Positions 1 to 64,000 of a DNA stretch of 64,000 nucleotides are shown in pieces. Every line of letters starts with the position of its first letter. Position 1 is the stretch's first letter. The notes beneath the pieces are model-generated. The model was not told the DNA's origin, did no database searches, and was given only the letters and a program-made list of their open reading frames with translations. The stretch is taken from contig JAQBNO010000148.1 of the NCBI GenBank assembly GCA_028288485.1, forward strand, positions 1 to 64,000, given 5' to 3'. Position numbers and translations under genes: made by a program. The DNA is from Segetibacter sp. GTDB taxonomy: Bacteria; Bacteroidota; Bacteroidia; Chitinophagales; Chitinophagaceae.

Positions 1-82
1 AACGTCTTAATACACGAATATATTTGTTCCTCAGCATTATTCAAAAAAATTGATATGTTAATTGAAAATCAATTCCGCTTTC

Positions 83-151
83 ACTCGTATAAAATATACT
101 TTAATTCGTGTATTTATTCCTATTTCATATTCAAGTGTATTTTATACGAGT
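83..151. repeat. Inverted repeat, 20-bp arms
   Basis: The left arm at 83-102 starts ACTCGTATAAAATA and the right arm at 132-151 is its reverse complement with two mismatches in 20 positions. The spacer is 29 bp. The arms are AT-rich and there is no T-run, so this could be a regulator site, a recombination remnant or a stem-loop in RNA; I cannot tell which. Confidence 0.6.
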
Positions 152-242
152 CTTTATAAATCCCATTTATTTAGGCGGCTTGTATCTTTTGTAGTTTTAA
201 GCGTAAGGTTTGTACCGTTCGCTTGCGGACACATGAAGGAGA

Positions 243-258
243 CCCGATAGCTATCGGG
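243..258. repeat. Perfect palindrome CCCGATAGCTATCGGG
   Basis: All 16 bases form a perfect palindrome in intergenic DNA. I recall this sequence as common in intergenic DNA of several Bacteroidota, but only one full copy occurs in this window. Confidence 0.7.
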
Positions 259-323
259 ATGCTACTCCGCAACTCTGGCACAAAAACCGAAGCGGGGTTG
301 CTGGCTGAGTATTGTTACCTCCA

Positions 324-347
324 GCACAAGTGAGTGACACAACAATG
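324..347 (+). repeat. Dispersed 24-bp repeat, GTGAGTGACA subtype
   Basis: First copy of a short intergenic repeat family. The canonical form begins GTACAAGTG and ends CAACGATG, with a variable middle that is either TGCGACG-like or AGTGACA-like. This copy begins GCACAAGTGAG and ends CAACAATG. Confidence 0.7.
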
Positions 348-388
348 CCGGATAAAGTTATTCGGCCGGCCACCAAAAAATCTACCGG

Positions 389-2698
389 TTAAAACATATT
401 CACCACATCCTTCATCCTCAATTCCGGTACAACTTTTAACCCTTCAACTTTCCCATTCTTAACCGTTCCCTCAACAGTTGTATTGTAAGGTGCATGCAGC
501 TTGAAATGCACGTCCCACGTTTTCGGCCAGGCGGGAAACAGGTAGATCTTTTTATCGTCTGTTTGCATCAGCATTTCCTGTATTCCAATCATGCCTGAAC
601 CACCCCAGTTGTGGTCAGGTACCCAATCAAAACCGGGTCCCCAGAAAGCAGGAAAACGCCTTCCGGAATCCTTCATTTTCAACGTATTTATTTCTGCGGC
701 TTCATTGGTTAGTCCAAGTCTTGCGGCAAAAATGCCGTATTGTTTCCAGCCGGCATGACTTTTAAATTTTACCACATTCGTGTCGAACCTGTAGGTGTTA
801 ATGGCAGTGTCTAAGCCGGGTTTGCCAACACCATAAACACCCCAGGGAAATACCGGATACAACTGTGGCGCTTCGGTATTATTCACCCTTTCCCAAACTT
901 TTGCGGGGGCAATCGTTGTATGGCCTTGAAATTCGGCAAAACTAATAGGAGGGATTCGATTGAGCATGCCCTTCCACTGGCTTCGCTTTTGTTCGGTAAG
1001 ATAATTGGCTGGCAGTTCCAGCAGCCGGGTTAATATCGTTTTCAGGCCGCTTACAGTGGAGGATGCATTGTACGTCATTTTAAAAGTCTCGGCAGCCGAG
1101 CCGGGATAAAGAATTAAATGACCCTGCCCGTTCAGTTCCTTTGCGCCCCTTTGCCTTGCCCGGTATCTGTAATGTTCGTCGAAAAAAGTAAGGCAACTTT
1201 CAATGAAAGGTATATAACCGGAAATGTTCTTGCCGGTGTACCGCTCCGTTTCCAGCATCATCAGGCAAAACTCCAATACGGTGTCCCACTCATATTCGAG
1301 CCAGGCATTGTATTCTACACCTTTGTCGTAGGTGGCTGGCCTGTTCCATCCATACTCGCTTGAATTAGGAAGGCCGAAGTTTTCAACCTGCTCAGCAAAG
1401 GAGGCGCCGTTGTGACCCCAGTAAACTTTGCTTCTTAACTCGGCATTATGTAACGTGTTCAGGTAAAAATCGAACTGTGGTTTCATCATATCAACATCGC
1501 CGCCTTTTATCATCGGGAAATAAACCAGTCGTTGGTTTTGCGCGGTCATCAACCCGCCTCCCCAGTTGCGATGGTCGGGAGTAAAAGGCATAGTCGAGTC
1601 GGTAAATACAGGATCGTAAGTAAAGAGGCCGCCATTGAATTTCGTGGGATACTTTCCGTAGGCATTGCAACCCAACATGTAACGCATCAACTGGTAATTT
1701 CTACCCGCCTGCCACTCCGGTAAATTCAAATTTTCCTTGCCGGGCTGAACATGAATATAACTTCGGTTCCAATATTGTTTCCACCAATCCAGTGTCTTTT
1801 GCCGCGCCGTCTTCTGCGTCAGCTTTTCGTTGTTAATTATTTCAGTTAACCCGTTTTGCCATTGGTTTACTGTTTCGGCTTTGTCAACGTGCAGGTAAAG
1901 CCTCAATTTCTGAGACTTTGAAGCAGTATTACTTTTTAGTTTCCAACCCGTAAAGTCGGTATTGATATACTTCCCCGTATACGTTCCGGCAGGTCTCATA
2001 TTATTACCCGACATTGTTCCACCAAAAATCAAATTCTGCAAAGGGTTAAACATCTGCTGTTTAACTGAATCCATTCCCTGCTGTTTCACAGTAACATCAA
2101 ATGCATCGTTTGTATTTTTATTCCGGTGATAAAACAATACCTCGTTTCCCCGGAAATTGATTTCGTCTTTAGAAGTAACAATGCCGCTTTTGGCCCATTT
2201 AAATGAGTTCGCATTATTTTCGCGGCCTTCGCTTGGCCTGTCCTTATATCTCCAGGTTTCGTAAGCGGCTTCCATATTAAGCGCTTTGCTGCCGGTTACA
2301 TCAAGATGAATTACAGGTTGAAAAACATCCACCCAAACATTCACTGCTGCAGAAACACGGGCGTTTGAACCGGTAATCTTTACATATCCATCTTTTAATA
2401 TCAGCTCCTGCCTGAACTGGCTGCCTTCAAACGGATTAGGCGAAAGTTTTATCCTCACTCTTCCCAGCTTTAAAAAGCCATTATTATCATCAAATGTTCC
2501 GGTTCTTGATACATAAAATAGCAGTTCACCATTTTCGACCCAAACGTTTAAGCCAATATCGCCACCTCCGCACGGCATCGATTCAGATGAATTCTTGCTT
2601 TGGGTGGTCCAGGTAATATTGTTACTATTTAACTCATCCGGTTGCGCCGTTGCAAAAAGGCAGGTAACCAACAAAAAGGAAAAAAGGGTAATCTTCAT
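389..2698 (-). CDS. Secreted DUF5703/GH95-like glycosidase
   Basis: This 769-residue protein has a Sec signal peptide (about residues 1-18, KITLFSFLLVTCLFATAQ). The start of the mature part (around residues 35-75, MPCGGGDIGLNVWVENGELLFYVSR in pieces) resembles the N-terminal beta-sandwich of DUF5703 proteins, which sit on an alpha/alpha toroid related to GH95. The later part has the aromatic-rich look of that barrel (for example NAWLEYEWDTVLEFCLMM). DUF5703 proteins are frequent in polysaccharide utilisation loci but I know no reaction to assign. It is tail-to-tail with nothing and is followed upstream by an acetylesterase on the same strand, separated by 166 bp containing a dispersed repeat. 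Likely periplasmic debranching enzyme; the family call is moderately sure, the substrate unknown. Confidence 0.65.
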   Translation of the reverse strand: MKITLFSFLLVTCLFATAQPDELNSNNITWTTQSKNSSESMPCGGGDIGLNVWVENGELLFYVSRTGTFDDNNGFLKLGRVRIKLSPNPFEGSQFRQELILKDGYVKITGSNARVSAAVNVWVDVFQPVIHLDVTGSKALNMEAAYETWRYKDRPSEGRENNANSFKWAKSGIVTSKDEINFRGNEVLFYHRNKNTNDAFDVTVKQQGMDSVKQQMFNPLQNLIFGGTMSGNNMRPAGTYTGKYINTDFTGWKLKSNTASKSQKLRLYLHVDKAETVNQWQNGLTEIINNEKLTQKTARQKTLDWWKQYWNRSYIHVQPGKENLNLPEWQAGRNYQLMRYMLGCNAYGKYPTKFNGGLFTYDPVFTDSTMPFTPDHRNWGGGLMTAQNQRLVYFPMIKGGDVDMMKPQFDFYLNTLHNAELRSKVYWGHNGASFAEQVENFGLPNSSEYGWNRPATYDKGVEYNAWLEYEWDTVLEFCLMMLETERYTGKNISGYIPFIESCLTFFDEHYRYRARQRGAKELNGQGHLILYPGSAAETFKMTYNASSTVSGLKTILTRLLELPANYLTEQKRSQWKGMLNRIPPISFAEFQGHTTIAPAKVWERVNNTEAPQLYPVFPWGVYGVGKPGLDTAINTYRFDTNVVKFKSHAGWKQYGIFAARLGLTNEAAEINTLKMKDSGRRFPAFWGPGFDWVPDHNWGGSGMIGIQEMLMQTDDKKIYLFPAWPKTWDVHFKLHAPYNTTVEGTVKNGKVEGLKVVPELRMKDVVNMF

Positions 2699-2761
2699 AT
2701 GGTGCTATATTTCAAATTTTATACAGATTTTTTGGTACCGGGCTTTTGTTCTTTATTGTTA

Positions 2762-2785
2762 CATCGTTGCGTCGCACACTTGTAC
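2762..2785 (-). repeat. Dispersed 24-bp repeat, GCGACGC subtype
   Basis: A full-length copy on the minus strand (plus strand reads CATCGTTGCG then TCGCACACTTGTAC). It lies between the DUF5703 gene and the esterase gene. Confidence 0.8.
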
Positions 2786-2864
2786 TTTAATAGCTCTTTT
2801 TCAGCAAATCTTAAACCCTGCAATTGACGTTTTTTTCTTAAGCCCCTTTAGGGGTTTGCGGTTT

Positions 2865-4298
2865 TTACCAATCATCGGTTCTGAATGATGATACTGGCAA
2901 TCCTTCTGTGCTAAATAAATCCCCGACTACAAAATCTTTAAAGGCATAACGTACAGCAACGGGCTCTTTAACTTCGGGTGCCGATACTGAAACTACCGCT
3001 TTATTAATCGCAGCTTTCGCCGGATAAAATTTTTTATCAAATCCGGCTATTTCAAAATGTGATATAGGTTTACCAAAAGAAGTCAATCCATTAGCTGCGT
3101 CTTTAAATGTAAGGATAGCAGTACTGCCTTTAACAGTAATTGAGTCGACCGACGGACTTGCAGCTCCAAATCCTTTCAATCCGTATGTTTTAGCCAAAGC
3201 TAAATAAGCTAACCGTGTTCCCCCGGCTTCTTTATTTGCGGGGTGTATCAGGTTTTCTTCTCCTATATCGAGCAATACAGCCATGCCACTGTTTGGTATC
3301 GTTTGTAAAGCTTTTCTCTGTGCATCCCTTAAATAGGCAGAGTTATATTTTGTCGCCCAATTACCGGGAGTAAAGATTGTATAGTTATAAGGTGCTATCT
3401 GTGCATAATAAAACGGGAAATCTCCAATGTTCCAAAGTGAACGCCACTCTTTAACCATCGCAGGAAATAGCTTTTCATATTCATCCGGTTTGTCGTAATT
3501 GCCTTCTCCCTGGTACCATAAGCTACCTTTTATGCCATAGCCAGCAATTGGAGCAAGCATGCCATTATATAACACGGCAGGAGAGCGGTAAAGTGAAATC
3601 GATTCGCCTTTTTTCGGGATTTTTACATTGTCAAAAGGTTGTAATGATGACGGAGTCATCCATGTTTCAATTGAGCTTCCCCCAAAACTTGTGTTAATCA
3701 TTCCTATCGGTACACCAAGTGTTTCATTTAACAGCCTTGCAAAATAATAACCGGTCGCACTAAAATTCGCAACTGTTTCAGGTGAAGCTTCTTCCCAGGT
3801 TCCTGCAACATCCTGTTGCGGTTCTGTTTTCCCTGAATGGGCGACAGTAAACAGTCGTATATTTTTATTTTTTGATTTTAATATAGCCATGTTCGATCCC
3901 AACACCGGTTGCCCGTTATAACCCTTCATCGGCATCTCCATATTCGATTGGCCTGAACACAGCCATACTTCACCAATCAATACATTCTTTAAAACTACAG
4001 CAGAGCCGTCACTGATAGTTATATTATAGGGCCCGCCGGCAGCCGGTGTATTTACTTTTAATTTCCAATTACCCTTACTATCAGTTTTTGTATTGTAATG
4101 TTTATTATCCCACGATGTAACTACAGAAACATTTGCTGCTTCTTGCGCCCATCCCCAAATAGCTACATCACTTTTTTGTTGCAGAACCATATTGTTGGTA
4201 AAAAGAGAAGGCAGTTTTACTCTGGCATTAACTACAATAGAAGTGTTGAGGGAGACAGTAAAAAACAGGAGGTAAAGGAGTGGAGATTTTACTTTCAT
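2865..4298 (-). CDS. Secreted sialate O-acetylesterase-family esterase (SASA)
   Basis: The protein belongs to the SGNH-type SASA family, which removes acetyl groups from sugars in glycans. Counting from the Met encoded at 4296-4298, which opens a normal signal peptide (MKVKSPLLYLLFFTVSL), the catalytic Ser is S118 in CSGQSNMEMP and the catalytic His is H352 in the LIHPANK block; a WYQGEGN block lies between them. The frame is open further upstream to 4355, but the extra 19 residues would precede the signal sequence, so the shorter start is preferred. Length (477 residues) is usual. It faces the GH2 gene at 5079 across a repeat-filled region. Probable role: de-acetylation of the polysaccharide before or during chain cleavage by neighbouring glycosidases. 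Confidence 0.88.
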   Translation of the reverse strand: MKVKSPLLYLLFFTVSLNTSIVVNARVKLPSLFTNNMVLQQKSDVAIWGWAQEAANVSVVTSWDNKHYNTKTDSKGNWKLKVNTPAAGGPYNITISDGSAVVLKNVLIGEVWLCSGQSNMEMPMKGYNGQPVLGSNMAILKSKNKNIRLFTVAHSGKTEPQQDVAGTWEEASPETVANFSATGYYFARLLNETLGVPIGMINTSFGGSSIETWMTPSSLQPFDNVKIPKKGESISLYRSPAVLYNGMLAPIAGYGIKGSLWYQGEGNYDKPDEYEKLFPAMVKEWRSLWNIGDFPFYYAQIAPYNYTIFTPGNWATKYNSAYLRDAQRKALQTIPNSGMAVLLDIGEENLIHPANKEAGGTRLAYLALAKTYGLKGFGAASPSVDSITVKGSTAILTFKDAANGLTSFGKPISHFEIAGFDKKFYPAKAAINKAVVSVSAPEVKEPVAVRYAFKDFVVGDLFSTEGLPVSSFRTDDW

Positions 4299-4404
4299 AA
4301 AGGTGGTAAAAGTTGTATAAATAATATTTTGCGACAGCTGGTTGAATTGAAACATTGGTTCAACACTTTACTTCGGGATCGTGTTAATTTCTGCAACTGA
4401 TAAT

Positions 4405-4444
4405 GTTTTGTTTTTCTTTTTTCTCGATAAAAGAGAAACAAAAA
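4405..4444. repeat. T-rich stem-loop repeat, copy 1 of 3
   Basis: A left arm TTTTGTTTTTCTTTT pairs with AAAAGAGAAACAAAA around a short TCTCGAT loop. Related stem-loops occur at 8007-8042 and 29584-29619, each followed by an AT-rich stretch resembling TAAAAAGGCTNNAAATT. Confidence 0.55.
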
Positions 4445-4576
4445 ATCAAGACTCCCTAAAAAATGCGAAAAATTAATAGCTCCGGCTAAAATGAAGCCCA
4501 ACCCTAAAGGGAGAAATACAATAACACCTAAATAAGTAATCCCGTTTCATAGCTCTCTTTAGGGCGCGGCTTTACA

Positions 4577-4626
4577 ATTCTTAACGCCGGACCTATTAAT
4601 TTTCTTAACGCCTGTCCGGCTGGTCA
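4577..4626. repeat. AACGCC repeat, copy 1 of 3
   Basis: Contains two TTCTTAACGCC units. GCCGGAC (4586-4592) and GTCCGGC (4614-4620) are perfect inverted arms around the second unit. Related copies lie at 7757-7830 and 29732-29804. Confidence 0.5.
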
Positions 4627-4690
4627 GAGGGGCATTTTTTATAAGCTCAGTCTCACTCATCTAATGGTTCTGGGTTATAGTTAATCTAAC

Positions 4691-4830
4691 ACCAGTCAGG
4701 GAACATCATAAAGTTCGGTGCCTGGCAAATTGCCCACGGCATTCAAAAACATGCGAGTCCGCCGCGGCGGAAAAGAAGTTTATGGAGTCCTGTTGCAATG
4801 ACGAAACCATTGGGCTTGAGCTTTGAGATT
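4691..4830 (+). repeat. Structured 150-nt intergenic repeat, divergent copy
   Basis: Aligns by eye with the better-matched pair at 23766-23920 and 62517-62673. Shared landmarks in the same order are ACACCAGT, GGTGCC, GGCATTCA, TGGAGTCC, GTTGCAAT, ACGAA and GGCTTGAGCTTT. It ends about 80 bp before the GH2 operator. Confidence 0.6.
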
Positions 4831-4911
4831 AATGCTCTTTGCAAAGAAAAAGAACACACCCAAATTGAAATCAATTTCAATTTTCATTTAAATTTTTCAC
4901 TTGAAGGAAAA

Positions 4912-4978
4912 ATAGTAGAATCGTCCATCATTATAGTGAAAGATGACATTTTTGACACTTGTATCTCCTCTACCTTTA
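4912..4978 (+). promoter_or_regulatory. Two-half-site operator and promoter for GH2 gene
   Basis: Half-sites ATAGTAGAATCG (from 4912) and ATAGTGAAAGATGAC (from 4933) start exactly 21 bp apart. A TACCTTTA box resembling the Bacteroidota -7 element TANNTTTG begins 38 bp after the second half-site, at 4971. The same layout occurs upstream of both susC genes (8771 and 31359). By hand alignment about 64 of 80 bases from 4908 match the 31355 region. The gene start is about 100 bp downstream. Confidence 0.65.
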
Positions 4979-5078
4979 GCATCTATTTTAGTACAGGAAG
5001 AGGGTCGTAATCATCGGAACGTTTTTAAACAAAAACGTCAGATTAATACTTTTTGTACCCTTCAAACAATTGCAGCAT

Positions 5079-7472
5079 ATGAAAATTACGGCAAAACTCT
5101 TATTTGCTCTGTTTTTGATTTCTACTACCGCTATACAGGCTCAAAGCAATAATTCCGCTGATCTATTTGATGATAACTGGCTCTTCTATCGTGGAGCTGC
5201 ACAAAGGGCTGAAGATTCTGCATTTAATGATTCTAAATGGAGGCATGTAAACTTACCGCACGACTGGAGTATAGAAGATCTTCCTGGCAAGAATTCGCCT
5301 TTTAGTATCGATGCAGTCAGCCAGGTGAATGGTGGTTTTACAGAGGGCGGCATTGGCTGGTATCGAAAATCGTTTACCGTTCCTGCCGCACAGCAAGGGA
5401 AAACGTTATTCATTCAATTCGATGGCGTATATATGAATGCAGAAGTATACCTGAATGGAAAAAGGCTCGGCAAACATCCGTACGGTTATACATCGTTCTG
5501 GTACGACATCAGTGATAGGGTAAGATTTGGCGGCAATAATGTTTTGGCTGTTAAAGTAAGCAACCTTGGTGAAAACAGCCGCTGGTATTCCGGTTCCGGC
5601 ATCTATCGTCATGTATGGTTAAAAACGGTAGATCCTGTGCATGTAGCACAATGGGGTACTTCTATAACCACACCTTTGGTAAATGCTGTATCTGCTACCG
5701 TAAATGCAAAGACTACTGTACAGAACCAGGGAAATTCAGCTTCAGAAATAACCTTAATTACAAGAGTTATCAATTTCAGGGGAATTGAAACTGCCAGAAC
5801 AGAATCAAAACAAGCGATCCAACCAAAAGGATCTTATGTGTTTAATCACGATATAACTGTTAAGTCTCCCGAGTTATGGTCCACACAATCACCTTCATTA
5901 TATACCGCAGTTACAGAAGTATATAGCAATGGCCAGTCGGCCGATAAGTCAGAAACAAAATTCGGCATCAGGACCATTTCGTTTGACGATGTACATGGCT
6001 TTCGTTTAAACGGGCAAACACTTAAATTAAAAGGAGGTTGCGTACACCACGACAACGGCCCATTAGGCGCTAAGGCATACGATAGGGCAGAAGAACGTCG
6101 GGTTGAAATTCTTAAAGCAAGCGGTTACAATGCTATCCGTTGTGCGCATAACCCACCTTCTCCGGCTTTTCTCGATGCATGCGATAAGTTGGGAATGCTG
6201 GTGATTGATGAGGCGTTTGACATATGGGGCGAAGGTAAAAACCCTTATGACTATCATTTATATTTTGATGAATGGTGGCAAAGAGATCTTCAGAGTATGT
6301 TGCTTCGGGATCGCAATCATCCGTCTATTATCATGTGGAGCATAGGAAATGAAATACCAAACAGGGATAAGCCTGAAGTGGCTGGGGTGGCTAAAATGTT
6401 GGCAGATTACGTCCGTAAAACCGACCCTACAAGGCCTGTCACCTGCGGGGTGAACGGAATAGAGGAAAACAAAGATCCATTCCTTTCCGCTCTTGATATA
6501 GCCGGTTATAATTATGCCCGGGATAAATACGAATCGGAGCATAAACGTGTGCCAAACAGGATAATGATGGCTACTGAATCATTGCCCCTTGAAGCTTTTG
6601 AGTATTGGATGGCTGTCATCGATCATCCATGGGTGATAGGAGATTTTGTATGGACATCTTACGACTATATAGGTGAAGCAAGTATCGGGTGGTTAGGCTA
6701 TTGGCAAAAGCAGTCCTTCTTTCCGTGGAACCTGGCTTACTGCGGTGATATAGATATCTGCGGGTGGAAAAGGCCGCAATCGTTTTACAGGGACGTTCTT
6801 TGGAAAGAAGACCAGGTATCCGTTTTTGTAAAACCTCCAACGCCTTCTTATGAAACCAATCCCGACAAAGTAGACTGGAGCCATTGGGAATGGCACGATG
6901 TAGTTGCGGACTGGAACTGGCCGGGAAATGAAAATAAGCCACTTGAAGTAGAAGTATATTCATCATGTCCCCAAGTTGAGTTGTTTCTGAATGGCAAGTC
7001 TTTGGGAAGAAAGCCTTCTAACCGTTCTACCAAATTTACAGCTATTTGGCAGGTGCCTTACCAGGCAGGTACTTTAAAAGCAGTTGGTTACAATGGTAAA
7101 AGACAGGTAACGGTGTCAGAGCTGCGCACAGCAAACACTCCTGTACAAATGAAGATTTCTGCAGACAGAACTCAAATAAAAGCAGACGGACAAGACCTGA
7201 GTTATATTACTGTAGAACTGGCAGATGCAAACGGAACCCGTGATCCGAAAGCAGAGAACCTGGTGCAGTTTGAAATTGAAGGTCCGGGAACAATTGCAGG
7301 CGTAGGAAATGCCAACCCGATAAGTGTTGAAAGTTACCAGCAGCCGCAAAGAAAATTATGGCAGGGCCGTTGCCAGGTAATCATAAAATCGGCAAAGCAG
7401 GCCGGACCGATCACGTTGAGAGCTAACACTGCCGGAGTTGAGCCGGTTAATATCGTTATTCAATCAAAATAA
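5079..7472 (+). CDS. Secreted GH2 beta-galactosidase-type enzyme with DUF4982
   Basis: Domain order is signal peptide (about 1-22), GH2 sugar-binding jelly roll (about 30-190, with GGIGWYRKSF and YMNAEVYLNG), immunoglobulin-like domain, TIM barrel (about 300-590), then DUF4982 (about 640-710) and a final GH2 C-terminal beta domain. The acid/base is E425 in MWSIGNEIP and the probable nucleophile is E500 in MATESL. The Met at 5079 is chosen over one three codons upstream because it directly opens the signal sequence. Such enzymes usually remove beta-linked galactose (sometimes other sugars) from oligosaccharides in the periplasm. An AraC-type operator lies about 100 bp upstream, and the downstream susC has its own copy, so it is probably transcribed alone. 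Activity within GH2 is inferred. Confidence 0.9.
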   Translation: MKITAKLLFALFLISTTAIQAQSNNSADLFDDNWLFYRGAAQRAEDSAFNDSKWRHVNLPHDWSIEDLPGKNSPFSIDAVSQVNGGFTEGGIGWYRKSFTVPAAQQGKTLFIQFDGVYMNAEVYLNGKRLGKHPYGYTSFWYDISDRVRFGGNNVLAVKVSNLGENSRWYSGSGIYRHVWLKTVDPVHVAQWGTSITTPLVNAVSATVNAKTTVQNQGNSASEITLITRVINFRGIETARTESKQAIQPKGSYVFNHDITVKSPELWSTQSPSLYTAVTEVYSNGQSADKSETKFGIRTISFDDVHGFRLNGQTLKLKGGCVHHDNGPLGAKAYDRAEERRVEILKASGYNAIRCAHNPPSPAFLDACDKLGMLVIDEAFDIWGEGKNPYDYHLYFDEWWQRDLQSMLLRDRNHPSIIMWSIGNEIPNRDKPEVAGVAKMLADYVRKTDPTRPVTCGVNGIEENKDPFLSALDIAGYNYARDKYESEHKRVPNRIMMATESLPLEAFEYWMAVIDHPWVIGDFVWTSYDYIGEASIGWLGYWQKQSFFPWNLAYCGDIDICGWKRPQSFYRDVLWKEDQVSVFVKPPTPSYETNPDKVDWSHWEWHDVVADWNWPGNENKPLEVEVYSSCPQVELFLNGKSLGRKPSNRSTKFTAIWQVPYQAGTLKAVGYNGKRQVTVSELRTANTPVQMKISADRTQIKADGQDLSYITVELADANGTRDPKAENLVQFEIEGPGTIAGVGNANPISVESYQQPQRKLWQGRCQVIIKSAKQAGPITLRANTAGVEPVNIVIQSK

Positions 7473-7756
7473 TAAGCGCAAAATATATCTACTGCAACCA
7501 TTTTTAATTTTTTGAAGATATGCAGTGCTCATCTTTTCAACAACGTTCCCGTTAACGGAAGAGGTAGTCAATTACTTGTAGCTACAGTGATTACACATCT
7601 TTTTAATGGGGCATGATCCTGCAGCCGAAATTGGGCATTACCCGATTAACGTCATTGACTAAAGATGTTATTTTCTTATTCTCACTGTTAATAACAACAT
7701 AGGCGATAGCTGTTCATGTTTTGATCGTGTTTTATTTTTCAAAAGAACATGATCAA

Positions 7757-7830
7757 GCATTAGGAACATCTATTTCTTTTTTTTAACGCCTGCCCCGCTA
7801 ATTTTCTTAACGCCTTTTCTACAAGGTCGG
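7757..7830. repeat. AACGCC repeat, copy 2 of 3
   Basis: Begins GCATTAGGAACATCTATT and includes TAATTTTCTTAACGCC and AAGGTCGG. The copy at 29732-29804 shares the same three blocks in the same order. Confidence 0.55.
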
Positions 7831-7967
7831 ATGGGGCGAAGAAAAAGATTTTCTTAGGTTAAACATGACGTGAATATCCTGGGATTTTGACGGCCTGCCG
7901 AACAGAACAGGCATAAAAAAACAAATCGTGAAACCTCAGTAGCAATTAAGTTTAATCAGGGAACAAT

Positions 7968-7995
7968 GAAAGGAATGGGCTGTTTCATTCCTTTC
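7968..7995. other. Perfect 10-bp hairpin in non-coding DNA
   Basis: GAAAGGAATG (7968-7977) is the exact reverse complement of CATTCCTTTC (7986-7995) with an 8-nt loop. The nearest upstream gene ends about 500 bp away and the following sequence is T-rich but interrupted, so an ordinary terminator for that gene is unlikely. Confidence 0.55.
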
Positions 7996-8006
7996 TTGAA
8001 TTTTCT

Positions 8007-8042
8007 TTGTTTACTTTTTTTTCAACAAAAAGAAAGTAACAA
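8007..8042. repeat. T-rich stem-loop repeat, copy 2 of 3
   Basis: TTGTTTACTTTTTTTT pairs imperfectly with AAAAAGAAAGTAACAA around a four-base loop. The sequence after it (TAAAAAGGCTTGAAATT) matches that after the copy at 29584 (TAAAAAGGCTAAAAATT). Confidence 0.6.
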
Positions 8043-8680
8043 CCACGTATGTAAAAAGGCTTGAAATTGTATAAAGGTCTTGGAACAGTAACTTAAGTTA
8101 ACGAGATTGATTGCCCAATCCTGATAAGCACAAGAAGCATTTAATTTACAGCATTGAGCTACGCTCGATAAATATTCTTATGTTTTTTGTTATTCTGCCC
8201 ACAGCTATGGGGGATGCCCAAAAGCAACCTGGTTTACAATAATTATTAACTATAAGACGTGTACGCGCAGCAGCTTAAGTAGAAGTAACGGGGATGGGAT
8301 AAAATGCCGCCTTAAAAAAAGATAGCGTACAAGTGCTACTTGTGCTTGCAGATTTATTCCCCAACCTCTTTTTATTTTATAGCAAAATAGTACATCTTCT
8401 ACCTGTGCTGCATTTCGACCGTTATTGGTTAGAGGCCAATGAATATCGTATTGCAATCTTTTATTTCATTCATGTAAACCTGAATGATAAAGCTGGAAGT
8501 GTAACGGCTGTATCAATGGAAACTTTTAAATGCTTTACAATTTGAATAATATCCGCGGCAATTAAATACCCCTAATTCTCTTATAATAAAGTATAGAAAG
8601 CGATTGAAATATGACGAGGGGAAATTCAATCGATACAATTCAAACTTCTTAATTGAAAAAGTAAAAACAGGGAACCGGCA

Positions 8681-8707
8681 GTTGAACTGAGCGTAGCAAC
8701 GGTGATG
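8681..8707 (+). repeat. Dispersed repeat, GCGTAGC subtype
   Basis: GTTGAACTGAGCGTAGC followed by AACGGTGATG. The same subtype occurs on the minus strand at 62337-62360, so the family has at least three middle-sequence variants. Confidence 0.6.
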
Positions 8708-8770
8708 CCCTGGAGTACAAAAGCCCGTTAACCAGCAAAAAATAAAAATAGCGTTTAAACAATGACAGAA

Positions 8771-8838
8771 ATAGTAAGATAATCCATCCATTTAGTAAAA
8801 GATGTCATTGTTGAGCGAGATGCAAGCCGGTAGTTTTG
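8771..8838 (+). promoter_or_regulatory. Two-half-site operator and promoter for SusC-1
   Basis: Half-sites ATAGTAAGATAATCC (from 8771) and TTAGTAAAAGATGTC (from 8792) are 21 bp apart. TAGTTTTG, an exact match to the Bacteroidota -7 element TANNTTTG, starts at 8831, 39 bp after the second half-site. An ATTG at 8807-8810 fits the -33 element with a 20-bp spacer. The gene starts about 85 bp further on. Confidence 0.7.
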
Positions 8839-8923
8839 TTCACACAGTAACAGTTCCAGCTACTATTAGTATGCCTGGATTAAATATTTCTGCAACCTTA
8901 ATTCTTTAAAATAACGATTAGCT

Positions 8924-11900
8924 ATGAAGCGACTCCTGTTTGCCATGGGAACCATCCTTATATTGGGTGTTCCGGCTACTGCGTCTCCCCACAAAGAAGA
9001 AAAACCCAAAGAAGAATTTAATGAAAAGAGTATCGTTACCGGTAGGGTAACCAATGCCGCAGGTGAACCCTTAGCAGGAGTAACCATCGTTGCAAAAGGC
9101 ACTACAAAAACAACGGTTTCGGGTGCTGACGGGTCTTTTAGTATCGATGTTCCTGCCAATGTAAAGACCCTTGTATTTTCGTATGTAGGTATGGAAAGCC
9201 AGGAGGTAAGTATCGGCTCGGGGAACATTCAGGTAGCTTTGAAAAGTTCTGAAGCTGCGCTAAACGATGTAGTGGTTGTGGGATATACTACTCAAAGGAG
9301 AGCAAACCTTACAGGTTCTGTCGCAACGGTATCAGGACAAACCTTAACCCAACGGCCTGCACCTAATGCTGCTAATTTATTACAGGGCCGTGTGCCGGGT
9401 TTGCAGGTTACACAGCCATCTGCAGAGCCGGGTCGTGATAATCCTTCTTTCTTAATTCGCGGTCGTGGTACTTTTGGAGGCAGTACTGATCCGCTGGTAC
9501 TAATAGATGGAGTTACAGGCTCTTTAAACAATCTTTCGCCTGACGATATAGAAAATATTACCGTATTAAAAGATGCTGCTTCCGCTTCTATCTACGGCGC
9601 ACGAGCTGCCAACGGTGTTATATTGGTAACTACTAAAAAAGGAAAAAGAGGTCAGACTGCAGTAAGCTATAGGTTGAATGTTGGCAGTCATGCCGCTATA
9701 GGTCTGCCTGATCTGATTACCAATTCAGCCCAGTACATGGAGATGTTTAATTCTGCTGCTGTTAGAAGCGGCCTTAGCCCGACTACTTACTATCCGCAGG
9801 CAGAAATTGATAAATATAAGAATGCTACCGACCGTAACCAGTATCCAAACTTCAATGCAATTGATTATTATTTCAATCCTGCTACAGTTACCAACCATAA
9901 CGTTTCGATATCGGGTGGTGGAGACAAAAGTACTTTCAACCTGTCATTAGGTTACCTTAGCCAGCCTGCTGTGTTGCCTGGTTATAATTTCAAAAGATAC
10001 AATGCTTTGCTCAATTATACCACCCAGTTAAGTAAGGCCATAACGGTAGGAACTTCGATGAACCTGACCTATAAAGACCGGAAGGAACCGCCTGTTGTGA
10101 GTCAGTTTATGGCATTAAGTGTGTACGCAACCGGCCCACTATATGGCCCTTACTTACCCGACGGTAGTGGCAGGGCAGCGTCCAAGGCTTATTTTTTTGA
10201 AGGAAGAAACCGTAACGTTTCCGAATATCCTCTTATGGGCGAACAATATACAAAAGAGTATAACCTGAATGCCCAGGCTTACATTGATATTAAACTGTTT
10301 AAGGGATTAACCTGGTCTTCAAAAGTGGCGGTTAACTACGTGGACGAGTTCTTTAAAATGCACCAGGTGCCTTACCAGGCTTACCTCACGCAGGAAAAAG
10401 ACCCTGCCACAGGCGATTACAGGATGTTTACGTTTGGTCCCGATATATTGGGTGTAACAGACCAGTATTGGAAAACAATTACCCCTACTGTCTACTCTAC
10501 GTTTAATTACAATACAAAAATTGCTGAGGATCATAATTTGAGTGTATTGGCGGGCTATGAACAATTATCGTATAGAAATCAAACTTTAAGAGCCAGGAGA
10601 CAAAATTCCGCCGCTCCGGCCCTTACAGAATTGTCTGGTTATTCCCCCGCTGTAGAATCTGTAAATTTCTTCCCCGGGCATCCGCGTCTACCATCACTTC
10701 CTTCACCGTCTGAATGGGCCATGCAGTCTGTTTTCGGCCGCGTGAATTATAACTATAAAGGGAAGTATTTGCTTGAAGGAAACCTGCGCTATGACGGTAC
10801 TTCAAAAGTATCGCCCGATTATCGCTGGGGTGTTTTCCCGTCTGTATCTGCAGGCTGGTTAGTATCGAACGAAAGTTTCTTCCGCGACAAGTTTAACTGG
10901 ATCAACAATTTTAAGCTTAGAGCTTCTTATGGTAGATTAGGTAACCAGGATATAGGCACGTACCTGTACCAGAGTACACTCGATATAAACAATGTGAATT
11001 ATCCTTTTGGAAACGCAAACCTGCAACAAGGTGCTGTAGTGAATGTTTTCAGAGACCAACGTTTGAAGTGGGAATCTACAAGTATCCTTGACTACGGATT
11101 TGACCTGAACGCCTGGAGAGGTCTACTCGGAATAACTTTCGACTGGTTTAGTAAAACTACTTCAGACATCCTGGCTTCTCAGCCAATACCGCGCAGTTCA
11201 GGATTAAATGATCCTGTTTTCAATACAGGTAAAATGCGGAACAAGGGTATAGAGCTTGAGATTACCCATCAAAACAAAATAGGGAAAGTTAATTATGGCG
11301 TGAATGGCCTGATTTCTACTGCCAGCAATGAAGTATTGGAGATCAGGGTACCAAGTAAGGGGTCTTCTATTCGTGAGGTTGGTTTACCTTTCGATGCGCA
11401 CTACCTGTATGTTTGGGACGGTATTTTCCAGCAAGAAGATATTACCAGCGGCAAAGTGCCAAAACATGCATTGAACCCGAATCCGAAAGCAGGTGACCTT
11501 AAAATGAAGGATGTAGATAGTGATGGGGATGTAGATGCTAACGACCGTGTGGTAACAAAAGGAGCTTATGCTGATTATACCTATTCATTTGGTGCAAACG
11601 TAGGTTATGCTGGTTTTAATTTGAATGCCTTCTTCCAGGGAGTGAAAGGTGTACACAACAGGATAACCGGCTGGGGAGTTGATCCTTTTACACAAGGAAC
11701 TGCACCAACCCAGAAATGGGCTAATTCTTGGACGCCTCAAAACCGCAGCAACGTGCTTCCGGCCATTTATGCAGGTAGTTATGTAGGCGTAACGGGTTAC
11801 CAGGCCTCCACTTTTTATCTCCAGAATGCTTCTTACCTGCGCCTGAAAAATGTTGTGCTTTCTTACAGTTTCCCAAGATCTGTTTTTTCACGTATCAAGG

Positions 11901-12052
11901 CTTCAGACCTGAGTGTATATGTATCAGCAGATAATCTTTTAACCATAACCAATTATGAAGGTGGCGATCCTGAAAGATCAGGCACAGTAAGCGGTCAGCC
12001 TCCATATCCACAGGCCCGGATTTACAACGTGGGTTTAAACGTTAAATTTTAA
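8924..12052 (+). CDS. susC: SusC-family TonB-dependent outer-membrane importer 1
   Basis: This 1042-residue receptor imports large glycan fragments with its lipoprotein partner SusD, powered by TonB. It has a signal peptide (about 1-20), a charged linker, a carboxypeptidase-regulatory-like domain (about 38-110, VTGRVTNAAGEPLAGVTI), a TonB-box-like stretch (NDVVVVGYTTQ) and a plug with the SusC-type block LKDAASASIYGARAANGVI around residue 215. The rest is a 22-strand-type beta barrel ending in an aromatic-rich strand (YNVGLNVKF). The susD start follows within a few bases, so the two form an operon driven by the operator at 8771. Substrate specificity cannot be read from sequence. Confidence 0.97.
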   Translation: MKRLLFAMGTILILGVPATASPHKEEKPKEEFNEKSIVTGRVTNAAGEPLAGVTIVAKGTTKTTVSGADGSFSIDVPANVKTLVFSYVGMESQEVSIGSGNIQVALKSSEAALNDVVVVGYTTQRRANLTGSVATVSGQTLTQRPAPNAANLLQGRVPGLQVTQPSAEPGRDNPSFLIRGRGTFGGSTDPLVLIDGVTGSLNNLSPDDIENITVLKDAASASIYGARAANGVILVTTKKGKRGQTAVSYRLNVGSHAAIGLPDLITNSAQYMEMFNSAAVRSGLSPTTYYPQAEIDKYKNATDRNQYPNFNAIDYYFNPATVTNHNVSISGGGDKSTFNLSLGYLSQPAVLPGYNFKRYNALLNYTTQLSKAITVGTSMNLTYKDRKEPPVVSQFMALSVYATGPLYGPYLPDGSGRAASKAYFFEGRNRNVSEYPLMGEQYTKEYNLNAQAYIDIKLFKGLTWSSKVAVNYVDEFFKMHQVPYQAYLTQEKDPATGDYRMFTFGPDILGVTDQYWKTITPTVYSTFNYNTKIAEDHNLSVLAGYEQLSYRNQTLRARRQNSAAPALTELSGYSPAVESVNFFPGHPRLPSLPSPSEWAMQSVFGRVNYNYKGKYLLEGNLRYDGTSKVSPDYRWGVFPSVSAGWLVSNESFFRDKFNWINNFKLRASYGRLGNQDIGTYLYQSTLDINNVNYPFGNANLQQGAVVNVFRDQRLKWESTSILDYGFDLNAWRGLLGITFDWFSKTTSDILASQPIPRSSGLNDPVFNTGKMRNKGIELEITHQNKIGKVNYGVNGLISTASNEVLEIRVPSKGSSIREVGLPFDAHYLYVWDGIFQQEDITSGKVPKHALNPNPKAGDLKMKDVDSDGDVDANDRVVTKGAYADYTYSFGANVGYAGFNLNAFFQGVKGVHNRITGWGVDPFTQGTAPTQKWANSWTPQNRSNVLPAIYAGSYVGVTGYQASTFYLQNASYLRLKNVVLSYSFPRSVFSRIKASDLSVYVSADNLLTITNYEGGDPERSGTVSGQPPYPQARIYNVGLNVKF

Positions 12053-12062
12053 ATTGAAATCA

Positions 12063-13610
12063 ATGTGTACCAGAAATAGAGTTTATATATGGTTGTCAGC
12101 TTCAGTCATGTTGTTTGGAGCTTCGTGTACAAAAGACTTTTTACACAAAAATCCGTTAGATGCTGTTTCCAGCGCAACCTTCTGGACCTCGGAAACAGAT
12201 GTGCAGACAGCTTTAGCCGGCGTTTATGCCCGTTTGCAGGCAGACTTCCTCGGTTACCAAAGAGTATATTTAGATTGCCTTTCTGATAATGCTTATGCTG
12301 ATCCCGGAAATGCCTTTCTGCCTAATTTGCCTTTATTAACAACAGGTGGTATATCCTCTGGTCTTGGCGGTCCTTTAACCAGTATGTATAACACACCGTA
12401 CCGCGTTATTGCCTCTTGTAATTACTTTCTGGATAATGTAGACAAAGCGCCAATAAGTGATGCTAAAAAGAATTTGTATAAGGGAGAACTAAGGTTCGTC
12501 AGGGCTTTGTCCTATTTTGACCTGGTTCAGGCTTTTGGCGGAGTAATTATTTATAAAAACTTCCCTACCACATCAGAAGCTACCAAAATAGCAAAAAGCT
12601 CGAGAGAAGAAGTATACGCTTTCATCGCGGAAGATTTGAATTTTGCAATCGCTAATCTTCCCGACGATAAGTACAACGGTCATGCTGTAAGGGGTAGTGC
12701 GCAGGGTATAAAAGCAAGGGTGCTTCTTACGCAACAAAAATGGGCCGAAGCAGTACCGCTTTTACAGGCAATAATGACTTCAGGTAAACACGGACTATCT
12801 ACTGATTATGCCGCCATGTTCAAAACCTCGGGCCAGGCAAATGCAGCTATCAATAAAGAGATCTTGTTTTCAACCCAATACCTTGCTCCCAATAATATTC
12901 ATCGTACAGGCCAGGCAGGTTTGGATATAGAACTGGGATGGTTTTCTTTAATTCAGCCCTACAAAGAACTTGCTGATGATTATGAAATGAAAGACGGTAA
13001 ACGCCCCGCAGAGTCGCCCTTGTATAATGCTGCTACTCCTTATGCTAATCGTGATCCCCGCCTCGACCTTACGCTTAAAGTTCCGGGCGAAGTCTGGAAA
13101 AACCCTTCAACAGGAGCAGACTGGACAGGTAGTTATTCTACAAGTACCGGTTTTATCCAGGAAAAGTATGTAGATCTTTCAAGAGCTCCGTTTAGTGCTA
13201 ATAGCTCTATTCAGACTGACCAGGATTACATTCACTTACGTTATGCAGATGTGCTGCTAATGTATGCCGAAGCTAAAAATGAAATAAGTGGACCCGACGC
13301 TACAGTATATGATGCAATTAACCAGGTTCGTGCAAGAGCAACCGTAAATATGCCGGCTGTTGATCAAAGCAGGTACAATACAAAAGAAAGTCTCCGCGAC
13401 TATATCCGTCACGAAAGAAGGGTAGAGTTTGCTTTGGAGGGACAAAGGTACAATGACCTGAAGCGTTGGAATATTGCTCATATTAAATTACCTACGCTAA
13501 AAACACCTTCCGGAACTCCGTTTGTGTTTGAAACGAAAAATTATATTTTGCCTTTCACACAACAGGAACTGGATAACAACCCGGCGTTGTTACAGAATTC
13601 GGGTTATTAA
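12063..13610 (+). CDS. susD: SusD-family glycan-binding lipoprotein 1
   Basis: This 515-residue surface lipoprotein forms the lid of the SusC importer. The lipobox is LFGASC, with the modified Cys near residue 22 followed by TKDFL, the usual SusD start. The N-terminal SusD-like domain carries the typical TPR-like helices (LYKGELRFVRALSYFDLVQ) and the C-terminal RagB/SusD domain has HLRYADVLLMYAEAKNE and VRARA blocks and the closing ERRVEFALEGQRYNDLKRW. I chose the ATG at 12063; an in-frame TTG at 12054 is possible but adds only three residues. It starts 10 bp after susC-1 and ends just before a strong hairpin. Confidence 0.96.
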   Translation: MCTRNRVYIWLSASVMLFGASCTKDFLHKNPLDAVSSATFWTSETDVQTALAGVYARLQADFLGYQRVYLDCLSDNAYADPGNAFLPNLPLLTTGGISSGLGGPLTSMYNTPYRVIASCNYFLDNVDKAPISDAKKNLYKGELRFVRALSYFDLVQAFGGVIIYKNFPTTSEATKIAKSSREEVYAFIAEDLNFAIANLPDDKYNGHAVRGSAQGIKARVLLTQQKWAEAVPLLQAIMTSGKHGLSTDYAAMFKTSGQANAAINKEILFSTQYLAPNNIHRTGQAGLDIELGWFSLIQPYKELADDYEMKDGKRPAESPLYNAATPYANRDPRLDLTLKVPGEVWKNPSTGADWTGSYSTSTGFIQEKYVDLSRAPFSANSSIQTDQDYIHLRYADVLLMYAEAKNEISGPDATVYDAINQVRARATVNMPAVDQSRYNTKESLRDYIRHERRVEFALEGQRYNDLKRWNIAHIKLPTLKTPSGTPFVFETKNYILPFTQQELDNNPALLQNSGY

Positions 13611-13628
13611 GAATATTGGAATAAGCAA

Positions 13629-13671
13629 TTAAGATGGAATGGTCCAATTGTCAATACCCATTCCATCTTAA
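13629..13671 (+). terminator. 14-bp perfect hairpin after SusD-1
   Basis: TTAAGATGGAATGG (13629-13642) pairs perfectly with CCATTCCATCTTAA (13658-13671) across a 15-nt loop, 19 bp after the susD stop codon. There is no T-run, so it may be a transcript-end stabiliser or a weak or bidirectional terminator of the susCD operon. Confidence 0.6.
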
Positions 13672-13755
13672 CTAATAAAACTATTGACTTCGTGCAAAGC
13701 TGTTTTTTACATAGGTCATTATTTTTTTGAGCCGGGCAATCGATTTTCTGTTGAA

Positions 13756-13779
13756 CATCGTTGCGTCGCACACTTGTAC
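13756..13779 (-). repeat. Dispersed 24-bp repeat, GCGACGC subtype
   Basis: A full-length copy, identical over the core to 2762-2785. It lies between susD-1 and the MITE-like element. Confidence 0.8.
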
Positions 13780-13820
13780 TTTTACTAACAATAATCATCT
13801 TTTTACGGTTTTGGTTAAGC

Positions 13821-14022
13821 CCGTTTAGCGCAATGTCATTAAGTTAAGCTCCAGAGGAGCTACGTGTTTACAACAAAAGGGGTACGAATGAGGTTTGGCC
13901 CGGGAGGAGCCCCGTATCACACAGCACCTCGCAGCTGTTGAAAGCTGCAGGAACATGTTTTCTATAAACACGACACCCTTCCAGGGTGAAAACCCTTAAC
14001 TGAATGACATTGCCGTTTAGCG
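13821..14022. mobile_element. MITE-like element with target-site duplication
   Basis: The element proper spans 13831-14012 (182 bp). Its ends are inverted repeats: CAATGTCATTAAGTTAAG on the left and CTTAACTGAATGACATTG on the right, with one mismatch in 18. It is flanked by a 10-bp direct repeat CCGTTTAGCG (13821-13830 and 14013-14022), as expected for a transposase-made target duplication. Inside are three short hairpins: GCTCC-AGA-GGAGC, GCAGCT-GTTGAA-AGCTGC and CACCCT-TCC-AGGGTG. It encodes no protein. It ends about 50 bp before the LacZ-type GH2 gene and may supply or disturb that gene's leader. Confidence 0.75.
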
Positions 14023-14034
14023 GGTTGGGTATGA

Positions 14035-17370
<3,336 letters not shown>

Positions 17371-17462
17371 GAATGGCCGATTACAGTTTCGGGGTTTATT
17401 GCGCCAGGAGGGATGATGTGAATTTGAAACAAAAGTTGCTTTAGGATATGCAGATAAACGTA

Positions 17463-17478
17463 ATGCGACGCAACGATG
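17463..17478 (+). repeat. Dispersed repeat, partial GCGACGC copy
   Basis: Only the right part ATGCGACGCAACGATG is kept. The flank after it (ATTCAATGAAGAACAAATGCCGG) resembles that after the copy at 39633, suggesting the repeat unit extends beyond the core. Confidence 0.6.
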
Positions 17479-17556
17479 ATTCAATGAAGAACAAATGCCG
17501 GTAACATAAAAAAATAAAAACCAGGACAGATCCCATAGATCGATTATAGTAGCAAT

Positions 17557-18714
17557 ATGACAGTTGAAAGAATCATTTTAAAAGGTATTACCTGGAACCA
17601 TAGCAGGGGATTTGTTCCTATGGTGGCCACCGCCCAAAGGTTTTCTGAATTAAATCCCGGCGTTGAGATAATCTGGGAGAAAAGATCGCTGCAGCAGTTT
17701 GCAGATTTTTCTATAGAACAATTGGCTGAACGATATGATCTATTGGTGATCGATCACCCCTGGGCGGGGTTTGCTGCAAGAACGAGAACTATTTTGCCAT
17801 TAGATGAATTTTTGCCTGCCGATTTTATCGAAGATCAACGTGTTAATACCGTTGGACACTCGTTTGAAAGTTATTCTTATACCGGTCATCAATGGGCACT
17901 CGCAATTGATGCTGCTACACCTGTGGCTTCAAGCCGTCCTGACCTTTTGCAAAAACTTAATACCAAACTTCCCGAAAATTTTGATGATCTGTTATCGCTT
18001 GCTTCAAAAGGTTTGGTAGCTTTTGCAGGCATTCCTATTGATGTTTTAATGAGCTTTTATATGTTCTGTTGCTCTTTAGGAGAAGACCCACTTCAAAAAG
18101 AAGACCTTGTGGTAAGTGAAGCGACAGGAGTGGAGGCATTAAAAATGTTCAGGTCACTGGCACAAAAAATGAATCCTGCTTTTTTCAATTATAATCCTAT
18201 TAAGGTTTATGAAGCGATGACCTTAACAGATGAAATAGCTTATTGCCCCTTTGCTTATGGCTATTCCAATTATTCAAGAAGGGGTTATGCAAGAACATTA
18301 CTTCATTTTCATGACCTGCTTAAAATAGATGGTACAAACAAAGCCAAGAGCACGTTGGGTGGTACAGGTTTAGCTGTTTCAGCTAAGTGTGAACATATTG
18401 ATGAAGTAATGAAGTATGTAGAATATGTTGCATCGGGTGATTGCCAGGAAACCGTGTTCTTTAGCAACGGCGGACAACCGGGACATTTAAAAGCGTGGCA
18501 GGATGATTATGTAAACAGTCAAAGTGAAAATTATTTTGCTGCTACATTGCCTGCTTTGCAACGAGCTTTTCTACGTCCGCGGTATCACGGAAGCATGTAC
18601 TTCCAGGATCATGCGGGTGAGCCGGTAAGAGATTATTTAATAAGAGGAGGTAGCGAGAAAAAATTGCTTAACCAATTGAATGAGCTATACATTACATCAA
18701 GAACAATAGAATAG
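17557..18714 (+). CDS. Solute-binding-protein-fold protein without signal peptide (SBP-1)
   Basis: This 385-residue protein resembles family-1 ABC extracellular sugar-binding proteins: an early RFSELNPGVEIIWEKRSL block (the usual beta-strand 2 of such proteins), DLLVIDHPWAGFAA, and a late ALPALQRAFLRPRYHGSMYF. It has no signal peptide or lipobox; the first residues are MTVERIILKGITWNHSRG. An in-frame TAG lies seven codons upstream of the ATG (17536-17538), so a missed leader is ruled out. No ABC permease or ATPase gene occurs anywhere in the window. Its stop is followed after one base by the first CoA-transferase start, so translation is probably coupled. The inferred role is an intracellular ligand-binding or enzyme-partner protein; the true function is unknown. 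Confidence 0.8.
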   Translation: MTVERIILKGITWNHSRGFVPMVATAQRFSELNPGVEIIWEKRSLQQFADFSIEQLAERYDLLVIDHPWAGFAARTRTILPLDEFLPADFIEDQRVNTVGHSFESYSYTGHQWALAIDAATPVASSRPDLLQKLNTKLPENFDDLLSLASKGLVAFAGIPIDVLMSFYMFCCSLGEDPLQKEDLVVSEATGVEALKMFRSLAQKMNPAFFNYNPIKVYEAMTLTDEIAYCPFAYGYSNYSRRGYARTLLHFHDLLKIDGTNKAKSTLGGTGLAVSAKCEHIDEVMKYVEYVASGDCQETVFFSNGGQPGHLKAWQDDYVNSQSENYFAATLPALQRAFLRPRYHGSMYFQDHAGEPVRDYLIRGGSEKKLLNQLNELYITSRTIE

Positions 18715-18715
18715 T

Positions 18716-19867
18716 ATGAAAAAACCTTTAGAAGGCCTGTTGGTATTGGAGTTCAGCCAGTTTTTGGCGGGGCCTTCCGCAGGTTTAAGACTGGCAGATC
18801 TGGGTGCAAGGGTTATAAAAATTGAACGCCCTGTAAAAGGTGAAGGCGGACGACAAATAGCTATTAAGAATATTTTTATAGATGGCGACAGCCTCGTTTT
18901 TCATACGATTAATCGGAATAAAGAATCGTATGCCGCCGATTTAAAAAATGCGGATGACCTGGAGAAGGTAAAGAAGCTGATTGCAAAGGCTGATGTGATG
19001 ACACATAATTTCAGGCCGGGGGTTATGGAAAAGATCGGGCTGGATTATGCGTCGGTAAAAACAATAAACTCGAAGATTGTGTACGGTATTGTTTCAGGTT
19101 ATGGAAATAAAGGTCCCTGGGCAAATAAACCGGGCCAGGATTTACTGGTTCAATCTTTATCTGGCTTAACCCATTTATCGGGAACAAGAAATGACGGACC
19201 GGTACCTTTTGGTTTAGCGGTTGCAGATATATTGTGTGGTTCGCATTTTACGCAGGGTATTCTTGCCGGGCTTATTAAGCGTGGCAAGACACATGAAAGT
19301 GTATTGGTAGAAGTAAGCCTGCTTGAATCGACGCTTGACATGCAATTTGAAGTTCTTACTACTTACCTCAACGATGGAGGAAAGTTGCCATATCGCGGGA
19401 ATACCAGGGGAACTGCTCATGCATACTTAAGTGCACCGTATGGAATATATAAAACAAAAGATAGTTACCTGGCAATTGCGATGGGTAATCTTATTCCGTT
19501 AATGACAGCGCTTGGATGTACTATTGAAGAAGCGTATGAAGACGCAGCTACATGGTTTGATAAGAGAGATGAGATTGTAGAAACAATTGCGTCGGTTTTA
19601 ATAAATACAACAACGGATGAATGCCTGTTAATACTTGAACCATTAGGCATTTGGTGTGCACCGGTATTAGATTATCAGGAACTGATGCAGCAGGAAGGGT
19701 ATAAGGTTTTGGGTATGCAACAAAATGTGAAATTGCCAAACGGCGACGACTTAGCCACTACCCGTTGTCCTATTGTTATTAATGGAAGAAAATTATATTC
19801 AACCAAACCTGCACCAAAAGTTGGATCACATACTGATGAGATAAATAAGGAGTTTTACATTTTGTAA
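18716..19867 (+). CDS. CaiB/BaiF family III CoA-transferase 1
   Basis: Family III enzymes move CoA between carboxylic acids using an aspartyl acyl-CoA anhydride. The 383-residue protein starts with the family's Rossmann half ([27 protein letters not shown] in part, KIERP) and has [16 protein letters not shown] and [14 protein letters not shown]. The catalytic Asp is probably D171 in [10 protein letters not shown], the position matching Asp169 of formyl-CoA transferase. It is cytoplasmic with no signal. It overlaps the operon between two solute-binding-like proteins and is followed 17 bp later by a close paralogue; the pair may form a heterodimer or act on two acids. The acyl substrate cannot be inferred. 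Confidence 0.92.
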
Positions 19868-19884
19868 AAATTAGAGTTCGTATA

Positions 19885-21051
19885 ATGAATGCATTAGAAG
19901 ATATTTTAGTAGTTGATTTCAGCCAGTTTTTATCTGGTCCTTCAGCAAGTTTACGAATGGCTGATTTAGGAGCTCGTGTCATTAAAATTGAACGTCCGGG
20001 AACGGGTGATATTTGCCGCCATTTGTATACTTCAAACGTTATAATGAATGGTGAGTCTTCTGTATTTCATGCCATCAACCGGAATAAGGAAAGTTTTGTA
20101 GCGGACCTTAAAAATGAAGAGGATAAAAAAGCGGTTCAGGAATTATTGAAAAAAGCCGACGTGGTGATGCACAACTATCGCCCGGGAGTTATGGAGCGGT
20201 TAGGGTTTGATTACTATAAAGTGAAGGAAATTAATGATACGGTTGTTTATGGTGAAATCTCGGGATATGGTACGGAAGGTCCCTGGAAAGATAAACCAGG
20301 ACAGGATCTGCTCGTGCAATCTCTTGCAGGATTAACCTGGTTAACAGGAAATGCAGAAGACGGCCCGGTACCAATGGGACTATCAATTGTTGATATGCTT
20401 GCAGGTGCTCAGCTGGCGCAGGGAATTTTAGCCTGCCTGGTTCGCCGCGGTATAAGCGGGGAAGGTGGTCTTGTACAGGTTAGCATGCTCGAGTCTGTAA
20501 TGGATCTTCAGTTTGAAGTGCTTACTACATTTTATAATGACGGTGGCGCTTTGCCCAAGCGAACAGAAACAAATAATGCACACGCTTATTTGGGTGCCCC
20601 CTATGGTATTTACCAGACTAAAAATGGTTTCATTGCTTTAGCTATGGGATCTATTCCTGTGCTTGGAAAGCTTTTAAATTGCCCTGATTTGTTAGTCTAC
20701 CAGGACGTGGCTCTTGCTTTTACCAAACGCGACGAAATAAAGGAAATTCTTGCAAAACATTTTTTAACCGGAACAACGGAACAATGGCTGTCTGTTTTGG
20801 AACCTGCCGACATTTGGTGTGCAGACGTTTTATCGTGGGATAGACTGATGCAACACGAAGGGTTTAAAGTGCTCGATATGGTGCAGGAAGTACAAATGAC
20901 AGATGGTTATAGCTATAAAACAACACGATGCCCGATAAGGATAGACGGTGAAATTTTAAGCTCACCAAAAGCTTCTCCGAAGTTGGGACAGGATAATGAA
21001 TTGATAACCGAAGAATTTTTAAGAGCACCGGAATTGAGAAAAGCCATATGA
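19885..21051 (+). CDS. CaiB/BaiF family III CoA-transferase 2
   Basis: A paralogue of the preceding gene (388 residues). Shared blocks include [20 protein letters not shown] in the N-terminal half, [36 protein letters not shown], and a final [21 protein letters not shown] region. The probable catalytic residue is D170 in [10 protein letters not shown]. Both copies keep their catalytic Asp, so neither looks like a dead subunit. Its last four bases overlap the start of the next gene (ATGA), a sign of translational coupling. The shared FSQFL.GPSA start and spacing suggest a local tandem duplication. Confidence 0.92.
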
Positions 21052-22280
21052 GTGATAACAATACATTTCGCATAGCCGTACGAAAGTTTGGACCATTTGA
21101 AACTGCTTTAGAAAAGACCTGGGCTGACTTCTGTAAACAGTCAAACTGTTCGCTACAGGTAGAAATGGTTCCAATGGAACTTCATCCTTTATATGATTCT
21201 ATCCTGGAAAAAGGTGGGCTGGCAAAGGGTGACTGGGATGTAGCTCACATAAATACCGACTGGTTATACGAGGGTTATACCTCAGGTGCTATTCAAAATC
21301 TGAAGCCTTATATAGAAGCAAATCCTCCCGAAGATTTTCCGGTAGGATGGAGCCAGTCACTTTCATCGATGCAGAAATCCGGAGACGATGTTTACGGACT
21401 TCCCTTCCATGACGGACCTGAATGCCTTATCTATCGAAAAGACCTTTTCGAGGATGAAAGCGAGCAGAAAAGGTATTTTGAAATGTATGGTAGGCCATTG
21501 CAGCTACCCGAAACATGGGACGATTTTCAGCAGGTAGCAAGGTTCTTCCAAAGATCATCAGAGAATTTATGCGGTACCGTCTTCGCAGGTTATCCCGACG
21601 GTCATAATACGGTTTTTGATTTTTGCCTACAGTTATGGACAAGAAATGGTGAACTGGTAAATGAAGATGGAGTTATCAATATTAATACAGATGCAGCTCT
21701 GGAAGGCTTAACCTATTACAGGAATATTTTGCGTGATACCAATGCTATTCATCCGCAATCGAAAGAATTTGACTCGGTGCAGTCGGGGATGGCTTTTGCA
21801 CGTGGTGAAGTTGCCATGATGGTCAACTGGTTTGGTTTTGCTTCTATGTGCGAAGTAATAGATGAGTCGACAGTAAAGGGTAAAGTAGACATCACTAACG
21901 TGCCTAAAGGAAATGGAGGAAAGTCTGCTTCTTTAAATGTTTACTGGTTATACGCAATAGGTGCGGGAAGTAAAAACAAACAGGTTGCATATGATTTTAT
22001 CAGGTATGCGGTAAACAGGAATAACGATAAATTACTTACACTGGAAGGTGGCATAGGATGCCGCCTTTCTACCTGGCACGATGAGGAAGTGAATAAAATG
22101 GTTCCCTATTACCATAAACTCGAAATGTTACATAACAACGCCAAATCTCTGCCGTTAAAAAGCAACTGGGCCAAAATTGCATCAGTAATAGATGAAGTTG
22201 TTTTACAAACGGTTAACACTGATCTTCCAATAAAAGAACTTCTAACAAACGGTCAGCAGAAAATAGAATTACTGGGTTAA
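21048..22280 (+). CDS. Solute-binding-protein-fold protein without signal peptide (SBP-2)
   Basis: This 410-residue protein matches family-1 sugar-binding proteins better than SBP-1: [39 protein letters not shown] (in pieces), [14 protein letters not shown], and [18 protein letters not shown] are the usual landmarks. Again there is no signal peptide ([18 protein letters not shown]), and the start is fixed by a 4-bp overlap with the preceding CoA-transferase. In ABC systems this fold binds a sugar or oligosaccharide outside the membrane; here it would remain in the cytoplasm. With SBP-1 it encloses the two CoA-transferases. A role as ligand carrier, sensor or enzyme subunit is inference only. 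Confidence 0.82.
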
Positions 22281-22290
22281 AACTAACAGA

Positions 22291-23367
22291 ATGGAAATAC
22301 CTTATAAACCTATATTACCCGAAAACCCGCTGCCTATTGTCATCATTGGTGCTGGCGGCATCGTAACCGATGCGCACCTGCCTGCATATAAAAAAGCGGG
22401 ATTTAGTGTAGTCGGCATTACTAACAGGACAAAGGGGCGGGCAGAAAAGGTGGCAGCAGAATGGAACATTCCAAACGTATACGATTCGGTTGCAGATGCC
22501 GTAGCCAATGCGCCGGAAAATGCAGTATATGATATTACCATAATGCCCAACCAGTTCGTCGAAACATTAAATCAATTGCCCGATGGAAGTGGCGTACTCA
22601 TCCAAAAACCGATGGGTGATTACTTCTGGCAAAGCAAAGAAATCCTCGAGGTTTGCAGGAGAAAAAACCTCGTTGCAGCTATTAATTGCCAATTACGTTT
22701 TGCTCCTTATGTCAGCGCCGCACGATACCTCGTCGAGCAGGGACTGATAGGCGAATTGTACGATATGGAAGTGCGGGTAACGATAAAAACTCCATGGGAA
22801 ATATTCCCCCATGTTATTATTCACCCCCGTCTCGAAATTCAATACCACAGCATTCATTATATTGATTTGATCAGGTCTTTCCTTGGTGATCCGAAAAGTG
22901 TAATGGCTAAAACTTTAAAACATCCTGCAAAGACTTTGTCATCTTCACGTTCAACTATTTTGTTCGATTACGGCGATACCATGCATGCCGTTATCAATAC
23001 CAACCACGATCATGATTTTGGTCCAACTAACCAGGAGAGTTATATAAAATGGGAAGGAACAAAAGGTGCGATTAAAGCAAAGATGGGCTTGCTGATGGAT
23101 TACCCGCATGGCGTTCCTGATCAATTCGAATATTGCATCCGTGAAGAAGGAAAAGAACCCGTATGGATAACAGTGCCGCTGGAAGGCTCCTGGTTTCCCG
23201 ATGCATTTATAGGAACAATGTCGGCTGTAATGCGGTATAAAGAAGGTTCGTCCAAAGTGTTGCCAACAAGTGTTGAAGATGTTATAAAAACAATGGCTGT
23301 TGTAGAAAGCGCATATATCTCAAGCGATACAGGTGGGGTTGTAGTGGCGGAAAGGTTTAAGGTGTAA
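22291..23367 (+). CDS. Cytoplasmic Gfo/Idh/MocA-family oxidoreductase
   Basis: NAD(P)-dependent sugar or sugar-acid dehydrogenase family. The Rossmann motif is VIIGAGGIVTDAHLPAY near residue 17. The usual Glu-Lys-Pro is QKP here (LIQKPMGDYFW, near residue 105): the Lys and Pro are kept, the Glu is Gln. The C-terminal domain has the IHYIDLIRSFLGDPKSV block. No signal peptide, unlike the second family member at 54688. It starts 10 bp after SBP-2, so it is the fifth gene of the operon beginning at 17557. It might make or consume the acid handled by the CoA-transferases, which is inference. Confidence 0.9.
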   Translation: MEIPYKPILPENPLPIVIIGAGGIVTDAHLPAYKKAGFSVVGITNRTKGRAEKVAAEWNIPNVYDSVADAVANAPENAVYDITIMPNQFVETLNQLPDGSGVLIQKPMGDYFWQSKEILEVCRRKNLVAAINCQLRFAPYVSAARYLVEQGLIGELYDMEVRVTIKTPWEIFPHVIIHPRLEIQYHSIHYIDLIRSFLGDPKSVMAKTLKHPAKTLSSSRSTILFDYGDTMHAVINTNHDHDFGPTNQESYIKWEGTKGAIKAKMGLLMDYPHGVPDQFEYCIREEGKEPVWITVPLEGSWFPDAFIGTMSAVMRYKEGSSKVLPTSVEDVIKTMAVVESAYISSDTGGVVVAERFKV

Positions 23368-23549
23368 GGCAGGTTACAAGATACAGGTTTCAAGATACAA
23401 GTTTCAAGACAGAGGAAAGAGGCAGAAGGCATGGTAAGGCAAAAGGTGTAGCGATTAAGGTTTAAGGAGTAAGGCGTCAAGTGTTTATCTCTCTTCTCCC
23501 TTTAGGGTTAGGGCTTTTTTTGGTAGCCAGCAGTTTTACTACTATATAA

Positions 23550-23573
23550 CATCGTTGTGTCACTCACTTGTAC
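23550..23573 (-). repeat. Dispersed 24-bp repeat, GTGAGTGACA subtype
   Basis: Full-length minus-strand copy; the plus strand reads CATCGTTGTG then TCACTCACTTGTAC. Confidence 0.8.
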
Positions 23574-23765
23574 TTGTAATAGCTTATTCGACTTTTACTT
23601 TAAGTGGTATAAGATGTTTAAAATTTTAATATTGATAGGTGTTGAAGAAAGGTTGCTGGTCATGCCACCAGCAACGGCAGAGGCGCCTCAGTTGGTCGCA
23701 TGACCAACTGATTGAGAAGCGGCCTCGAGGATTAAAAGCATTGAAAGCTCTTGTTAGACCGAACT

Positions 23766-23920
23766 AATATTCGCTTCTGACACCAGTTATTGCATAAGGG
23801 ACATCAGCCGGTTGGGTGCCCAGCGAAGCGTAGGCATTCAGAAAGCAGCGAAGCGGTTTCTCAAACAAGCGGGTGGAGTCCGGTTGCAATAACGAAGCCA
23901 CGCGGCTTGAGCTTTTGATG
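23766..23920 (+). repeat. Structured 150-nt intergenic repeat, copy 2
   Basis: Begins AATATTCGCTTCTGACA and ends GGCTTGAGCTTTTGATG. It closely matches 62517-62673 (shared GTTATTGCATAAGGGACATC, GCCGGTTGGGTGCC, AAACAAGCGG). Possible stems are GGTGCC with GGCATT, AGAAA with TTTCT and AAGCC with GGCTT. It ends 55 bp before the MaoC-type gene. Confidence 0.7.
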
Positions 23921-23974
23921 TGAGGTTGATAAGGCTTTTACAAACAAAACGTCTGATCAAAATAAATAACAGTC

Positions 23975-24424
23975 ATGTATTTCAAATCCATTTTTTACGA
24001 AGATTACACTTTAGAAAATAAAAGAATAACATTAGGCAGAACTATTACTGAGACAGATTTCGTTGTGCATGCGGGTCATACCGGCGATTTCTTCCCTCAT
24101 CACATGGATGCCGAATGGTGCAAAACGCAACCTTTTAAACAAAGGATTGCCCACGGAACAATGATTTTTAGTATTGGCATTGGTCTTACGGCATCTGAAA
24201 TTAACCCCGAAGCTTTCTCAAAAGGTTATGATCGTTTACGATTTGTAAAGCCTGTTTTTATTGGCGATACCATTCATTCTGAAATAACCATTTCTGAAAA
24301 AGCAGAATCAAAAAAGCCTGAATACGGAACGGTTACAGAGCATGTTGAGATAATAAACCAACACGGAGAAGTTGTGGTTGTTTGCGACCATTTGTTGCTG
24401 GTAAAAAAGAGGACCAACGGGTAA
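23975..24424 (+). CDS. MaoC-type hotdog hydratase
   Basis: This 149-residue hotdog-fold protein resembles (R)-specific enoyl-CoA hydratases and mesaconyl/itaconyl-type hydratases. The catalytic motif is GDFFPHH with D38 and H43 matching the Asp and His of the GDXNPLH signature; the usual Asn is Phe here. [12 protein letters not shown] follows as expected. It adds or removes water on CoA thioesters in the cytoplasm, which matches two CoA-transferases just upstream on the same strand. A 607-bp gap with repeats separates it from them, so co-transcription is uncertain but a shared pathway is likely. Confidence 0.85.
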
Positions 24425-24504
24425 GTTGGGCAAAAAACAATAGAAGCTAAAGGAATTGATTTCTTCAATATAGTTTAGGAAAAAGACCAATAGCGAAGCT
24501 GTAA

Positions 24505-24528
24505 GTACACGGGAGTGACACAACGATG
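24505..24528 (+). repeat. Dispersed repeat, GTGACA subtype
   Basis: GTACACGGGAG followed by TGACACAACGATG, between the MaoC-type gene and the symporter gene. Confidence 0.65.
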
Positions 24529-24636
24529 ATGAACATAGTTGTAATGCTTGTAAACAAAAAATGTATTTCTTCCTGTCGAAAATAAAGATCTGGATAATAA
24601 TTATTTAAAGGAATCTCTAAATATCAAAAAATAACG

Positions 24637-25947
24637 ATGGCCCAACTGCCTGTAGAATCTGTCGCTCAACCAACCGGTGTTAAAACTGAATATGGTAAGG
24701 GCGAAAAAAATAAATACCTCCTGCCTTTTATTTTAGTAACAAGCCTGTTCTTTCTATGGGGCATGGCACATAACCTTGATTCTATTTTAATCCCGCATCT
24801 TAAGAAGGCGTGCGAATTGGATAATCGTCAATCAACACTTGTAGATACCTCTATATTTTTTGCCTATTTCATTATGGCTATGCCGGCCGGAATGTTTTTA
24901 AAAAAGTGGGGATATAAGAGCGGTATTATAACAGGACTGCTTGTTTTTGCTTTAGGGGCATTTTTATTTGTGCCTGCCGCTAATGCCAGGAGCTACGAAC
25001 TTTTTCTGCTTGCATTATTTATCATTGGTTGCGGACTTGCTATACTGGAAACCGCTGCCAATCCTTACGCGGCTATCTTAGGCCCTCCTGAAAGCGCAGG
25101 TACACGCTTAAATCTTGCCGCTTCTTTCAATGGGCTTGCAGCAACCATTGCACCTTTGATTGGTACAGTTTTTATTTTATCGGGCGTTGAGTTTACCGGT
25201 GAACAACTTGCAGCTATGCCTGATGCAGAACGTTTAACCTACCTAAATCACGAAGCTTCCGCTGTTAAATTGCCTTATATACTATTGGGCGTTGTGCTGG
25301 TTTTAGTGGCTGTCTTGTTTTACTTTTTCAAGTTTCCGGAGGTGAGAGATGATAGTAAATCGGTAAAGGGCAGCAGCTTTTTTAACGCCTTTAAATATAA
25401 ACACCTTACCTGGGCTGTTGTTGCCCAATTTTCTTATGTAGGCGCGCAGGTTTGTGTTACCAGCTTTTTTATCCGGATGGCCAAACAGGGCGGTGGTATT
25501 GATGAAAAGACTGCAGGATATTATTTAGGTGTTTATGGTTTCTTGTTTATGGTAGGACGTTTTGCCGGGACATTTTTTCTTCGGTTTGTATCTGCGCATA
25601 AGCTGCTTTCTATCTATGCCTGTATTTCTGTTTTACTCTGTCTTATAGCTATTTTATCAGAAGGTGGTTATGTGATTTATTCATTAGGAGCTTTGGGTTT
25701 CTTTATGTCTATCATGTTCCCTACCATTTTTTCTTTGGGAATTGCTGGTCTTGGAAACGATACTAAAACAGGTTCCTCGTTATTGGTGATGTCAATTGTA
25801 GGAGGTGCTATTTTCCCCTACCTTATGGGAACGGTGATCGACCTGAATAAAGATAACGTGCAAACAGGATATATCGTGCCACTGGTGTGTTTTGCAGTCA
25901 TTGTTTATTTTGGTCTTACTGCTTACAAAGTGAAGCCCCGGCCCTAA
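24637..25947 (+). CDS. FucP-type MFS sugar:H+ symporter
   Basis: This 436-residue inner-membrane permease belongs to the FHS/FucP branch of the major facilitator superfamily. Diagnostic blocks are FFLWGMAHNLDSILIPHLKK near residue 40, ANPYAAILGPP and RLNLAASFNGLAA. Twelve hydrophobic helices are visible. Family members import L-fucose, glucose, galactose or N-acetylglucosamine, and close homologues in glycan loci carry the released monosaccharide, so rhamnose, fucose or galactose are the natural candidates here. It starts 212 bp after the MaoC-type gene and is followed 84 bp later by the GH106 gene on the same strand. Confidence 0.93.
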   Translation: MAQLPVESVAQPTGVKTEYGKGEKNKYLLPFILVTSLFFLWGMAHNLDSILIPHLKKACELDNRQSTLVDTSIFFAYFIMAMPAGMFLKKWGYKSGIITGLLVFALGAFLFVPAANARSYELFLLALFIIGCGLAILETAANPYAAILGPPESAGTRLNLAASFNGLAATIAPLIGTVFILSGVEFTGEQLAAMPDAERLTYLNHEASAVKLPYILLGVVLVLVAVLFYFFKFPEVRDDSKSVKGSSFFNAFKYKHLTWAVVAQFSYVGAQVCVTSFFIRMAKQGGGIDEKTAGYYLGVYGFLFMVGRFAGTFFLRFVSAHKLLSIYACISVLLCLIAILSEGGYVIYSLGALGFFMSIMFPTIFSLGIAGLGNDTKTGSSLLVMSIVGGAIFPYLMGTVIDLNKDNVQTGYIVPLVCFAVIVYFGLTAYKVKPRP

Positions 25948-26031
25948 AGGGAGGAGAGAGAAAGGCAGAATACGCGGCAATGAATTTATTTGACCAGGAG
26001 ACTGGTTGATAACAGTTAAATACGTTTTTGG

Positions 26032-29000
26032 ATGAATACAAACTGGAATAGGAGAAAGTTTATTAAGAATACAGGAACAGGAACTTTGATAGCGCTTGCA
26101 ACCGGCCTTCCGTCTTTTGGTTTTGCATCTGCATCTACCGCGAGCATGGAAGATGGTAGTGCCGCACCAGCTAACGATTTGCTTAAAAATTTTCAAAACC
26201 CTCCCGAATCTGCTCTTCCCTGGGTTTTTTGGTATTGGATGTCGGCCAGTGTATCACGGGAAGGAATTACTGCTGATGTAGAGGCAATGAAACAAGCAGG
26301 AATTGGCGGAGCGTATCTTATGCCTATCAGCGGTAAGACAAATCCCCCGCTTCTGGATCCCCCGGTTGAGCAGCTTACTCCTGAATGGTGGGGAATGATA
26401 AAACACGCGTGTGCAGAAGCAGGACGTGTCGGAATTAAGATTGCGATGAATGCCTGCGACGGATGGGCCACAGCCGGCGGTCCCTGGATCACTCCTGAAC
26501 TTTCCATGCAAAAGGTGGTATGGACAGAGACTTACATTCAAGGTGGTAAGAACTTCAACGGATCTTTGCCTCAACCCGAAACGAATGCCAATTATTACAA
26601 GGATCTTGCTATACTGGCTTTTCCAACTCCCGAAGGAGCTGATCTTTCTACACGTACTATTGTTCCGAAAGTTACAACAAGCAAACCGGGAGAAGATGCT
26701 CAATTTTTAGTAGCCCAAAACAATGCAAAAGATTTTGTAAGCGAAGATCCGTGTTGGATACAGTATGCCTTTGACCAACCTTTTACCTGCCGTTCTATTA
26801 CTGTATATTCTGAGAAAGGAAAATATAATGCGCAAAACTACCAGTCGAAACGACTGCTCATAGAAGTAAGCGACGACGGAACCACTTTCCGTTCACTTGG
26901 CCGTCTGGAATCTCCCCGACATGGTTGGGAAGACTGGGATGCTCCTGTAACGCATTCTATCATTCCGGCAACAGCCAAATATTTCCGCTTTATTTATGAT
27001 ACGGCGGGGTCAGAACCGGGGGCAGAAGACCTTGATTCTGCAAAGTGGAAACCAAAACTGCAAATGAGGGGACTGGAGCTTTCCGGTGCGCCACGTTTGC
27101 AACATTTTGAAGGTAAGAACGGTTCTGCCTGGCGTATTGGGTCGCGAACCAGGTCGCAACAGGTGCCGGGAAATTTATGTGTACCGAAGGATAACATTGT
27201 AGACCTTACCAGTAAGCTGGATACTAACGGCAATTTATCGTGGAACACTCCGGGGGGCAATTGGACGATTCTACGTATTGGCCATACTTCTACCGCCTTT
27301 AAGAATAATGGTGGAAAAGGTAGTGGTTTAGAATGTGATAAGTTTAATAAGGAAGCCATCAAGTTACAGTTTGATAAATGGTTTGGTGAAGCAATGCGAC
27401 AGGTAGGCCCCGATCTCGCTCCATCAGTGCTAAAAGTTTTTCATGTTGATAGCTGGGAGTGCGGCAGCCAGAATTGGTCACCGGTGTTTCGCGAAGAATT
27501 TAAGAAACGGCGGGGTTACGACCTGTTTCCTTATTTGCCTGTTATGGCAGGTATACCGGTACAGGACATCGATTTTTCTGAACGTTTTTTACAGGATGTA
27601 CGCCAGACAATTTCAGACCTGGTAGTCCATAATTTCTATAAGACCTTGAATGAACTGGTTCGTGCAAAGGGATGTATTTTCAGTTCAGAATGTGTTGCTC
27701 CTACCATGATGGGCGACGGTTTAGCGCATTTTGACCTGGTTGATATTCCTATGGGTGAATTTTGGTTGCGTAGCCCTACAAATGATAAGCTGAATGATAT
27801 GCTCGACGCCGTGTCGGGGGCTCATATTTATGGTAAACACATCATTCAAAGTGAGGCATTCACCGAGGTGAAAATGTCATGGGACGAACATCCTGCTATG
27901 CTGAAAGCACTTGGTGATCGAAATTTCGCTATTGGCGTCAACAAGTTTGTTTATCACGTATTTGCTCACAATCCATGGCTTGATCGTAAACCAGGTATGA
28001 ACCTGAGTGGTATTGGTCTCGGCTTTCAGCGCGACCAGGTTTGGTGGAAACCGGGAAGGGAATGGGTGGCTTATGCACAACGATGCCAGTCGTTGCTGCA
28101 GCAGGGCCGGCCGGTGGTAGATATAGCGGTATTTATTGGTGAAGAAACACCTCGAAGGGCAGTGTTGCCTGAAAGGCTTGTTTCAACTTTACCGGGAATA
28201 TTTGGTGCCGAGATATTGGCCCGTGAAGAAAAACGCCTGGCCAATATAGGTGAACCAATGCGCGAATTGCCCGACAAAGTTTTTAATTCTGCCAACACAT
28301 CTGATCCTGAACTTTGGATAGATCCTTTGCATGGTTATGCGTACGATTCTGTAAATCCCGATGCATTATTACGTCTTGCTAAAGTTCGGGATGGTCGTAT
28401 TGAATTTCCAGGTGGAATAAGTTACGGTTTACTTGTATTGCCGGGTGCAAATAAAATGATGCCTGAAGGAAATGTGATGTCTCCGGGAGTTGCCATTAAA
28501 CTACGTGAGTTGGTAGAGGCAGGAGCAACGATCCTTTTAACTGAACGGCCTGAGAAAGCTCCCGGATTGCCCAAGGGCTCTTCAGCCGAAGCAACTGTGA
28601 AACAAGTAGGGGAGTTGCTTTGGGGAGGACAAACAACTGGCTCAAAAAATAATACAGTTGGAAAAGGAAGGGTTCTTAAAGGTGCTTACCATGGTGATTC
28701 TTTTGACAATATCGGTCTTCAAAGAGACTTGGTAGCTCGCGATACTTCCGGTAAACGGGCTGAAGAAATCGCATGGATCCATCGAACCGCTCCTGGCTTT
28801 GATATCTATTTTATCTCAAACCAACAAGATAAGTTACGCACTCTTCAAGTATCGCTACGTGTAAACGGGCGGGTTCCTGAGTTCTGGGATGCTGTAACGG
28901 GTAATATTTATACAGCACAGGATTGGCGAATTGAAAACGGCCGTACCCTTCTGCCAATTCGTTTGGAACGTAATGGTTCTGTATTCGTTGTTCTTCAACG

Positions 29001-29541
29001 GTCGACTAAAGAAACTAAAAGCAGCCGGGGTAAAAATTGGACGGAGGCTAAGACGATTCAAACACTTCAGAAGCCGTGGCAGGTAACTTTTGATCCGTCT
29101 TTTGGTGGACCAGAAAAACCTGTTACTTTTCATCAATTGACTGACTGGAGTAAAAACGCTGATCCGGGTATTCAATATTATTCCGGAACTGCTGCTTATG
29201 TTACCACTTTTGATTGGCAAAAACCGGCAGGAAAAGCTTCGAAAGTATGGCTGAATGTAGGGAAGGTGGCTAATATTGCCGAAATAATAGTGAACGGAAT
29301 TAACTGCGGGGTAGCATGGACAGCACCCTTTGCAGTTGACATAACAAAGGCTTTACGTGTTGGTAAAAATGAAGTTGTTATTGAAGCAAGTAATACCTGG
29401 GCAAACCGGATGATCGGTGATCGAAAGTTGCCCGCAGATAAAAGGATCACCCGGACAAACGCGCCTTTTGTATTGGAAGGTAAACCGCTGCTGGAAGCAG
29501 GTTTGTTAGGGCCGGTAACCATACAGGTTACGGATAGATAA
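26032..29541 (+). CDS. Tat-exported GH106 alpha-L-rhamnosidase
   Basis: This 1169-residue enzyme starts with a twin-arginine signal (NRRKFIKNTGTGTLIAL). The mature N-terminus shows the GH106 landmarks PWVFWYWMSASVSREGITAD and GIGGAYLMPI, followed by the barrel (FHVDSWECGSQNW, SECVAPTMMGDG) and a C-terminal GH2-like beta-sandwich (KVWLNVGKVANIAEIIVNG and EVVIEASNTWANRM). GH106 enzymes remove alpha-L-rhamnose by inversion with calcium, notably from pectic rhamnogalacturonans. It lies 84 bp after the symporter, consistent with co-transcription. Together with GH78 at 36549 it makes rhamnose the most likely released sugar of this half of the locus. Confidence 0.92.
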   Translation: MNTNWNRRKFIKNTGTGTLIALATGLPSFGFASASTASMEDGSAAPANDLLKNFQNPPESALPWVFWYWMSASVSREGITADVEAMKQAGIGGAYLMPISGKTNPPLLDPPVEQLTPEWWGMIKHACAEAGRVGIKIAMNACDGWATAGGPWITPELSMQKVVWTETYIQGGKNFNGSLPQPETNANYYKDLAILAFPTPEGADLSTRTIVPKVTTSKPGEDAQFLVAQNNAKDFVSEDPCWIQYAFDQPFTCRSITVYSEKGKYNAQNYQSKRLLIEVSDDGTTFRSLGRLESPRHGWEDWDAPVTHSIIPATAKYFRFIYDTAGSEPGAEDLDSAKWKPKLQMRGLELSGAPRLQHFEGKNGSAWRIGSRTRSQQVPGNLCVPKDNIVDLTSKLDTNGNLSWNTPGGNWTILRIGHTSTAFKNNGGKGSGLECDKFNKEAIKLQFDKWFGEAMRQVGPDLAPSVLKVFHVDSWECGSQNWSPVFREEFKKRRGYDLFPYLPVMAGIPVQDIDFSERFLQDVRQTISDLVVHNFYKTLNELVRAKGCIFSSECVAPTMMGDGLAHFDLVDIPMGEFWLRSPTNDKLNDMLDAVSGAHIYGKHIIQSEAFTEVKMSWDEHPAMLKALGDRNFAIGVNKFVYHVFAHNPWLDRKPGMNLSGIGLGFQRDQVWWKPGREWVAYAQRCQSLLQQGRPVVDIAVFIGEETPRRAVLPERLVSTLPGIFGAEILAREEKRLANIGEPMRELPDKVFNSANTSDPELWIDPLHGYAYDSVNPDALLRLAKVRDGRIEFPGGISYGLLVLPGANKMMPEGNVMSPGVAIKLRELVEAGATILLTERPEKAPGLPKGSSAEATVKQVGELLWGGQTTGSKNNTVGKGRVLKGAYHGDSFDNIGLQRDLVARDTSGKRAEEIAWIHRTAPGFDIYFISNQQDKLRTLQVSLRVNGRVPEFWDAVTGNIYTAQDWRIENGRTLLPIRLERNGSVFVVLQRSTKETKSSRGKNWTEAKTIQTLQKPWQVTFDPSFGGPEKPVTFHQLTDWSKNADPGIQYYSGTAAYVTTFDWQKPAGKASKVWLNVGKVANIAEIIVNGINCGVAWTAPFAVDITKALRVGKNEVVIEASNTWANRMIGDRKLPADKRITRTNAPFVLEGKPLLEAGLLGPVTIQVTDR

Positions 29542-29583
29542 GTTCATAACGTCGTAAACCATTTCTATTTCTGGTAATCGTGG

Positions 29584-29619
29584 TTTGCTTTTCTTTTTTC
29601 CTGATAAAAAGAAAAAAAT
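29584..29619. repeat. T-rich stem-loop repeat, copy 3 of 3
   Basis: TTTGCTTTTCTTTTTTC pairs with AAAAAGAAAAAAA, starting about 40 bp after the GH106 stop. The adjacent AT-rich stretch matches the 8007 copy. It could act as a terminator here. Confidence 0.55.
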
Positions 29620-29731
29620 CATCGGCTGCATAAAAAGGCTAAAAATTATTACGTCACGCTTAAAGGAAATAAGTGACAGCAGGTAGATATAAGCTGGCTA
29701 AGTATGACTTACAATCTAAAAATATACACAG

Positions 29732-29804
29732 GCATTAGCAACATCTATTACATTTCTTAACTACTGACCCGGTAATTTTCTTAACGCCTTTTTTATGAGG
29801 TCGG
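29732..29804. repeat. AACGCC repeat, copy 3 of 3
   Basis: Shares GCATTAGCAACATCTATT, GGTAATTTTCTTAACGCC and GAGGTCGG in order with the copy at 7757-7830. Confidence 0.55.
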
Positions 29805-29898
29805 TCCTCATTTTCGAACATTTAACTAATCCTGTAAATCGTGTTGATTGTGTTAGGTATGCATTCTTACATGTATAAGTTGAATAGAAAATAGACGG

Positions 29899-29922
29899 TA
29901 CAAGTGAGTGACACAACGGAAG
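29899..29922 (+). repeat. Dispersed 24-bp repeat, GTGAGTGACA subtype
   Basis: GTACAAGTGAG followed by TGACACAACGGAAG; full-length left half, variant right end. Confidence 0.75.
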
Positions 29923-30194
29923 CTGAAGATGGATTTCATGTTAAGTACAAAAGGAAAAACATATTGATTAATCCGGCGTTACAAGAAGAAAATATAAAGA
30001 ACACTTTATTCTTGCCCATAGATTAGTACAGTGGTGGGGTAATAGAATAACCTATTGTGTGATTTAGATCGGATCGACGATTTTGTTGATGATTTTCATT
30101 TTAGTGCCTTCGAAACAATTAAAATGATAATTGTGTTTAGAGGAACAGTAGTGCGACAAATTGCAATTTGCCTTCAATTAGTTTCTTGATATGT

Positions 30195-31103
30195 TCAATT
30201 GGTAGAATCATCATTTTCTTTCTGAAGCAAAATGTTTTTTCTATATGCTTCGGGAGACATCCTTGTTTTTTCTTTGAATAAATTTGAAAAATAAAAGGAT
30301 GATTCAAAGTGGAGGTCAAACGCTATTTCTTTTATAGATTTGGAAGGGTTTGAAAGCAATTTTTTTGCCTGCTCAATTTTTAACTGCAGCAGGTACTGTC
30401 CGGGTGCAATGCCTGTATATTTCTTAAAAGCTTTTCTGAACCAGGAGTAACTTACATTCAGTTCTTCTGCTACTTCTTCAATGGACATTTTCTCATCCAT
30501 CTTTGTTCTGAATATGATCCTTGCCTTATTTACTATTGCCTCCACGATGTCTTCCTGTTTAAAAATTCCTTCTTTCACCTGCGAATGAATGGTTCCTAGT
30601 AAATGCATTACCGCGCCAGATATCAACTGTTGATACCCTGGTTTTTCCTCCTTTGTTTTTTCTATAACCTCAGCAAAAAGATTAATGACAGGCTCATTGA
30701 TACCTAAATATAATAGAGGGCTTTGAGGTTCAAAAAAGGAATTGACGACCAGGTTTTTTACTATATCTCCTTTAAAACCTATCCAGTATTCCTCCCATCC
30801 CGTCTCTTCATCAGGTTTGTAGCGATGCCATTCACCGGGAAAAAGTAATATGATCGTTCCTTCTTTTACGGGCTTTTGCCCACAACTTTTCGACTCGAAA
30901 ACTCCTTCTCCATTTGAAATATAAATCACCTGGAATTCATCAAAAATTCGCCCGTTACTCCAGTTGAAATAGTGATGAGCAGGATGATTTACAGGAGGAT
31001 ACACTTGTTTTTTGCTAATACGGTTACAGCCGGCATTTAAAACATATAAACCCCAGTTTTCATCTTCTGTACTAACCGGCAAATATTTATTGTAATTTAT
31101 CAT
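30195..31103 (-). CDS. AraC-family transcriptional regulator (RhaS/RhaR-like layout)
   Basis: This 302-residue cytoplasmic regulator has an N-terminal cupin ligand-binding domain (about 1-150, with FDEFQVIYISNGEGVFES and LFPGEWHRYKPD) and a C-terminal pair of helix-turn-helix motifs (about 200-290: MSIEEVAEELNVSYSWFRKAFKKYTG in pieces, then IKEIAFDLHFESSFYFSNLFKE and RMSPEAYR). The layout is that of sugar-responsive activators such as RhaS and AraC. It is divergent from SusC-2, with a two-half-site operator between them at 31359, and the same operator is found before the GH2 gene and SusC-1. Being the only complete AraC-type gene here, it is the leading candidate to bind those sites. The ligand is unknown; rhamnose is a guess. 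Confidence 0.92.
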   Translation of the reverse strand: MINYNKYLPVSTEDENWGLYVLNAGCNRISKKQVYPPVNHPAHHYFNWSNGRIFDEFQVIYISNGEGVFESKSCGQKPVKEGTIILLFPGEWHRYKPDEETGWEEYWIGFKGDIVKNLVVNSFFEPQSPLLYLGINEPVINLFAEVIEKTKEEKPGYQQLISGAVMHLLGTIHSQVKEGIFKQEDIVEAIVNKARIIFRTKMDEKMSIEEVAEELNVSYSWFRKAFKKYTGIAPGQYLLQLKIEQAKKLLSNPSKSIKEIAFDLHFESSFYFSNLFKEKTRMSPEAYRKNILLQKENDDSTN

Positions 31104-31643
31104 ATTAAGCCTTGCTAACTATTATGTCAAATTATACTTCTTACACCAAGAGAAATGTCGTTATATAACACATCGTCTCTAAAGCATTTTCTTTGCTGTG
31201 GAAGGATAAATCAAATAAATAATGCATTATTATTGTTACGACCCGGCTGTGTTAATTTCAAGATATTCATCTTTGTTAACAGTTGACTTATAACAGGTTC
31301 CGGTCATGCAAATCTAAATTCATTTCAATTTCTATTTATATTTTCGATCGCGATAAAAATAGTAAAATCGTCCATCATATTAGTAAAACGTGACGTTTTT
31401 TACAATGCTATCTCCTCTGCCGTTACCAGCAATTGTACCGAATAAAAAGGGTAAATAGCAGCATAGCGGAAGGTGTGAGCAATTGGTAAAATTAAAGTTG
31501 CCGGGCTTCAGGCAATCCCGTACTGTGGTTATAGATATATAAATAACGGTATCAAAAAGCATATCTGAAATATCAGTTTATGTATTTCCCCTGAATTTAT
31601 TGAAAGTAAATTTGACTGATTTTTTAAACAATACACAAGCTAT
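31104..31643. other. Divergent promoter region AraC / SusC-2
   Basis: This 540-bp region carries the operator/promoter at 31359-31425 and a leader of roughly 210 nt before the SusC-2 start. A 60-codon open frame on the minus strand (31380-31562) overlaps the promoter and is not credible. Confidence 0.6.
31359..31425 (+). promoter_or_regulatory. Two-half-site operator and promoter for SusC-2
   Basis: Half-sites ATAGTAAAATCGTCC (from 31359) and TTAGTAAAACGTGAC (from 31380) are 21 bp apart. The position matching the -7 element of the other two sites (31418, TGCCGTTA) is 38 bp on but poorly conserved. A conserved TATCTCCTCT box (31409-31418) is shared with the GH2 site at 4962-4971. The site lies between the AraC-type gene and SusC-2. 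Confidence 0.65.
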
Positions 31644-34600
31644 ATGAAAATGATGTCTACCATCGAAAGGGGTGTCGCAACTTCGGGGTATGTTACGTGG
31701 TTGCCGCAACGGCCGGTTTTTTTTCTTCTCTTTCTTTTTCTGTTTTCTTCTTTATCTATTCTCGCTCAAACTCAGCAGGTATCTGGTGTAATTACTGACC
31801 AAACAGGTAAACCACTCACGGGTGCAAGTGTAATTATCAAAGGAAGTCAGCAGGGAACAAATACGAATGAGCAAGGCCGCTTTACTATTAATGCACCTGC
31901 CAATGCTACATTGGTAATAAGCTCTATAGGATTTAATTCACAGGAAGTACCTGTTAAAGGACAGAATGCCGTTAATGTTCAAATGGGTGTTTCAACGCAG
32001 GCGCTCGGTGAAGTCGTAGTTGTAAGTTATGGTACACAAACGAAGAGAAATATTACCGGTGCTGTACAAACACTAAATGCAAAAGAACTGGCTGATATTC
32101 CTGTTGCACAGGTTACCCAAAAATTACAGGGAAAACTGGCAGGTGTTCAGATCAACCAGGGAACAGGACGACCTGGGGAGGGTATGCAGCTAAGAATTAG
32201 GGGCCAGGCATCTATAAATGCGCAGGGCCAACCACTATATGTTGTAGATGGCTTTCCAATAGTTGGGGATATCAGTACCATCAACCCCGATGAAATTGAA
32301 AGCATCAGTGTATTAAAAGACGCCGCATCAACCTCACTTTATGGGTCACGTGCAGCTTTCGGCGTAGTATTGATCCAGACAAAACGAGGTAAAACAGGAC
32401 AAACTAATCTAAGTGTAAATGCTTATTATGGTGTTCAGCAGGTGCCTGAGAAAGGTCGTCCTCAAATGATGAATGCAAGGGAATTTGCTCAGTTTCAAAA
32501 GGAGCGTTATGAGTTTAATGCCCAAGCTGTTCCTGCCGAATATCAAAATCCTTCACAATACGGAGAAGGCACTAATTGGTATGACATCTTATTAAGAACA
32601 GCTCCTATTCAGAATTACAGCATTTCGATGAACAGCAGCCGCGACAGATTTAGCAACGCAGCTACTGTGAGCTTTTTCGACCAGCAAGGTGTTGTCTTAA
32701 ACTCAGGTTATCAAAGATTTTCCGCCAGGCTTAATACTGAATACAGGTTTACCGATAAGTTGAAACTGGGACTAAATATTGCCCCAATGTATACAATAAA
32801 TAACGGGCCTGTAACAACTGATGGTGTGTTATGGAGCGGTGGTATAATTATGAGTGCCATTCTTACTTCTCCTATAGCGCCACATATAAACCCCGACGGC
32901 TCTTTGCCACTTACCGCCGGTGGTACGGGATTGTTCCCTAACCCTAACTGGTACCGAACAGTGCAGGAAGTAGAAGCAAAGACAAAAACCTTCCGCGTAT
33001 TGTCAAATGCTTCACTTGATTACGAATTCATCAAAGACCTGAATTTCCGTACAACTATTAATATAGATTTAGGACAATCTCAATTCTCCCGTTTTTCTCC
33101 TTCTACTACCGGTGCCATTTTTGCTCCCCCGCCACAAAAAGCAACTGCACAGGCAAACAACAGTAATTACCATTCATGGCTTTCTGAAAATACCCTTACC
33201 TACAAAAAAGTTTTTGGCGATCATAACTTTGATGGACTTGTTGGTTATACCGTTCAAAAATTCAGGAGCGACGCCTTATCTATTTCAAAGACAGATTTTC
33301 CCGACGACAGGATACGCACTATAACTGCAGGTGCAACAACCACGGCAAGCACAAGTGACATCCAGGAATGGTCGTTACTTTCCTACCTTGCAAGATTGAA
33401 CTATAACTTCAAAGGCCGATATATCTTATCTGCCGCAATCCGTCGCGATGGTTCGTCCCGGTTTGGTACAAATAATAAATGGGGTAATTTCCCTTCTATT
33501 TCTGCCGGATGGATCGTGTCTGATGAATCATTTATGTCGCAAATAAAAGCGCTTTCGTTTCTTAAGCTAAGAGCAAGTTATGGGTTAGTAGGTAACAACA
33601 ACATTGGTAATTATCCTTATTATGCCTCTGTTAATGCAGCTAATTATGCATTTAATGGTGTTTTGGCAAATGGAAGAAGTCTTACTTCCCTGGCTAATCT
33701 TGACCTTGGATGGGAAAGAACCAAACAGGTTGACCTTGGAGTAGATATAGGGTTGTTTAGTAACAGGATTACTTTGGGTTATGACTATTACAGTAAAAAT
33801 ACCGACGGCCTTCTTTACAGCGTTGCAATACCTTCTGAAGCAGGTTTTAATAGTGTACTAACCAATCTCGGGCAGTTTAAGTTCTGGGGACATGAATTTA
33901 CGGTAAGCACACAAAACCTGGTGAACAAATTTAGGTGGAATACCGATTTCAATATCTCCTTCAATGATAATAAAGTCATGAAACTCGGTAATACCAATGC
34001 TCCTATATATGGTAATACAAATACTACTATTACCCGGTTAGGCGGACGTATAGGAGAGTTCTGGGGCTTCGATTATTTAGGTGTGTACCAAAACCAGGCT
34101 GATGTAGACAAATCGGCAAAGTACGCTACCTCTGCAGTTGGAACAGCTAAACTAAGAGATGTAAACGGTGACGGGGTAATAACAAATACGAACGACGACA
34201 AAACAATCATCGGTAATCCATGGCCTAAATTTCTCTTAGGTATCACCAATAGTTTTGCTTACAAAAACTTCGATCTTTCCATCGTAGCCTCTGGCTCTTA
34301 CGGTAATAAAATCATGAACCGAACCCTTGAAAGCACACTTAACCTGGATGGTGTTTTTAACGTATTAAAAGATGTAAACAACCGGTGGAAATCGCAGCAG
34401 CAACCTGGTAATGGTTTGCCAAGTGTTAAGTCGGGCACTACTGACCTTATCCGTTATCCAAATACCTACTGGGTAAGTGATGGAAGTTACCTTACGATTA
34501 AAAACATTGCTTTAGGTTACAACGTTCCCCTGAGAAACAAAAAGTACTTCCATAATGTGCGTATATACGGAAGTATTCAACAGGCGCTTGTATTAACCAA

Positions 34601-34745
34601 CTATTCAGGTGCTAATCCCGAAGTAAGCGGCGGTTCTAATCCGCAATCAAATACAAGTGGAGGAGATGCTTTAAACCAGGGTATAGACTGGACAGCGTAC
34701 CCGGTTCCAAGAACCTTTACTGTAGGTGTAAACTTTGGTTTGTAA
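31644..34745 (+). CDS. susC: SusC-family TonB-dependent outer-membrane importer 2
   Basis: This 1033-residue receptor starts with a long signal segment (hydrophobic core FFLLFLFLFSSLSILAQ), then the carboxypeptidase-regulatory-like domain (VSGVITDQTGKPLTGASVII, about 47-115), a TonB-box-like EVVVVSYGTQT and a plug with LKDAASTSLYGSRAAFGVV. The barrel ends in TFTVGVNFGL. The predicted start has an unusually long polar N-region (about 25 residues); a later start is possible but none is obvious. It is far diverged from SusC-1, so the two importers probably carry different fragments. Confidence 0.96.
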   Translation: MKMMSTIERGVATSGYVTWLPQRPVFFLLFLFLFSSLSILAQTQQVSGVITDQTGKPLTGASVIIKGSQQGTNTNEQGRFTINAPANATLVISSIGFNSQEVPVKGQNAVNVQMGVSTQALGEVVVVSYGTQTKRNITGAVQTLNAKELADIPVAQVTQKLQGKLAGVQINQGTGRPGEGMQLRIRGQASINAQGQPLYVVDGFPIVGDISTINPDEIESISVLKDAASTSLYGSRAAFGVVLIQTKRGKTGQTNLSVNAYYGVQQVPEKGRPQMMNAREFAQFQKERYEFNAQAVPAEYQNPSQYGEGTNWYDILLRTAPIQNYSISMNSSRDRFSNAATVSFFDQQGVVLNSGYQRFSARLNTEYRFTDKLKLGLNIAPMYTINNGPVTTDGVLWSGGIIMSAILTSPIAPHINPDGSLPLTAGGTGLFPNPNWYRTVQEVEAKTKTFRVLSNASLDYEFIKDLNFRTTINIDLGQSQFSRFSPSTTGAIFAPPPQKATAQANNSNYHSWLSENTLTYKKVFGDHNFDGLVGYTVQKFRSDALSISKTDFPDDRIRTITAGATTTASTSDIQEWSLLSYLARLNYNFKGRYILSAAIRRDGSSRFGTNNKWGNFPSISAGWIVSDESFMSQIKALSFLKLRASYGLVGNNNIGNYPYYASVNAANYAFNGVLANGRSLTSLANLDLGWERTKQVDLGVDIGLFSNRITLGYDYYSKNTDGLLYSVAIPSEAGFNSVLTNLGQFKFWGHEFTVSTQNLVNKFRWNTDFNISFNDNKVMKLGNTNAPIYGNTNTTITRLGGRIGEFWGFDYLGVYQNQADVDKSAKYATSAVGTAKLRDVNGDGVITNTNDDKTIIGNPWPKFLLGITNSFAYKNFDLSIVASGSYGNKIMNRTLESTLNLDGVFNVLKDVNNRWKSQQQPGNGLPSVKSGTTDLIRYPNTYWVSDGSYLTIKNIALGYNVPLRNKKYFHNVRIYGSIQQALVLTNYSGANPEVSGGSNPQSNTSGGDALNQGIDWTAYPVPRTFTVGVNFGL

Positions 34746-34851
34746 TGTTATAATCCGCTTCAAGTGATTATGGTACCGGCAAAGATTTTCGTAGCCTGCC
34801 AAATGTAAAGCAGGACTTGTTTATGATACGAGCTTCAGTACGGGCAGGCAT

Positions 34852-34873
34852 CATCGTTGCGTCGCAATCACTT
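34852..34873 (-). repeat. Dispersed repeat inside the SusC-2/SusD-2 gap
   Basis: Plus strand reads CATCGTTGCG then TCGCAATCACTT. It sits in the 231-bp gap between susC-2 and susD-2, an unusually wide gap for such a pair; susC-1 and susD-1 are 10 bp apart. Confidence 0.6.
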
Positions 34874-34976
34874 CATCGGCAAAGCAATAAGCGGCTTTAG
34901 CTTTAATGGTAATCTTATTAAAGATTTCAAATACTTTCCTTGTTAAAATAATTAATGACAACTTATCTTTCTAAAA

Positions 34977-36452
34977 ATGAATAAATCAATAATAGCAGGT
35001 TGCTTTCTTATAGCTTCTTTCGGCTCCTGTAAAAAAGACTTTCTTGAATTACCACCGCAGTCTTTTATCAGTTCGGCTACCTTCTATAAAACCCAGGAGG
35101 ATTTTGCCCAGGCTATAAACGGAACTTATGCAGCTTTACGGTCTCTTTATAGTGATGCGTATGTAATGGGTGAAATGCGTTCTGATAATACACACTACAT
35201 TTTTAAAGCTACCGACCGCGGAGGCCAGAACGTGCAGAGAGAACAGATCGCAGACTTTTTGGACGATGCATCTAATGCATTTATAGCTAATAAGTGGACG
35301 AGTTCTTATAATATTATAGCAAGAGCTAATCAAATATTAGCGCAAATAGATGCGGCAAGTTTTGACAATACGGCAAAGAATAATATTAGAGGGCAGGCTT
35401 TATTTTTAAGAGCTTTTTCCTACTACGAACTCGTTCAATATTTTGGCGATGTTCCCCTTCATCTTGTACCAACACAAGGTGTTGAGGATGCAGCATTGGC
35501 CAAGACTGCAAAAGCAGGTGTTTATACGCAAATAATTGCAGATGCGAAGGAAGCAGCTACTTTATTACCGCTTAAATCGGTGCAGGAGAAAGGAAGAGTT
35601 AGCAGCGGCACCGCGAAAACTTTATTAGGATATGTGTATATGACCTTAAAGCAGTATGGAGATGCAGCAACTGTATTGAAAGAAATTACAGGATCGAACC
35701 AGTATACTTTACTTACCGATTATGCTGCTGTTTTTGCTCTTAATAATAAAAACAGTTCCGAATCTGTTTTTGAAGTACAATACATACAAGGTAGCCTGGG
35801 ACTACAAAGTAACTTTGCCTATTTATTTATTCCGGGTTTAACCAATACTACACCCATTACCGGAGTTGTTGGAAACAACCAGATCATTGGTGGATGGAAC
35901 ACGCCAACCCGCGATTTAATAAACTCTTACGAAGCAAACGATAAAAGAAAAGATGCCTCTATAGCTTATTACACCGATGCAGGTGGGGTTACTTATCCTT
36001 ATGTAAAAAAATATTTGCATACGCATGCCAATTATAACAATACCGACGATAACTGGCCTGTTTACCGCTACTCCGATGTTTTGTTGTTGCTGGCAGAAGC
36101 TTTAAACGAACAAAATAAATCTTCGGAAGCTTTGGCTCCTTTAAACCTCGTTCGTAAGAGGGCTGGTTTAACTGATGTTACTACAACTTCACAAACCGAA
36201 CTTCGCGATATTATTTCAAAAGAAAGAAGATTAGAACTTGCATTTGAAAACCACCGTTGGCTTGACCTGGTAAGAACAGGAAAAGCAATTGAGGTAATGA
36301 CAGCTTACGGAGCAAAAGTGAAAGCAAATCCACAGGCTTATTATTATCCTGCCGGAAGTGCTCCTTTAACACAGTCATACAATGTTACACAGACGAGGTT
36401 ATTGTTTCCAATACCAGATCGGGAAATAATTTTAAATCCATTGCTGAAATAA
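34977..36452 (+). CDS. susD: SusD-family glycan-binding lipoprotein 2
   Basis: This 491-residue lipoprotein has the lipobox IASFGSC followed by KKDFLELPPQ, the standard SusD start. The N-terminal domain has the conserved TPR-like block ALFLRAFSYYELVQYFGDVPL, and the C-terminal part WPVYRYSDVLLLLAEALNEQN, NLVRKRAGL and ERRLELAFENHRWLDLVRTG. It binds glycan at the cell surface with SusC-2. The 231-bp spacing from susC-2 may be due to inserted repeat DNA. It is followed after 96 bp by the GH78 gene. Confidence 0.96.
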   Translation: MNKSIIAGCFLIASFGSCKKDFLELPPQSFISSATFYKTQEDFAQAINGTYAALRSLYSDAYVMGEMRSDNTHYIFKATDRGGQNVQREQIADFLDDASNAFIANKWTSSYNIIARANQILAQIDAASFDNTAKNNIRGQALFLRAFSYYELVQYFGDVPLHLVPTQGVEDAALAKTAKAGVYTQIIADAKEAATLLPLKSVQEKGRVSSGTAKTLLGYVYMTLKQYGDAATVLKEITGSNQYTLLTDYAAVFALNNKNSSESVFEVQYIQGSLGLQSNFAYLFIPGLTNTTPITGVVGNNQIIGGWNTPTRDLINSYEANDKRKDASIAYYTDAGGVTYPYVKKYLHTHANYNNTDDNWPVYRYSDVLLLLAEALNEQNKSSEALAPLNLVRKRAGLTDVTTTSQTELRDIISKERRLELAFENHRWLDLVRTGKAIEVMTAYGAKVKANPQAYYYPAGSAPLTQSYNVTQTRLLFPIPDREIILNPLLK

Positions 36453-36477
36453 AACACCCTATTTTATCCTTCCGGTA

Positions 36478-36520
36478 ATTAACCAGGCGACTTAGTTTTA
36501 TACTATATTTCCTGGTTAAT
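36478..36520 (+). promoter_or_regulatory. Perfect 10-bp inverted repeat before GH78 gene
   Basis: ATTAACCAGG (36478-36487) and CCTGGTTAAT (36511-36520) are exact inverted repeats with a 23-bp spacer. They lie 25 bp after the susD-2 stop and 28 bp before the GH78 start. This could be a transcript-end hairpin for susCD-2 or a repressor-type operator or leader hairpin for GH78. Confidence 0.5.
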
Positions 36521-36548
36521 GCTTACTTACCATCGAAAAGCTCCATAC

Positions 36549-39323
36549 ATGTTTAAATCTTTCTTTGCTGTCATTTTTCTTTTTGTCTCTTTATCCGCTA
36601 TTAGCCAGAAAACGCAGGTGGTCAATCTTACATGCGAATACAAGGTTAACCCTTCAGGTATTGAAGCTTTATCGCCAAAGTTTTCGTGGGAACTGAAAAG
36701 CGATCAAAGGAATGTTTCGCAAACCGCGTATCGTATTTTAGTTTCCGACAGCCCTGAGTTCCTTAAGGCTAATGTTGGTAATGTTTGGGATTCGAAAAAG
36801 GTAAGTTCTTTCCAATCCATACAGGTTAATTATATCGGGAAAACATTACAACCTGCAAAAGTCTATTACTGGAAATTGATGGTTTGGGACAACAAAAACC
36901 AAACTTCTGCCTGGAGCAAATCAGCTACCTGGCAAATGGGACTGCTAACGGCGCAAGACTGGAAAAATGCCAAATGGATCGCTTACGAAAGATTACCAGA
37001 CTCAAACATTAATATTCTGCCGACAGACGGAAAAAAAGATAAGTATGAAGGCGCAAATATTTTGCCTTTGCTTCGTAAAGGTTTCAGAATTAGTAAGCCC
37101 GTAAAAAAAGCTACGATGTTCATTACCGGCCTCGGACATTTTGAGATGAGCCTGAATGGCCAAAAGGTAGGCGATAACTTTTTAGATGCAGGATGGACGA
37201 AGTATGACAAACAAGCTTTGTATGTACCGTTCGATGTAACCGATCAGTTAAAGCAAGGCGAGAATGCGCTGGGTGTTATGTTGGGAAATGGCTTTTATTA
37301 TGTTCCCCCTGTACCATCTCGTTACCGTAAATTAAAAGTAGCTTTTGGTTATCCAAAAATGATTTGTCGCCTGGCTGTTGAATACAAAGACGGATCTACC
37401 GAAAACATAGTTAGCGATGAGTCGTGGAAAACAGCTTCCGGCCCTGTAACATTTTCCAGCATTTACGGTGGTGAAGATTACGATGCAAACCTTGAGCAAC
37501 GCGGATGGGATGCGCCGAAATTTAATGATGAAGCATGGAAAACTGTTCTTGTAGTAGACGGTCCTCCAACCCTCAATTCTCAAATGGCTGAACCTGTAAA
37601 GGTGATGGAAACGTTCACTCCGAAAAAAGTTACGTCACTACAGCCAAATTCATGGGTCTTTGATCTTGGTCAAAATGCATCAGGCATCCCCGAGATCACG
37701 GTAAGAGGGAAAAAAGGAGATACGGTTAGAATTATACCGGCTGAATTGCTAAAAGAGGATGGTTCTGCAAATCAAAGAGCCAGTGGTTCTCCATTTTATT
37801 TGCAGTACATTTTAAAAGGGGAAGGAACAGAAACATGGCGGCCGCGTTTCACATACTATGGTTATCGTTACCTGCAAATAAATGGAGCAGTTCCAAACGG
37901 AGAAAGTAACCCGCAAAATCTTCCTGTACTCGAAGAGGTTAAAGGTTTACATATCCGCAACTCAGCAAACAGTGCAGGAACATTCAACAGTTCATTTGAC
38001 CTGTTTAACCGTACCCATACACTCATCGACTGGGCTATCAGGAGTAATATGGTAAGCTTGTTTACCGATTGCCCTCACCGTGAAAAACTGGGCTGGCTCG
38101 AAGAAGCCCATCTAATGGGCAACTCTGTCCGCTTTAATTACGACATAACAAATCTCTGCCGTAAAAACGTACAGGATATGATGTACTCGGAAACGCCTGA
38201 AGGGCTGATACCGGAAATTGCCCCTGAATACGTGAAGTTTGAGTGGGGTGGAGACATGTTCAGGGATTCTCCCGAGTGGGGGAGTAATGGAATTATAATG
38301 CCCTGGTACATGTACAAATGGTATGGCGATAAACAGGTGCTTGAGAAAAGTTACCCGATGATGCAACGGTATGCAGATTACCTTTTGAAGAAGGGTAAAA
38401 ATTATATTCTCTCACAGGGACTTGGTGACTGGTACGATCTCGGTCCGAAGGCACCTGGTGTTTCTCAATTAACGCCTATGGGCATTACCGGTACTGCCAT
38501 TTATTATTACGATCTGAATATCTTAAGCCAGGTTGCCCGCCTTTTAGGCAAACCCCAGGACGCCGTTAAGTATGATAAGTTGGCAGTGGCAGTCAGGGAA
38601 GCATTCAACAAAACCTTCTTTAACAAAGAAACCAAGCAGTATGGTACAGGCAGCCAGGCAGCAAACGCAATGGCAGTGTATATGAAGCTTGTAGAATCGC
38701 AATACAAACAAGCTGTTGTTGATAACATTGTAAAAGACATTCGTTCCCGAAACAACAGCCTTACAGCAGGAGACATTGGTTATCGCTACCTTCTCAGAGT
38801 ACTTGAACAGGAAGGCAGATCGGATGTGATATTCGATATGAACAGCCGTTCCGACGTGCCGGGTTATGGTTATCAACTGGCAAAAGGTGCAACAGCACTT
38901 ACCGAGTCATGGCAGGCATATCCTACCGCCTCGAATAACCATTTTATGCTTGGTCATTTAATGGAGTGGTTTTACACCGGCCTTGCAGGAATTAACCAGT
39001 CTGAAAGATCTGTTGCTTATAAAGACATTGTAATAAACCCACAGATTGTAGGAACGGTTACTAGTGCAAAAGCTACGTATCAATCGCTCTATGGCACCAT
39101 TCTTTCGCAATGGACAAAAGATAATAATACGATTGAACTAACCACTGAAATTCCAGCAAATACAACTGCTACAATCATACTTCCGGCTTCTGTTAATGCC
39201 GAGGTATTGGAAGGTGGCAAAGCTGTTAAAGGAAGAACGGGTATTCAATTTACAGGAATAAAGGATGGTAAAGCGGTAATAAAAGTAGGTTCGGGTAAGT
39301 ACAGGTTTACCGTAAAATCGTAA
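36549..39323 (+). CDS. Secreted GH78 alpha-L-rhamnosidase
   Basis: The chosen start opens a signal peptide (MFKSFFAVIFLFVSLSAIS); the frame continues upstream to an ATG at 36519, inside an inverted repeat. Domain order follows GH78: N-terminal Ig-like and beta-sandwich domains (residues about 25-480), the alpha/alpha barrel (about 480-830), and a C-terminal beta domain. The key block reads DCPHREKLGWLEEAH: the first two acidic residues of the usual DCPXRE...GD site are present, but the third, normally Asp, is Glu. ALTESWQAYPTASNNH later holds the catalytic-base region. It removes alpha-L-rhamnose, in partnership with GH106. Confidence 0.92.
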   Translation: MFKSFFAVIFLFVSLSAISQKTQVVNLTCEYKVNPSGIEALSPKFSWELKSDQRNVSQTAYRILVSDSPEFLKANVGNVWDSKKVSSFQSIQVNYIGKTLQPAKVYYWKLMVWDNKNQTSAWSKSATWQMGLLTAQDWKNAKWIAYERLPDSNINILPTDGKKDKYEGANILPLLRKGFRISKPVKKATMFITGLGHFEMSLNGQKVGDNFLDAGWTKYDKQALYVPFDVTDQLKQGENALGVMLGNGFYYVPPVPSRYRKLKVAFGYPKMICRLAVEYKDGSTENIVSDESWKTASGPVTFSSIYGGEDYDANLEQRGWDAPKFNDEAWKTVLVVDGPPTLNSQMAEPVKVMETFTPKKVTSLQPNSWVFDLGQNASGIPEITVRGKKGDTVRIIPAELLKEDGSANQRASGSPFYLQYILKGEGTETWRPRFTYYGYRYLQINGAVPNGESNPQNLPVLEEVKGLHIRNSANSAGTFNSSFDLFNRTHTLIDWAIRSNMVSLFTDCPHREKLGWLEEAHLMGNSVRFNYDITNLCRKNVQDMMYSETPEGLIPEIAPEYVKFEWGGDMFRDSPEWGSNGIIMPWYMYKWYGDKQVLEKSYPMMQRYADYLLKKGKNYILSQGLGDWYDLGPKAPGVSQLTPMGITGTAIYYYDLNILSQVARLLGKPQDAVKYDKLAVAVREAFNKTFFNKETKQYGTGSQAANAMAVYMKLVESQYKQAVVDNIVKDIRSRNNSLTAGDIGYRYLLRVLEQEGRSDVIFDMNSRSDVPGYGYQLAKGATALTESWQAYPTASNNHFMLGHLMEWFYTGLAGINQSERSVAYKDIVINPQIVGTVTSAKATYQSLYGTILSQWTKDNNTIELTTEIPANTTATIILPASVNAEVLEGGKAVKGRTGIQFTGIKDGKAVIKVGSGKYRFTVKS

Positions 39324-39374
39324 AATTTTGAAAGAGTTTTTTGGTTACCGGCGTGAGAATATAATGATGCTTTT

Positions 39375-39394
39375 CTTGCGTCGCACTCTTGTAC
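39375..39394 (-). repeat. Dispersed repeat, GCGACGC subtype
   Basis: Plus strand reads CTTGCGTCGCACTCTTGTAC. It faces the oppositely oriented copy at 39633. Confidence 0.7.
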
Positions 39395-39454
39395 CCAAGG
39401 GAATTCTATGGGGCAATAAGGCCGCCGAGAACCGCGATGAAAAGAGGTATTAGT

Positions 39455-39502
39455 CTCCGTGGTTCTCCAAAACTCTGTGGTTCTCGGTGGTTCTCTGTGG
39501 TG
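39455..39502. repeat. Imperfect 10-bp tandem repeat
   Basis: Four units close to CTCTGTGGTT occur at 39455, 39473, 39483 and 39493, the last three adjacent, the first set apart by CTCCAAAA. I recall similar GTGGTTCTC tracts in other Bacteroidota intergenic DNA. Confidence 0.6.
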
Positions 39503-39632
39503 CACCCTTCATTTGCCTGTCTACGGCTTTTGTCGCATATTGAATTGAAACGGCTCAGTCATTTCTGCTGGCAACCGGTCGGTATTGAATCGACATACGG
39601 AAAAAGTCGCCAAAAGATATAGAGATGAACGG

Positions 39633-39653
39633 ATTGCGACGCAACGGCTGATG
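39633..39653 (+). repeat. Dispersed repeat, GCGACGC subtype, left end lost
   Basis: ATTGCGACGCAACGGCTGATG, followed by CTATGAAAAACAAAGGTTGG, which resembles the flank of the copies at 17463 and 57419. Confidence 0.65.
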
Positions 39654-39770
39654 CTATGAAAAACAAAGGTTGGTAACAAAATAAAAGTTGGTTCTCTAAT
39701 TCTCATTCCCGGGTTAACATTTTATTTCATAACAATAATTGCTGAATAAATGGTATTTCAATTTCTGACT

Positions 39771-40883
39771 ATGAACAATACAAAGAAGTTTTTGATTTTA
39801 ATCTCGACCATTCTCTCGTCGGTGTTATTAACACAAGCCCAGGAGGCGGGTAGGAAAGTGCCTGATAATATCATGCAGCAGGTGCACGAAGAAGTAAAAA
39901 CGCCCTATAAATATGGGCTGGTGATGATCCCTCCAAACGACAGTAAAAAGTTGGATTGTCCTACGATTTTTAAAAAGGGTAAAAACTGGTTCATGACCTA
40001 TATTATTTTTGACGGGAGGGGGTATGAAACCTGGCTGGCTAAAAGCAAAGACCTGTTGAACTGGACGAATATGGGAAGGATCATGTCTTTCACTGATACC
40101 ACTACCTGGGACTCTAACCAGAAAGCCGGCTACAACGCTTTGCAGGATTTGAAATGGGGCGGTAATTATAAACTGCAAAGGTTTAACGATAAATACTGGA
40201 TGTCTTATTTCGGCGGAAATACGAGGGGTTATGAGGCCGGCCTGCTTTCGTTAGGAATGGCCTTTACCGACAAAGATCCTTCAAGGGTTCATGAGTGGCA
40301 AAGGCTTGATTCGCCTATATTAAAAGCTACGGATAAAGATGCGCGATGGTACGACAACAGCACGATGTATAAATGTTCGGTGATATGGGATAAGGACAAA
40401 AATACAGGTCACCCGTTTATTATGTACTATAATGCACGAGGAGATAGTATCAACCCGGCAAGGGGTGCAGAACGTATCAGCATGGCTGTATCTGATGATA
40501 TGGTTAAATGGAAACGGTATGGCGATACGCCGGTTATAAACCATCATAAGGGAATATCCGGCGACGCCGTTATTCAAAAGATGGGCAACTTATACGTGAT
40601 GTTTTATTTCGGCGCTTTCTGGAAAGAAAGACAAGGTGAAGGTGCTTTCAACAGGTTCGCCTGTTCTTATGATCTTAAAACATGGACCGACTGGCAGGGG
40701 GTAGATTTAATAAAGCCGTCGGAGCCATACGATGAAACATTTGCGCACAAGTCGTTTGTAGTTAAACATAAAGGTGTGGTATATCATTATTATTGTGCAG
40801 TAAATAAAAAGGAACAACGTGGAATTGCGGTAGCAACATCTAAAGACATTGGAAAAACTACATTGATGTTCGCGACCAAGTAA
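39771..40883 (+). CDS. Secreted five-bladed beta-propeller glycosidase 1 (GH43/GH117-like)
   Basis: The Met at 39771 starts a signal peptide (MNNTKKFLILISTILSSV); an upstream in-frame ATG at 39750 is less fitting. The mature part (about 345 residues) shows propeller blades with repeated W/Y-M-x-Y/F strands: KNWFMTYIIFDGRGYETWLA, KYWMSYFGG, FIMYYNARGDS, LYVMFYFGAFW and VYHYYCAVNK. Acidic residues at blade starts (LDCP, FDGRG) fit clan GH-F type active sites, but I cannot assign a family with confidence. It is followed 69 bp later by a paralogue. Likely periplasmic action on a terminal sugar such as arabinose, galactose or an anhydro-sugar; this is inference. Confidence 0.75.
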   Translation: MNNTKKFLILISTILSSVLLTQAQEAGRKVPDNIMQQVHEEVKTPYKYGLVMIPPNDSKKLDCPTIFKKGKNWFMTYIIFDGRGYETWLAKSKDLLNWTNMGRIMSFTDTTTWDSNQKAGYNALQDLKWGGNYKLQRFNDKYWMSYFGGNTRGYEAGLLSLGMAFTDKDPSRVHEWQRLDSPILKATDKDARWYDNSTMYKCSVIWDKDKNTGHPFIMYYNARGDSINPARGAERISMAVSDDMVKWKRYGDTPVINHHKGISGDAVIQKMGNLYVMFYFGAFWKERQGEGAFNRFACSYDLKTWTDWQGVDLIKPSEPYDETFAHKSFVVKHKGVVYHYYCAVNKKEQRGIAVATSKDIGKTTLMFATK

Positions 40884-40952
40884 TTAAACTAAACACCCCT
40901 GGGATACCGGTAAATATTGTTTCAACCTGCCTGCAAATAAGCCAATTGTATT

Positions 40953-42050
40953 ATGAATCTTCGGAAAACCTCATTTATTCTCTATTCTTTCATTCTTGTT
41001 TCCGAAATGGTGTTTGGCCAGGATAGTAATAATAGGGTGCCGGATTCTATAATGCAGGCGACTTACAATGAAATTAAAACCCCCTACAAATACGGACTTG
41101 TATTAGTTCCGGAACACGACTCCCTTAAAATGGATTGCCGGAGTGTATTCAGGAAGGGCGATAACTGGTATATGACGTATGTTGTTTTTGACGGCCGCGG
41201 ATATGAAACCTGGCTGGCAGAAAGCAAAGACCTATTGCAGTGGAAGATACTAGGAAAGATCATGTCTTTTTCTCAAACCCCTACATGGGATGAAAATCAG
41301 AAAGCGGGGTCTTTTGCATTGCAGGACTATGAGTGGGGAGGCCGTTATACATTGAAAAAGTATAAGAAAAAGTATTGGATGTCATATTTTGGAGGTAACT
41401 CTAAAGGTTATGAAGCAGGGTTGCTTTCAATTAGCATGGCATACACTGATAAAGATCCCTCATCGGTTCACGAATGGGGCCGGTTAAGTAAACCGGTTTT
41501 AAAATCAACAGATACAGATGTGCGATGGTGGGAGAACAGCACGATGTACAAAAATATCGTAATAGAGGATAAGGACAGGATAACAGGATCTCGTTTTGTA
41601 ATGTATTACAATGCAAGAGGCGATAGCATTAACCCGCAAAGGGGAAGCGAAAGAATAGGGATGGCTTTGTCAAATGATATGATTGACTGGAAGAGATTTC
41701 TTAAAGAACCGGTACTAAACCATCATAAGGGAATAACCGGTAATGCGTACATCCAAAAAATAAAAGATTTGTATGTGATGTTTTATTTTGGTGCTTTCTG
41801 GCCGGGAACAAAAGGCGCTTTCAATCGTTTTGCCTGTTCTTACGATCTTATAAACTGGACTGACTGGAAGGGGGCGAATTTAATTGAGCCATCAGAAACC
41901 TACGATGACCTGTTTGCACATAAGTCGATTGTTGTAAAGCATAAAGGGGTAGTATATCATTTCTATTGTGCAGTAAATAAAAAGGAACAACGAGGCATTG
42001 CAGTAGCAACATCTAAGGACTTAGGTAAAAGCAAAATGAGTTTTAAATAA
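40953..42050 (+). CDS. Secreted five-bladed beta-propeller glycosidase 2, paralogue
   Basis: A 365-residue tandem paralogue of the preceding gene. Matching blocks appear in the same order: KTPYKYGLVLVPEHDSLKMD, MTYVVFDGRGYETWLAESKD, QKAGSFALQDYEWGG, KYWMSYFGGNSKGYEAGLLS, INPQRGSERIGMAL and the almost identical C-terminus VNKKEQRGIAVATSKDLGK. It has a signal peptide (LYSFILVSEMVFG). Both copies keep the same blade-start acidic residues, so both are probably active, perhaps on differing linkages. It is followed 103 bp later by the sugar isomerase-like gene. Confidence 0.75.
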   Translation: MNLRKTSFILYSFILVSEMVFGQDSNNRVPDSIMQATYNEIKTPYKYGLVLVPEHDSLKMDCRSVFRKGDNWYMTYVVFDGRGYETWLAESKDLLQWKILGKIMSFSQTPTWDENQKAGSFALQDYEWGGRYTLKKYKKKYWMSYFGGNSKGYEAGLLSISMAYTDKDPSSVHEWGRLSKPVLKSTDTDVRWWENSTMYKNIVIEDKDRITGSRFVMYYNARGDSINPQRGSERIGMALSNDMIDWKRFLKEPVLNHHKGITGNAYIQKIKDLYVMFYFGAFWPGTKGAFNRFACSYDLINWTDWKGANLIEPSETYDDLFAHKSIVVKHKGVVYHFYCAVNKKEQRGIAVATSKDLGKSKMSFK

Positions 42051-42153
42051 CTAGGTGAGATATATGTCGCTATCTGCCTACATGGTAAAAAAAGAGCTTT
42101 AACAATATAGCGCAGTAGAGACATAGGGAAGCACATAAAAAAATTTGTAAACA

Positions 42154-43584
42154 ATGGGATCATCATCTTTTAAAATAGGTTTGTTTGGAATTGGACTTGA
42201 TACTTATTGGGACCAGTTTGCCGGGTTAAAAGACAGGCTGGAAGGTTATTTAAATGTTGTGCAAGGCAAGCTTATAAACATTCATCCTTCAATCGTAAAT
42301 GCCGGTTTGGTAGATAATGCTGATAAAGCTTTTGAGGCAGGCCGCATGTTTCGACAACAGGATGTTGACCTCATTTTTTTATATGTTACCACTTACGCAT
42401 TGTCATCAACAGTATTACCGGTTGTGCAAAGAGCAAAAGTGCCGGTGATAATTTTAAACCTGGCTCCTGAAGCAGCAATTGACTATGCTTCATTCAATTC
42501 GATGACCGACCGGACAAAGATGACCGGGGAGTGGCTTGCTTATTGTTCCGCATGCCCTGTTCCCGAGATAGCTAATGTCTTTAATCGAACAGGAATAAAG
42601 TTTCACCAGATAACCGGTATGCTTCATGATGATGAAGAATGCTGGAACGAAGTTACAGAATGGGTGGAGGCTGCAAGAGTTGCCAATATCATGTTCTACA
42701 ACCGGCTTGGCTGTATGGGTCACTATTACAGCGGTATGCTCGATATCTATACCGACCTTACTCAACAATATGCACATTTTGGCGGGCATATAGAATTGCT
42801 TGAAGTAGAGGAACTAGCCGGTCTTCGTAAAGGAGTAACCGGCCAGGAAATGAAGCAACGAATGAAACTGTTTTATGAAGCCTTCGATGTACAGGATGAT
42901 TGCCCGCTGGAAGAGCTGGAAAAAGCCGCAGTTACCTCGGTTGCTCTTGAAAGGCTTGTGGAAATTCACAAGTTAGGTTCTATGGCCTACTACTACAAGG
43001 GCACGGGTAACATCGACAATGAAGATGCAATCAATTCTATCATTCTCGGAAATTCACTTTTAACAGCTAACGGTGTTCCTGTTGCAGGTGAATATGAAAT
43101 TAAGAATGCCCAGGCAATGAAGATCATGGACAGCTTTGGCGCCGGTGGTTCGTTTACCGAATATTATGCAATGGATTTTAAAGATGATGTGGTGCTGATG
43201 GGGCATGACGGCCCAGGTCATATTGTTATAGCAGAAGGGAAAACAAAAGTTCGCCCATTATACGTATATCATGGAAAGGTAGGTAAAGGCTTATCGGTAG
43301 AGATGTCGGTAAAAAATGGCCCGGTAACCCTGCTGTCGGTAGTGGAAAAAGGAAGTGGAAAACTAATGTTACTGGTAGCTGAGGGTGAATCTGTTCCCGG
43401 TCCTATACTTCAAATCGGCAATACCAACAGCAGGTATAAGTTCTCCATCGGCGCAAGGAACTTTGTGAACAAATGGAATAGTTACGGTCCTGCACATCAT
43501 TGCGCAGTTGGGGTTGGTCACATTAGTTCGAAAATTGAAAAGTTAGGCGCTTTGCTGAATATGGAAGTAATAAGAGTGTGCTAA
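42154..43584 (+). CDS. L-arabinose/L-fucose isomerase-like protein
   Basis: This 476-residue cytoplasmic protein resembles the L-arabinose isomerase and L-fucose isomerase fold family: an N-terminal Rossmann-like domain (FKIGLFGIGLDTYWDQFAGL, with LIFLYVTTYALSS), a middle domain with VPVAGEYEIKNAQAM, whose Glu fits the family's metal-binding acid, and a C-terminal MGHDGPGHIVIAEGK region. Length is close to AraA. These enzymes interconvert aldoses and ketoses with a manganese ion. It lacks a signal peptide and follows the propeller glycosidases, so it would act on the imported monosaccharide. Annotation as AraA in the strict sense is not supported; the substrate (arabinose, fucose, rhamnose or another aldose) is unknown. 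Confidence 0.8.
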   Translation: MGSSSFKIGLFGIGLDTYWDQFAGLKDRLEGYLNVVQGKLINIHPSIVNAGLVDNADKAFEAGRMFRQQDVDLIFLYVTTYALSSTVLPVVQRAKVPVIILNLAPEAAIDYASFNSMTDRTKMTGEWLAYCSACPVPEIANVFNRTGIKFHQITGMLHDDEECWNEVTEWVEAARVANIMFYNRLGCMGHYYSGMLDIYTDLTQQYAHFGGHIELLEVEELAGLRKGVTGQEMKQRMKLFYEAFDVQDDCPLEELEKAAVTSVALERLVEIHKLGSMAYYYKGTGNIDNEDAINSIILGNSLLTANGVPVAGEYEIKNAQAMKIMDSFGAGGSFTEYYAMDFKDDVVLMGHDGPGHIVIAEGKTKVRPLYVYHGKVGKGLSVEMSVKNGPVTLLSVVEKGSGKLMLLVAEGESVPGPILQIGNTNSRYKFSIGARNFVNKWNSYGPAHHCAVGVGHISSKIEKLGALLNMEVIRVC

Positions 43585-43630
43585 CGATGATTATTTGCAC
43601 CAGCCTTATTGTAAAGATGCTAAATGACAA

Positions 43631-44083
43631 TTAGCCCGGAGGCGATTTAGGCTTATACGTGGCAATATATCCGACTTCTGTTTCATGTATTTCAAAAATT
43701 ACATTATTAATTTCCCATGCGTAAGCGTCTATCATTTCGCCAAATGGCATACCATATTTCTTTATGGTATTAGATAAAAATTTCGCACCCTGTTTCTTGT
43801 TTAGTATCAACAATAGGCGTGTTATGATTCCATTATCTGAAATTACAAATGCTTCCCTAATTGAAATATTACCTATATCAATAGCATTACGTTTCAACTT
43901 TTGGGAAGTCCTTCCATCAGTTAGTTTGGTGCTTTTTTTTCCGTCAAGGAATTTAGTTACCGTTTTAATGTTCATTCCTGATTTTAAAGCTTCAGGATTT
44001 ATTTTATCTTCCTTAAAATACTTCAATGATGGATTAGAAAAAGCGAGTACCGGCATCATTAAAAAAAGCGTGATTAGTTTCAT
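43631..44083 (-). CDS. Secreted hypothetical protein, about 150 residues
   Basis: I do not recognise it. Starting at the Met coding at 44081-44083 gives a clear signal peptide (MKLITLFLMMPVLAFS); the open frame extends 17 residues further upstream. The mature protein has a charged middle (KFLDGKKSTKLTDGRTSQKLK) and beta-strand patterns at the end (VIFEIHETEVGYIATYKPK). It is convergent with the isomerase gene, 46 bp away. Confidence 0.55.
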   Translation of the reverse strand: MKLITLFLMMPVLAFSNPSLKYFKEDKINPEALKSGMNIKTVTKFLDGKKSTKLTDGRTSQKLKRNAIDIGNISIREAFVISDNGIITRLLLILNKKQGAKFLSNTIKKYGMPFGEMIDAYAWEINNVIFEIHETEVGYIATYKPKSPPG

Positions 44084-44204
44084 ATTTTTAATGGTAATGT
44101 CAATGCAGTTTTTGATGTTAAAAAAAATAAACAAATACTCTTAAAAGTCAAAGGATGTAATGCTTCCATAGAAACACATGATAGAAGTGGTGAGCGATGG
44201 GCGC

Positions 44205-44559
44205 TCAAACATGAACGACCTGTAAACGTAGTAAGAGGTTTTTCCAATCTCTTTGGATAATTAAAAATTGTTTCCTGAATTTTGGATTATCGGAACCTGT
44301 TACTTCTTCTTTTAATGTTAAAACGAATGTTGTTCCTTTATCTACCTGACTTTCCGCTTCAATACGGCCTGGCAATGCTGTTATTTGCGTTTTTAAAGTA
44401 AAAAGCTCAGGACCTTGTCCTTTAGTTTGAGAACGCAATTTTTTGGTATAATCCCAAAATGCCGTCCTTGTTTCTTTTGATATCTATACCAACATTATTC
44501 TCGGAGAAGAATAATAAAATCCTTCCGATTTCTTCTCTTGCCGTAGTAACATCAATTTG
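44205..44559 (-). pseudogene. Decayed histidine-kinase ATPase-domain fragment
   Basis: Two frames on the minus strand give the ends of a HATPase_c domain. The upstream piece (44559 downwards) reads NNVGIDIKRNKDG, then ILGLYQKIA; the downstream piece reads KGQGPELFTLKTQITALPGR and ESQVDKGTTFVLTLKEE. These match the N-box/G-box and final beta-strand of PAS-type kinases, but the frame changes between them and nothing upstream (to 44834) continues the kinase. Most of the gene is missing. Confidence 0.7.
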
Positions 44560-44834
44560 GAAGGTCGATTAGATGATCTATACCTTATTGCATCCGGCAA
44601 TAGGTTTAGCAGAACTTCGGGATGAATGACTTCATCCACCACTCATATTTTCAGTCGAAGGCAGCAGAAGTTATTCCATAAAGTGAAAACTGAACGCCAT
44701 CACTTATAAATTAGGATTGGTGTAAGTTATATTCTCACATGCGTATGGCTGCGGCACGCAGCCAATAGAAGGTTATTTGACAAACCTGTAAAGGTTTTTG
44801 ATATTAGTACACGGGAGGAGCTAATGAACCACAC

Positions 44835-45278
44835 CTATAAAGCTTCTTTAGATATGGATTTCTTGTTGGCTAATTCATCAATGCCCTGTTCACTTTTTTT
44901 CTGACGCCATTCTTCTATGATCTTTTCAATTGTGCCGGGAAGTCTTGTAAGCTTGTCTTTATAAATATGGTGGTCGGCTCCTCCCTCGATAAAATCTTTC
45001 GCATCTTCTTCAGAAATCTCATTTGCAACGAGTATACAGGGGATCGGCAATTTTTTTGCCTCAATAACGTCCTGTACTTTAGAACAATTAAAAGAAGTTA
45101 ACGGATGGTTACAAAGAACAATATCAGGGGAAAGTTGTTCTAAGGCATTTGAAAATTCTTCTTTATTATCAACAAAAAGATGTTCAAATTCTATTTTACT
45201 TTTCTTCAGTTCAGCTGCTGCCGGTTTCGCATCTGCAGCCGTGTTAACAAGGTGAAGGACCTTATACTTTAGGTTCAT
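44835..45278 (-). CDS. Degenerate response-regulator receiver protein (Asn at phosphosite)
   Basis: This 147-residue protein folds as a CheY-like receiver by pattern: beta-1 YKVLHLVNTAAD, beta-3 PDIVLCNHPL, beta-4 IPCILVANE, beta-5 HHIYKDKL. The phosphoacceptor Asp is Asn (N57) and the acidic pair after beta-1 is missing, while the conserved Lys (K107) is kept. It is therefore probably not phosphorylated in the usual way. A PAS-only protein follows it upstream, 4 bp away, on the same strand, so the two are probably co-expressed. Confidence 0.75.
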   Translation of the reverse strand: MNLKYKVLHLVNTAADAKPAAAELKKSKIEFEHLFVDNKEEFSNALEQLSPDIVLCNHPLTSFNCSKVQDVIEAKKLPIPCILVANEISEEDAKDFIEGGADHHIYKDKLTRLPGTIEKIIEEWRQKKSEQGIDELANKKSISKEAL

Positions 45279-45282
45279 TCTA

Positions 45283-45774
45283 TTATTTCGTTATTTCGTT
45301 CTTTTTAAAAGAGCTTTGTTCCAGTTGTTCCCTAAGTAATTTATTTTCTGTTTCCAGTGCCTTTTGAATGGTAATATCGCGGCTAATTATTCCGAATCCT
45401 CTTAATTTCCCCTCTATGTTATACATTGCAGTTATGATTGTATGTGCATGAAATGCAGTGCCGTTCTTTTTATACTTCCATTCCTCAGTTTCGAACCTTC
45501 CATCGTCACGCGCCGTTTTTAAGTTACACCACGGTTGCCCCTTAGCTATTTGGTCGTGTGTATAAAATATTGAAATATGCTTTTCAATAATCTCTGCTAA
45601 CGAGTAACCATAGATAAGTTGAGCTCCTGCATTCCAACTCATTATATTACCTGTTGTATCTATTATTATTACGGCATAACCTTCCAATTCAACAAACAAC
45701 CTTAACAGGTCTACCTTTACCTCCTGCAAACTCTCATCACTGAACTTAATAATATTATGTGCATAGCCTGACAT
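45283..45774 (-). CDS. Single-PAS-domain protein
   Basis: This 163-residue protein contains one PAS domain (about 25-145: YAVIIIDTTGNIMSWNAGAQ, then IYGYSLAEIIEKHISIFY, and the PAC end RGFGIISRDITIQKALE) and a short coiled-coil tail (ENKLLREQLEQSS). No kinase, HTH or catalytic domain is present. It resembles the PAS units of the large kinase at 49345, so it might have broken off a sensor kinase, or bind one. The pseudoreceiver gene starts 4 bp downstream. Confidence 0.85.
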   Translation of the reverse strand: MSGYAHNIIKFSDESLQEVKVDLLRLFVELEGYAVIIIDTTGNIMSWNAGAQLIYGYSLAEIIEKHISIFYTHDQIAKGQPWCNLKTARDDGRFETEEWKYKKNGTAFHAHTIITAMYNIEGKLRGFGIISRDITIQKALETENKLLREQLEQSSFKKNEITK

Positions 45775-46097
45775 TATTTATAGATATTGTATTTTAAAAT
45801 ACTGTGTTTAAAAATTGCTTTTCTTTGCTCCTAAATGTTCGATCCTGTTTTATTATCATTCAGCTTCCAGGTGTTTTTCATCCTCGTGCTGTTTTTTAAA
45901 CTTATTTACATAAAAAATAATCCGATCTATACCAGGCAATACGGTAGCCCATATTATTCCTGCTATCGATGTTTGTATCAGGCTGTTTTCCCTGATTAAA
46001 TTTTATTACAATTGTTATGACTTTTTTAGTGCTGCAATATTGATTTCAGGGGTAAGGTTTGCAGGCAGGTTAATGTTTGTAGCCGTCCGTTTGCACG
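45775..46097. other. Intergenic region with a coding remnant
   Basis: On the minus strand, 45857-46003 reads as a continuous ending LIRENSLIQTSIAGIIWATV, LPGIDRIIFYVNKFKKQ, HEDEKHLEAE and stop, but an in-frame stop precedes it and no start codon is available. It looks like the truncated tail of a gene with a membrane segment. I do not recognise it. Confidence 0.4.
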
Positions 46098-46505
46098 CTA
46101 GCGATAACTCATAATTTTATTTTGTGTAACCAAAAGAGTCCGTGCGTACTCAGCAATAATGTCGATCAATTTTCCAGATTCCTTCTCCAGGTCTAAATAG
46201 TGATCGACCACTAAGTTGCTGTTAGCTACTAAGTTTACCTGCTGTCTTAACGATGAACAAACGACTAAACAAAATGGTATTACCTTCTGCTGCAGGGAAG
46301 AAAGTTTTGCAATATTTTCTTGAGTTAAATGAATGTTGCATAATACAATATCAACACGCTGTGAAAGCAACAAATCGATAGGTTTATCAAAAGAGGGAGC
46401 ATATAAAATCTCATTTATCTCCTCGTAACCCATTAATATTTCTAATAACCTCCTCGCAGCTACCTTAGACGATTCGAGAATTAAAATGTTCAGCTTTTTA
46501 AACAT
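46098..46505 (-). CDS. Degenerate receiver protein (Asn at phosphosite), second example
   Basis: From the preferred Met at 46503-46505 this is 135 residues: LNILILESSKVAARRLLEIL (beta-1 and helix 1), VDIVLCNIHL (beta-3). The phosphoacceptor Asp is again Asn (N57), exactly as in the protein at 44835, and the beta-1 acidic pair is ES instead of DD. The usual Thr and Lys are not clearly kept. An upstream in-frame Met would add 11 residues (MKVSLQLQLTC). Two such pseudoreceivers within 2 kb, both N57, hint at a shared non-phosphorylated role. Confidence 0.7.
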   Translation of the reverse strand: MFKKLNILILESSKVAARRLLEILMGYEEINEILYAPSFDKPIDLLLSQRVDIVLCNIHLTQENIAKLSSLQQKVIPFCLVVCSSLRQQVNLVANSNLVVDHYLDLEKESGKLIDIIAEYARTLLVTQNKIMSYR

Positions 46506-46911
46506 GCATGTCAATTGAAGCTGCAAAGAAACTTTCAATTGAAGTTTTAAAAAATAGAGCTTAAAGCTTTTGTAGTGTAGTAGAGAATGAAAATATTTTG
46601 TAATAATTATTCTACATAGATCTATATATCAATACAAAATAGAGGGCCTTGATCTTGAACTAAAGAAATTGAGTTGTTCTGTCAGCAAACGTATTGATAT
46701 GAATGAAAGAGACAATTCTGTTGTTGCAATTGTTATATAGCAGACGCTGTGCGACGCAACGGAAGAACCTTGCCCGTACTGCAGCCGGGCATATTAAAAA
46801 TATACGCACTATACGTACTTTCGGTCATAAAGAAACTTAAGCGGGATAAAAAAAGTTTCTACATGTAGGCTAGATTCAGTAGTAGAGCACCTTGCCTTTT
46901 GTTAGCGGCGG
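46506..46911. other. Intergenic region
   Basis: About 400 bp without a gene. It includes a dispersed repeat near 46745 and a short CCCGTACTGCAGCCGGGC stem. Confidence 0.55.
46745..46765 (+). repeat. Dispersed repeat, GCGACGC subtype
   Basis: CGCTGTGCGACGCAACGGAAG, left end diverged. Confidence 0.6.
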
Positions 46912-47271
46912 TTATGTATCAAGTGAAGAAATAAGCAAAGGTATTTTTTCAAAGTCTTTCGACTTATCTATAAAATAATTAGCGCCTAATGTATAGCAAA
47001 GCTGGCTGTAATAATTGTTTGCATGATTAGTACACATAATAACTACAGTTTTCAGAAAGTTATCTTTTATATAAGTCAATAGCTGAATGCCGCTTTTGTC
47101 GGGCAGGTTAATATCTAATAAGACCACTTCGGGCTGTATTTCTGATAACAACTGAAGAGCATCTTCATATGTTCCGCAACTGGTAAGAAGAGAAATATTT
47201 TGAACATCTTCTAGCAGTTCCGTAATTTTTAAGATGATCAATGGTGAATCATCTACAATAAGAACAGTCAT
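46912..47271 (-). CDS. Stand-alone receiver-domain response regulator
   Basis: A 119-residue CheY-like protein with a complete active site: acidic pair D7/D8 in LIVDDS, phosphoacceptor D53 in VVLLDINLPDKSG, and conserved Lys K103 in YFIDKSKD. The usual Thr/Ser after beta-4 is T81 (MCTNH). The frame is open 27 residues upstream (to 47352), but the domain begins exactly at the Met encoded at 47269-47271, so the shorter start is preferred. It has no output domain and would act by protein contact. It is the intact counterpart of the two degenerate receivers nearby. Confidence 0.85.
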   Translation of the reverse strand: MTVLIVDDSPLIILKITELLEDVQNISLLTSCGTYEDALQLLSEIQPEVVLLDINLPDKSGIQLLTYIKDNFLKTVVIMCTNHANNYYSQLCYTLGANYFIDKSKDFEKIPLLISSLDT

Positions 47272-47650
47272 CTTTTGTTTTTTAAGGCCGGGCTTATTTA
47301 AATTTTCTTCTGGGCAAAGAAACGTCGCAATGCATCTGCCGTCTTCATTCATAACAAAAAATATTCATAAACAATAAAAGGTCCAATATCTGCAGAACCT
47401 AAATCGTGCCTGCAAGGTATTGTTTTAAGATCATTTTATGATGTACTCTACGTTACAATATTCAGGTAGTAAAGTAATAAAAAAATTTGTAGCAAAAAAA
47501 CTACAAGTATCGACTGAAAAAGTGAAACTGTGGAACAAAATTATCGAGATTTACAAGTTCAATATTCGAAAAAGGTGGCGCCTTAATCAGTTGTTTCTAT
47601 TGGTACTTTATTTAACCTGCTTTCTTTAGAATTGTTGTTAAAAGTATTCT

Positions 47651-48277
47651 TCAGATTAACTCATGTTCTATTGCATATCGGGTAAGATCGGCATTGGTTT
47701 TCATATTCATTTTTACCAATATCCTCGAACGATAGGTACTTATGGTAGTAACACTTAAATGAAAACTATCTGCGATATCAGATACGGCTTTGCCCGAAGA
47801 CAGGAGTTTAAATACTTCGAACTCCCTATCAGATAAATGCTCGTGAGGTAATTTGTTAGAGTTGTAATCAAAAGTATCGGCGAGCTTTTCAGCAATGGAA
47901 GGGGTTATGTATTTTTTCCCTGATAAAACCTTCCGCACCGCAATTACCAGTTCATCGGGTGCTGTATCTTTATTTAAGTAGCCTGCAGCCCCGGCCTTTA
48001 ACGTCCTGATAGCATACTGATCTTCGGGGTGAACACTTAAAATAAGAACCGGAAGCCTTGGATGGTTTTGTTTGATATATTGAAGGGCATCTAAACCACT
48101 TCTGCCGGGCATAGAAAGATCAGATAATACAACGCTCCATTCTTCTTTTATTACTTTGTTTATCAAATCTTCCGTGTCGCTTACTTCCTCAATTTCAGCA
48201 GACGGAAATTCTTCCCGTAAAATATCACGCAGGCCTCTGCGAACAATAGCATGATCATCGGCAATCAAAATTCTCAT
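47651..48277 (-). CDS. NarL/FixJ-family response regulator
   Basis: This 208-residue regulator has a receiver domain (D7/D8 in LIADDH, phosphoacceptor D53 in VVLSDLSMPG, Lys K103 in YLNKD) and a C-terminal LuxR-type helix-turn-helix (about 145-205: LSDREFEVFKLLSSGKAVSD, VTTISTYRSRILVKMN). It binds DNA when phosphorylated. The NarX-type kinase at 49345, on the same strand, is the likely partner because its HisKA_3 domain is the type paired with NarL regulators, although a 1-kb gap separates them. Confidence 0.93.
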   Translation of the reverse strand: MRILIADDHAIVRRGLRDILREEFPSAEIEEVSDTEDLINKVIKEEWSVVLSDLSMPGRSGLDALQYIKQNHPRLPVLILSVHPEDQYAIRTLKAGAAGYLNKDTAPDELVIAVRKVLSGKKYITPSIAEKLADTFDYNSNKLPHEHLSDREFEVFKLLSSGKAVSDIADSFHLSVTTISTYRSRILVKMNMKTNADLTRYAIEHELI

Positions 48278-48580
48278 TATATAATAAGCCCTTTATATTT
48301 AATTTGTTATGAGCAAGAAACCTACCTGCAAGATAAAAGCATTTCCCCTTCACCTTTTAATTTATATTTTCATTTACCTGGTTATACTTTCTTTCACGTA
48401 ACTGAAGGTGGGTATAGTTAAGCTTGTTATACTGGTAGCGGTTTTCTTACTTCCCGACGTTTTTCGTATACTCTTCTTCATGGCAAACATTGTATTTATT
48501 TCGTGTGACAGCCTTCTATGCCTGCGTTTCAAATTTTCGCTATTTTATCTTTTGGCCGCGGCTTAAAATTTTCATGGCGT

Positions 48581-48604
48581 CTTCGTTGTGTCACTCACTT
48601 GTGC
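48581..48604 (-). repeat. Dispersed 24-bp repeat, GTGAGTGACA subtype
   Basis: Plus strand reads CTTCGTTGTG then TCACTCACTTGTGC. Confidence 0.7.
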
Positions 48605-48726
48605 TTACACAATTTTGTTGAACCTTTACTAAATGAACGTTATTTAAAAATGAACCGGCCGCAAGTGGGCGATCCTCCCTTTTTTTAAAATGGTATCAAA
48701 GGTGATGCATTCAAAAGTTCTATAAA

Positions 48727-49104
48727 TTGATAAAGTGCCGATTTTACGAGACAACAAAGACTTTAACTTTGTTTTTGCATACAAATAATCCGGTTCTCCC
48801 TGTTTCTGATATTCAAAATTTCACGTTTTTGCGAATTGAACGTGAGTTTATGCAAATACTTTTCCTGCTCATGAGCAACAGCATGAAATATGGTGCTTAC
48901 CCCTCACCCGAGAGCTTTTATCGCTGTGTTTTTTTCATCAAAGGAAATAGAACCGATGAAATTGATTTAAGGAGTTACCAGATAATACCAGGAAGTGTTT
49001 TCACGCTGTCCCGGCCACGACTACAACTGAAAAATATTGGAAGATATTACGGTTACATTTTTTTTCATACAAGCGAGTTTTTTAATATAAACTACAGGTT
49101 TTAA
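48727..49104 (+). pseudogene. Possible AraC-family N-terminal (cupin) fragment
   Basis: A 125-residue open frame whose second half (RCVFFIKGNRTDEIDLRSYQ, IIPGSVFTLSRPRLQ, GYIFFHTSEFF) follows the pattern of AraC-type cupin ligand domains that lead into IIPG.VF.LSPGQ.H and the IFF..EFF strand. The protein stops there and no helix-turn-helix follows in any frame. It is either a truncated regulator or a small stand-alone cupin-like protein. Assignment is tentative. Confidence 0.45.
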
Positions 49105-49344
49105 AAAGTAGAGCACTTTCCATTCTTTTCAACCGTTAATTTACCTGTAATACTTTTAAATAATGTAGCTGCTACCCGAATAGAAATTGTTTACTGAGAA
49201 ATTGTTGAAGCGTACAAAAGCAGCCGGCAATTATATAAACCTCAAAAATTATACAAGCTCGTAAATCTCGTATACATTGAACTCGTTCGCCTTTATTTGG
49301 TATAATAGAATGACCGGTTTTCATAATTCGTGGTAAAGTGGAAA

Positions 49345-52300
49345 TTATTTATGAGTGGTAGCTATTTGTAGTAAAGGAAGCTCCACCGAAATGGCGGTGC
49401 CTTTCCCGGGCTCGCTTGCGATATTAAACTTTCCATCCAACATTAATACGCGCTCTTTCACTCCCAATAACCCCAGGGTTTTTCTTTCGCCTTTTTTGTT
49501 TACATCGAAACCTACACCATCGTCTGAAATGGTCAGCTTGAGGCAATTAGGATACTTTTTTAAAGTACAAACAACTTTAGTAGCCTGGGCATGCCGGCTA
49601 ACATTAGTGAGCGACTCCTGGAAAATTCGAAACAGCCCGGTTGAAATAGCTGGTGAAAACTTATAATCGTTTACATTAGAAGAAAACTCTACAGGAATAC
49701 CGGTGTGTTTCGTAAAATTGGTGCTTTGCCATTCTATTGCTTCAGCAACGCCAAAATCGTCGAGAATGCTGGGTCTTAATTCTGCCGAAATTTTTCTTAC
49801 AGTGTTAATTGTACCGTCGATCAGTTCAAGTACGCCTTTTATCTTCTTAGCTACAACTTCATCCTTTTTTGTTAATTTTTTATTTAGCCACGAAATATCC
49901 ATTTTTAACACCGTTAACTGCTGGCCCAGTTCGTCATGTATTTCCCTTGCCATATTTGTTCTTTCCTCTTCCCGGATGTTTTGAAGATGCGACGCAAGTT
50001 CCCGCAGCTGGTCGTTCATTTGTATTAAGTCTTCCTGCGCTTTTTTCTGTTCTGTAATATCATTTGTAGATGTTAGGTAAACTCTTTTTCCCTCAAATGA
50101 TATTTCTACAAGTTGAACGTCAAATAAAAGTTTACTGCCATCTTTTGTTACTAAAGTCATGTTGTCCCTGAAGCGGTGCTCTTTATTTAAAGCCCGTTCA
50201 ACCTCATCAGATTTATATGCTTCTCCAGGCGGTCTCAAATCTCTTATTGTCATTTTGGAAAACTCTTCCCTCGAGTAGCCAAATTTGGTTATATAAGCTT
50301 CATTTACTGCTACAAAATTTCGATTGGGATATGTTAGCATTGTCAGCGGTAAAGGATTGTTTTCGAACAGTATGCGGTATTTCTGCTCTGACAAACGAAG
50401 TTCTTCTTCGGCCTTTTTACGGTACGAAATATCGCGGTAGTTTAATACTACCGCTTCCAGGTAGGGTTCATCAAGCTGGTTATTAAAATCGCATTCAATC
50501 CATTTATAACTTCCATCAGCCATTTTGTGCCGGTATTCAATTATTATTAATTCGGATGGGTTCTCCATTATATATTTAAAAGCATTTCGAATTTTTTCAG
50601 CATCATCCGAATGAAAAAAATCGGGGCAAGGTTTACCTATAATTTCTTCTTTTTTATATCCCAGTATTTTCTCAGAAGAAGGACTAACATCTAATACAAT
50701 ACAATCTGAAGAAAGTAAGGTTATGCCATCTGAACTATTTTCTATCAAGGCGCGGAAACGTTTTTCATTTGCCTGCAATCTTTCCTCCGCCTGTTTTCTT
50801 TTTGTTATGTCCAGAAACATTGATATTGAACCTGCATACCTGCCTTCTTTAAAAAGCGGTGTAGATTGAACTAATGTATGTATTTGCTGCTGACCGCTGT
50901 TTAATAAAGTATACTCATGCTGAACCGATATTCCCTTTTTTCTATCCTCTACATTTCGAAGCGCGACTTCCCGGTTTTGCTCACCAAGAAAATCAAGTAC
51001 ATTTTTGCCGATTATTTCTTCGGCGGCATAACCTAATAAAGAAGCCATGTACTGGTTTACAAAGGTAGTCGTGTTATTTTCATCAATCTGCCATATTCCT
51101 TCCTGTACAGTTTCAACAATTTTGCGGTATCGCTGCTCGCTTTCTTCCAATGCCAGCTCCGCTTCTTTCCGGTCAGTAATATCCCTGAAATACGCCGACA
51201 CTCCATTCTCCGAAGGGTAAATCAAGCCCTGGAGCCACTTTCCTAATGGCAGGTAATACTCATTAACCTCAACTGTTTTTTGCTCATTCATTGATGTATG
51301 AAAAGCTTCATAAAATGGATGGTTAATGGCTTCGGGAAATTCCTTCCAAATGTTTTGTCCAATCAGTTCTTGAGGATCGCGATAATAAATGTGACCCGCT
51401 TCCTTATTTACATACGTGAAATTCCAGTTGTTATCCAATGCAATAAAACCGTCTGTTATCCGTTCAAAAATGCTGACCAGTTCCTGGGTTTTTTCTTTTA
51501 CCCTCTGCTCAAGTTCTTCATTAAATTTTTTAAGCTGTTCTTCTAACTTCTTTCGTTCCGATATTTCCTTTCCTACAATTACGTATCCTGTAATTACTCC
51601 ATTTTCATTTACCAGCGTTGTCGCTGAAACCAGGGTCCATATTTCGGCGTTTGTTTTGTGATATTGCTTTAACTCTCCCTCCCAGTAGCCCGACGTTTGA
51701 AGAACCGCAATAATTTCATTTACCAGGTCTGCAGGATAATCACGTGTTAAAAAATTAATGAGGTTTCTGCCCTTTGCTTCGTCATCCTTGTAACCAAAAA
51801 TGTTTTCTGCACCTTTGTTCCACGTTTTTATTTTAAACCATTCGTCAAGAGAAATAATAGCGTCGTGTACCTTATCTACTAAATCGGCCAGGTATGTAAT
51901 TTGTTGATCTCTTTCCTTTTGTTTGCTAATATCCTTTACTATTGAAACCGTTCCGGCAAGGCTGCCTGTAAGATCTTTTATAGTTCTTACAGAAATAAGT
52001 GCAGGAAAAATGCCGCCGTCTTTTTTGTGCACGAATATTTCTCCTCTCCAGAAGCCATGTGTAAACAGCAATTGCTCTACTTCTTCCGAAGTGGCGCCCG
52101 GGTAAATAGCCGCAGTAAGGTTGCGGGTAGTTTTGCCTATAGCCTCATTTTCCGTCCATCCAAAAATTTCTTCCGCATGTTTATTCCAGCTTGTTATACA
52201 AAAATTCCTGTCAGTAGAAACGACTGCATCAGAAATATTTTTAAATAAAGCGGAATCGAATTTCAGTTCATCCTGCGCCTTTTTCAATAAACTGGTATTA

Positions 52301-52674
52301 GTTGCAGAAGCTAGTATAAAAGAATAGCCATTTTCCTTAAAACAGCGCAAATAGACCTCTACTTCGAAGGTGGTATTGTCCTTCCGCCGGTGCATGGTCG
52401 GAATGATTGCGTGTTGTTCTTTACTTTTAAATATACTGTCAAAAGCGGCCTTTATCATCTCATACGAAAAAACTGCATCGATCTTATGCGGTCCAAGCTT
52501 TAGCAATTCTTCCTTTGTATATCCTAATGAATCTAACGCGGTTTGGTTTGCATCTACGATCATCATCGATTCCGGGTCAATAATATAAATATTGTCGGGA
52601 GAACAATCAAAAGCACGCTTTAATATCTGCACATCTTCCCAATGGCTGTTTTCATCGATTGGAGGAATTGGCAT
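49345..52674 (-). CDS. Soluble seven-PAS NarX-type sensor histidine kinase
   Basis: This 1109-residue protein has no membrane segment. I count seven PAS units, beginning near residues 20, 142, 265, 400, 520, 650 and 775 (for example IYIIDPESMMIVDANQTALD, AVVSTDRNFCITSWNKHAEE, AIISLDEWFKIKTWNKGAEN). A HisKA_3 dimerisation helix follows with phosphoaccepting H913 in MAREIHDELGQQ, then a HATPase_c domain (LKLTISDDGVGFDVNKKG, LGLLGVKERVLMLDG, GKGTAISVELPLL). NarX-type kinases phosphorylate NarL-type regulators, and one is located 1 kb away at 47651. The signal is unknown; multiple PAS domains suggest integration of several cytoplasmic cues. Confidence 0.92.
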   Translation of the reverse strand: MPIPPIDENSHWEDVQILKRAFDCSPDNIYIIDPESMMIVDANQTALDSLGYTKEELLKLGPHKIDAVFSYEMIKAAFDSIFKSKEQHAIIPTMHRRKDNTTFEVEVYLRCFKENGYSFILASATNTSLLKKAQDELKFDSALFKNISDAVVSTDRNFCITSWNKHAEEIFGWTENEAIGKTTRNLTAAIYPGATSEEVEQLLFTHGFWRGEIFVHKKDGGIFPALISVRTIKDLTGSLAGTVSIVKDISKQKERDQQITYLADLVDKVHDAIISLDEWFKIKTWNKGAENIFGYKDDEAKGRNLINFLTRDYPADLVNEIIAVLQTSGYWEGELKQYHKTNAEIWTLVSATTLVNENGVITGYVIVGKEISERKKLEEQLKKFNEELEQRVKEKTQELVSIFERITDGFIALDNNWNFTYVNKEAGHIYYRDPQELIGQNIWKEFPEAINHPFYEAFHTSMNEQKTVEVNEYYLPLGKWLQGLIYPSENGVSAYFRDITDRKEAELALEESEQRYRKIVETVQEGIWQIDENNTTTFVNQYMASLLGYAAEEIIGKNVLDFLGEQNREVALRNVEDRKKGISVQHEYTLLNSGQQQIHTLVQSTPLFKEGRYAGSISMFLDITKRKQAEERLQANEKRFRALIENSSDGITLLSSDCIVLDVSPSSEKILGYKKEEIIGKPCPDFFHSDDAEKIRNAFKYIMENPSELIIIEYRHKMADGSYKWIECDFNNQLDEPYLEAVVLNYRDISYRKKAEEELRLSEQKYRILFENNPLPLTMLTYPNRNFVAVNEAYITKFGYSREEFSKMTIRDLRPPGEAYKSDEVERALNKEHRFRDNMTLVTKDGSKLLFDVQLVEISFEGKRVYLTSTNDITEQKKAQEDLIQMNDQLRELASHLQNIREEERTNMAREIHDELGQQLTVLKMDISWLNKKLTKKDEVVAKKIKGVLELIDGTINTVRKISAELRPSILDDFGVAEAIEWQSTNFTKHTGIPVEFSSNVNDYKFSPAISTGLFRIFQESLTNVSRHAQATKVVCTLKKYPNCLKLTISDDGVGFDVNKKGERKTLGLLGVKERVLMLDGKFNIASEPGKGTAISVELPLLQIATTHK

Positions 52675-52934
52675 AGGATAAACATTAAGGTCAAAAAATG
52701 AAAATTAAAATTACTTCTTTATTCTTTTATCGGTTAAGAGGAGTTTTAACAAGCTGGTGTTAAAGTATCTACTTTATAAAAATGAGGGTCACCGTTAAGG
52801 GATTATTATTTTGGCTTATAAGTAAAATTTGCACCTGGAGGTTTATTTGTAGTTTAAAACAATACAGATATTACACAAGCGATAAAAAGTGAGTCTAATG
52901 TTTGGGAGCCGTCTATGTTACTACTATTAAGCAG

Positions 52935-52955
52935 CCGTTGCCACGCTCGCTTGTA
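52935..52955 (-). repeat. Dispersed repeat, degenerate copy
   Basis: Plus strand reads CCGTTGCCACGCTCGCTTGTA, close to the GCGTAGC subtype. Confidence 0.5.
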
Positions 52956-52977
52956 CCGTAAAGCATTATCATCAGCG

Positions 52978-53041
52978 ACCCTAAGCGAAGTCGAAGGGTA
53001 CGGGGGCTTGCCAAAGAGTTTACCCTGAGTTTGTCGAAGGG
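52978..53041. repeat. Pair of CCCT...CGAAGGG elements
   Basis: CCCTAAGCGAAGTCGAAGGG at 52978-52997 and CCCTGAGTTTGTCGAAGGG at 53022-53040. I recall this as a widespread intergenic repeat in Bacteroidota and other phyla; a third related copy is at 62420. Confidence 0.65.
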
Positions 53042-53696
53042 CACTCTTGTATCTTCATTTCTTTATTCGACAAATGCCGGTCATCCTTTACCGGATCCAA
53101 TGCTACTACTGCACATAATGCATGAACAGTCATGATTTAAATGATCCTTGAAATACGCCGACATTCATAGCCTGCCGCGGTACTTCATTCTGTAGAACGT
53201 TTACTACAAGAAATCCTGCTATCGCTCTACAATACTGTCAAATACCGAACCGCATACCAGGAAGATTATCTATAGTTACGACATTAGCAGGCTTCTTGAA
53301 CTGCAACTGCCGTAAAGCATCCGGCAGTATTTCAACTATTTATAAAAAAAACGCCACACTATTAATGAGCTGAAAAGAACCGGCGCATAACAATAACGGG
53401 GATGAATTAGCTGAAAAAGCTCCAGGTTTAAAGGTAGTCTGCCAATTATTCAAATCCCGCAAATCTTTCATCTGATTGTAACTGCAGAAGACATGGGAAA
53501 AAGCAAAAAAGACCTGCTATCCAGGGCAAATGAAAGCTGGACTGTGCCCGTTATTTGGAAAATGACAGTTCATGCCTATTATGAATATTCCGGTCTTACT
53601 GTGTCTGTCCACCTTCCTTGTCGGCCCGATTTCCTTTTTTAGAGCCAAGTGTGTAGCAAGGGACCCCTGCATAGCTGCTGAAGCAAGCACAAGTGT

Positions 53697-53719
53697 AAAA
53701 GTGTGCGACGCAACGGCTG
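53697..53719 (+). repeat. Dispersed repeat, GCGACGC subtype
   Basis: AAAAGTGTGCG followed by ACGCAACGGCTG. It overlaps minus-strand open frames that are therefore unlikely to be genes. Confidence 0.7.
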
Positions 53720-53926
53720 CATAATAGAAGTTCTATAGCCGGGTACATAAAAAGAGTACCCATTAGACAAAGCCGTAGACCTCTGCTGCCGCCCAAACCC
53801 TTCATAAACGAACCAGGCGTACCGAGTTTTTGTAGAGTTGTATGAGAAGTATATGAGCGGGATGTTTCTTGACGATGGGACGAAAAAGATAAAATAATAA
53901 TTTGGCAATTATACAAAGACTTACAA

Positions 53927-54334
53927 ATGAACAATGCGCCAATTTTAATGGTAGATGACGACCGAGATGACAGGGAATTTTTGCAAGATGCCTGGAAAGA
54001 TTCCCTGTCGAAGCCCCCTGATCTTTTGGGATAATGGCAAGGAGGTTTTAGATTATTTGAAATCAGAAAAAACAAAACCGGTTCTTATACTAGTGATGTT
54101 TATATACCTAAGATGGACGGGTTTGAATTAAAAGAGAAAATAAGGGAAGACGTTTCGGCGAATTATAGAAGTCTTCCTTTTGTTTTTTGAGACTCTGCAG
54201 TTTCTGCATCTCAAATACAACATGCATGTGATTTAGGTTAACGGCTTTGTGTAAAAGAAAGTCGTTTTGAGGAAATAGAACTGTCTTTAATGAGCATAGT
54301 AGAGTATTGGTTAAAAAGTAAAGTGCCCGAATAA
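53927..54334 (+). pseudogene. Response-regulator (receiver) pseudogene
   Basis: The frame opens MNNAPILMVDDDRDDREFLQ, the start typical of CheY/Rcp-like receivers, then shifts. Later pieces in other frames continue the domain in order: IFWDNGKEVLDYLKSEK, VYIPKMDGFELKEKIRED, NYRSLPFVF, and finally RFEEIELSLMSIVEYWLK ending at a stop at 54332. At least two frameshifts and internal stops interrupt it. Such regulators are often encoded next to a PAS kinase. Confidence 0.85.
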
Positions 54335-54687
54335 CGATGGAACGTTATAAAAACCGGTTATCCTGGTCTTTCGGTTTTCCTTGCTGTTGTTTTGCTTTCT
54401 CTCTCATTAGCACCGTATTAAAAGGCTTAGCTACTTGGTTCACCACCACATTTTCTACTGCTTCTACTATCCTGATTCTCTTTTGCTTTACAAAGACAAA
54501 CGAATGGATGTATGCCTCCGGAAAGCTATTCAAAACTTTTAAATGCTTGTCGCAACATTTTGCGCACCGCGAAGTCAGCTTCAGCAATGTCCTTTATAAT
54601 TCGCTTAATTTCATTTTCTATAATTCGCCTTAAACAGCATATGCACCAATTCCATAATTTACAGGAAGAGGATTAGTGAACATTTTG
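54335..54687. other. Short region after the receiver pseudogene
   Basis: A plus-strand frame from 54337 (MERYKNRLSWSFGF, then a hydrophobic stretch) looks like the first membrane helix of a sensor kinase, then loses similarity. A minus-strand frame covers the same bases. I call neither as a gene; a truncated kinase start following the decayed receiver is the best guess. Confidence 0.4.
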
Positions 54688-55851
54688 CTACCCGTTAAAC
54701 TTGAGGGCTTTCGCCTGCTTCTGCGCTTTTAATGCCAATTCCGTTGCCAGGAAGCAGTGTTCCTGCGACATAGCGGTTTGTGTACGGTTTATAATGTCGT
54801 CTACAAGAAGTTGACCATACGGCGTTTGGCCATCGTCGCAATTAAAATAGCGCGTTTCTTTCTGATCAACCAGAAAAACGTGGTGACCGCCCTCTCGTCC
54901 TGCAATATCCAAATTTTTTCGAATCTCGATATATCCATCGGTACCCAGAATGGTAATCCTGTCATCTCCCCATGATTTCAGTCCATCCGGTGTAAACCAA
55001 TCCACCCGCAGGTATCCCGTTCCTCCATTACCCGTTACCATTGCATCGCCAAAATCCTGGAATGCCGGGTATTGCGGATGATGTACATTTCCTGCTTGTG
55101 CAGCCACAATTTCAGCTTTGGAAGAACCTGTAAAGAACAGGAACTCATCAAATTGATGTGAGCCGATATCGTTAATGATGCCGCCATAACGACTGATATC
55201 GAAGAACCAGTCGGGGCGCGTTTTTGGGTTGATGCGATGAGGTGCTACTGCAAGCGTTTGAATTACTTTTCCAATGGCGCCCGCTTTAACCAGATCTCCG
55301 GCCTTAATAGAAGCCGGATTTTCCAACCTGCCATAAAGAATGGAGAAAATTCGGCCGGTTTCCTTCTGTACTTTGCGTACCTCGCTAAGCTGTTGTAATG
55401 TGCTGACAGCCGGCTTATCCACCATAAAGTCCTTGCCGTGTCGCATGGCCGAGATGGCAATCGACGCTCGTTCATCCGGGATGGCCGCACTAACAACAAG
55501 TTGAATGGTTTTGTCTTCAACAATCTCTTTTTCGCTCCTTGCAAGCTTTGCGCGTGGGTATCGTTTCGCGAACTCGGCTGCAAGAGCTTCTTCTTTCGCA
55601 TAGAAAGAAACAAGCTCACCGCCGCCTCTTGTTACTATCGCGATCAGGGAATGAATATGCCCGTGATTAATGCCAATAACTGCAAACTTAATTCGTGGCG
55701 CGGGCAGCTTAAATTCCTCTTTTCTACTACTTACGTATTCAATTGCATTTGCCCGTACGTTTTTAGGCAAAGCAGAAAGGATGGCCATTCCACCCAAAGT
55801 ATTCGTTGCATGCTTAATAAAACTGCGGCGATTATTCTGTGTTTCTTTCAT
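54688..55851 (-). CDS. Tat-exported Gfo/Idh/MocA-family oxidoreductase
   Basis: This 387-residue protein has a twin-arginine leader (NNRRSFIKHATNTLGGMA) and then the family's Rossmann motif in modified form (FAVIGINHGHIHSLIA, near residue 57); the Lys-Pro motif is DKPAVSTLQQL. The C-terminal domain has YGGIINDIGSHQFDEFLFFTG. Such enzymes carry their NAD(P) tightly bound and act in the periplasm on sugars or sugar derivatives. It differs clearly from the cytoplasmic member at 22291. It lies 169 bp downstream of the hydrolase gene on the same strand, so the two may share a transcript. Confidence 0.9.
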   Translation of the reverse strand: MKETQNNRRSFIKHATNTLGGMAILSALPKNVRANAIEYVSSRKEEFKLPAPRIKFAVIGINHGHIHSLIAIVTRGGGELVSFYAKEEALAAEFAKRYPRAKLARSEKEIVEDKTIQLVVSAAIPDERASIAISAMRHGKDFMVDKPAVSTLQQLSEVRKVQKETGRIFSILYGRLENPASIKAGDLVKAGAIGKVIQTLAVAPHRINPKTRPDWFFDISRYGGIINDIGSHQFDEFLFFTGSSKAEIVAAQAGNVHHPQYPAFQDFGDAMVTGNGGTGYLRVDWFTPDGLKSWGDDRITILGTDGYIEIRKNLDIAGREGGHHVFLVDQKETRYFNCDDGQTPYGQLLVDDIINRTQTAMSQEHCFLATELALKAQKQAKALKFNG

Positions 55852-55997
55852 TTCCTCGTTTACTTATTGTGGAATTAAAATAGGTTGTTTTTATACGGGC
55901 GGCTTCGATTTTAGCTCACCTGATGGTCGATTTTTGTACTTAGCTGGTGGCTACTATTAAGCATTATTGCCCGCTACGGATAAACCCGTTCGGAGGG

Positions 55998-56016
55998 GTG
56001 CCACTCACTTATACGG
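55998..56016 (-). repeat. Dispersed repeat, partial
   Basis: Plus strand reads GTGCCACTCACTTATACGG, a shortened GTGAGTGACA-type copy between the oxidoreductase and hydrolase genes. Confidence 0.45.
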
Positions 56017-56020
56017 TTGT

Positions 56021-57316
56021 TTAAGCTTTCAGCCAGCGGTCAAACCACTTAAAGGCTTCGGCCTGCATCTCTCCATCAAATTTGTGCAGCCCGGGGTAGT
56101 AAGAACACTTGAAGCGGTCTTCTGCTCCTGCTTTTTTAAAAACGTCGGAGAGGATCTTTTCAGCCTTTTGCATTTCGGAAAGTGTATATAACTGGTCCTC
56201 ACTATCGTTCAGCACCAGGGTTGGAAGCGGCACCCGTAAACCCATGATCTCGGGGAAATCCAATTCGTTCGGAAGTAGGGGAACATACGCCATCCAGGTG
56301 TGGGTGAACGACTTATTCAGAACAAAATCACTCCAGGTAGTTGTAAATCCAACATTGACCGCGCATTTTATCCGCGGATCAAGTCCTGACATAAACGCGG
56401 TTCTGACTCCTCCACCCGAAAGCCCCCCGCAGCCTATTCTGGCTGCATCAACATCGGGTCGGGCGCATAAAATATCAAGTGCTTTTTTATCCTCTGCATA
56501 AAACACTCCCGGCCATGTTGTTCCGGCAGAAAATAAGGATTTTGCCATAATGTGTTCATGACCGGCAGCCCAGGTGTTGTAAGTCGCAATGCTTTCCCGG
56601 TCTGTAGAACTTCCATCTTTTAAGCCGTTTCTTAAACGCGTTGGTACATCCTGCAGCATCACTCTCCGGCTTCCAAACGTAAAAGAGTCTGAAACGAGGA
56701 CAACGTAACCTCGTTTGGCAAGGTCGTTCGCCCACGCAAGGCCTGTATAATAATGCTCCTGGTGCTCCTTCATCATCGGATGCTGGTTATCAGAAGTTTT
56801 AGTGATTTTGTGACAACCGAAGTATTTGTTGCCCCCGTGGTCATGAAAGCCAAGAATTGCCGGTAATTTTCCTTTTGCATTCATTGGTTTCAACAGGATT
56901 GCTTCTGTTGGTCTTCCGTATGGGAGTTGCCAGGTAAGCTCTTCAACATGCAAACCATCGTAGGTGTATTGTTTTTGTACCGTCACTTTTGGCAGCCCGC
57001 CGATTTGAGGAATCGCTAATCGTTCGGTTAGCCGTTGTTTTGCCGCTTTTCGCCAGGTATCCACATTTCTAAACTCAGGTCGGCGGAAAGAAAAGGATGG
57101 CAATTTATTTTGATTGAAAGAATTTGCCCAAGCACCGTAAAGCCCGATGACACTCAGGTTTGTGTCGTCGTTAGCTTCGTTTATTCCGGCAGCGTCATTT
57201 TTTGGGTTGTTGTTCGCGCTGTTGGCGAAAGCACTTCCGGGTAACATACTTCCCTGGGCAATACCAAGGCCGGTTAGCCCTGCGAGTTTTAAAAATTCTC
57301 TGCGTTTATTTGACAT
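56021..57316 (-). CDS. Tat-exported alpha/beta hydrolase (dienelactone/acetyl-xylan-esterase-like)
   Basis: From the preferred Met (57314-57316) this is a 431-residue protein with a Tat leader (KRREFLKLAGLTGLG). The hydrolase fold is evident: LPAILGFHDHGG (oxyanion region), nucleophile S300 in GGLSGGGVR, acid in LVLNDSEDQLY and His in YPGLHKF. The frame stays open 18 residues further upstream, but those residues would precede the Tat motif. The family includes acetyl-xylan and glucuronoyl esterases and other carbohydrate esterases, so action on an acylated glycan is plausible but not shown. Confidence 0.85.
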   Translation of the reverse strand: MSNKRREFLKLAGLTGLGIAQGSMLPGSAFANSANNNPKNDAAGINEANDDTNLSVIGLYGAWANSFNQNKLPSFSFRRPEFRNVDTWRKAAKQRLTERLAIPQIGGLPKVTVQKQYTYDGLHVEELTWQLPYGRPTEAILLKPMNAKGKLPAILGFHDHGGNKYFGCHKITKTSDNQHPMMKEHQEHYYTGLAWANDLAKRGYVVLVSDSFTFGSRRVMLQDVPTRLRNGLKDGSSTDRESIATYNTWAAGHEHIMAKSLFSAGTTWPGVFYAEDKKALDILCARPDVDAARIGCGGLSGGGVRTAFMSGLDPRIKCAVNVGFTTTWSDFVLNKSFTHTWMAYVPLLPNELDFPEIMGLRVPLPTLVLNDSEDQLYTLSEMQKAEKILSDVFKKAGAEDRFKCSYYPGLHKFDGEMQAEAFKWFDRWLKA

Positions 57317-57418
57317 AATACGGGGTTTTAAAATATTTGTAAAAACCTTTTCTTTCCTGCGTTCGCACAAAAGTTATCTCAACAAGTTGTAAGTGTTTTG
57401 CTGCTTAGCGCTTTACCG

Positions 57419-57442
57419 GTACAAGTGAGTGACACAACGATG
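57419..57442 (+). repeat. Dispersed 24-bp repeat, GTGAGTGACA subtype
   Basis: GTACAAGTGAG followed by TGACACAACGATG, full length. The flank continues TAGCTATGAAAAACATTGGC, resembling the 39633 flank. Confidence 0.8.
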
Positions 57443-57528
57443 TAGCTATGAAAAACATTGGCCCGCCCCAAAAAAGTAACGATAATTTTGAATGGGTCGT
57501 GGATGCGCTTTGACGTTCGGTCTTGCCA

Positions 57529-57912
57529 TTAAGATATCTTCATCGGCCGCTTATTGTCGTCTATAGCTACAAAACTGAATGTTCCGGAGATCGCTTTTTG
57601 TCTTACTTCGGAATACATTTCTTCAATAAAAATTTCGACCAAAACCTTCAAACTTGTATTTCCAACATGAACTACTTTCCCGATTAACTCTATGATTGTT
57701 CCTGCAGGTATCGGCCTCGTAAAATCAATCCGGTCTGATGAAACTGTTACTACCTTTTTTCGGCTGAACCTGGTTGCCGTTATGAAAGCTACTTCATCCA
57801 TCAATTGCATCGCTGTTCCACCAAAAAGGGTGTCGTAATGATTGGTGCTGTCAGGAAAAACGGCTTTAAAAATTCGTGTAGCTGATTTTTCTATTCTTTC
57901 TTTACTTATCAT
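57529..57912 (-). CDS. Acyl-CoA thioesterase (YciA-like hotdog)
   Basis: This 127-residue single-hotdog protein has the motif TNHYDTLFGGTAMQLMDEVA, whose Asn/Asp and Gly-Gly helix are typical of YciA/BFIT thioesterases, followed by RIDFTRPIPAGTIIELIGKV. It hydrolyses fatty or branched acyl-CoA in the cytoplasm. It is unrelated in family to the MaoC-type protein at 23975 despite a shared fold. It starts 32 bp after the HAD phosphatase gene, so they are probably co-transcribed. Confidence 0.9.
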   Translation of the reverse strand: MISKERIEKSATRIFKAVFPDSTNHYDTLFGGTAMQLMDEVAFITATRFSRKKVVTVSSDRIDFTRPIPAGTIIELIGKVVHVGNTSLKVLVEIFIEEMYSEVRQKAISGTFSFVAIDDNKRPMKIS

Positions 57913-57944
57913 AAGCCCTGGAACTTTTAGTGCAATAAATATTT

Positions 57945-58595
57945 TTATTTCAGTAACTCCAGTAAAGCCTGCATTGTTAAGCCCTCAAAATCTTCAATTA
58001 CCAGGTGTGCATTTCCCAGTTCTTTAATAGTATGTGTTGTGGTAATGCCTATTACTTTCATTCCCGCATCTAAACCCGCTTTTACTCCAGGCAACGAATC
58101 TTCAATCACTATACAACCAGCGGGGTTTATTTTTAAAAGGGCCGCCGCTTTTAGATAAATTTCAGGATTTGGCTTACCATACTGTACATCGCCGGCGTGA
58201 AGAAGCGCATCAAAATATTGTAACAGATTTGTCTTTTCAAAAATAAAATCGAGGTTAAGTTTTGGCGCCGACGTGCCAACAGCCGTCTTTATGTTGAGGG
58301 CTTTCAGATTTTGCAGAAACGGAACGAGTCCTTTAACCGGGCTTACTTCCTGGTACAGTTCCCGGAATATAGCTTCCTTTTCCTCTGCCCATACTACGCT
58401 TCGTTCAGGACTGAAGTTGTCTTTAAAAATGAAGCGCATGATCTCCTGGTTCGTTCTTCCATACACACGAGTTTTTAACTCGTCGTCGGTTAGAAAAACA
58501 TCGTGGCGTTGCAAAAAGGTTTCAAAAGCAAGTTTGTGGTACGGATTGCTGTCCACTATTACCCCATCCATGTCAAAAAGCACTGCTAACTCCAT
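57945..58595 (-). CDS. HAD-family beta-phosphoglucomutase-like phosphatase/mutase
   Basis: A 216-residue HAD protein with motif I FDMDGVIVDSN (nucleophile D9 and D11), motif II GTSAPK, motif III Lys in QYGKPNPEIYL and motif IV IEDSLPGV. The cap (about 15-85) is the small helical C1 type of beta-phosphoglucomutases and sugar-phosphate phosphatases. Cytoplasmic. Substrate could be beta-glucose-1-phosphate or another sugar phosphate; the sequence does not decide. Confidence 0.9.
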   Translation of the reverse strand: MELAVLFDMDGVIVDSNPYHKLAFETFLQRHDVFLTDDELKTRVYGRTNQEIMRFIFKDNFSPERSVVWAEEKEAIFRELYQEVSPVKGLVPFLQNLKALNIKTAVGTSAPKLNLDFIFEKTNLLQYFDALLHAGDVQYGKPNPEIYLKAAALLKINPAGCIVIEDSLPGVKAGLDAGMKVIGITTTHTIKELGNAHLVIEDFEGLTMQALLELLK

Positions 58596-58955
58596 TTTTA
58601 CTTTTTTTAACCTTTACGGATTTTAAAAAAAAGCCGTTGGTGAAATTGTATTCATTTTCAAAAGCTGTACATGCGGTCTTCGTGCTAACGCTTCCCTGCG
58701 GTGGTTACCGCATTCCTTCTTTCTTTACTGTAGAAGACATTGCAATTAACAACTTTTTGTTTAATTTCATTTCATTATTATTACATTTCAAAAACTTTTT
58801 TTTTAATTAAAACTGCTTTCGTAACATTGTATTTGTTCTTTATCTGCTTTTTATAACGTTATTAATGATAGTTTCGGTTGTTAAAGTGCAGGGTATGCAA
58901 CTCCTTCAGAGGAGTTGCTTTTTTGCTATAGTTGAACTCCTAAAATCTAAAATGG
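58596..58955. other. Divergent intergenic region
   Basis: About 360 bp between the HAD gene and the DUF5107 gene. It holds AT-rich DNA and the terminator-like hairpin at 58897, just before the DUF5107 start. Confidence 0.6.
58897..58924 (+). terminator. Intrinsic-terminator-like hairpin in gene leader
   Basis: GCAACTCC (58897-58904) pairs with GGAGTTGC (58911-58918), loop TTCAGA, followed by six T residues. It lies 32 bp before the DUF5107 start. The only other upstream gene is divergent, so it does not end a same-strand gene; attenuation of the downstream gene is one explanation, a chance or repeat-derived hairpin another. Confidence 0.6.
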
Positions 58956-61900
58956 ATGTATAAGTTTCTATTTGTTAACATTTTCCTGTTAGTTCAATTT
59001 CTTCTTTTCAAATCATCGGCCCTATCTCAACCGGCGTCTGTAAAAGAAACAAGTGAGTCGATTAAGACCTATCCCTTTTCTGATCCTAACCCTATCCCGG
59101 TTTTAGGGATCAATAAAAAAGTAGCTCCTTTTTATCCCTATTTTACGTTTGATGGTTACACCGATCGAAGCGTAAAGCAGGATTGGAAGATCGTGAAGTT
59201 GGAAAACCCTTATATCACGGTGTCGGTGTTGCCGGAAGTGGGTGGTAAAGTAATGGGAGCCATTGAAAAAGCAACGAATAATGAGTTTGTTTATCTCAAT
59301 CATGTAATGAAATTTCGCGCCATTGGCATTCGTGGTCCCTGGACAAGTGGTGGCATTGAACACAATTTCGGACTTGATCTTGGACATGCGCCGTGGGCAG
59401 CTGCGGCTGTGGACTATGTGATAAAGAATAATGCAGACGGGAGCGTAAGCTGCATCGTAGGCGGCCTCGACCTTGCTTCCCGGTCGGAGTGGCGGGTGGA
59501 TATTCGCTTGCCTAAAGACAAAGCTTATTTTGAAACTAACTCGCTCTGGTTTAATCCAAGTCCTTTGCACCACTCTTATTTGTCGTGGGAAAATGCAGCC
59601 TTTAAAGCCTCTGATGATTTACAGTTTTACTTCCCCGGAACTCATCATATCGGTCACGATGGCGCCGCCGCTCCTTGGCCTATTGATAAACAAGGACGCA
59701 ACCTGGCACTGTATAAAGAAAATAATTTTGGAGACAGTAAATCTTATCATGTTGTTGGAAACTACCGCAATTGGTTTGGCGGTTATTGGCACGACAAAAA
59801 ATTTGGCTTCGGTCATTGGGCTCCTTACACCGATGCTCCCGGTAAAAAATTATGGATCTGGTCTTTATCAAGAGAAGGGGCTATATGGGAAAGCCTCTTA
59901 ACCGATAATGATGGTCAATATATAGAAGCGCAATCGGGAGCAATCCTAAACCAGGCGGCAGAACGTAGCGGTTATCATAGTCCGTTCACCCAGCTTTCCC
60001 TGCGTCCGCTGTATGCTGAAACAAAAAAAGAATATTGGTTCCCTGTAAAAAACACCGGGGGAATGGCCGATGTAAGTCCTTTCGGTACGCTTAACTTAAT
60101 GGCAGTAGGCGACAGTGTAAAAATCGCGGTTAGCCCTAACGTATATATAAATGACAGCTTAACGGTTACTTATAATGGTCAGCCGGTTTTCTCTGCTTAC
60201 CTGCAACTGCAGCCGATGCAAGTGTTTGAAAAAGCTATTGCACGGCGTGGATTAGACATGAAGGCAGTAAGGGTAAGTTTAGGAAACGACAAGTTGCTGT
60301 TTGCAGAAAAGGAAAACGAGATAAAAAGACCATTTGCGGCTTCATCTACAGACACAGCTTACAGTTCTGCCCAACGCTTTTTCAGGATGGCTGAAGAACA
60401 AAACTCAATGCGGAATTATAAGCTTGCGTTGAATTATTACCAGCAATGTCTTTCGGTAGAGCCGGGGCACTACGAGGCTTTAAGCCGTGTGGCCGAACAC
60501 TATTACAGAAGCGGGGAATATGACGAGGGAATAAAACATGTACGCAAGGTACTGGAGCACGATACGTACGATGGCACTGCCAATTTCGTTTATGGTAATT
60601 TATTGCTCAAGCAAGGAAAGTTGAATGAAGCAGAAGAAGCTTTAAGCATAGCAGCCCGTACAATGGAGTATCGTTCGGCCGCCTATGTATATATCGCAGG
60701 AATTCAATTGCAAAAAAACAATTTTGAGCAGGCTATTGATTATTCAAAACGATCGCTGGAGTACAATAAAAACAACTTATTAGCTTACCAGTTTTTAGCA
60801 ACTGCATACCGAAAGGAGAAAGATGTAAAACACGCCGACAGCGTTTTGCAGGTGTTATTAGATGTCGATCCGTTAAGTCATTACGCCCGTTTTGAGCAAT
60901 ATCTTTTAAATCCTTCAGCGGCTTCGCTTACCGGTTTTAAATCTGCTGTCAGAAATGAACTTCCACACGAAACTTATCTTGAACTTGCGCTTACATACGC
61001 TAATCAGGGGCTGAATGACGAGGCGATAAAAGTGCTGGAGCAGGCGCCTTCTTATCCTACCGTTTATTATTGGATGGCCTATCTTAAAAGGAACACTTCC
61101 CCCGGCGAAAGTCTTGCCTTTTTAAGAAAAGCGGAAGCTTTATCACCGGCGTTTGTTTTTCCGTATCGGTTAGAAACTATCCCTGTACTTACCTGGGCGA
61201 AGCAGCAATTGCCTTCCTGGAAGGTGACCTACTATTTAGGTTTGGTTCATTGGAACAATTTACACCCCGATAAAGCAAAATCGTTGTTTGAAGAATGCGG
61301 CGACGCACCTGATTTTGCTCCTTTTTACCTCGCAAGAGGCGCACTGTTTCAGGGAGATAGTACCAAAAATGCGTCTGTGGCTCAAAACTTCGAACGCGCT
61401 GTACAACTGCAGCCGGGCGAATGGCGCACCTGGCATTATCGCAGCGAGTACCTGTTTGATAATGGTTTATTCGAACAAGGTTTCATTAATTGCAGCCAGG
61501 CATACAAAAGATTTAAAGAAAACCCGGTGGTTTCTATGGATTACGCAAAAGCGCTTTTGAACACCGGCAGGTTAAATGAATGCCTGAATGTATTAAACAA
61601 AACTTTGGTTCTTCCGCAGGAAGGTGCGCAGGAAGGTCACGAAATTTATGAGTTAGCCAACCTTTCGCTCGCTTTAAAAATGGTAGAACAAAAGAAATAC
61701 GGGCAGGCAATTAAGTATTTAAATGATGCAAAAAAATGGCCTGAAAATTTGGGTTCAGGAAGTCCTTATAACCCGGATAATCGTTTGCCCGATTTTATTG
61801 CTGCTTATTGCAACAAGAAACTGGGCAATCAGAACGAAGCCGCCGGCTATTATGAAAAGATAGCGGATTATTCTCTCGATAGCGAGAATTGGATGGGTGG

Positions 61901-62189
61901 CAGAAATCCCATTAATAATTATATTTCGGTGCTGGTACTTAATCAAAAAGGAATGCAGCAGGAGTTAAAACAGTTGATGACAGGATGGAAAGCAGAGCAG
62001 GATTCAATACGAAACTGGAACATTACGCAGGGGAATGCGGGGTCTAAATTCGATTGGGTATTTGCAAAATACAACCACGAGACAGAGAGAGCAGAGAAAC
62101 TTCAGAAAGAACTGGCTTCACCGGCAATGGTAAACCGGTTTAAATTATTGATAAAGGCATTGCAGATCAGCACTGCATATAAGAGATAA
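58956..62189 (+). CDS. Secreted DUF5107-TPR protein
   Basis: This 1077-residue protein has a signal peptide (MYKFLFVNIFLLVQFLLF), a DUF5107 beta-sandwich region (about 35-380, with VSVLPEVGGKVMGAIEKA and FVYLNHVMKFRAIGIRGPW) and a long array of tetratricopeptide repeats (about 470-1060, for example NYKLALNYYQQCLSVEPGHY and YDEGIKHVRKVLEHDTYDGT). DUF5107 resembles aldose-epimerase/GH-type carbohydrate-binding sandwiches, and these fusions are common in Bacteroidota glycan loci, but no reaction is established to my knowledge. The true start is the ATG at 58956; an overlapping ATG at 58952 gives only a three-residue peptide. It probably acts in the periplasm. Confidence 0.85.
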   Translation: MYKFLFVNIFLLVQFLLFKSSALSQPASVKETSESIKTYPFSDPNPIPVLGINKKVAPFYPYFTFDGYTDRSVKQDWKIVKLENPYITVSVLPEVGGKVMGAIEKATNNEFVYLNHVMKFRAIGIRGPWTSGGIEHNFGLDLGHAPWAAAAVDYVIKNNADGSVSCIVGGLDLASRSEWRVDIRLPKDKAYFETNSLWFNPSPLHHSYLSWENAAFKASDDLQFYFPGTHHIGHDGAAAPWPIDKQGRNLALYKENNFGDSKSYHVVGNYRNWFGGYWHDKKFGFGHWAPYTDAPGKKLWIWSLSREGAIWESLLTDNDGQYIEAQSGAILNQAAERSGYHSPFTQLSLRPLYAETKKEYWFPVKNTGGMADVSPFGTLNLMAVGDSVKIAVSPNVYINDSLTVTYNGQPVFSAYLQLQPMQVFEKAIARRGLDMKAVRVSLGNDKLLFAEKENEIKRPFAASSTDTAYSSAQRFFRMAEEQNSMRNYKLALNYYQQCLSVEPGHYEALSRVAEHYYRSGEYDEGIKHVRKVLEHDTYDGTANFVYGNLLLKQGKLNEAEEALSIAARTMEYRSAAYVYIAGIQLQKNNFEQAIDYSKRSLEYNKNNLLAYQFLATAYRKEKDVKHADSVLQVLLDVDPLSHYARFEQYLLNPSAASLTGFKSAVRNELPHETYLELALTYANQGLNDEAIKVLEQAPSYPTVYYWMAYLKRNTSPGESLAFLRKAEALSPAFVFPYRLETIPVLTWAKQQLPSWKVTYYLGLVHWNNLHPDKAKSLFEECGDAPDFAPFYLARGALFQGDSTKNASVAQNFERAVQLQPGEWRTWHYRSEYLFDNGLFEQGFINCSQAYKRFKENPVVSMDYAKALLNTGRLNECLNVLNKTLVLPQEGAQEGHEIYELANLSLALKMVEQKKYGQAIKYLNDAKKWPENLGSGSPYNPDNRLPDFIAAYCNKKLGNQNEAAGYYEKIADYSLDSENWMGGRNPINNYISVLVLNQKGMQQELKQLMTGWKAEQDSIRNWNITQGNAGSKFDWVFAKYNHETERAEKLQKELASPAMVNRFKLLIKALQISTAYKR

Positions 62190-62336
62190 TTCTGCAGTGC
62201 CGGGTCTTAAAATGCCATGTCATTATTTTTTTTAACCGGCGATAGAACGATGATGACGCTTTACTACTAATGAACTCGTTTTTACTGTTTTGATTTTTTA
62301 TGTTTTTTAGATGCCGGCTTTTTGTACTATAAGAAT

Positions 62337-62360
62337 CATCGTTGCTACGCTCAGTTCAAC
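62337..62360 (-). repeat. Dispersed repeat, GCGTAGC subtype
   Basis: Plus strand reads CATCGTTGCT then ACGCTCAGTTCAAC, the reverse complement of the type seen at 8681. Confidence 0.65.
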
Positions 62361-62398
62361 TTTTAATTCTTTGATAGAACGTAGCGTAGCAGTTTTTT
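62343..62398 (+). terminator. Long-loop hairpin with T-run after DUF5107 gene
   Basis: TGCTACGCT (62343-62351) pairs perfectly with AGCGTAGCA (62383-62391), followed by GTTTTTTTA. The loop is 31 nt, long for an intrinsic terminator, and the left arm is part of a dispersed repeat. It lies about 150 bp after the DUF5107 stop. Confidence 0.45.
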
Positions 62399-62418
62399 TA
62401 CCCTGAACTTGCCAACGC

Positions 62419-62440
62419 TACCCCGAGCGAAGCCGAAGGG
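62419..62440. repeat. CCCC...CGAAGGG element
   Basis: CCCCGAGCGAAGCCGAAGGG, related to the pair at 52978 and 53022. Confidence 0.6.
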
Positions 62441-62516
62441 TCGCAATCCTTTCGTCTGCATTGCCAGTGGCAACAAAAGAATAGAGTTGGTGCCTGTTCT
62501 TATGGTTTGATGTTAT

Positions 62517-62673
62517 AATATTCGCTTCTGACAATAGTTATTGCATAAGGGACATCAGCCGGTTGGGTGCCAGGCCAAGGCGAAGGCATTCTGAAACCAG
62601 CGACGCGGTTTCAGAAACAAGCGGATGGAGTGCCGCTACAATAAGAAACCTCGCGACTTGAGCTATAAATGAT
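62517..62673 (+). repeat. Structured 150-nt intergenic repeat, copy 3
   Basis: Begins AATATTCGCTTCTGACA and contains GTTATTGCATAAGGGACATC, as at 23766. The central stem differs in sequence but still pairs: CTGAAACC with GGTTTCAG around AGCGACGC here, AGAAA with TTTCT in copy 2. Kept pairing with changed bases suggests an RNA or DNA structure under selection. Confidence 0.7.
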
Positions 62674-62720
62674 CGCACTAAAAATTCATTTTGCATGGTT
62701 TGGGGCCGCCCCTGAGGTTT

Positions 62721-62740
62721 CTTGCGTAGCACACTTGTAC
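62721..62740 (-). repeat. Dispersed repeat, intermediate subtype
   Basis: Plus strand reads CTTGCGTAGCACACTTGTAC, between the GCGACGC and GCGTAGC subtypes. Confidence 0.6.
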
Positions 62741-63123
62741 GGCATTGAGGTTAGCAGCCAAACCGGCGGTAAGGTCTGGCAGTGAGACCCGCTGATACGG
62801 GAGAAAGACCCTGCCGGTGACGGACGTAGCATTTTCGAATTTTCCCGTCGCGTTTCGCAACCTTTCATTCTATTGTGATAAAACGAAAGTATAGTTATTT
62901 ACCGATTTTTTCACGGTCGGGCAGCGATAGCTGTTACCTGAACAACGGTTGGATCGCAACAAAGAAATCTATATGAATTATCTGGAGTGAAAACAAATGT
63001 ATTGTAAGGCGATTGTTTTCAAAACCTTTGTATTTTAAACATATATTTTGTAAAAGGTTGTGAAAATTGTTTTTTTTCTTTATCTTAGCTTTTTAATCGT
63101 TTCATTAATAAAGGTTAATACGA

Positions 63124-64000
63124 ATGCGCATTTTTCGCTTCTTAGCGCTGTTAATAGCTCAAGCTACCAGCCTATATTCTTATGCTTACCTGGATACTTC
63201 GCTGAAGAAATCCGTTTCGGAACGAAATGTTAGCTTTATTGACTATCCCGGTTTTCCTGGGGCCCATTCCACGTGGGGGTCTATCGGGTATAATCCCGTA
63301 AATAACAACGTTTATATCGGGGTAACGAATCATGCAGATAACGTGGGCTTTTATGAGTATGATCCAGAGCGCAAACACATGCAGTTACATGGTTTCATCA
63401 AAGACCTGGCATACCTGAGACCTTTTCAATGGCAGGGAAAAATCCACTCCAAAATTGTGGCCGGACCGCAGGGCGAAATGTATTTCTCCACCGATGGGGG
63501 CGAGTCTAGGGAAGAATACCTGATGAACCATCCGCATGGTTATGCAGGAGGCTTTTTTATGAAGTGGAACCCTAAAAGTAAGTTACTTACAAACCTGGGA
63601 ATGGGCATGCAGTATGAAAGCATCAAAGATGTAGAAGTTGACCCTGAAACGGGTCTTGTTTATGCCATCAGTTATCCCCAGGTACATTTCCTGGTGTACG
63701 ATCCCAAAAAAAACCATTTGCACGATGCGGGCAGGCTGGGTAGTGCGCATGTGCCGAGGGTGCTGTTTACCGATTGGTGGGGTAACTGTTATTACGTAGA
63801 CTGGAGACAACGCCTGGTAAAATATGAGAAATCTACCGGCAAGCTGGTATTTGCAAAACAAAGTTTGCCCGCCTTTGCTGGAACTCCCGGAGGGAAAATT
63901 GTAACAGGAATTACGGCATACGCCAAAAGTCCGGATAAAAAAGTTATCTACCTGGTTACCTACGGGGCTAAACTGGTAGCATTTTATCCACAGGAAAAAG
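63124..64000 (+). CDS. Secreted protein, beta-propeller-like, cut by window end
   Basis: The frame is open from an ATG at 63124 to the window edge (292 codons, no stop). It starts with a signal-like segment (MRIFRFLALLIAQATSLYSYA). The mature part has repeated beta-strand units of the kind seen in NHL/WD-type propellers, for example GSIGYNPVNNNVYIGVTNH, GPQGEMYFSTDGG, VDPETGLVYAISYP and KSPDKKVIYLVTYG. I do not recognise the family. It lies on the same strand as the DUF5107 gene, about 930 bp downstream, and may belong to the next functional block. Confidence 0.7.
   Translation, partial: MRIFRFLALLIAQATSLYSYAYLDTSLKKSVSERNVSFIDYPGFPGAHSTWGSIGYNPVNNNVYIGVTNHADNVGFYEYDPERKHMQLHGFIKDLAYLRPFQWQGKIHSKIVAGPQGEMYFSTDGGESREEYLMNHPHGYAGGFFMKWNPKSKLLTNLGMGMQYESIKDVEVDPETGLVYAISYPQVHFLVYDPKKNHLHDAGRLGSAHVPRVLFTDWWGNCYYVDWRQRLVKYEKSTGKLVFAKQSLPAFAGTPGGKIVTGITAYAKSPDKKVIYLVTYGAKLVAFYPQEK

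Follow-up and report, generated by a model that had tools for sequence, protein, structure and literature searches.

A conserved operon in which two family III CoA-transferases are set among solute-binding-protein folds, an oxidoreductase, a hydratase and a sugar symporter was identified in the window, that is, the whole 64,000-nt stretch of Segetibacter DNA analyzed here. With a probability of roughly 0.4, we assign it to the catabolism of a 6-deoxy-L-hexose or a derivative thereof, the acid of which would pass through a CoA-thioester step and then enter the known non-phosphorylative pathway. Such a combination of CoA chemistry with sugars of plant glycans seems to be common in bacteria and not to have been described before, and our literature search found no description of this operon or its route. 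The operon and its associated genes are as follows.

8924..13610, + strand: SusC/SusD pair, upstream and associated, not core (SusD at 12054-13610, Pfam SusD_RagB 162 bits; SusC identified from position and length)
14062..17370, + strand: GH2 enzyme, directly upstream and associated, not core (Pfam Glyco_hydro_2_C 267.6 bits)
17557..18714, + strand: SBP1, 385 aa, MalE-type solute-binding fold without signal peptide (Pfam SBP_bac_1 34.5 bits)
18716..19867, + strand: CaiB1, family III CoA-transferase (Pfam CoA_transf_3 302.5 bits)
19885..21051, + strand: CaiB2, family III CoA-transferase (Pfam CoA_transf_3 318.2 bits)
21048..22280, + strand: SBP2, another MalE-type fold, likewise lacking a signal peptide (Pfam SBP_bac_1 86.1 bits)
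22291..23367, + strand: Gfo/Idh/MocA oxidoreductase (Pfam GFO_IDH_MocA 40.7 bits)
23975..24424, + strand: MaoC hydratase/dehydratase (Pfam MaoC_dehydratas 76.9 bits)
24637..25947, + strand: FucP-family sugar:H+ symporter of the MFS (TIGR00885 fucP 383.9 bits, cut-off 280.4)
26032..29541, + strand: GH106 alpha-L-rhamnosidase, associated (Pfam Glyco_hydro_106 587.3 bits)

The gaps from SBP1 through CaiB1, CaiB2 and SBP2 to Gfo are 1, 17, -4 and 10 bp, followed by 607 bp to MaoC, and the Pfam matches of these six proteins all exceed the curated cut-offs. Coordinates, spacings and families therefore agree with the five close-packed genes and following MaoC described in the sequence-only reading. 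That reading ended the unit at MaoC, which was too early, as the FucP-family transporter gene and then the GH106 rhamnosidase gene, starting 84 bp after it, continue on the same strand; the transporter gene belongs to the set.

Conservation was evaluated on 81 loci, namely the window and the 80 best matches among at least 517 stretches with SBP1 relatives found in a scan of named genomes, and all of these best 80 carry CaiB. SBP1, CaiB, SBP2, Gfo and MaoC occur together in 71 of the 81 loci, so the grouping is not due to chance, and the outcome that had been named as refuting the sequence-only interpretation, genes not found together elsewhere, did not occur. All 71 also encode FucP or RhaT, as do 78 of the 81 loci overall (FucP in 72), so that the earlier statement that the binding folds have no transport partner was misleading. 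The SBP1 and CaiB genes overlap in 56 loci (by 4 bp in 51), lie at most 25 bp apart in 66, and are separated by more than 100 bp in 11. Three loci (L079, L081 and L107) lack some core genes with no obvious contig end or hidden ORF, and in 12 of 14 operon-bearing relatives SBP2 is replaced by an amidohydrolase (lactonase-like) gene. As had been proposed, the conserved unit often lies near rhamnosidase and pectin-type genes: GH106, GH78 or GH78-like genes were found in 40 of the 81 loci, GH141-type genes in 16 and GH28 genes in 15, these being raw counts without a background rate. The glycosidase clusters were typed by one scanned member each; the GH106 cluster of the window recurs in 37 loci and its GH2 cluster in 22.

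CaiB1 and CaiB2, whose scores far exceed the CoA_transf_3 cut-off of 23.3 bits and place them in family III (CaiB/BaiF), are the only matches to this family in the host genome. The catalytic aspartate, the position of which we take from formyl-CoA transferase, is invariant as Asp171 of CaiB1 and Asp170 of CaiB2 in 74 of 74 unfused copies each; these counts leave out seven fused proteins, since double-length CaiB-CaiB proteins stand for the pair in 7 of the 81 loci, and also in L030. MaoC retains Asp38 and His43 in 71 of 71 copies, the Asp-His pair of the (R)-hydratase motif, and Gfo/Idh/MocA retains Lys106, His189 and Asp192 in 77 of 77.

Carnitine CaiB/CaiD, in which a family III CoA-transferase and a hydratase cycle CoA between substrate and product, and the itaconate and mesaconate routes (Ict/Ich/Ccl and Mct/Mch), which join CaiB with MaoC, are the known systems closest in enzyme pairing. 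The operon differs from the former in having MaoC instead of a crotonase and sugar genes around it, and its CaiBs reached only 62 and 79 of the 413 bits of the carnitine CoA-transferase model. From the latter it differs in having two CaiB and two SBP genes and scores under the model cut-offs. The two CoA-transferases and MaoC might nevertheless act, as in Ict/Ich, on a common short acid of sugar breakdown (lactate, formate/oxalate, mesaconate or itaconate), in which case the sugar-acid idea would be wrong. Their best NCBIfam matches, the succinate-glutarate, oxalate and mesaconate CoA-transferases for CaiB and the PaaZ/Ich hydratases for MaoC, point that way. However, none of the equivalog models of known substrate was reached (CaiB at best 217.5 of 750 and 184.1 of 522 bits; MaoC 79.9 of 562.8 bits for PaaZ and 58.7 of 340 for Ich), the unit has no CoA-ester lyase, and the genes around it encode sugar transporters, rhamnosidases, lactonases and FAH, so we consider a short acid unlikely.

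The link to sugar-acid chemistry suggested from the window sequence gained support from lactonase, SDR, FAH hydrolase and L-fuconate dehydratase genes in related clusters. In 19 of the 81 loci, all from Flavobacterium or Flavobacteriaceae, the operon is flanked by divergently oriented lactonase-, Zn-ADH- and FAH-type genes, and the SDR of the one such locus scanned scored 353.8 bits against an L-fucose dehydrogenase cut-off of 300. Outside Bacteroidota, 17 loci were examined out of 145 plasmid records with an SBP1 match. CaiB adjoins SBP1 in 15 of them; the two genes are in reversed order in most of these loci, and several show a 4-bp overlap. The SBP1-CaiB pair is translationally coupled in two phyla. 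IclR, an ABC transporter, an enolase-family enzyme and Gfo are also present in 10 of the 17. Five loci were read further, and L-fuconate dehydratase and FAH hydrolase were each found in four. The alphaproteobacterial IclR-ABC-MLE-rhaM-Gfo-MaoC-SDR-FAH-FucD cluster with CaiB-SBP1 resembles the operon in its homologous CaiB, MaoC, Gfo and SBP1 (53-56, 66, 45 and 38% identity between the window proteins and the Ensifer set), whereas it has an ABC importer rather than FucP/RhaT, a single CaiB, no SBP2, and an additional MLE and L-fuconate dehydratase. On S. meliloti pSymB, the two parts of this cluster lie about 10 kb apart. Our search found no paper on the function of the alphaproteobacterial CaiB-SBP1 cluster. 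Because these clusters hold L-fuconate dehydratase as well, the CaiB/SBP1 part is not simply a substitute for that enzyme.

The non-phosphorylative L-fucose/L-rhamnose pathway comprises a dehydrogenase, a lactonase, an aldonate dehydratase, an SDR and an FAH hydrolase. Its genes adjoin the operon in Flavobacterium and share the alphaproteobacterial cluster, while the window operon has at most a sugar dehydrogenase of this set, if Gfo is one, and adds the CoA-transferases, MaoC and two SBP folds. In the host genome, SDR-FAH-FucDH-type genes lie on another contig, and lactonase, Zn-ADH and FAH are not in the window. Full-length FAH was found in 50 of 56 operon-bearing genomes; among the relatives compared, 13 of the 15 with the operon and 24 of the 84 without it have the gene (Fisher p 3e-5), and restricting the comparison to the family gives 13 of 15 and 23 of 45 (p 0.017), both tests ignoring relatedness. 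Ten of 13 Flavobacterium genomes have their only full-length FAH next to the operon, with one UxaA-type gene and no full-length L-fuconate dehydratase found. A full-length match to the latter (39% identity or more) occurs in 5 of the 56 operon-bearing genomes and not in the host genome, where four ORFs of 380-404 codons match the enolase superfamily weakly. UxaA-type dehydratases, present in 55 of the 56, could carry out the dehydration; UxaA was found in 5 of 20 FAH-cluster stretches on each of the operon-bearing and operon-lacking sides.

FAH clusters with FucP-, SDR- and FucDH-type genes are not restricted to operon-bearing genomes but exist in operon-lacking ones too, which makes it likely that a route for L-fucose is already in place. 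Because 53 of the 56 operon-bearing genomes hold a standard-route enzyme (RhaEW), plain L-rhamnose is unlikely to be the sole substrate, and a different compound is favored; nothing can be concluded from the missing RhaA, which 97 of 99 relatives lack too. A methylated or acylated glycan unit, as the sequence-only reading suggested, is a possible substrate. In a sharper version of the main reading, an O-methylated (e.g., 2-O-methyl) 6-deoxy-L-hexose would be activated with CoA, and MaoC would eliminate and then rehydrate the enol ether, giving methanol and an ordinary 2-keto-3-deoxy acid. The separate transporter and oxidation set could then be explained by a third, related sugar, because the plain L-rhamnose and L-fucose enzymes are mostly present, and two Flavobacterium genomes (G510 and G513) carry a UxaA-FAH pair besides the operon-side FAH. 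None of the genes identified here indicates methyl groups, however, and the elimination/rehydration chemistry is our own proposal, so this version has a low probability.

For the 6-deoxy-L-hexose operon in general, the glycosidases would free the sugar, FucP (RhaT in relatives) would import it, Gfo/Idh/MocA (with an SDR in relatives) would oxidize it, and hydrolysis of the lactone by a lactonase would give the sugar acid. The CaiB pair, probably a heterodimer because it is fused in some species, would transfer CoA to the acid and remove it from the product, with SBP1 as a putative cytoplasmic binding subunit holding the acid, and MaoC would hydrate or dehydrate the CoA thioester. The product would enter the non-phosphorylative route, in which a 2-keto-3-deoxy acid is converted by a dehydrogenase and the FAH hydrolase to pyruvate and lactate. 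Taken as one chain, with a binding-fold capture subunit serving a heterodimeric CaiB, MaoC dehydration and rehydration (possibly with O-methyl loss as methanol) and the 2-keto-3-deoxy route, the scheme is tentative and rather doubtful. If confirmed, the assignment would fill a gap in deoxysugar catabolism, give a function to binding-protein folds annotated 'extracellular solute-binding protein', and lend itself to direct testing by genetics in cultured Pedobacter, Flavobacterium and Sinorhizobium. If true, an ABC-type binding fold would serve as a CoA-transferase subunit across Bacteroidota, Alphaproteobacteria and Actinomycetota, of which we know no earlier case.

SBP1 and SBP2 are confidently predicted as MalE-type bilobal folds (AlphaFold2 pLDDT 90.6 and 92.6; Foldseek TM about 0.8 to sugar SBPs and 0.86 to 1eu8, respectively). 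Binding-protein folds have turned into enzymes in MqnA and cyclohexadienyl dehydratase, and SBP1 might itself be a lyase or dehydratase rather than a binding subunit. Consistent with this, 15 diverse members share many invariant polar residues (e.g., W13, H15, R17, R43, D66, D118, R127, R241, H310, R340 and R342), and a Microvirga homologue lies amid dehydratase-type genes with CaiB absent from the 49 kb listed (an incomplete gene table). But the usual partner of SBP1 is CaiB and no enzyme is known to us from the MalE-type branch, which makes an enzymatic SBP1 improbable.

It is very unlikely that the operon feeds a D-apiose-like pathway through a RuBisCO-like OiaX and OiaK: apiose is also a pectin sugar, and RuBisCO-like, OiaK-like and Asp/Glu racemase-like genes directly follow FucP in 5 of the 81 loci, but in just these five, none of them adjoining the window's operon, and the single OiaX-like and single OiaK-like proteins that were scanned fell under the equivalog cut-offs (508.7 and 441.5 of 700 bits each).

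Least probable of all is that the SBPs are exported to serve an ABC importer encoded elsewhere, as their fold and family would suggest, because a signal segment is absent, the coupling of SBP1 to a CoA-transferase holds in two phyla, and the only three BPD_transp_1 permease genes of the host genome all lie on other contigs, none near the SBPs. In line with the earlier reading of the folds as cytoplasmic, no signal peptide or lipobox was seen in either sequence and a Kyte-Doolittle scan of the first 40 residues found no N-terminal hydrophobic segment, the highest 12-residue means being 0.81 and 0.27, compared with 1.93 for the SusD and 3.16 for the GH2 of the window; an ABC-transporter SBP from an alphaproteobacterium gave 2.32. 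The longest-ORF SBP1 of four Flavobacterium loci (L088, L089, L096 and L099) scored 1.83-2.57 and begins upstream of the conserved start; these were read as over-long calls because the conserved start lies inside them.

The five-gene unit of the window, SBP1-CaiB-CaiB-SBP2-Gfo/Idh/MocA, was found with the gene order and spacings that the sequence-only reading had given, and each of the six families named there, the MaoC-type hydratase included, scored above its Pfam cut-off. The two CaiB genes were the only PF02515 matches in the 6.4-Mb host genome. Upstream of the operon are genes for a GH2 enzyme and for SusD with a SusC-like partner, and downstream of it, on the same strand, lie:

24637-25947, operon strand, FucP-family transporter
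26032-29541, operon strand, GH106 rhamnosidase

In a homology search, SBP1 was present in 15 of 99 genomes, the host counted; around these 15 genes SBP1-CaiB-CaiB forms a block, with Gfo and MaoC close by in most. A scan of named genomes, with the window's SBP1 as lead sequence of the query alignment, gave at least 517 relatives, and the best 80 of them, from Hymenobacter, Pedobacter, Mucilaginibacter, Flavobacterium, Lutibacter and others, were retained; since the loci were picked by this window-led alignment, the sample is biased to the type with SBP2 and FucP. Among the 81 loci including the window, SBP1 was found in 81, SBP2 in 78, Gfo in 77, FucP in 72 and MaoC in 71, while CaiB occurred as separate pairs in 74 and as CaiB-CaiB fusions in 7, cluster names being based on one scanned member per cluster. 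The complete five-family core (SBP1, CaiB, SBP2, Gfo and MaoC) was present in 71/81 loci, every one of which also carries FucP or RhaT. SBP1 and CaiB overlap in 56/81 loci, most commonly by 4 bp, and are >100 bp apart in 11. Genes were called as longest ORFs, and of the 10/81 loci short of the core, five (L041, L043, L045, L046 and L080) show an ORF call that is antisense or odd where the missing gene would be, two (L050 and L076) stop at a contig end, and three (L079, L081 and L107) appear truly different. In a search of the phylum, 57/392 genomes matched at E 0.001, with strong matches (E below 1e-160) in 19 only; the remaining partial matches are taken for ordinary solute-binding proteins.

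The catalytic Asp of CaiB was invariant in 74/74 sequences of each paralogue, fusions left out, as were the MaoC Asp-His pair in 71/71 and the Gfo Lys/His/Asp in 77/77, residues which we take to be the catalytic motifs of these families. AlphaFold models built from alignments of 30 sequences each gave confident MalE-type folds for SBP1 (pLDDT 90.6) and SBP2 (pLDDT 92.6). The two families show distant kinship only (hhalign probability 89.6), and SBP1, whose calls were over-long in four relatives, holds many invariant polar residues. No signal segment was found in the window's SBP1 or SBP2, and no ABC permease on its contig.

Two operon types were distinguished. The window type combines SBP2 with FucP. 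Of the 14 other operon-bearing relatives, 12 carry a fuconolactonase-family amidohydrolase in the position of SBP2, the one member scanned reaching 159.9 bits against a cut-off of 400. RhaT accompanies the amidohydrolase type in six of those 12; the genome G027 combines RhaT with SBP2, and G054 is divergent. Two loci, L022 and L024, are hybrids, in which the window's flanking genes (Gfo, MaoC, FucP, GH106, GH2 and SusC/SusD, 54-89% identical to the window's) enclose the SBP1-CaiB-CaiB-lactonase block of the second type, and we infer that this block moves as a cassette. A functional replacement of the lactonase by SBP2 was rejected: Flavobacterium holds SBP2 together with a lactonase from a different clade (identity among the three lactonase clades is 27-32%), and therefore only a positional swap is claimed.

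SBP1 homologues were also found on 145 plasmid records, mostly of Sinorhizobium, and also of Azospirillum, Roseibium, Shinella and Streptomyces; none was found in phage records. From these, 17 non-Bacteroidota loci (several from one genus) and 2 Bacteroidota loci were examined. CaiB adjoins SBP1 in 15 of the 17, lies 2.7 kb from it in Streptomyces, and was not listed in the 49 kb read for Microvirga. Genes for IclR, an ABC transporter, an enolase-family enzyme and Gfo are also present in 10/17, and in S. meliloti they lie ~10 kb from SBP1. As background, the pSymB ABC genes of this species have reportedly been linked to L-fucose. All five loci read further contain MaoC and SDR genes; L-fuconate dehydratase occurs in Shinella HZN7, Roseibium, Ensifer PDNC004 and S. 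meliloti 1021, and FAH in Roseibium, Ensifer and both S. meliloti strains, the gene table of ml21 being incomplete. Compared with Ensifer, the window's proteins are 53-56% (CaiB), 66% (MaoC), 45% (Gfo) and 38% (SBP1) identical, and SBP2 weakly resembles the binding protein of the Ensifer ABC transporter (25.5%). An L-fucose binding protein of S. meliloti has been assigned to SMc02774 rather than to the pSymB cluster (PMC3454389). On a Microvirga ossetica plasmid (L153/L219), the SBP1 homologue lies between a gene annotated as mannonate dehydratase and an SMP-30 lactonase gene. At L034 (3777-12246), homologues of SBP1 and CaiB belong to a divergent operon that also has RraA-like, UxuA-like and KDG-kinase-like genes and, judged by eye, crotonase, Xaa-Pro peptidase, SDR and cupin genes.

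A link to sugar-acid catabolism was seen in 19/81 loci, all from Flavobacterium or Flavobacteriaceae, in which lactonase-type, Zn-alcohol dehydrogenase and FAH genes adjoin the operon. The operon-side FAH scored 376.9 bits to 2,4-didehydro-3-deoxy-L-rhamnonate hydrolase (cut-off 500), and the SDR beside the operon scored above the L-fucose dehydrogenase cut-off, with one member scanned in each case. Full-length FAH was present in 13/15 operon-bearing vs. 24/84 other relatives (p 3e-5, kinship ignored), and within the family in 13/15 vs. 23/45 (p 0.017, kinship again ignored). In 10/13 Flavobacterium genomes the sole full-length FAH is the operon-side copy, as checked by position, and each of these 10 carries one UxaA-type gene (51-53% identity to the query). 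A search of the 13 Flavobacterium genomes for L-fuconate dehydratase gave no full-length match; 12 had nothing better than E 6.5e-7, and one had a 29% partial match.

Other routes for rhamnose and fucose were searched for in 56 operon-bearing genomes, 41 from the 80 named loci, L092 being left out of the 42 chosen, and 15 others. RhaEW, the fused rhamnulose-1-phosphate aldolase/dehydrogenase, was above cut-off in 53/56, the host included, L-fucose isomerase in 7/56, and a UxaA-type match was found in 55/56. FAH clusters were compared in 20 operon-bearing and 20 operon-lacking stretches, drawn from 50 and 24 genomes with full-length FAH, respectively. Both sets contained such clusters, whole or partial, with genes of the FucP, rhaM, UxaA, SDR, lactonase and FucDH types, and UxaA-type genes lie beside FAH in 5/20 stretches of each set; in the host, FucP-SDR-FAH-FucDH-type genes are found at the end of a contig. 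As RhaEW is common and FAH clusters also occur where the operon is absent, plain rhamnose and plain fucose are each likely to have another route, and it may be a third sugar, related to them, that the operon handles. That the operon is the only dehydratase of an L-fucose route is weakened by the UxaA-type genes and by the alphaproteobacterial L-fuconate dehydratase, which is kept in the same cluster. A replacement of rhamnose isomerase was rejected: RhaA, found in 2/56 operon-bearing genomes, is equally rare in the relatives (2/99, one a weak partial match), so that its absence says nothing, and RhaEW is widespread. The D-apiose pathway was dismissed, as only 5/81 loci carry candidate genes for it.

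The data show the gene content and its conservation, and the predicted folds and residues of the proteins; beyond that, we infer a mechanism in which a sugar would be imported and oxidised to its acid, the CaiB pair would transfer CoA with SBP1 as the subunit holding the substrate, MaoC would carry out a dehydration or hydration, and the 2-keto-3-deoxy route would follow. An O-methyl 6-deoxy sugar fits as the most specific substrate compatible with coexisting ordinary rhamnose and fucose routes. A literature search, with most subscription journals outside its scope, found no description of the gene set, and the operon was classed as an apparently novel form of non-phosphorylative deoxysugar catabolism; if the CoA step is true, it would be a new kind of catabolism.

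Several further genes were noted near the operon and its relatives. In L048, L049, L062, L068 and L075, RuBisCO-like, OiaK-like (SBD_N/NBD_C) kinase and Asp/Glu racemase-like genes directly follow FucP, identified from one scanned member per cluster. The protein of L100 (965-3466; one member scanned), whose cluster occurs in 15 other loci, combines a GH141 domain, a beta-helix and a C-terminal L-rhamnose mutarotase (rhaM) domain, and is apparently a glycosidase-mutarotase fusion.

In the window, no match was found by an Rfam scan at gathering cut-offs and no tRNA by a tRNA scan, and promoter-like sites (13 vs. 18.2 expected) were uninformative. Three tandem 14-nt repeats and a 14-nt inverted repeat lie at 23370-23706, inside the 607-bp Gfo-MaoC gap, which is shorter in relatives with both genes called. 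A DUF5703 protein (405 bits) is encoded at 389-2698, and such proteins are also near the operon in L020 and Rufibacter. Two similar tandem proteins (39750-40883 and 40953-42050) belong to a cluster found near the operon in 31/81 loci, the first with GH43/GH130 matches under the Pfam cut-offs. The protein at 42154-43584, near rhamnosidase genes, has a weak C-terminal arabinose isomerase match (32.2 bits) and a C-terminal fucose isomerase domain match under cut-off (28.6 bits). On the minus strand at 47651-52674, a response-regulator-like gene and a long sensor-kinase-like gene, their translations judged by eye, lie ~1 kb apart.
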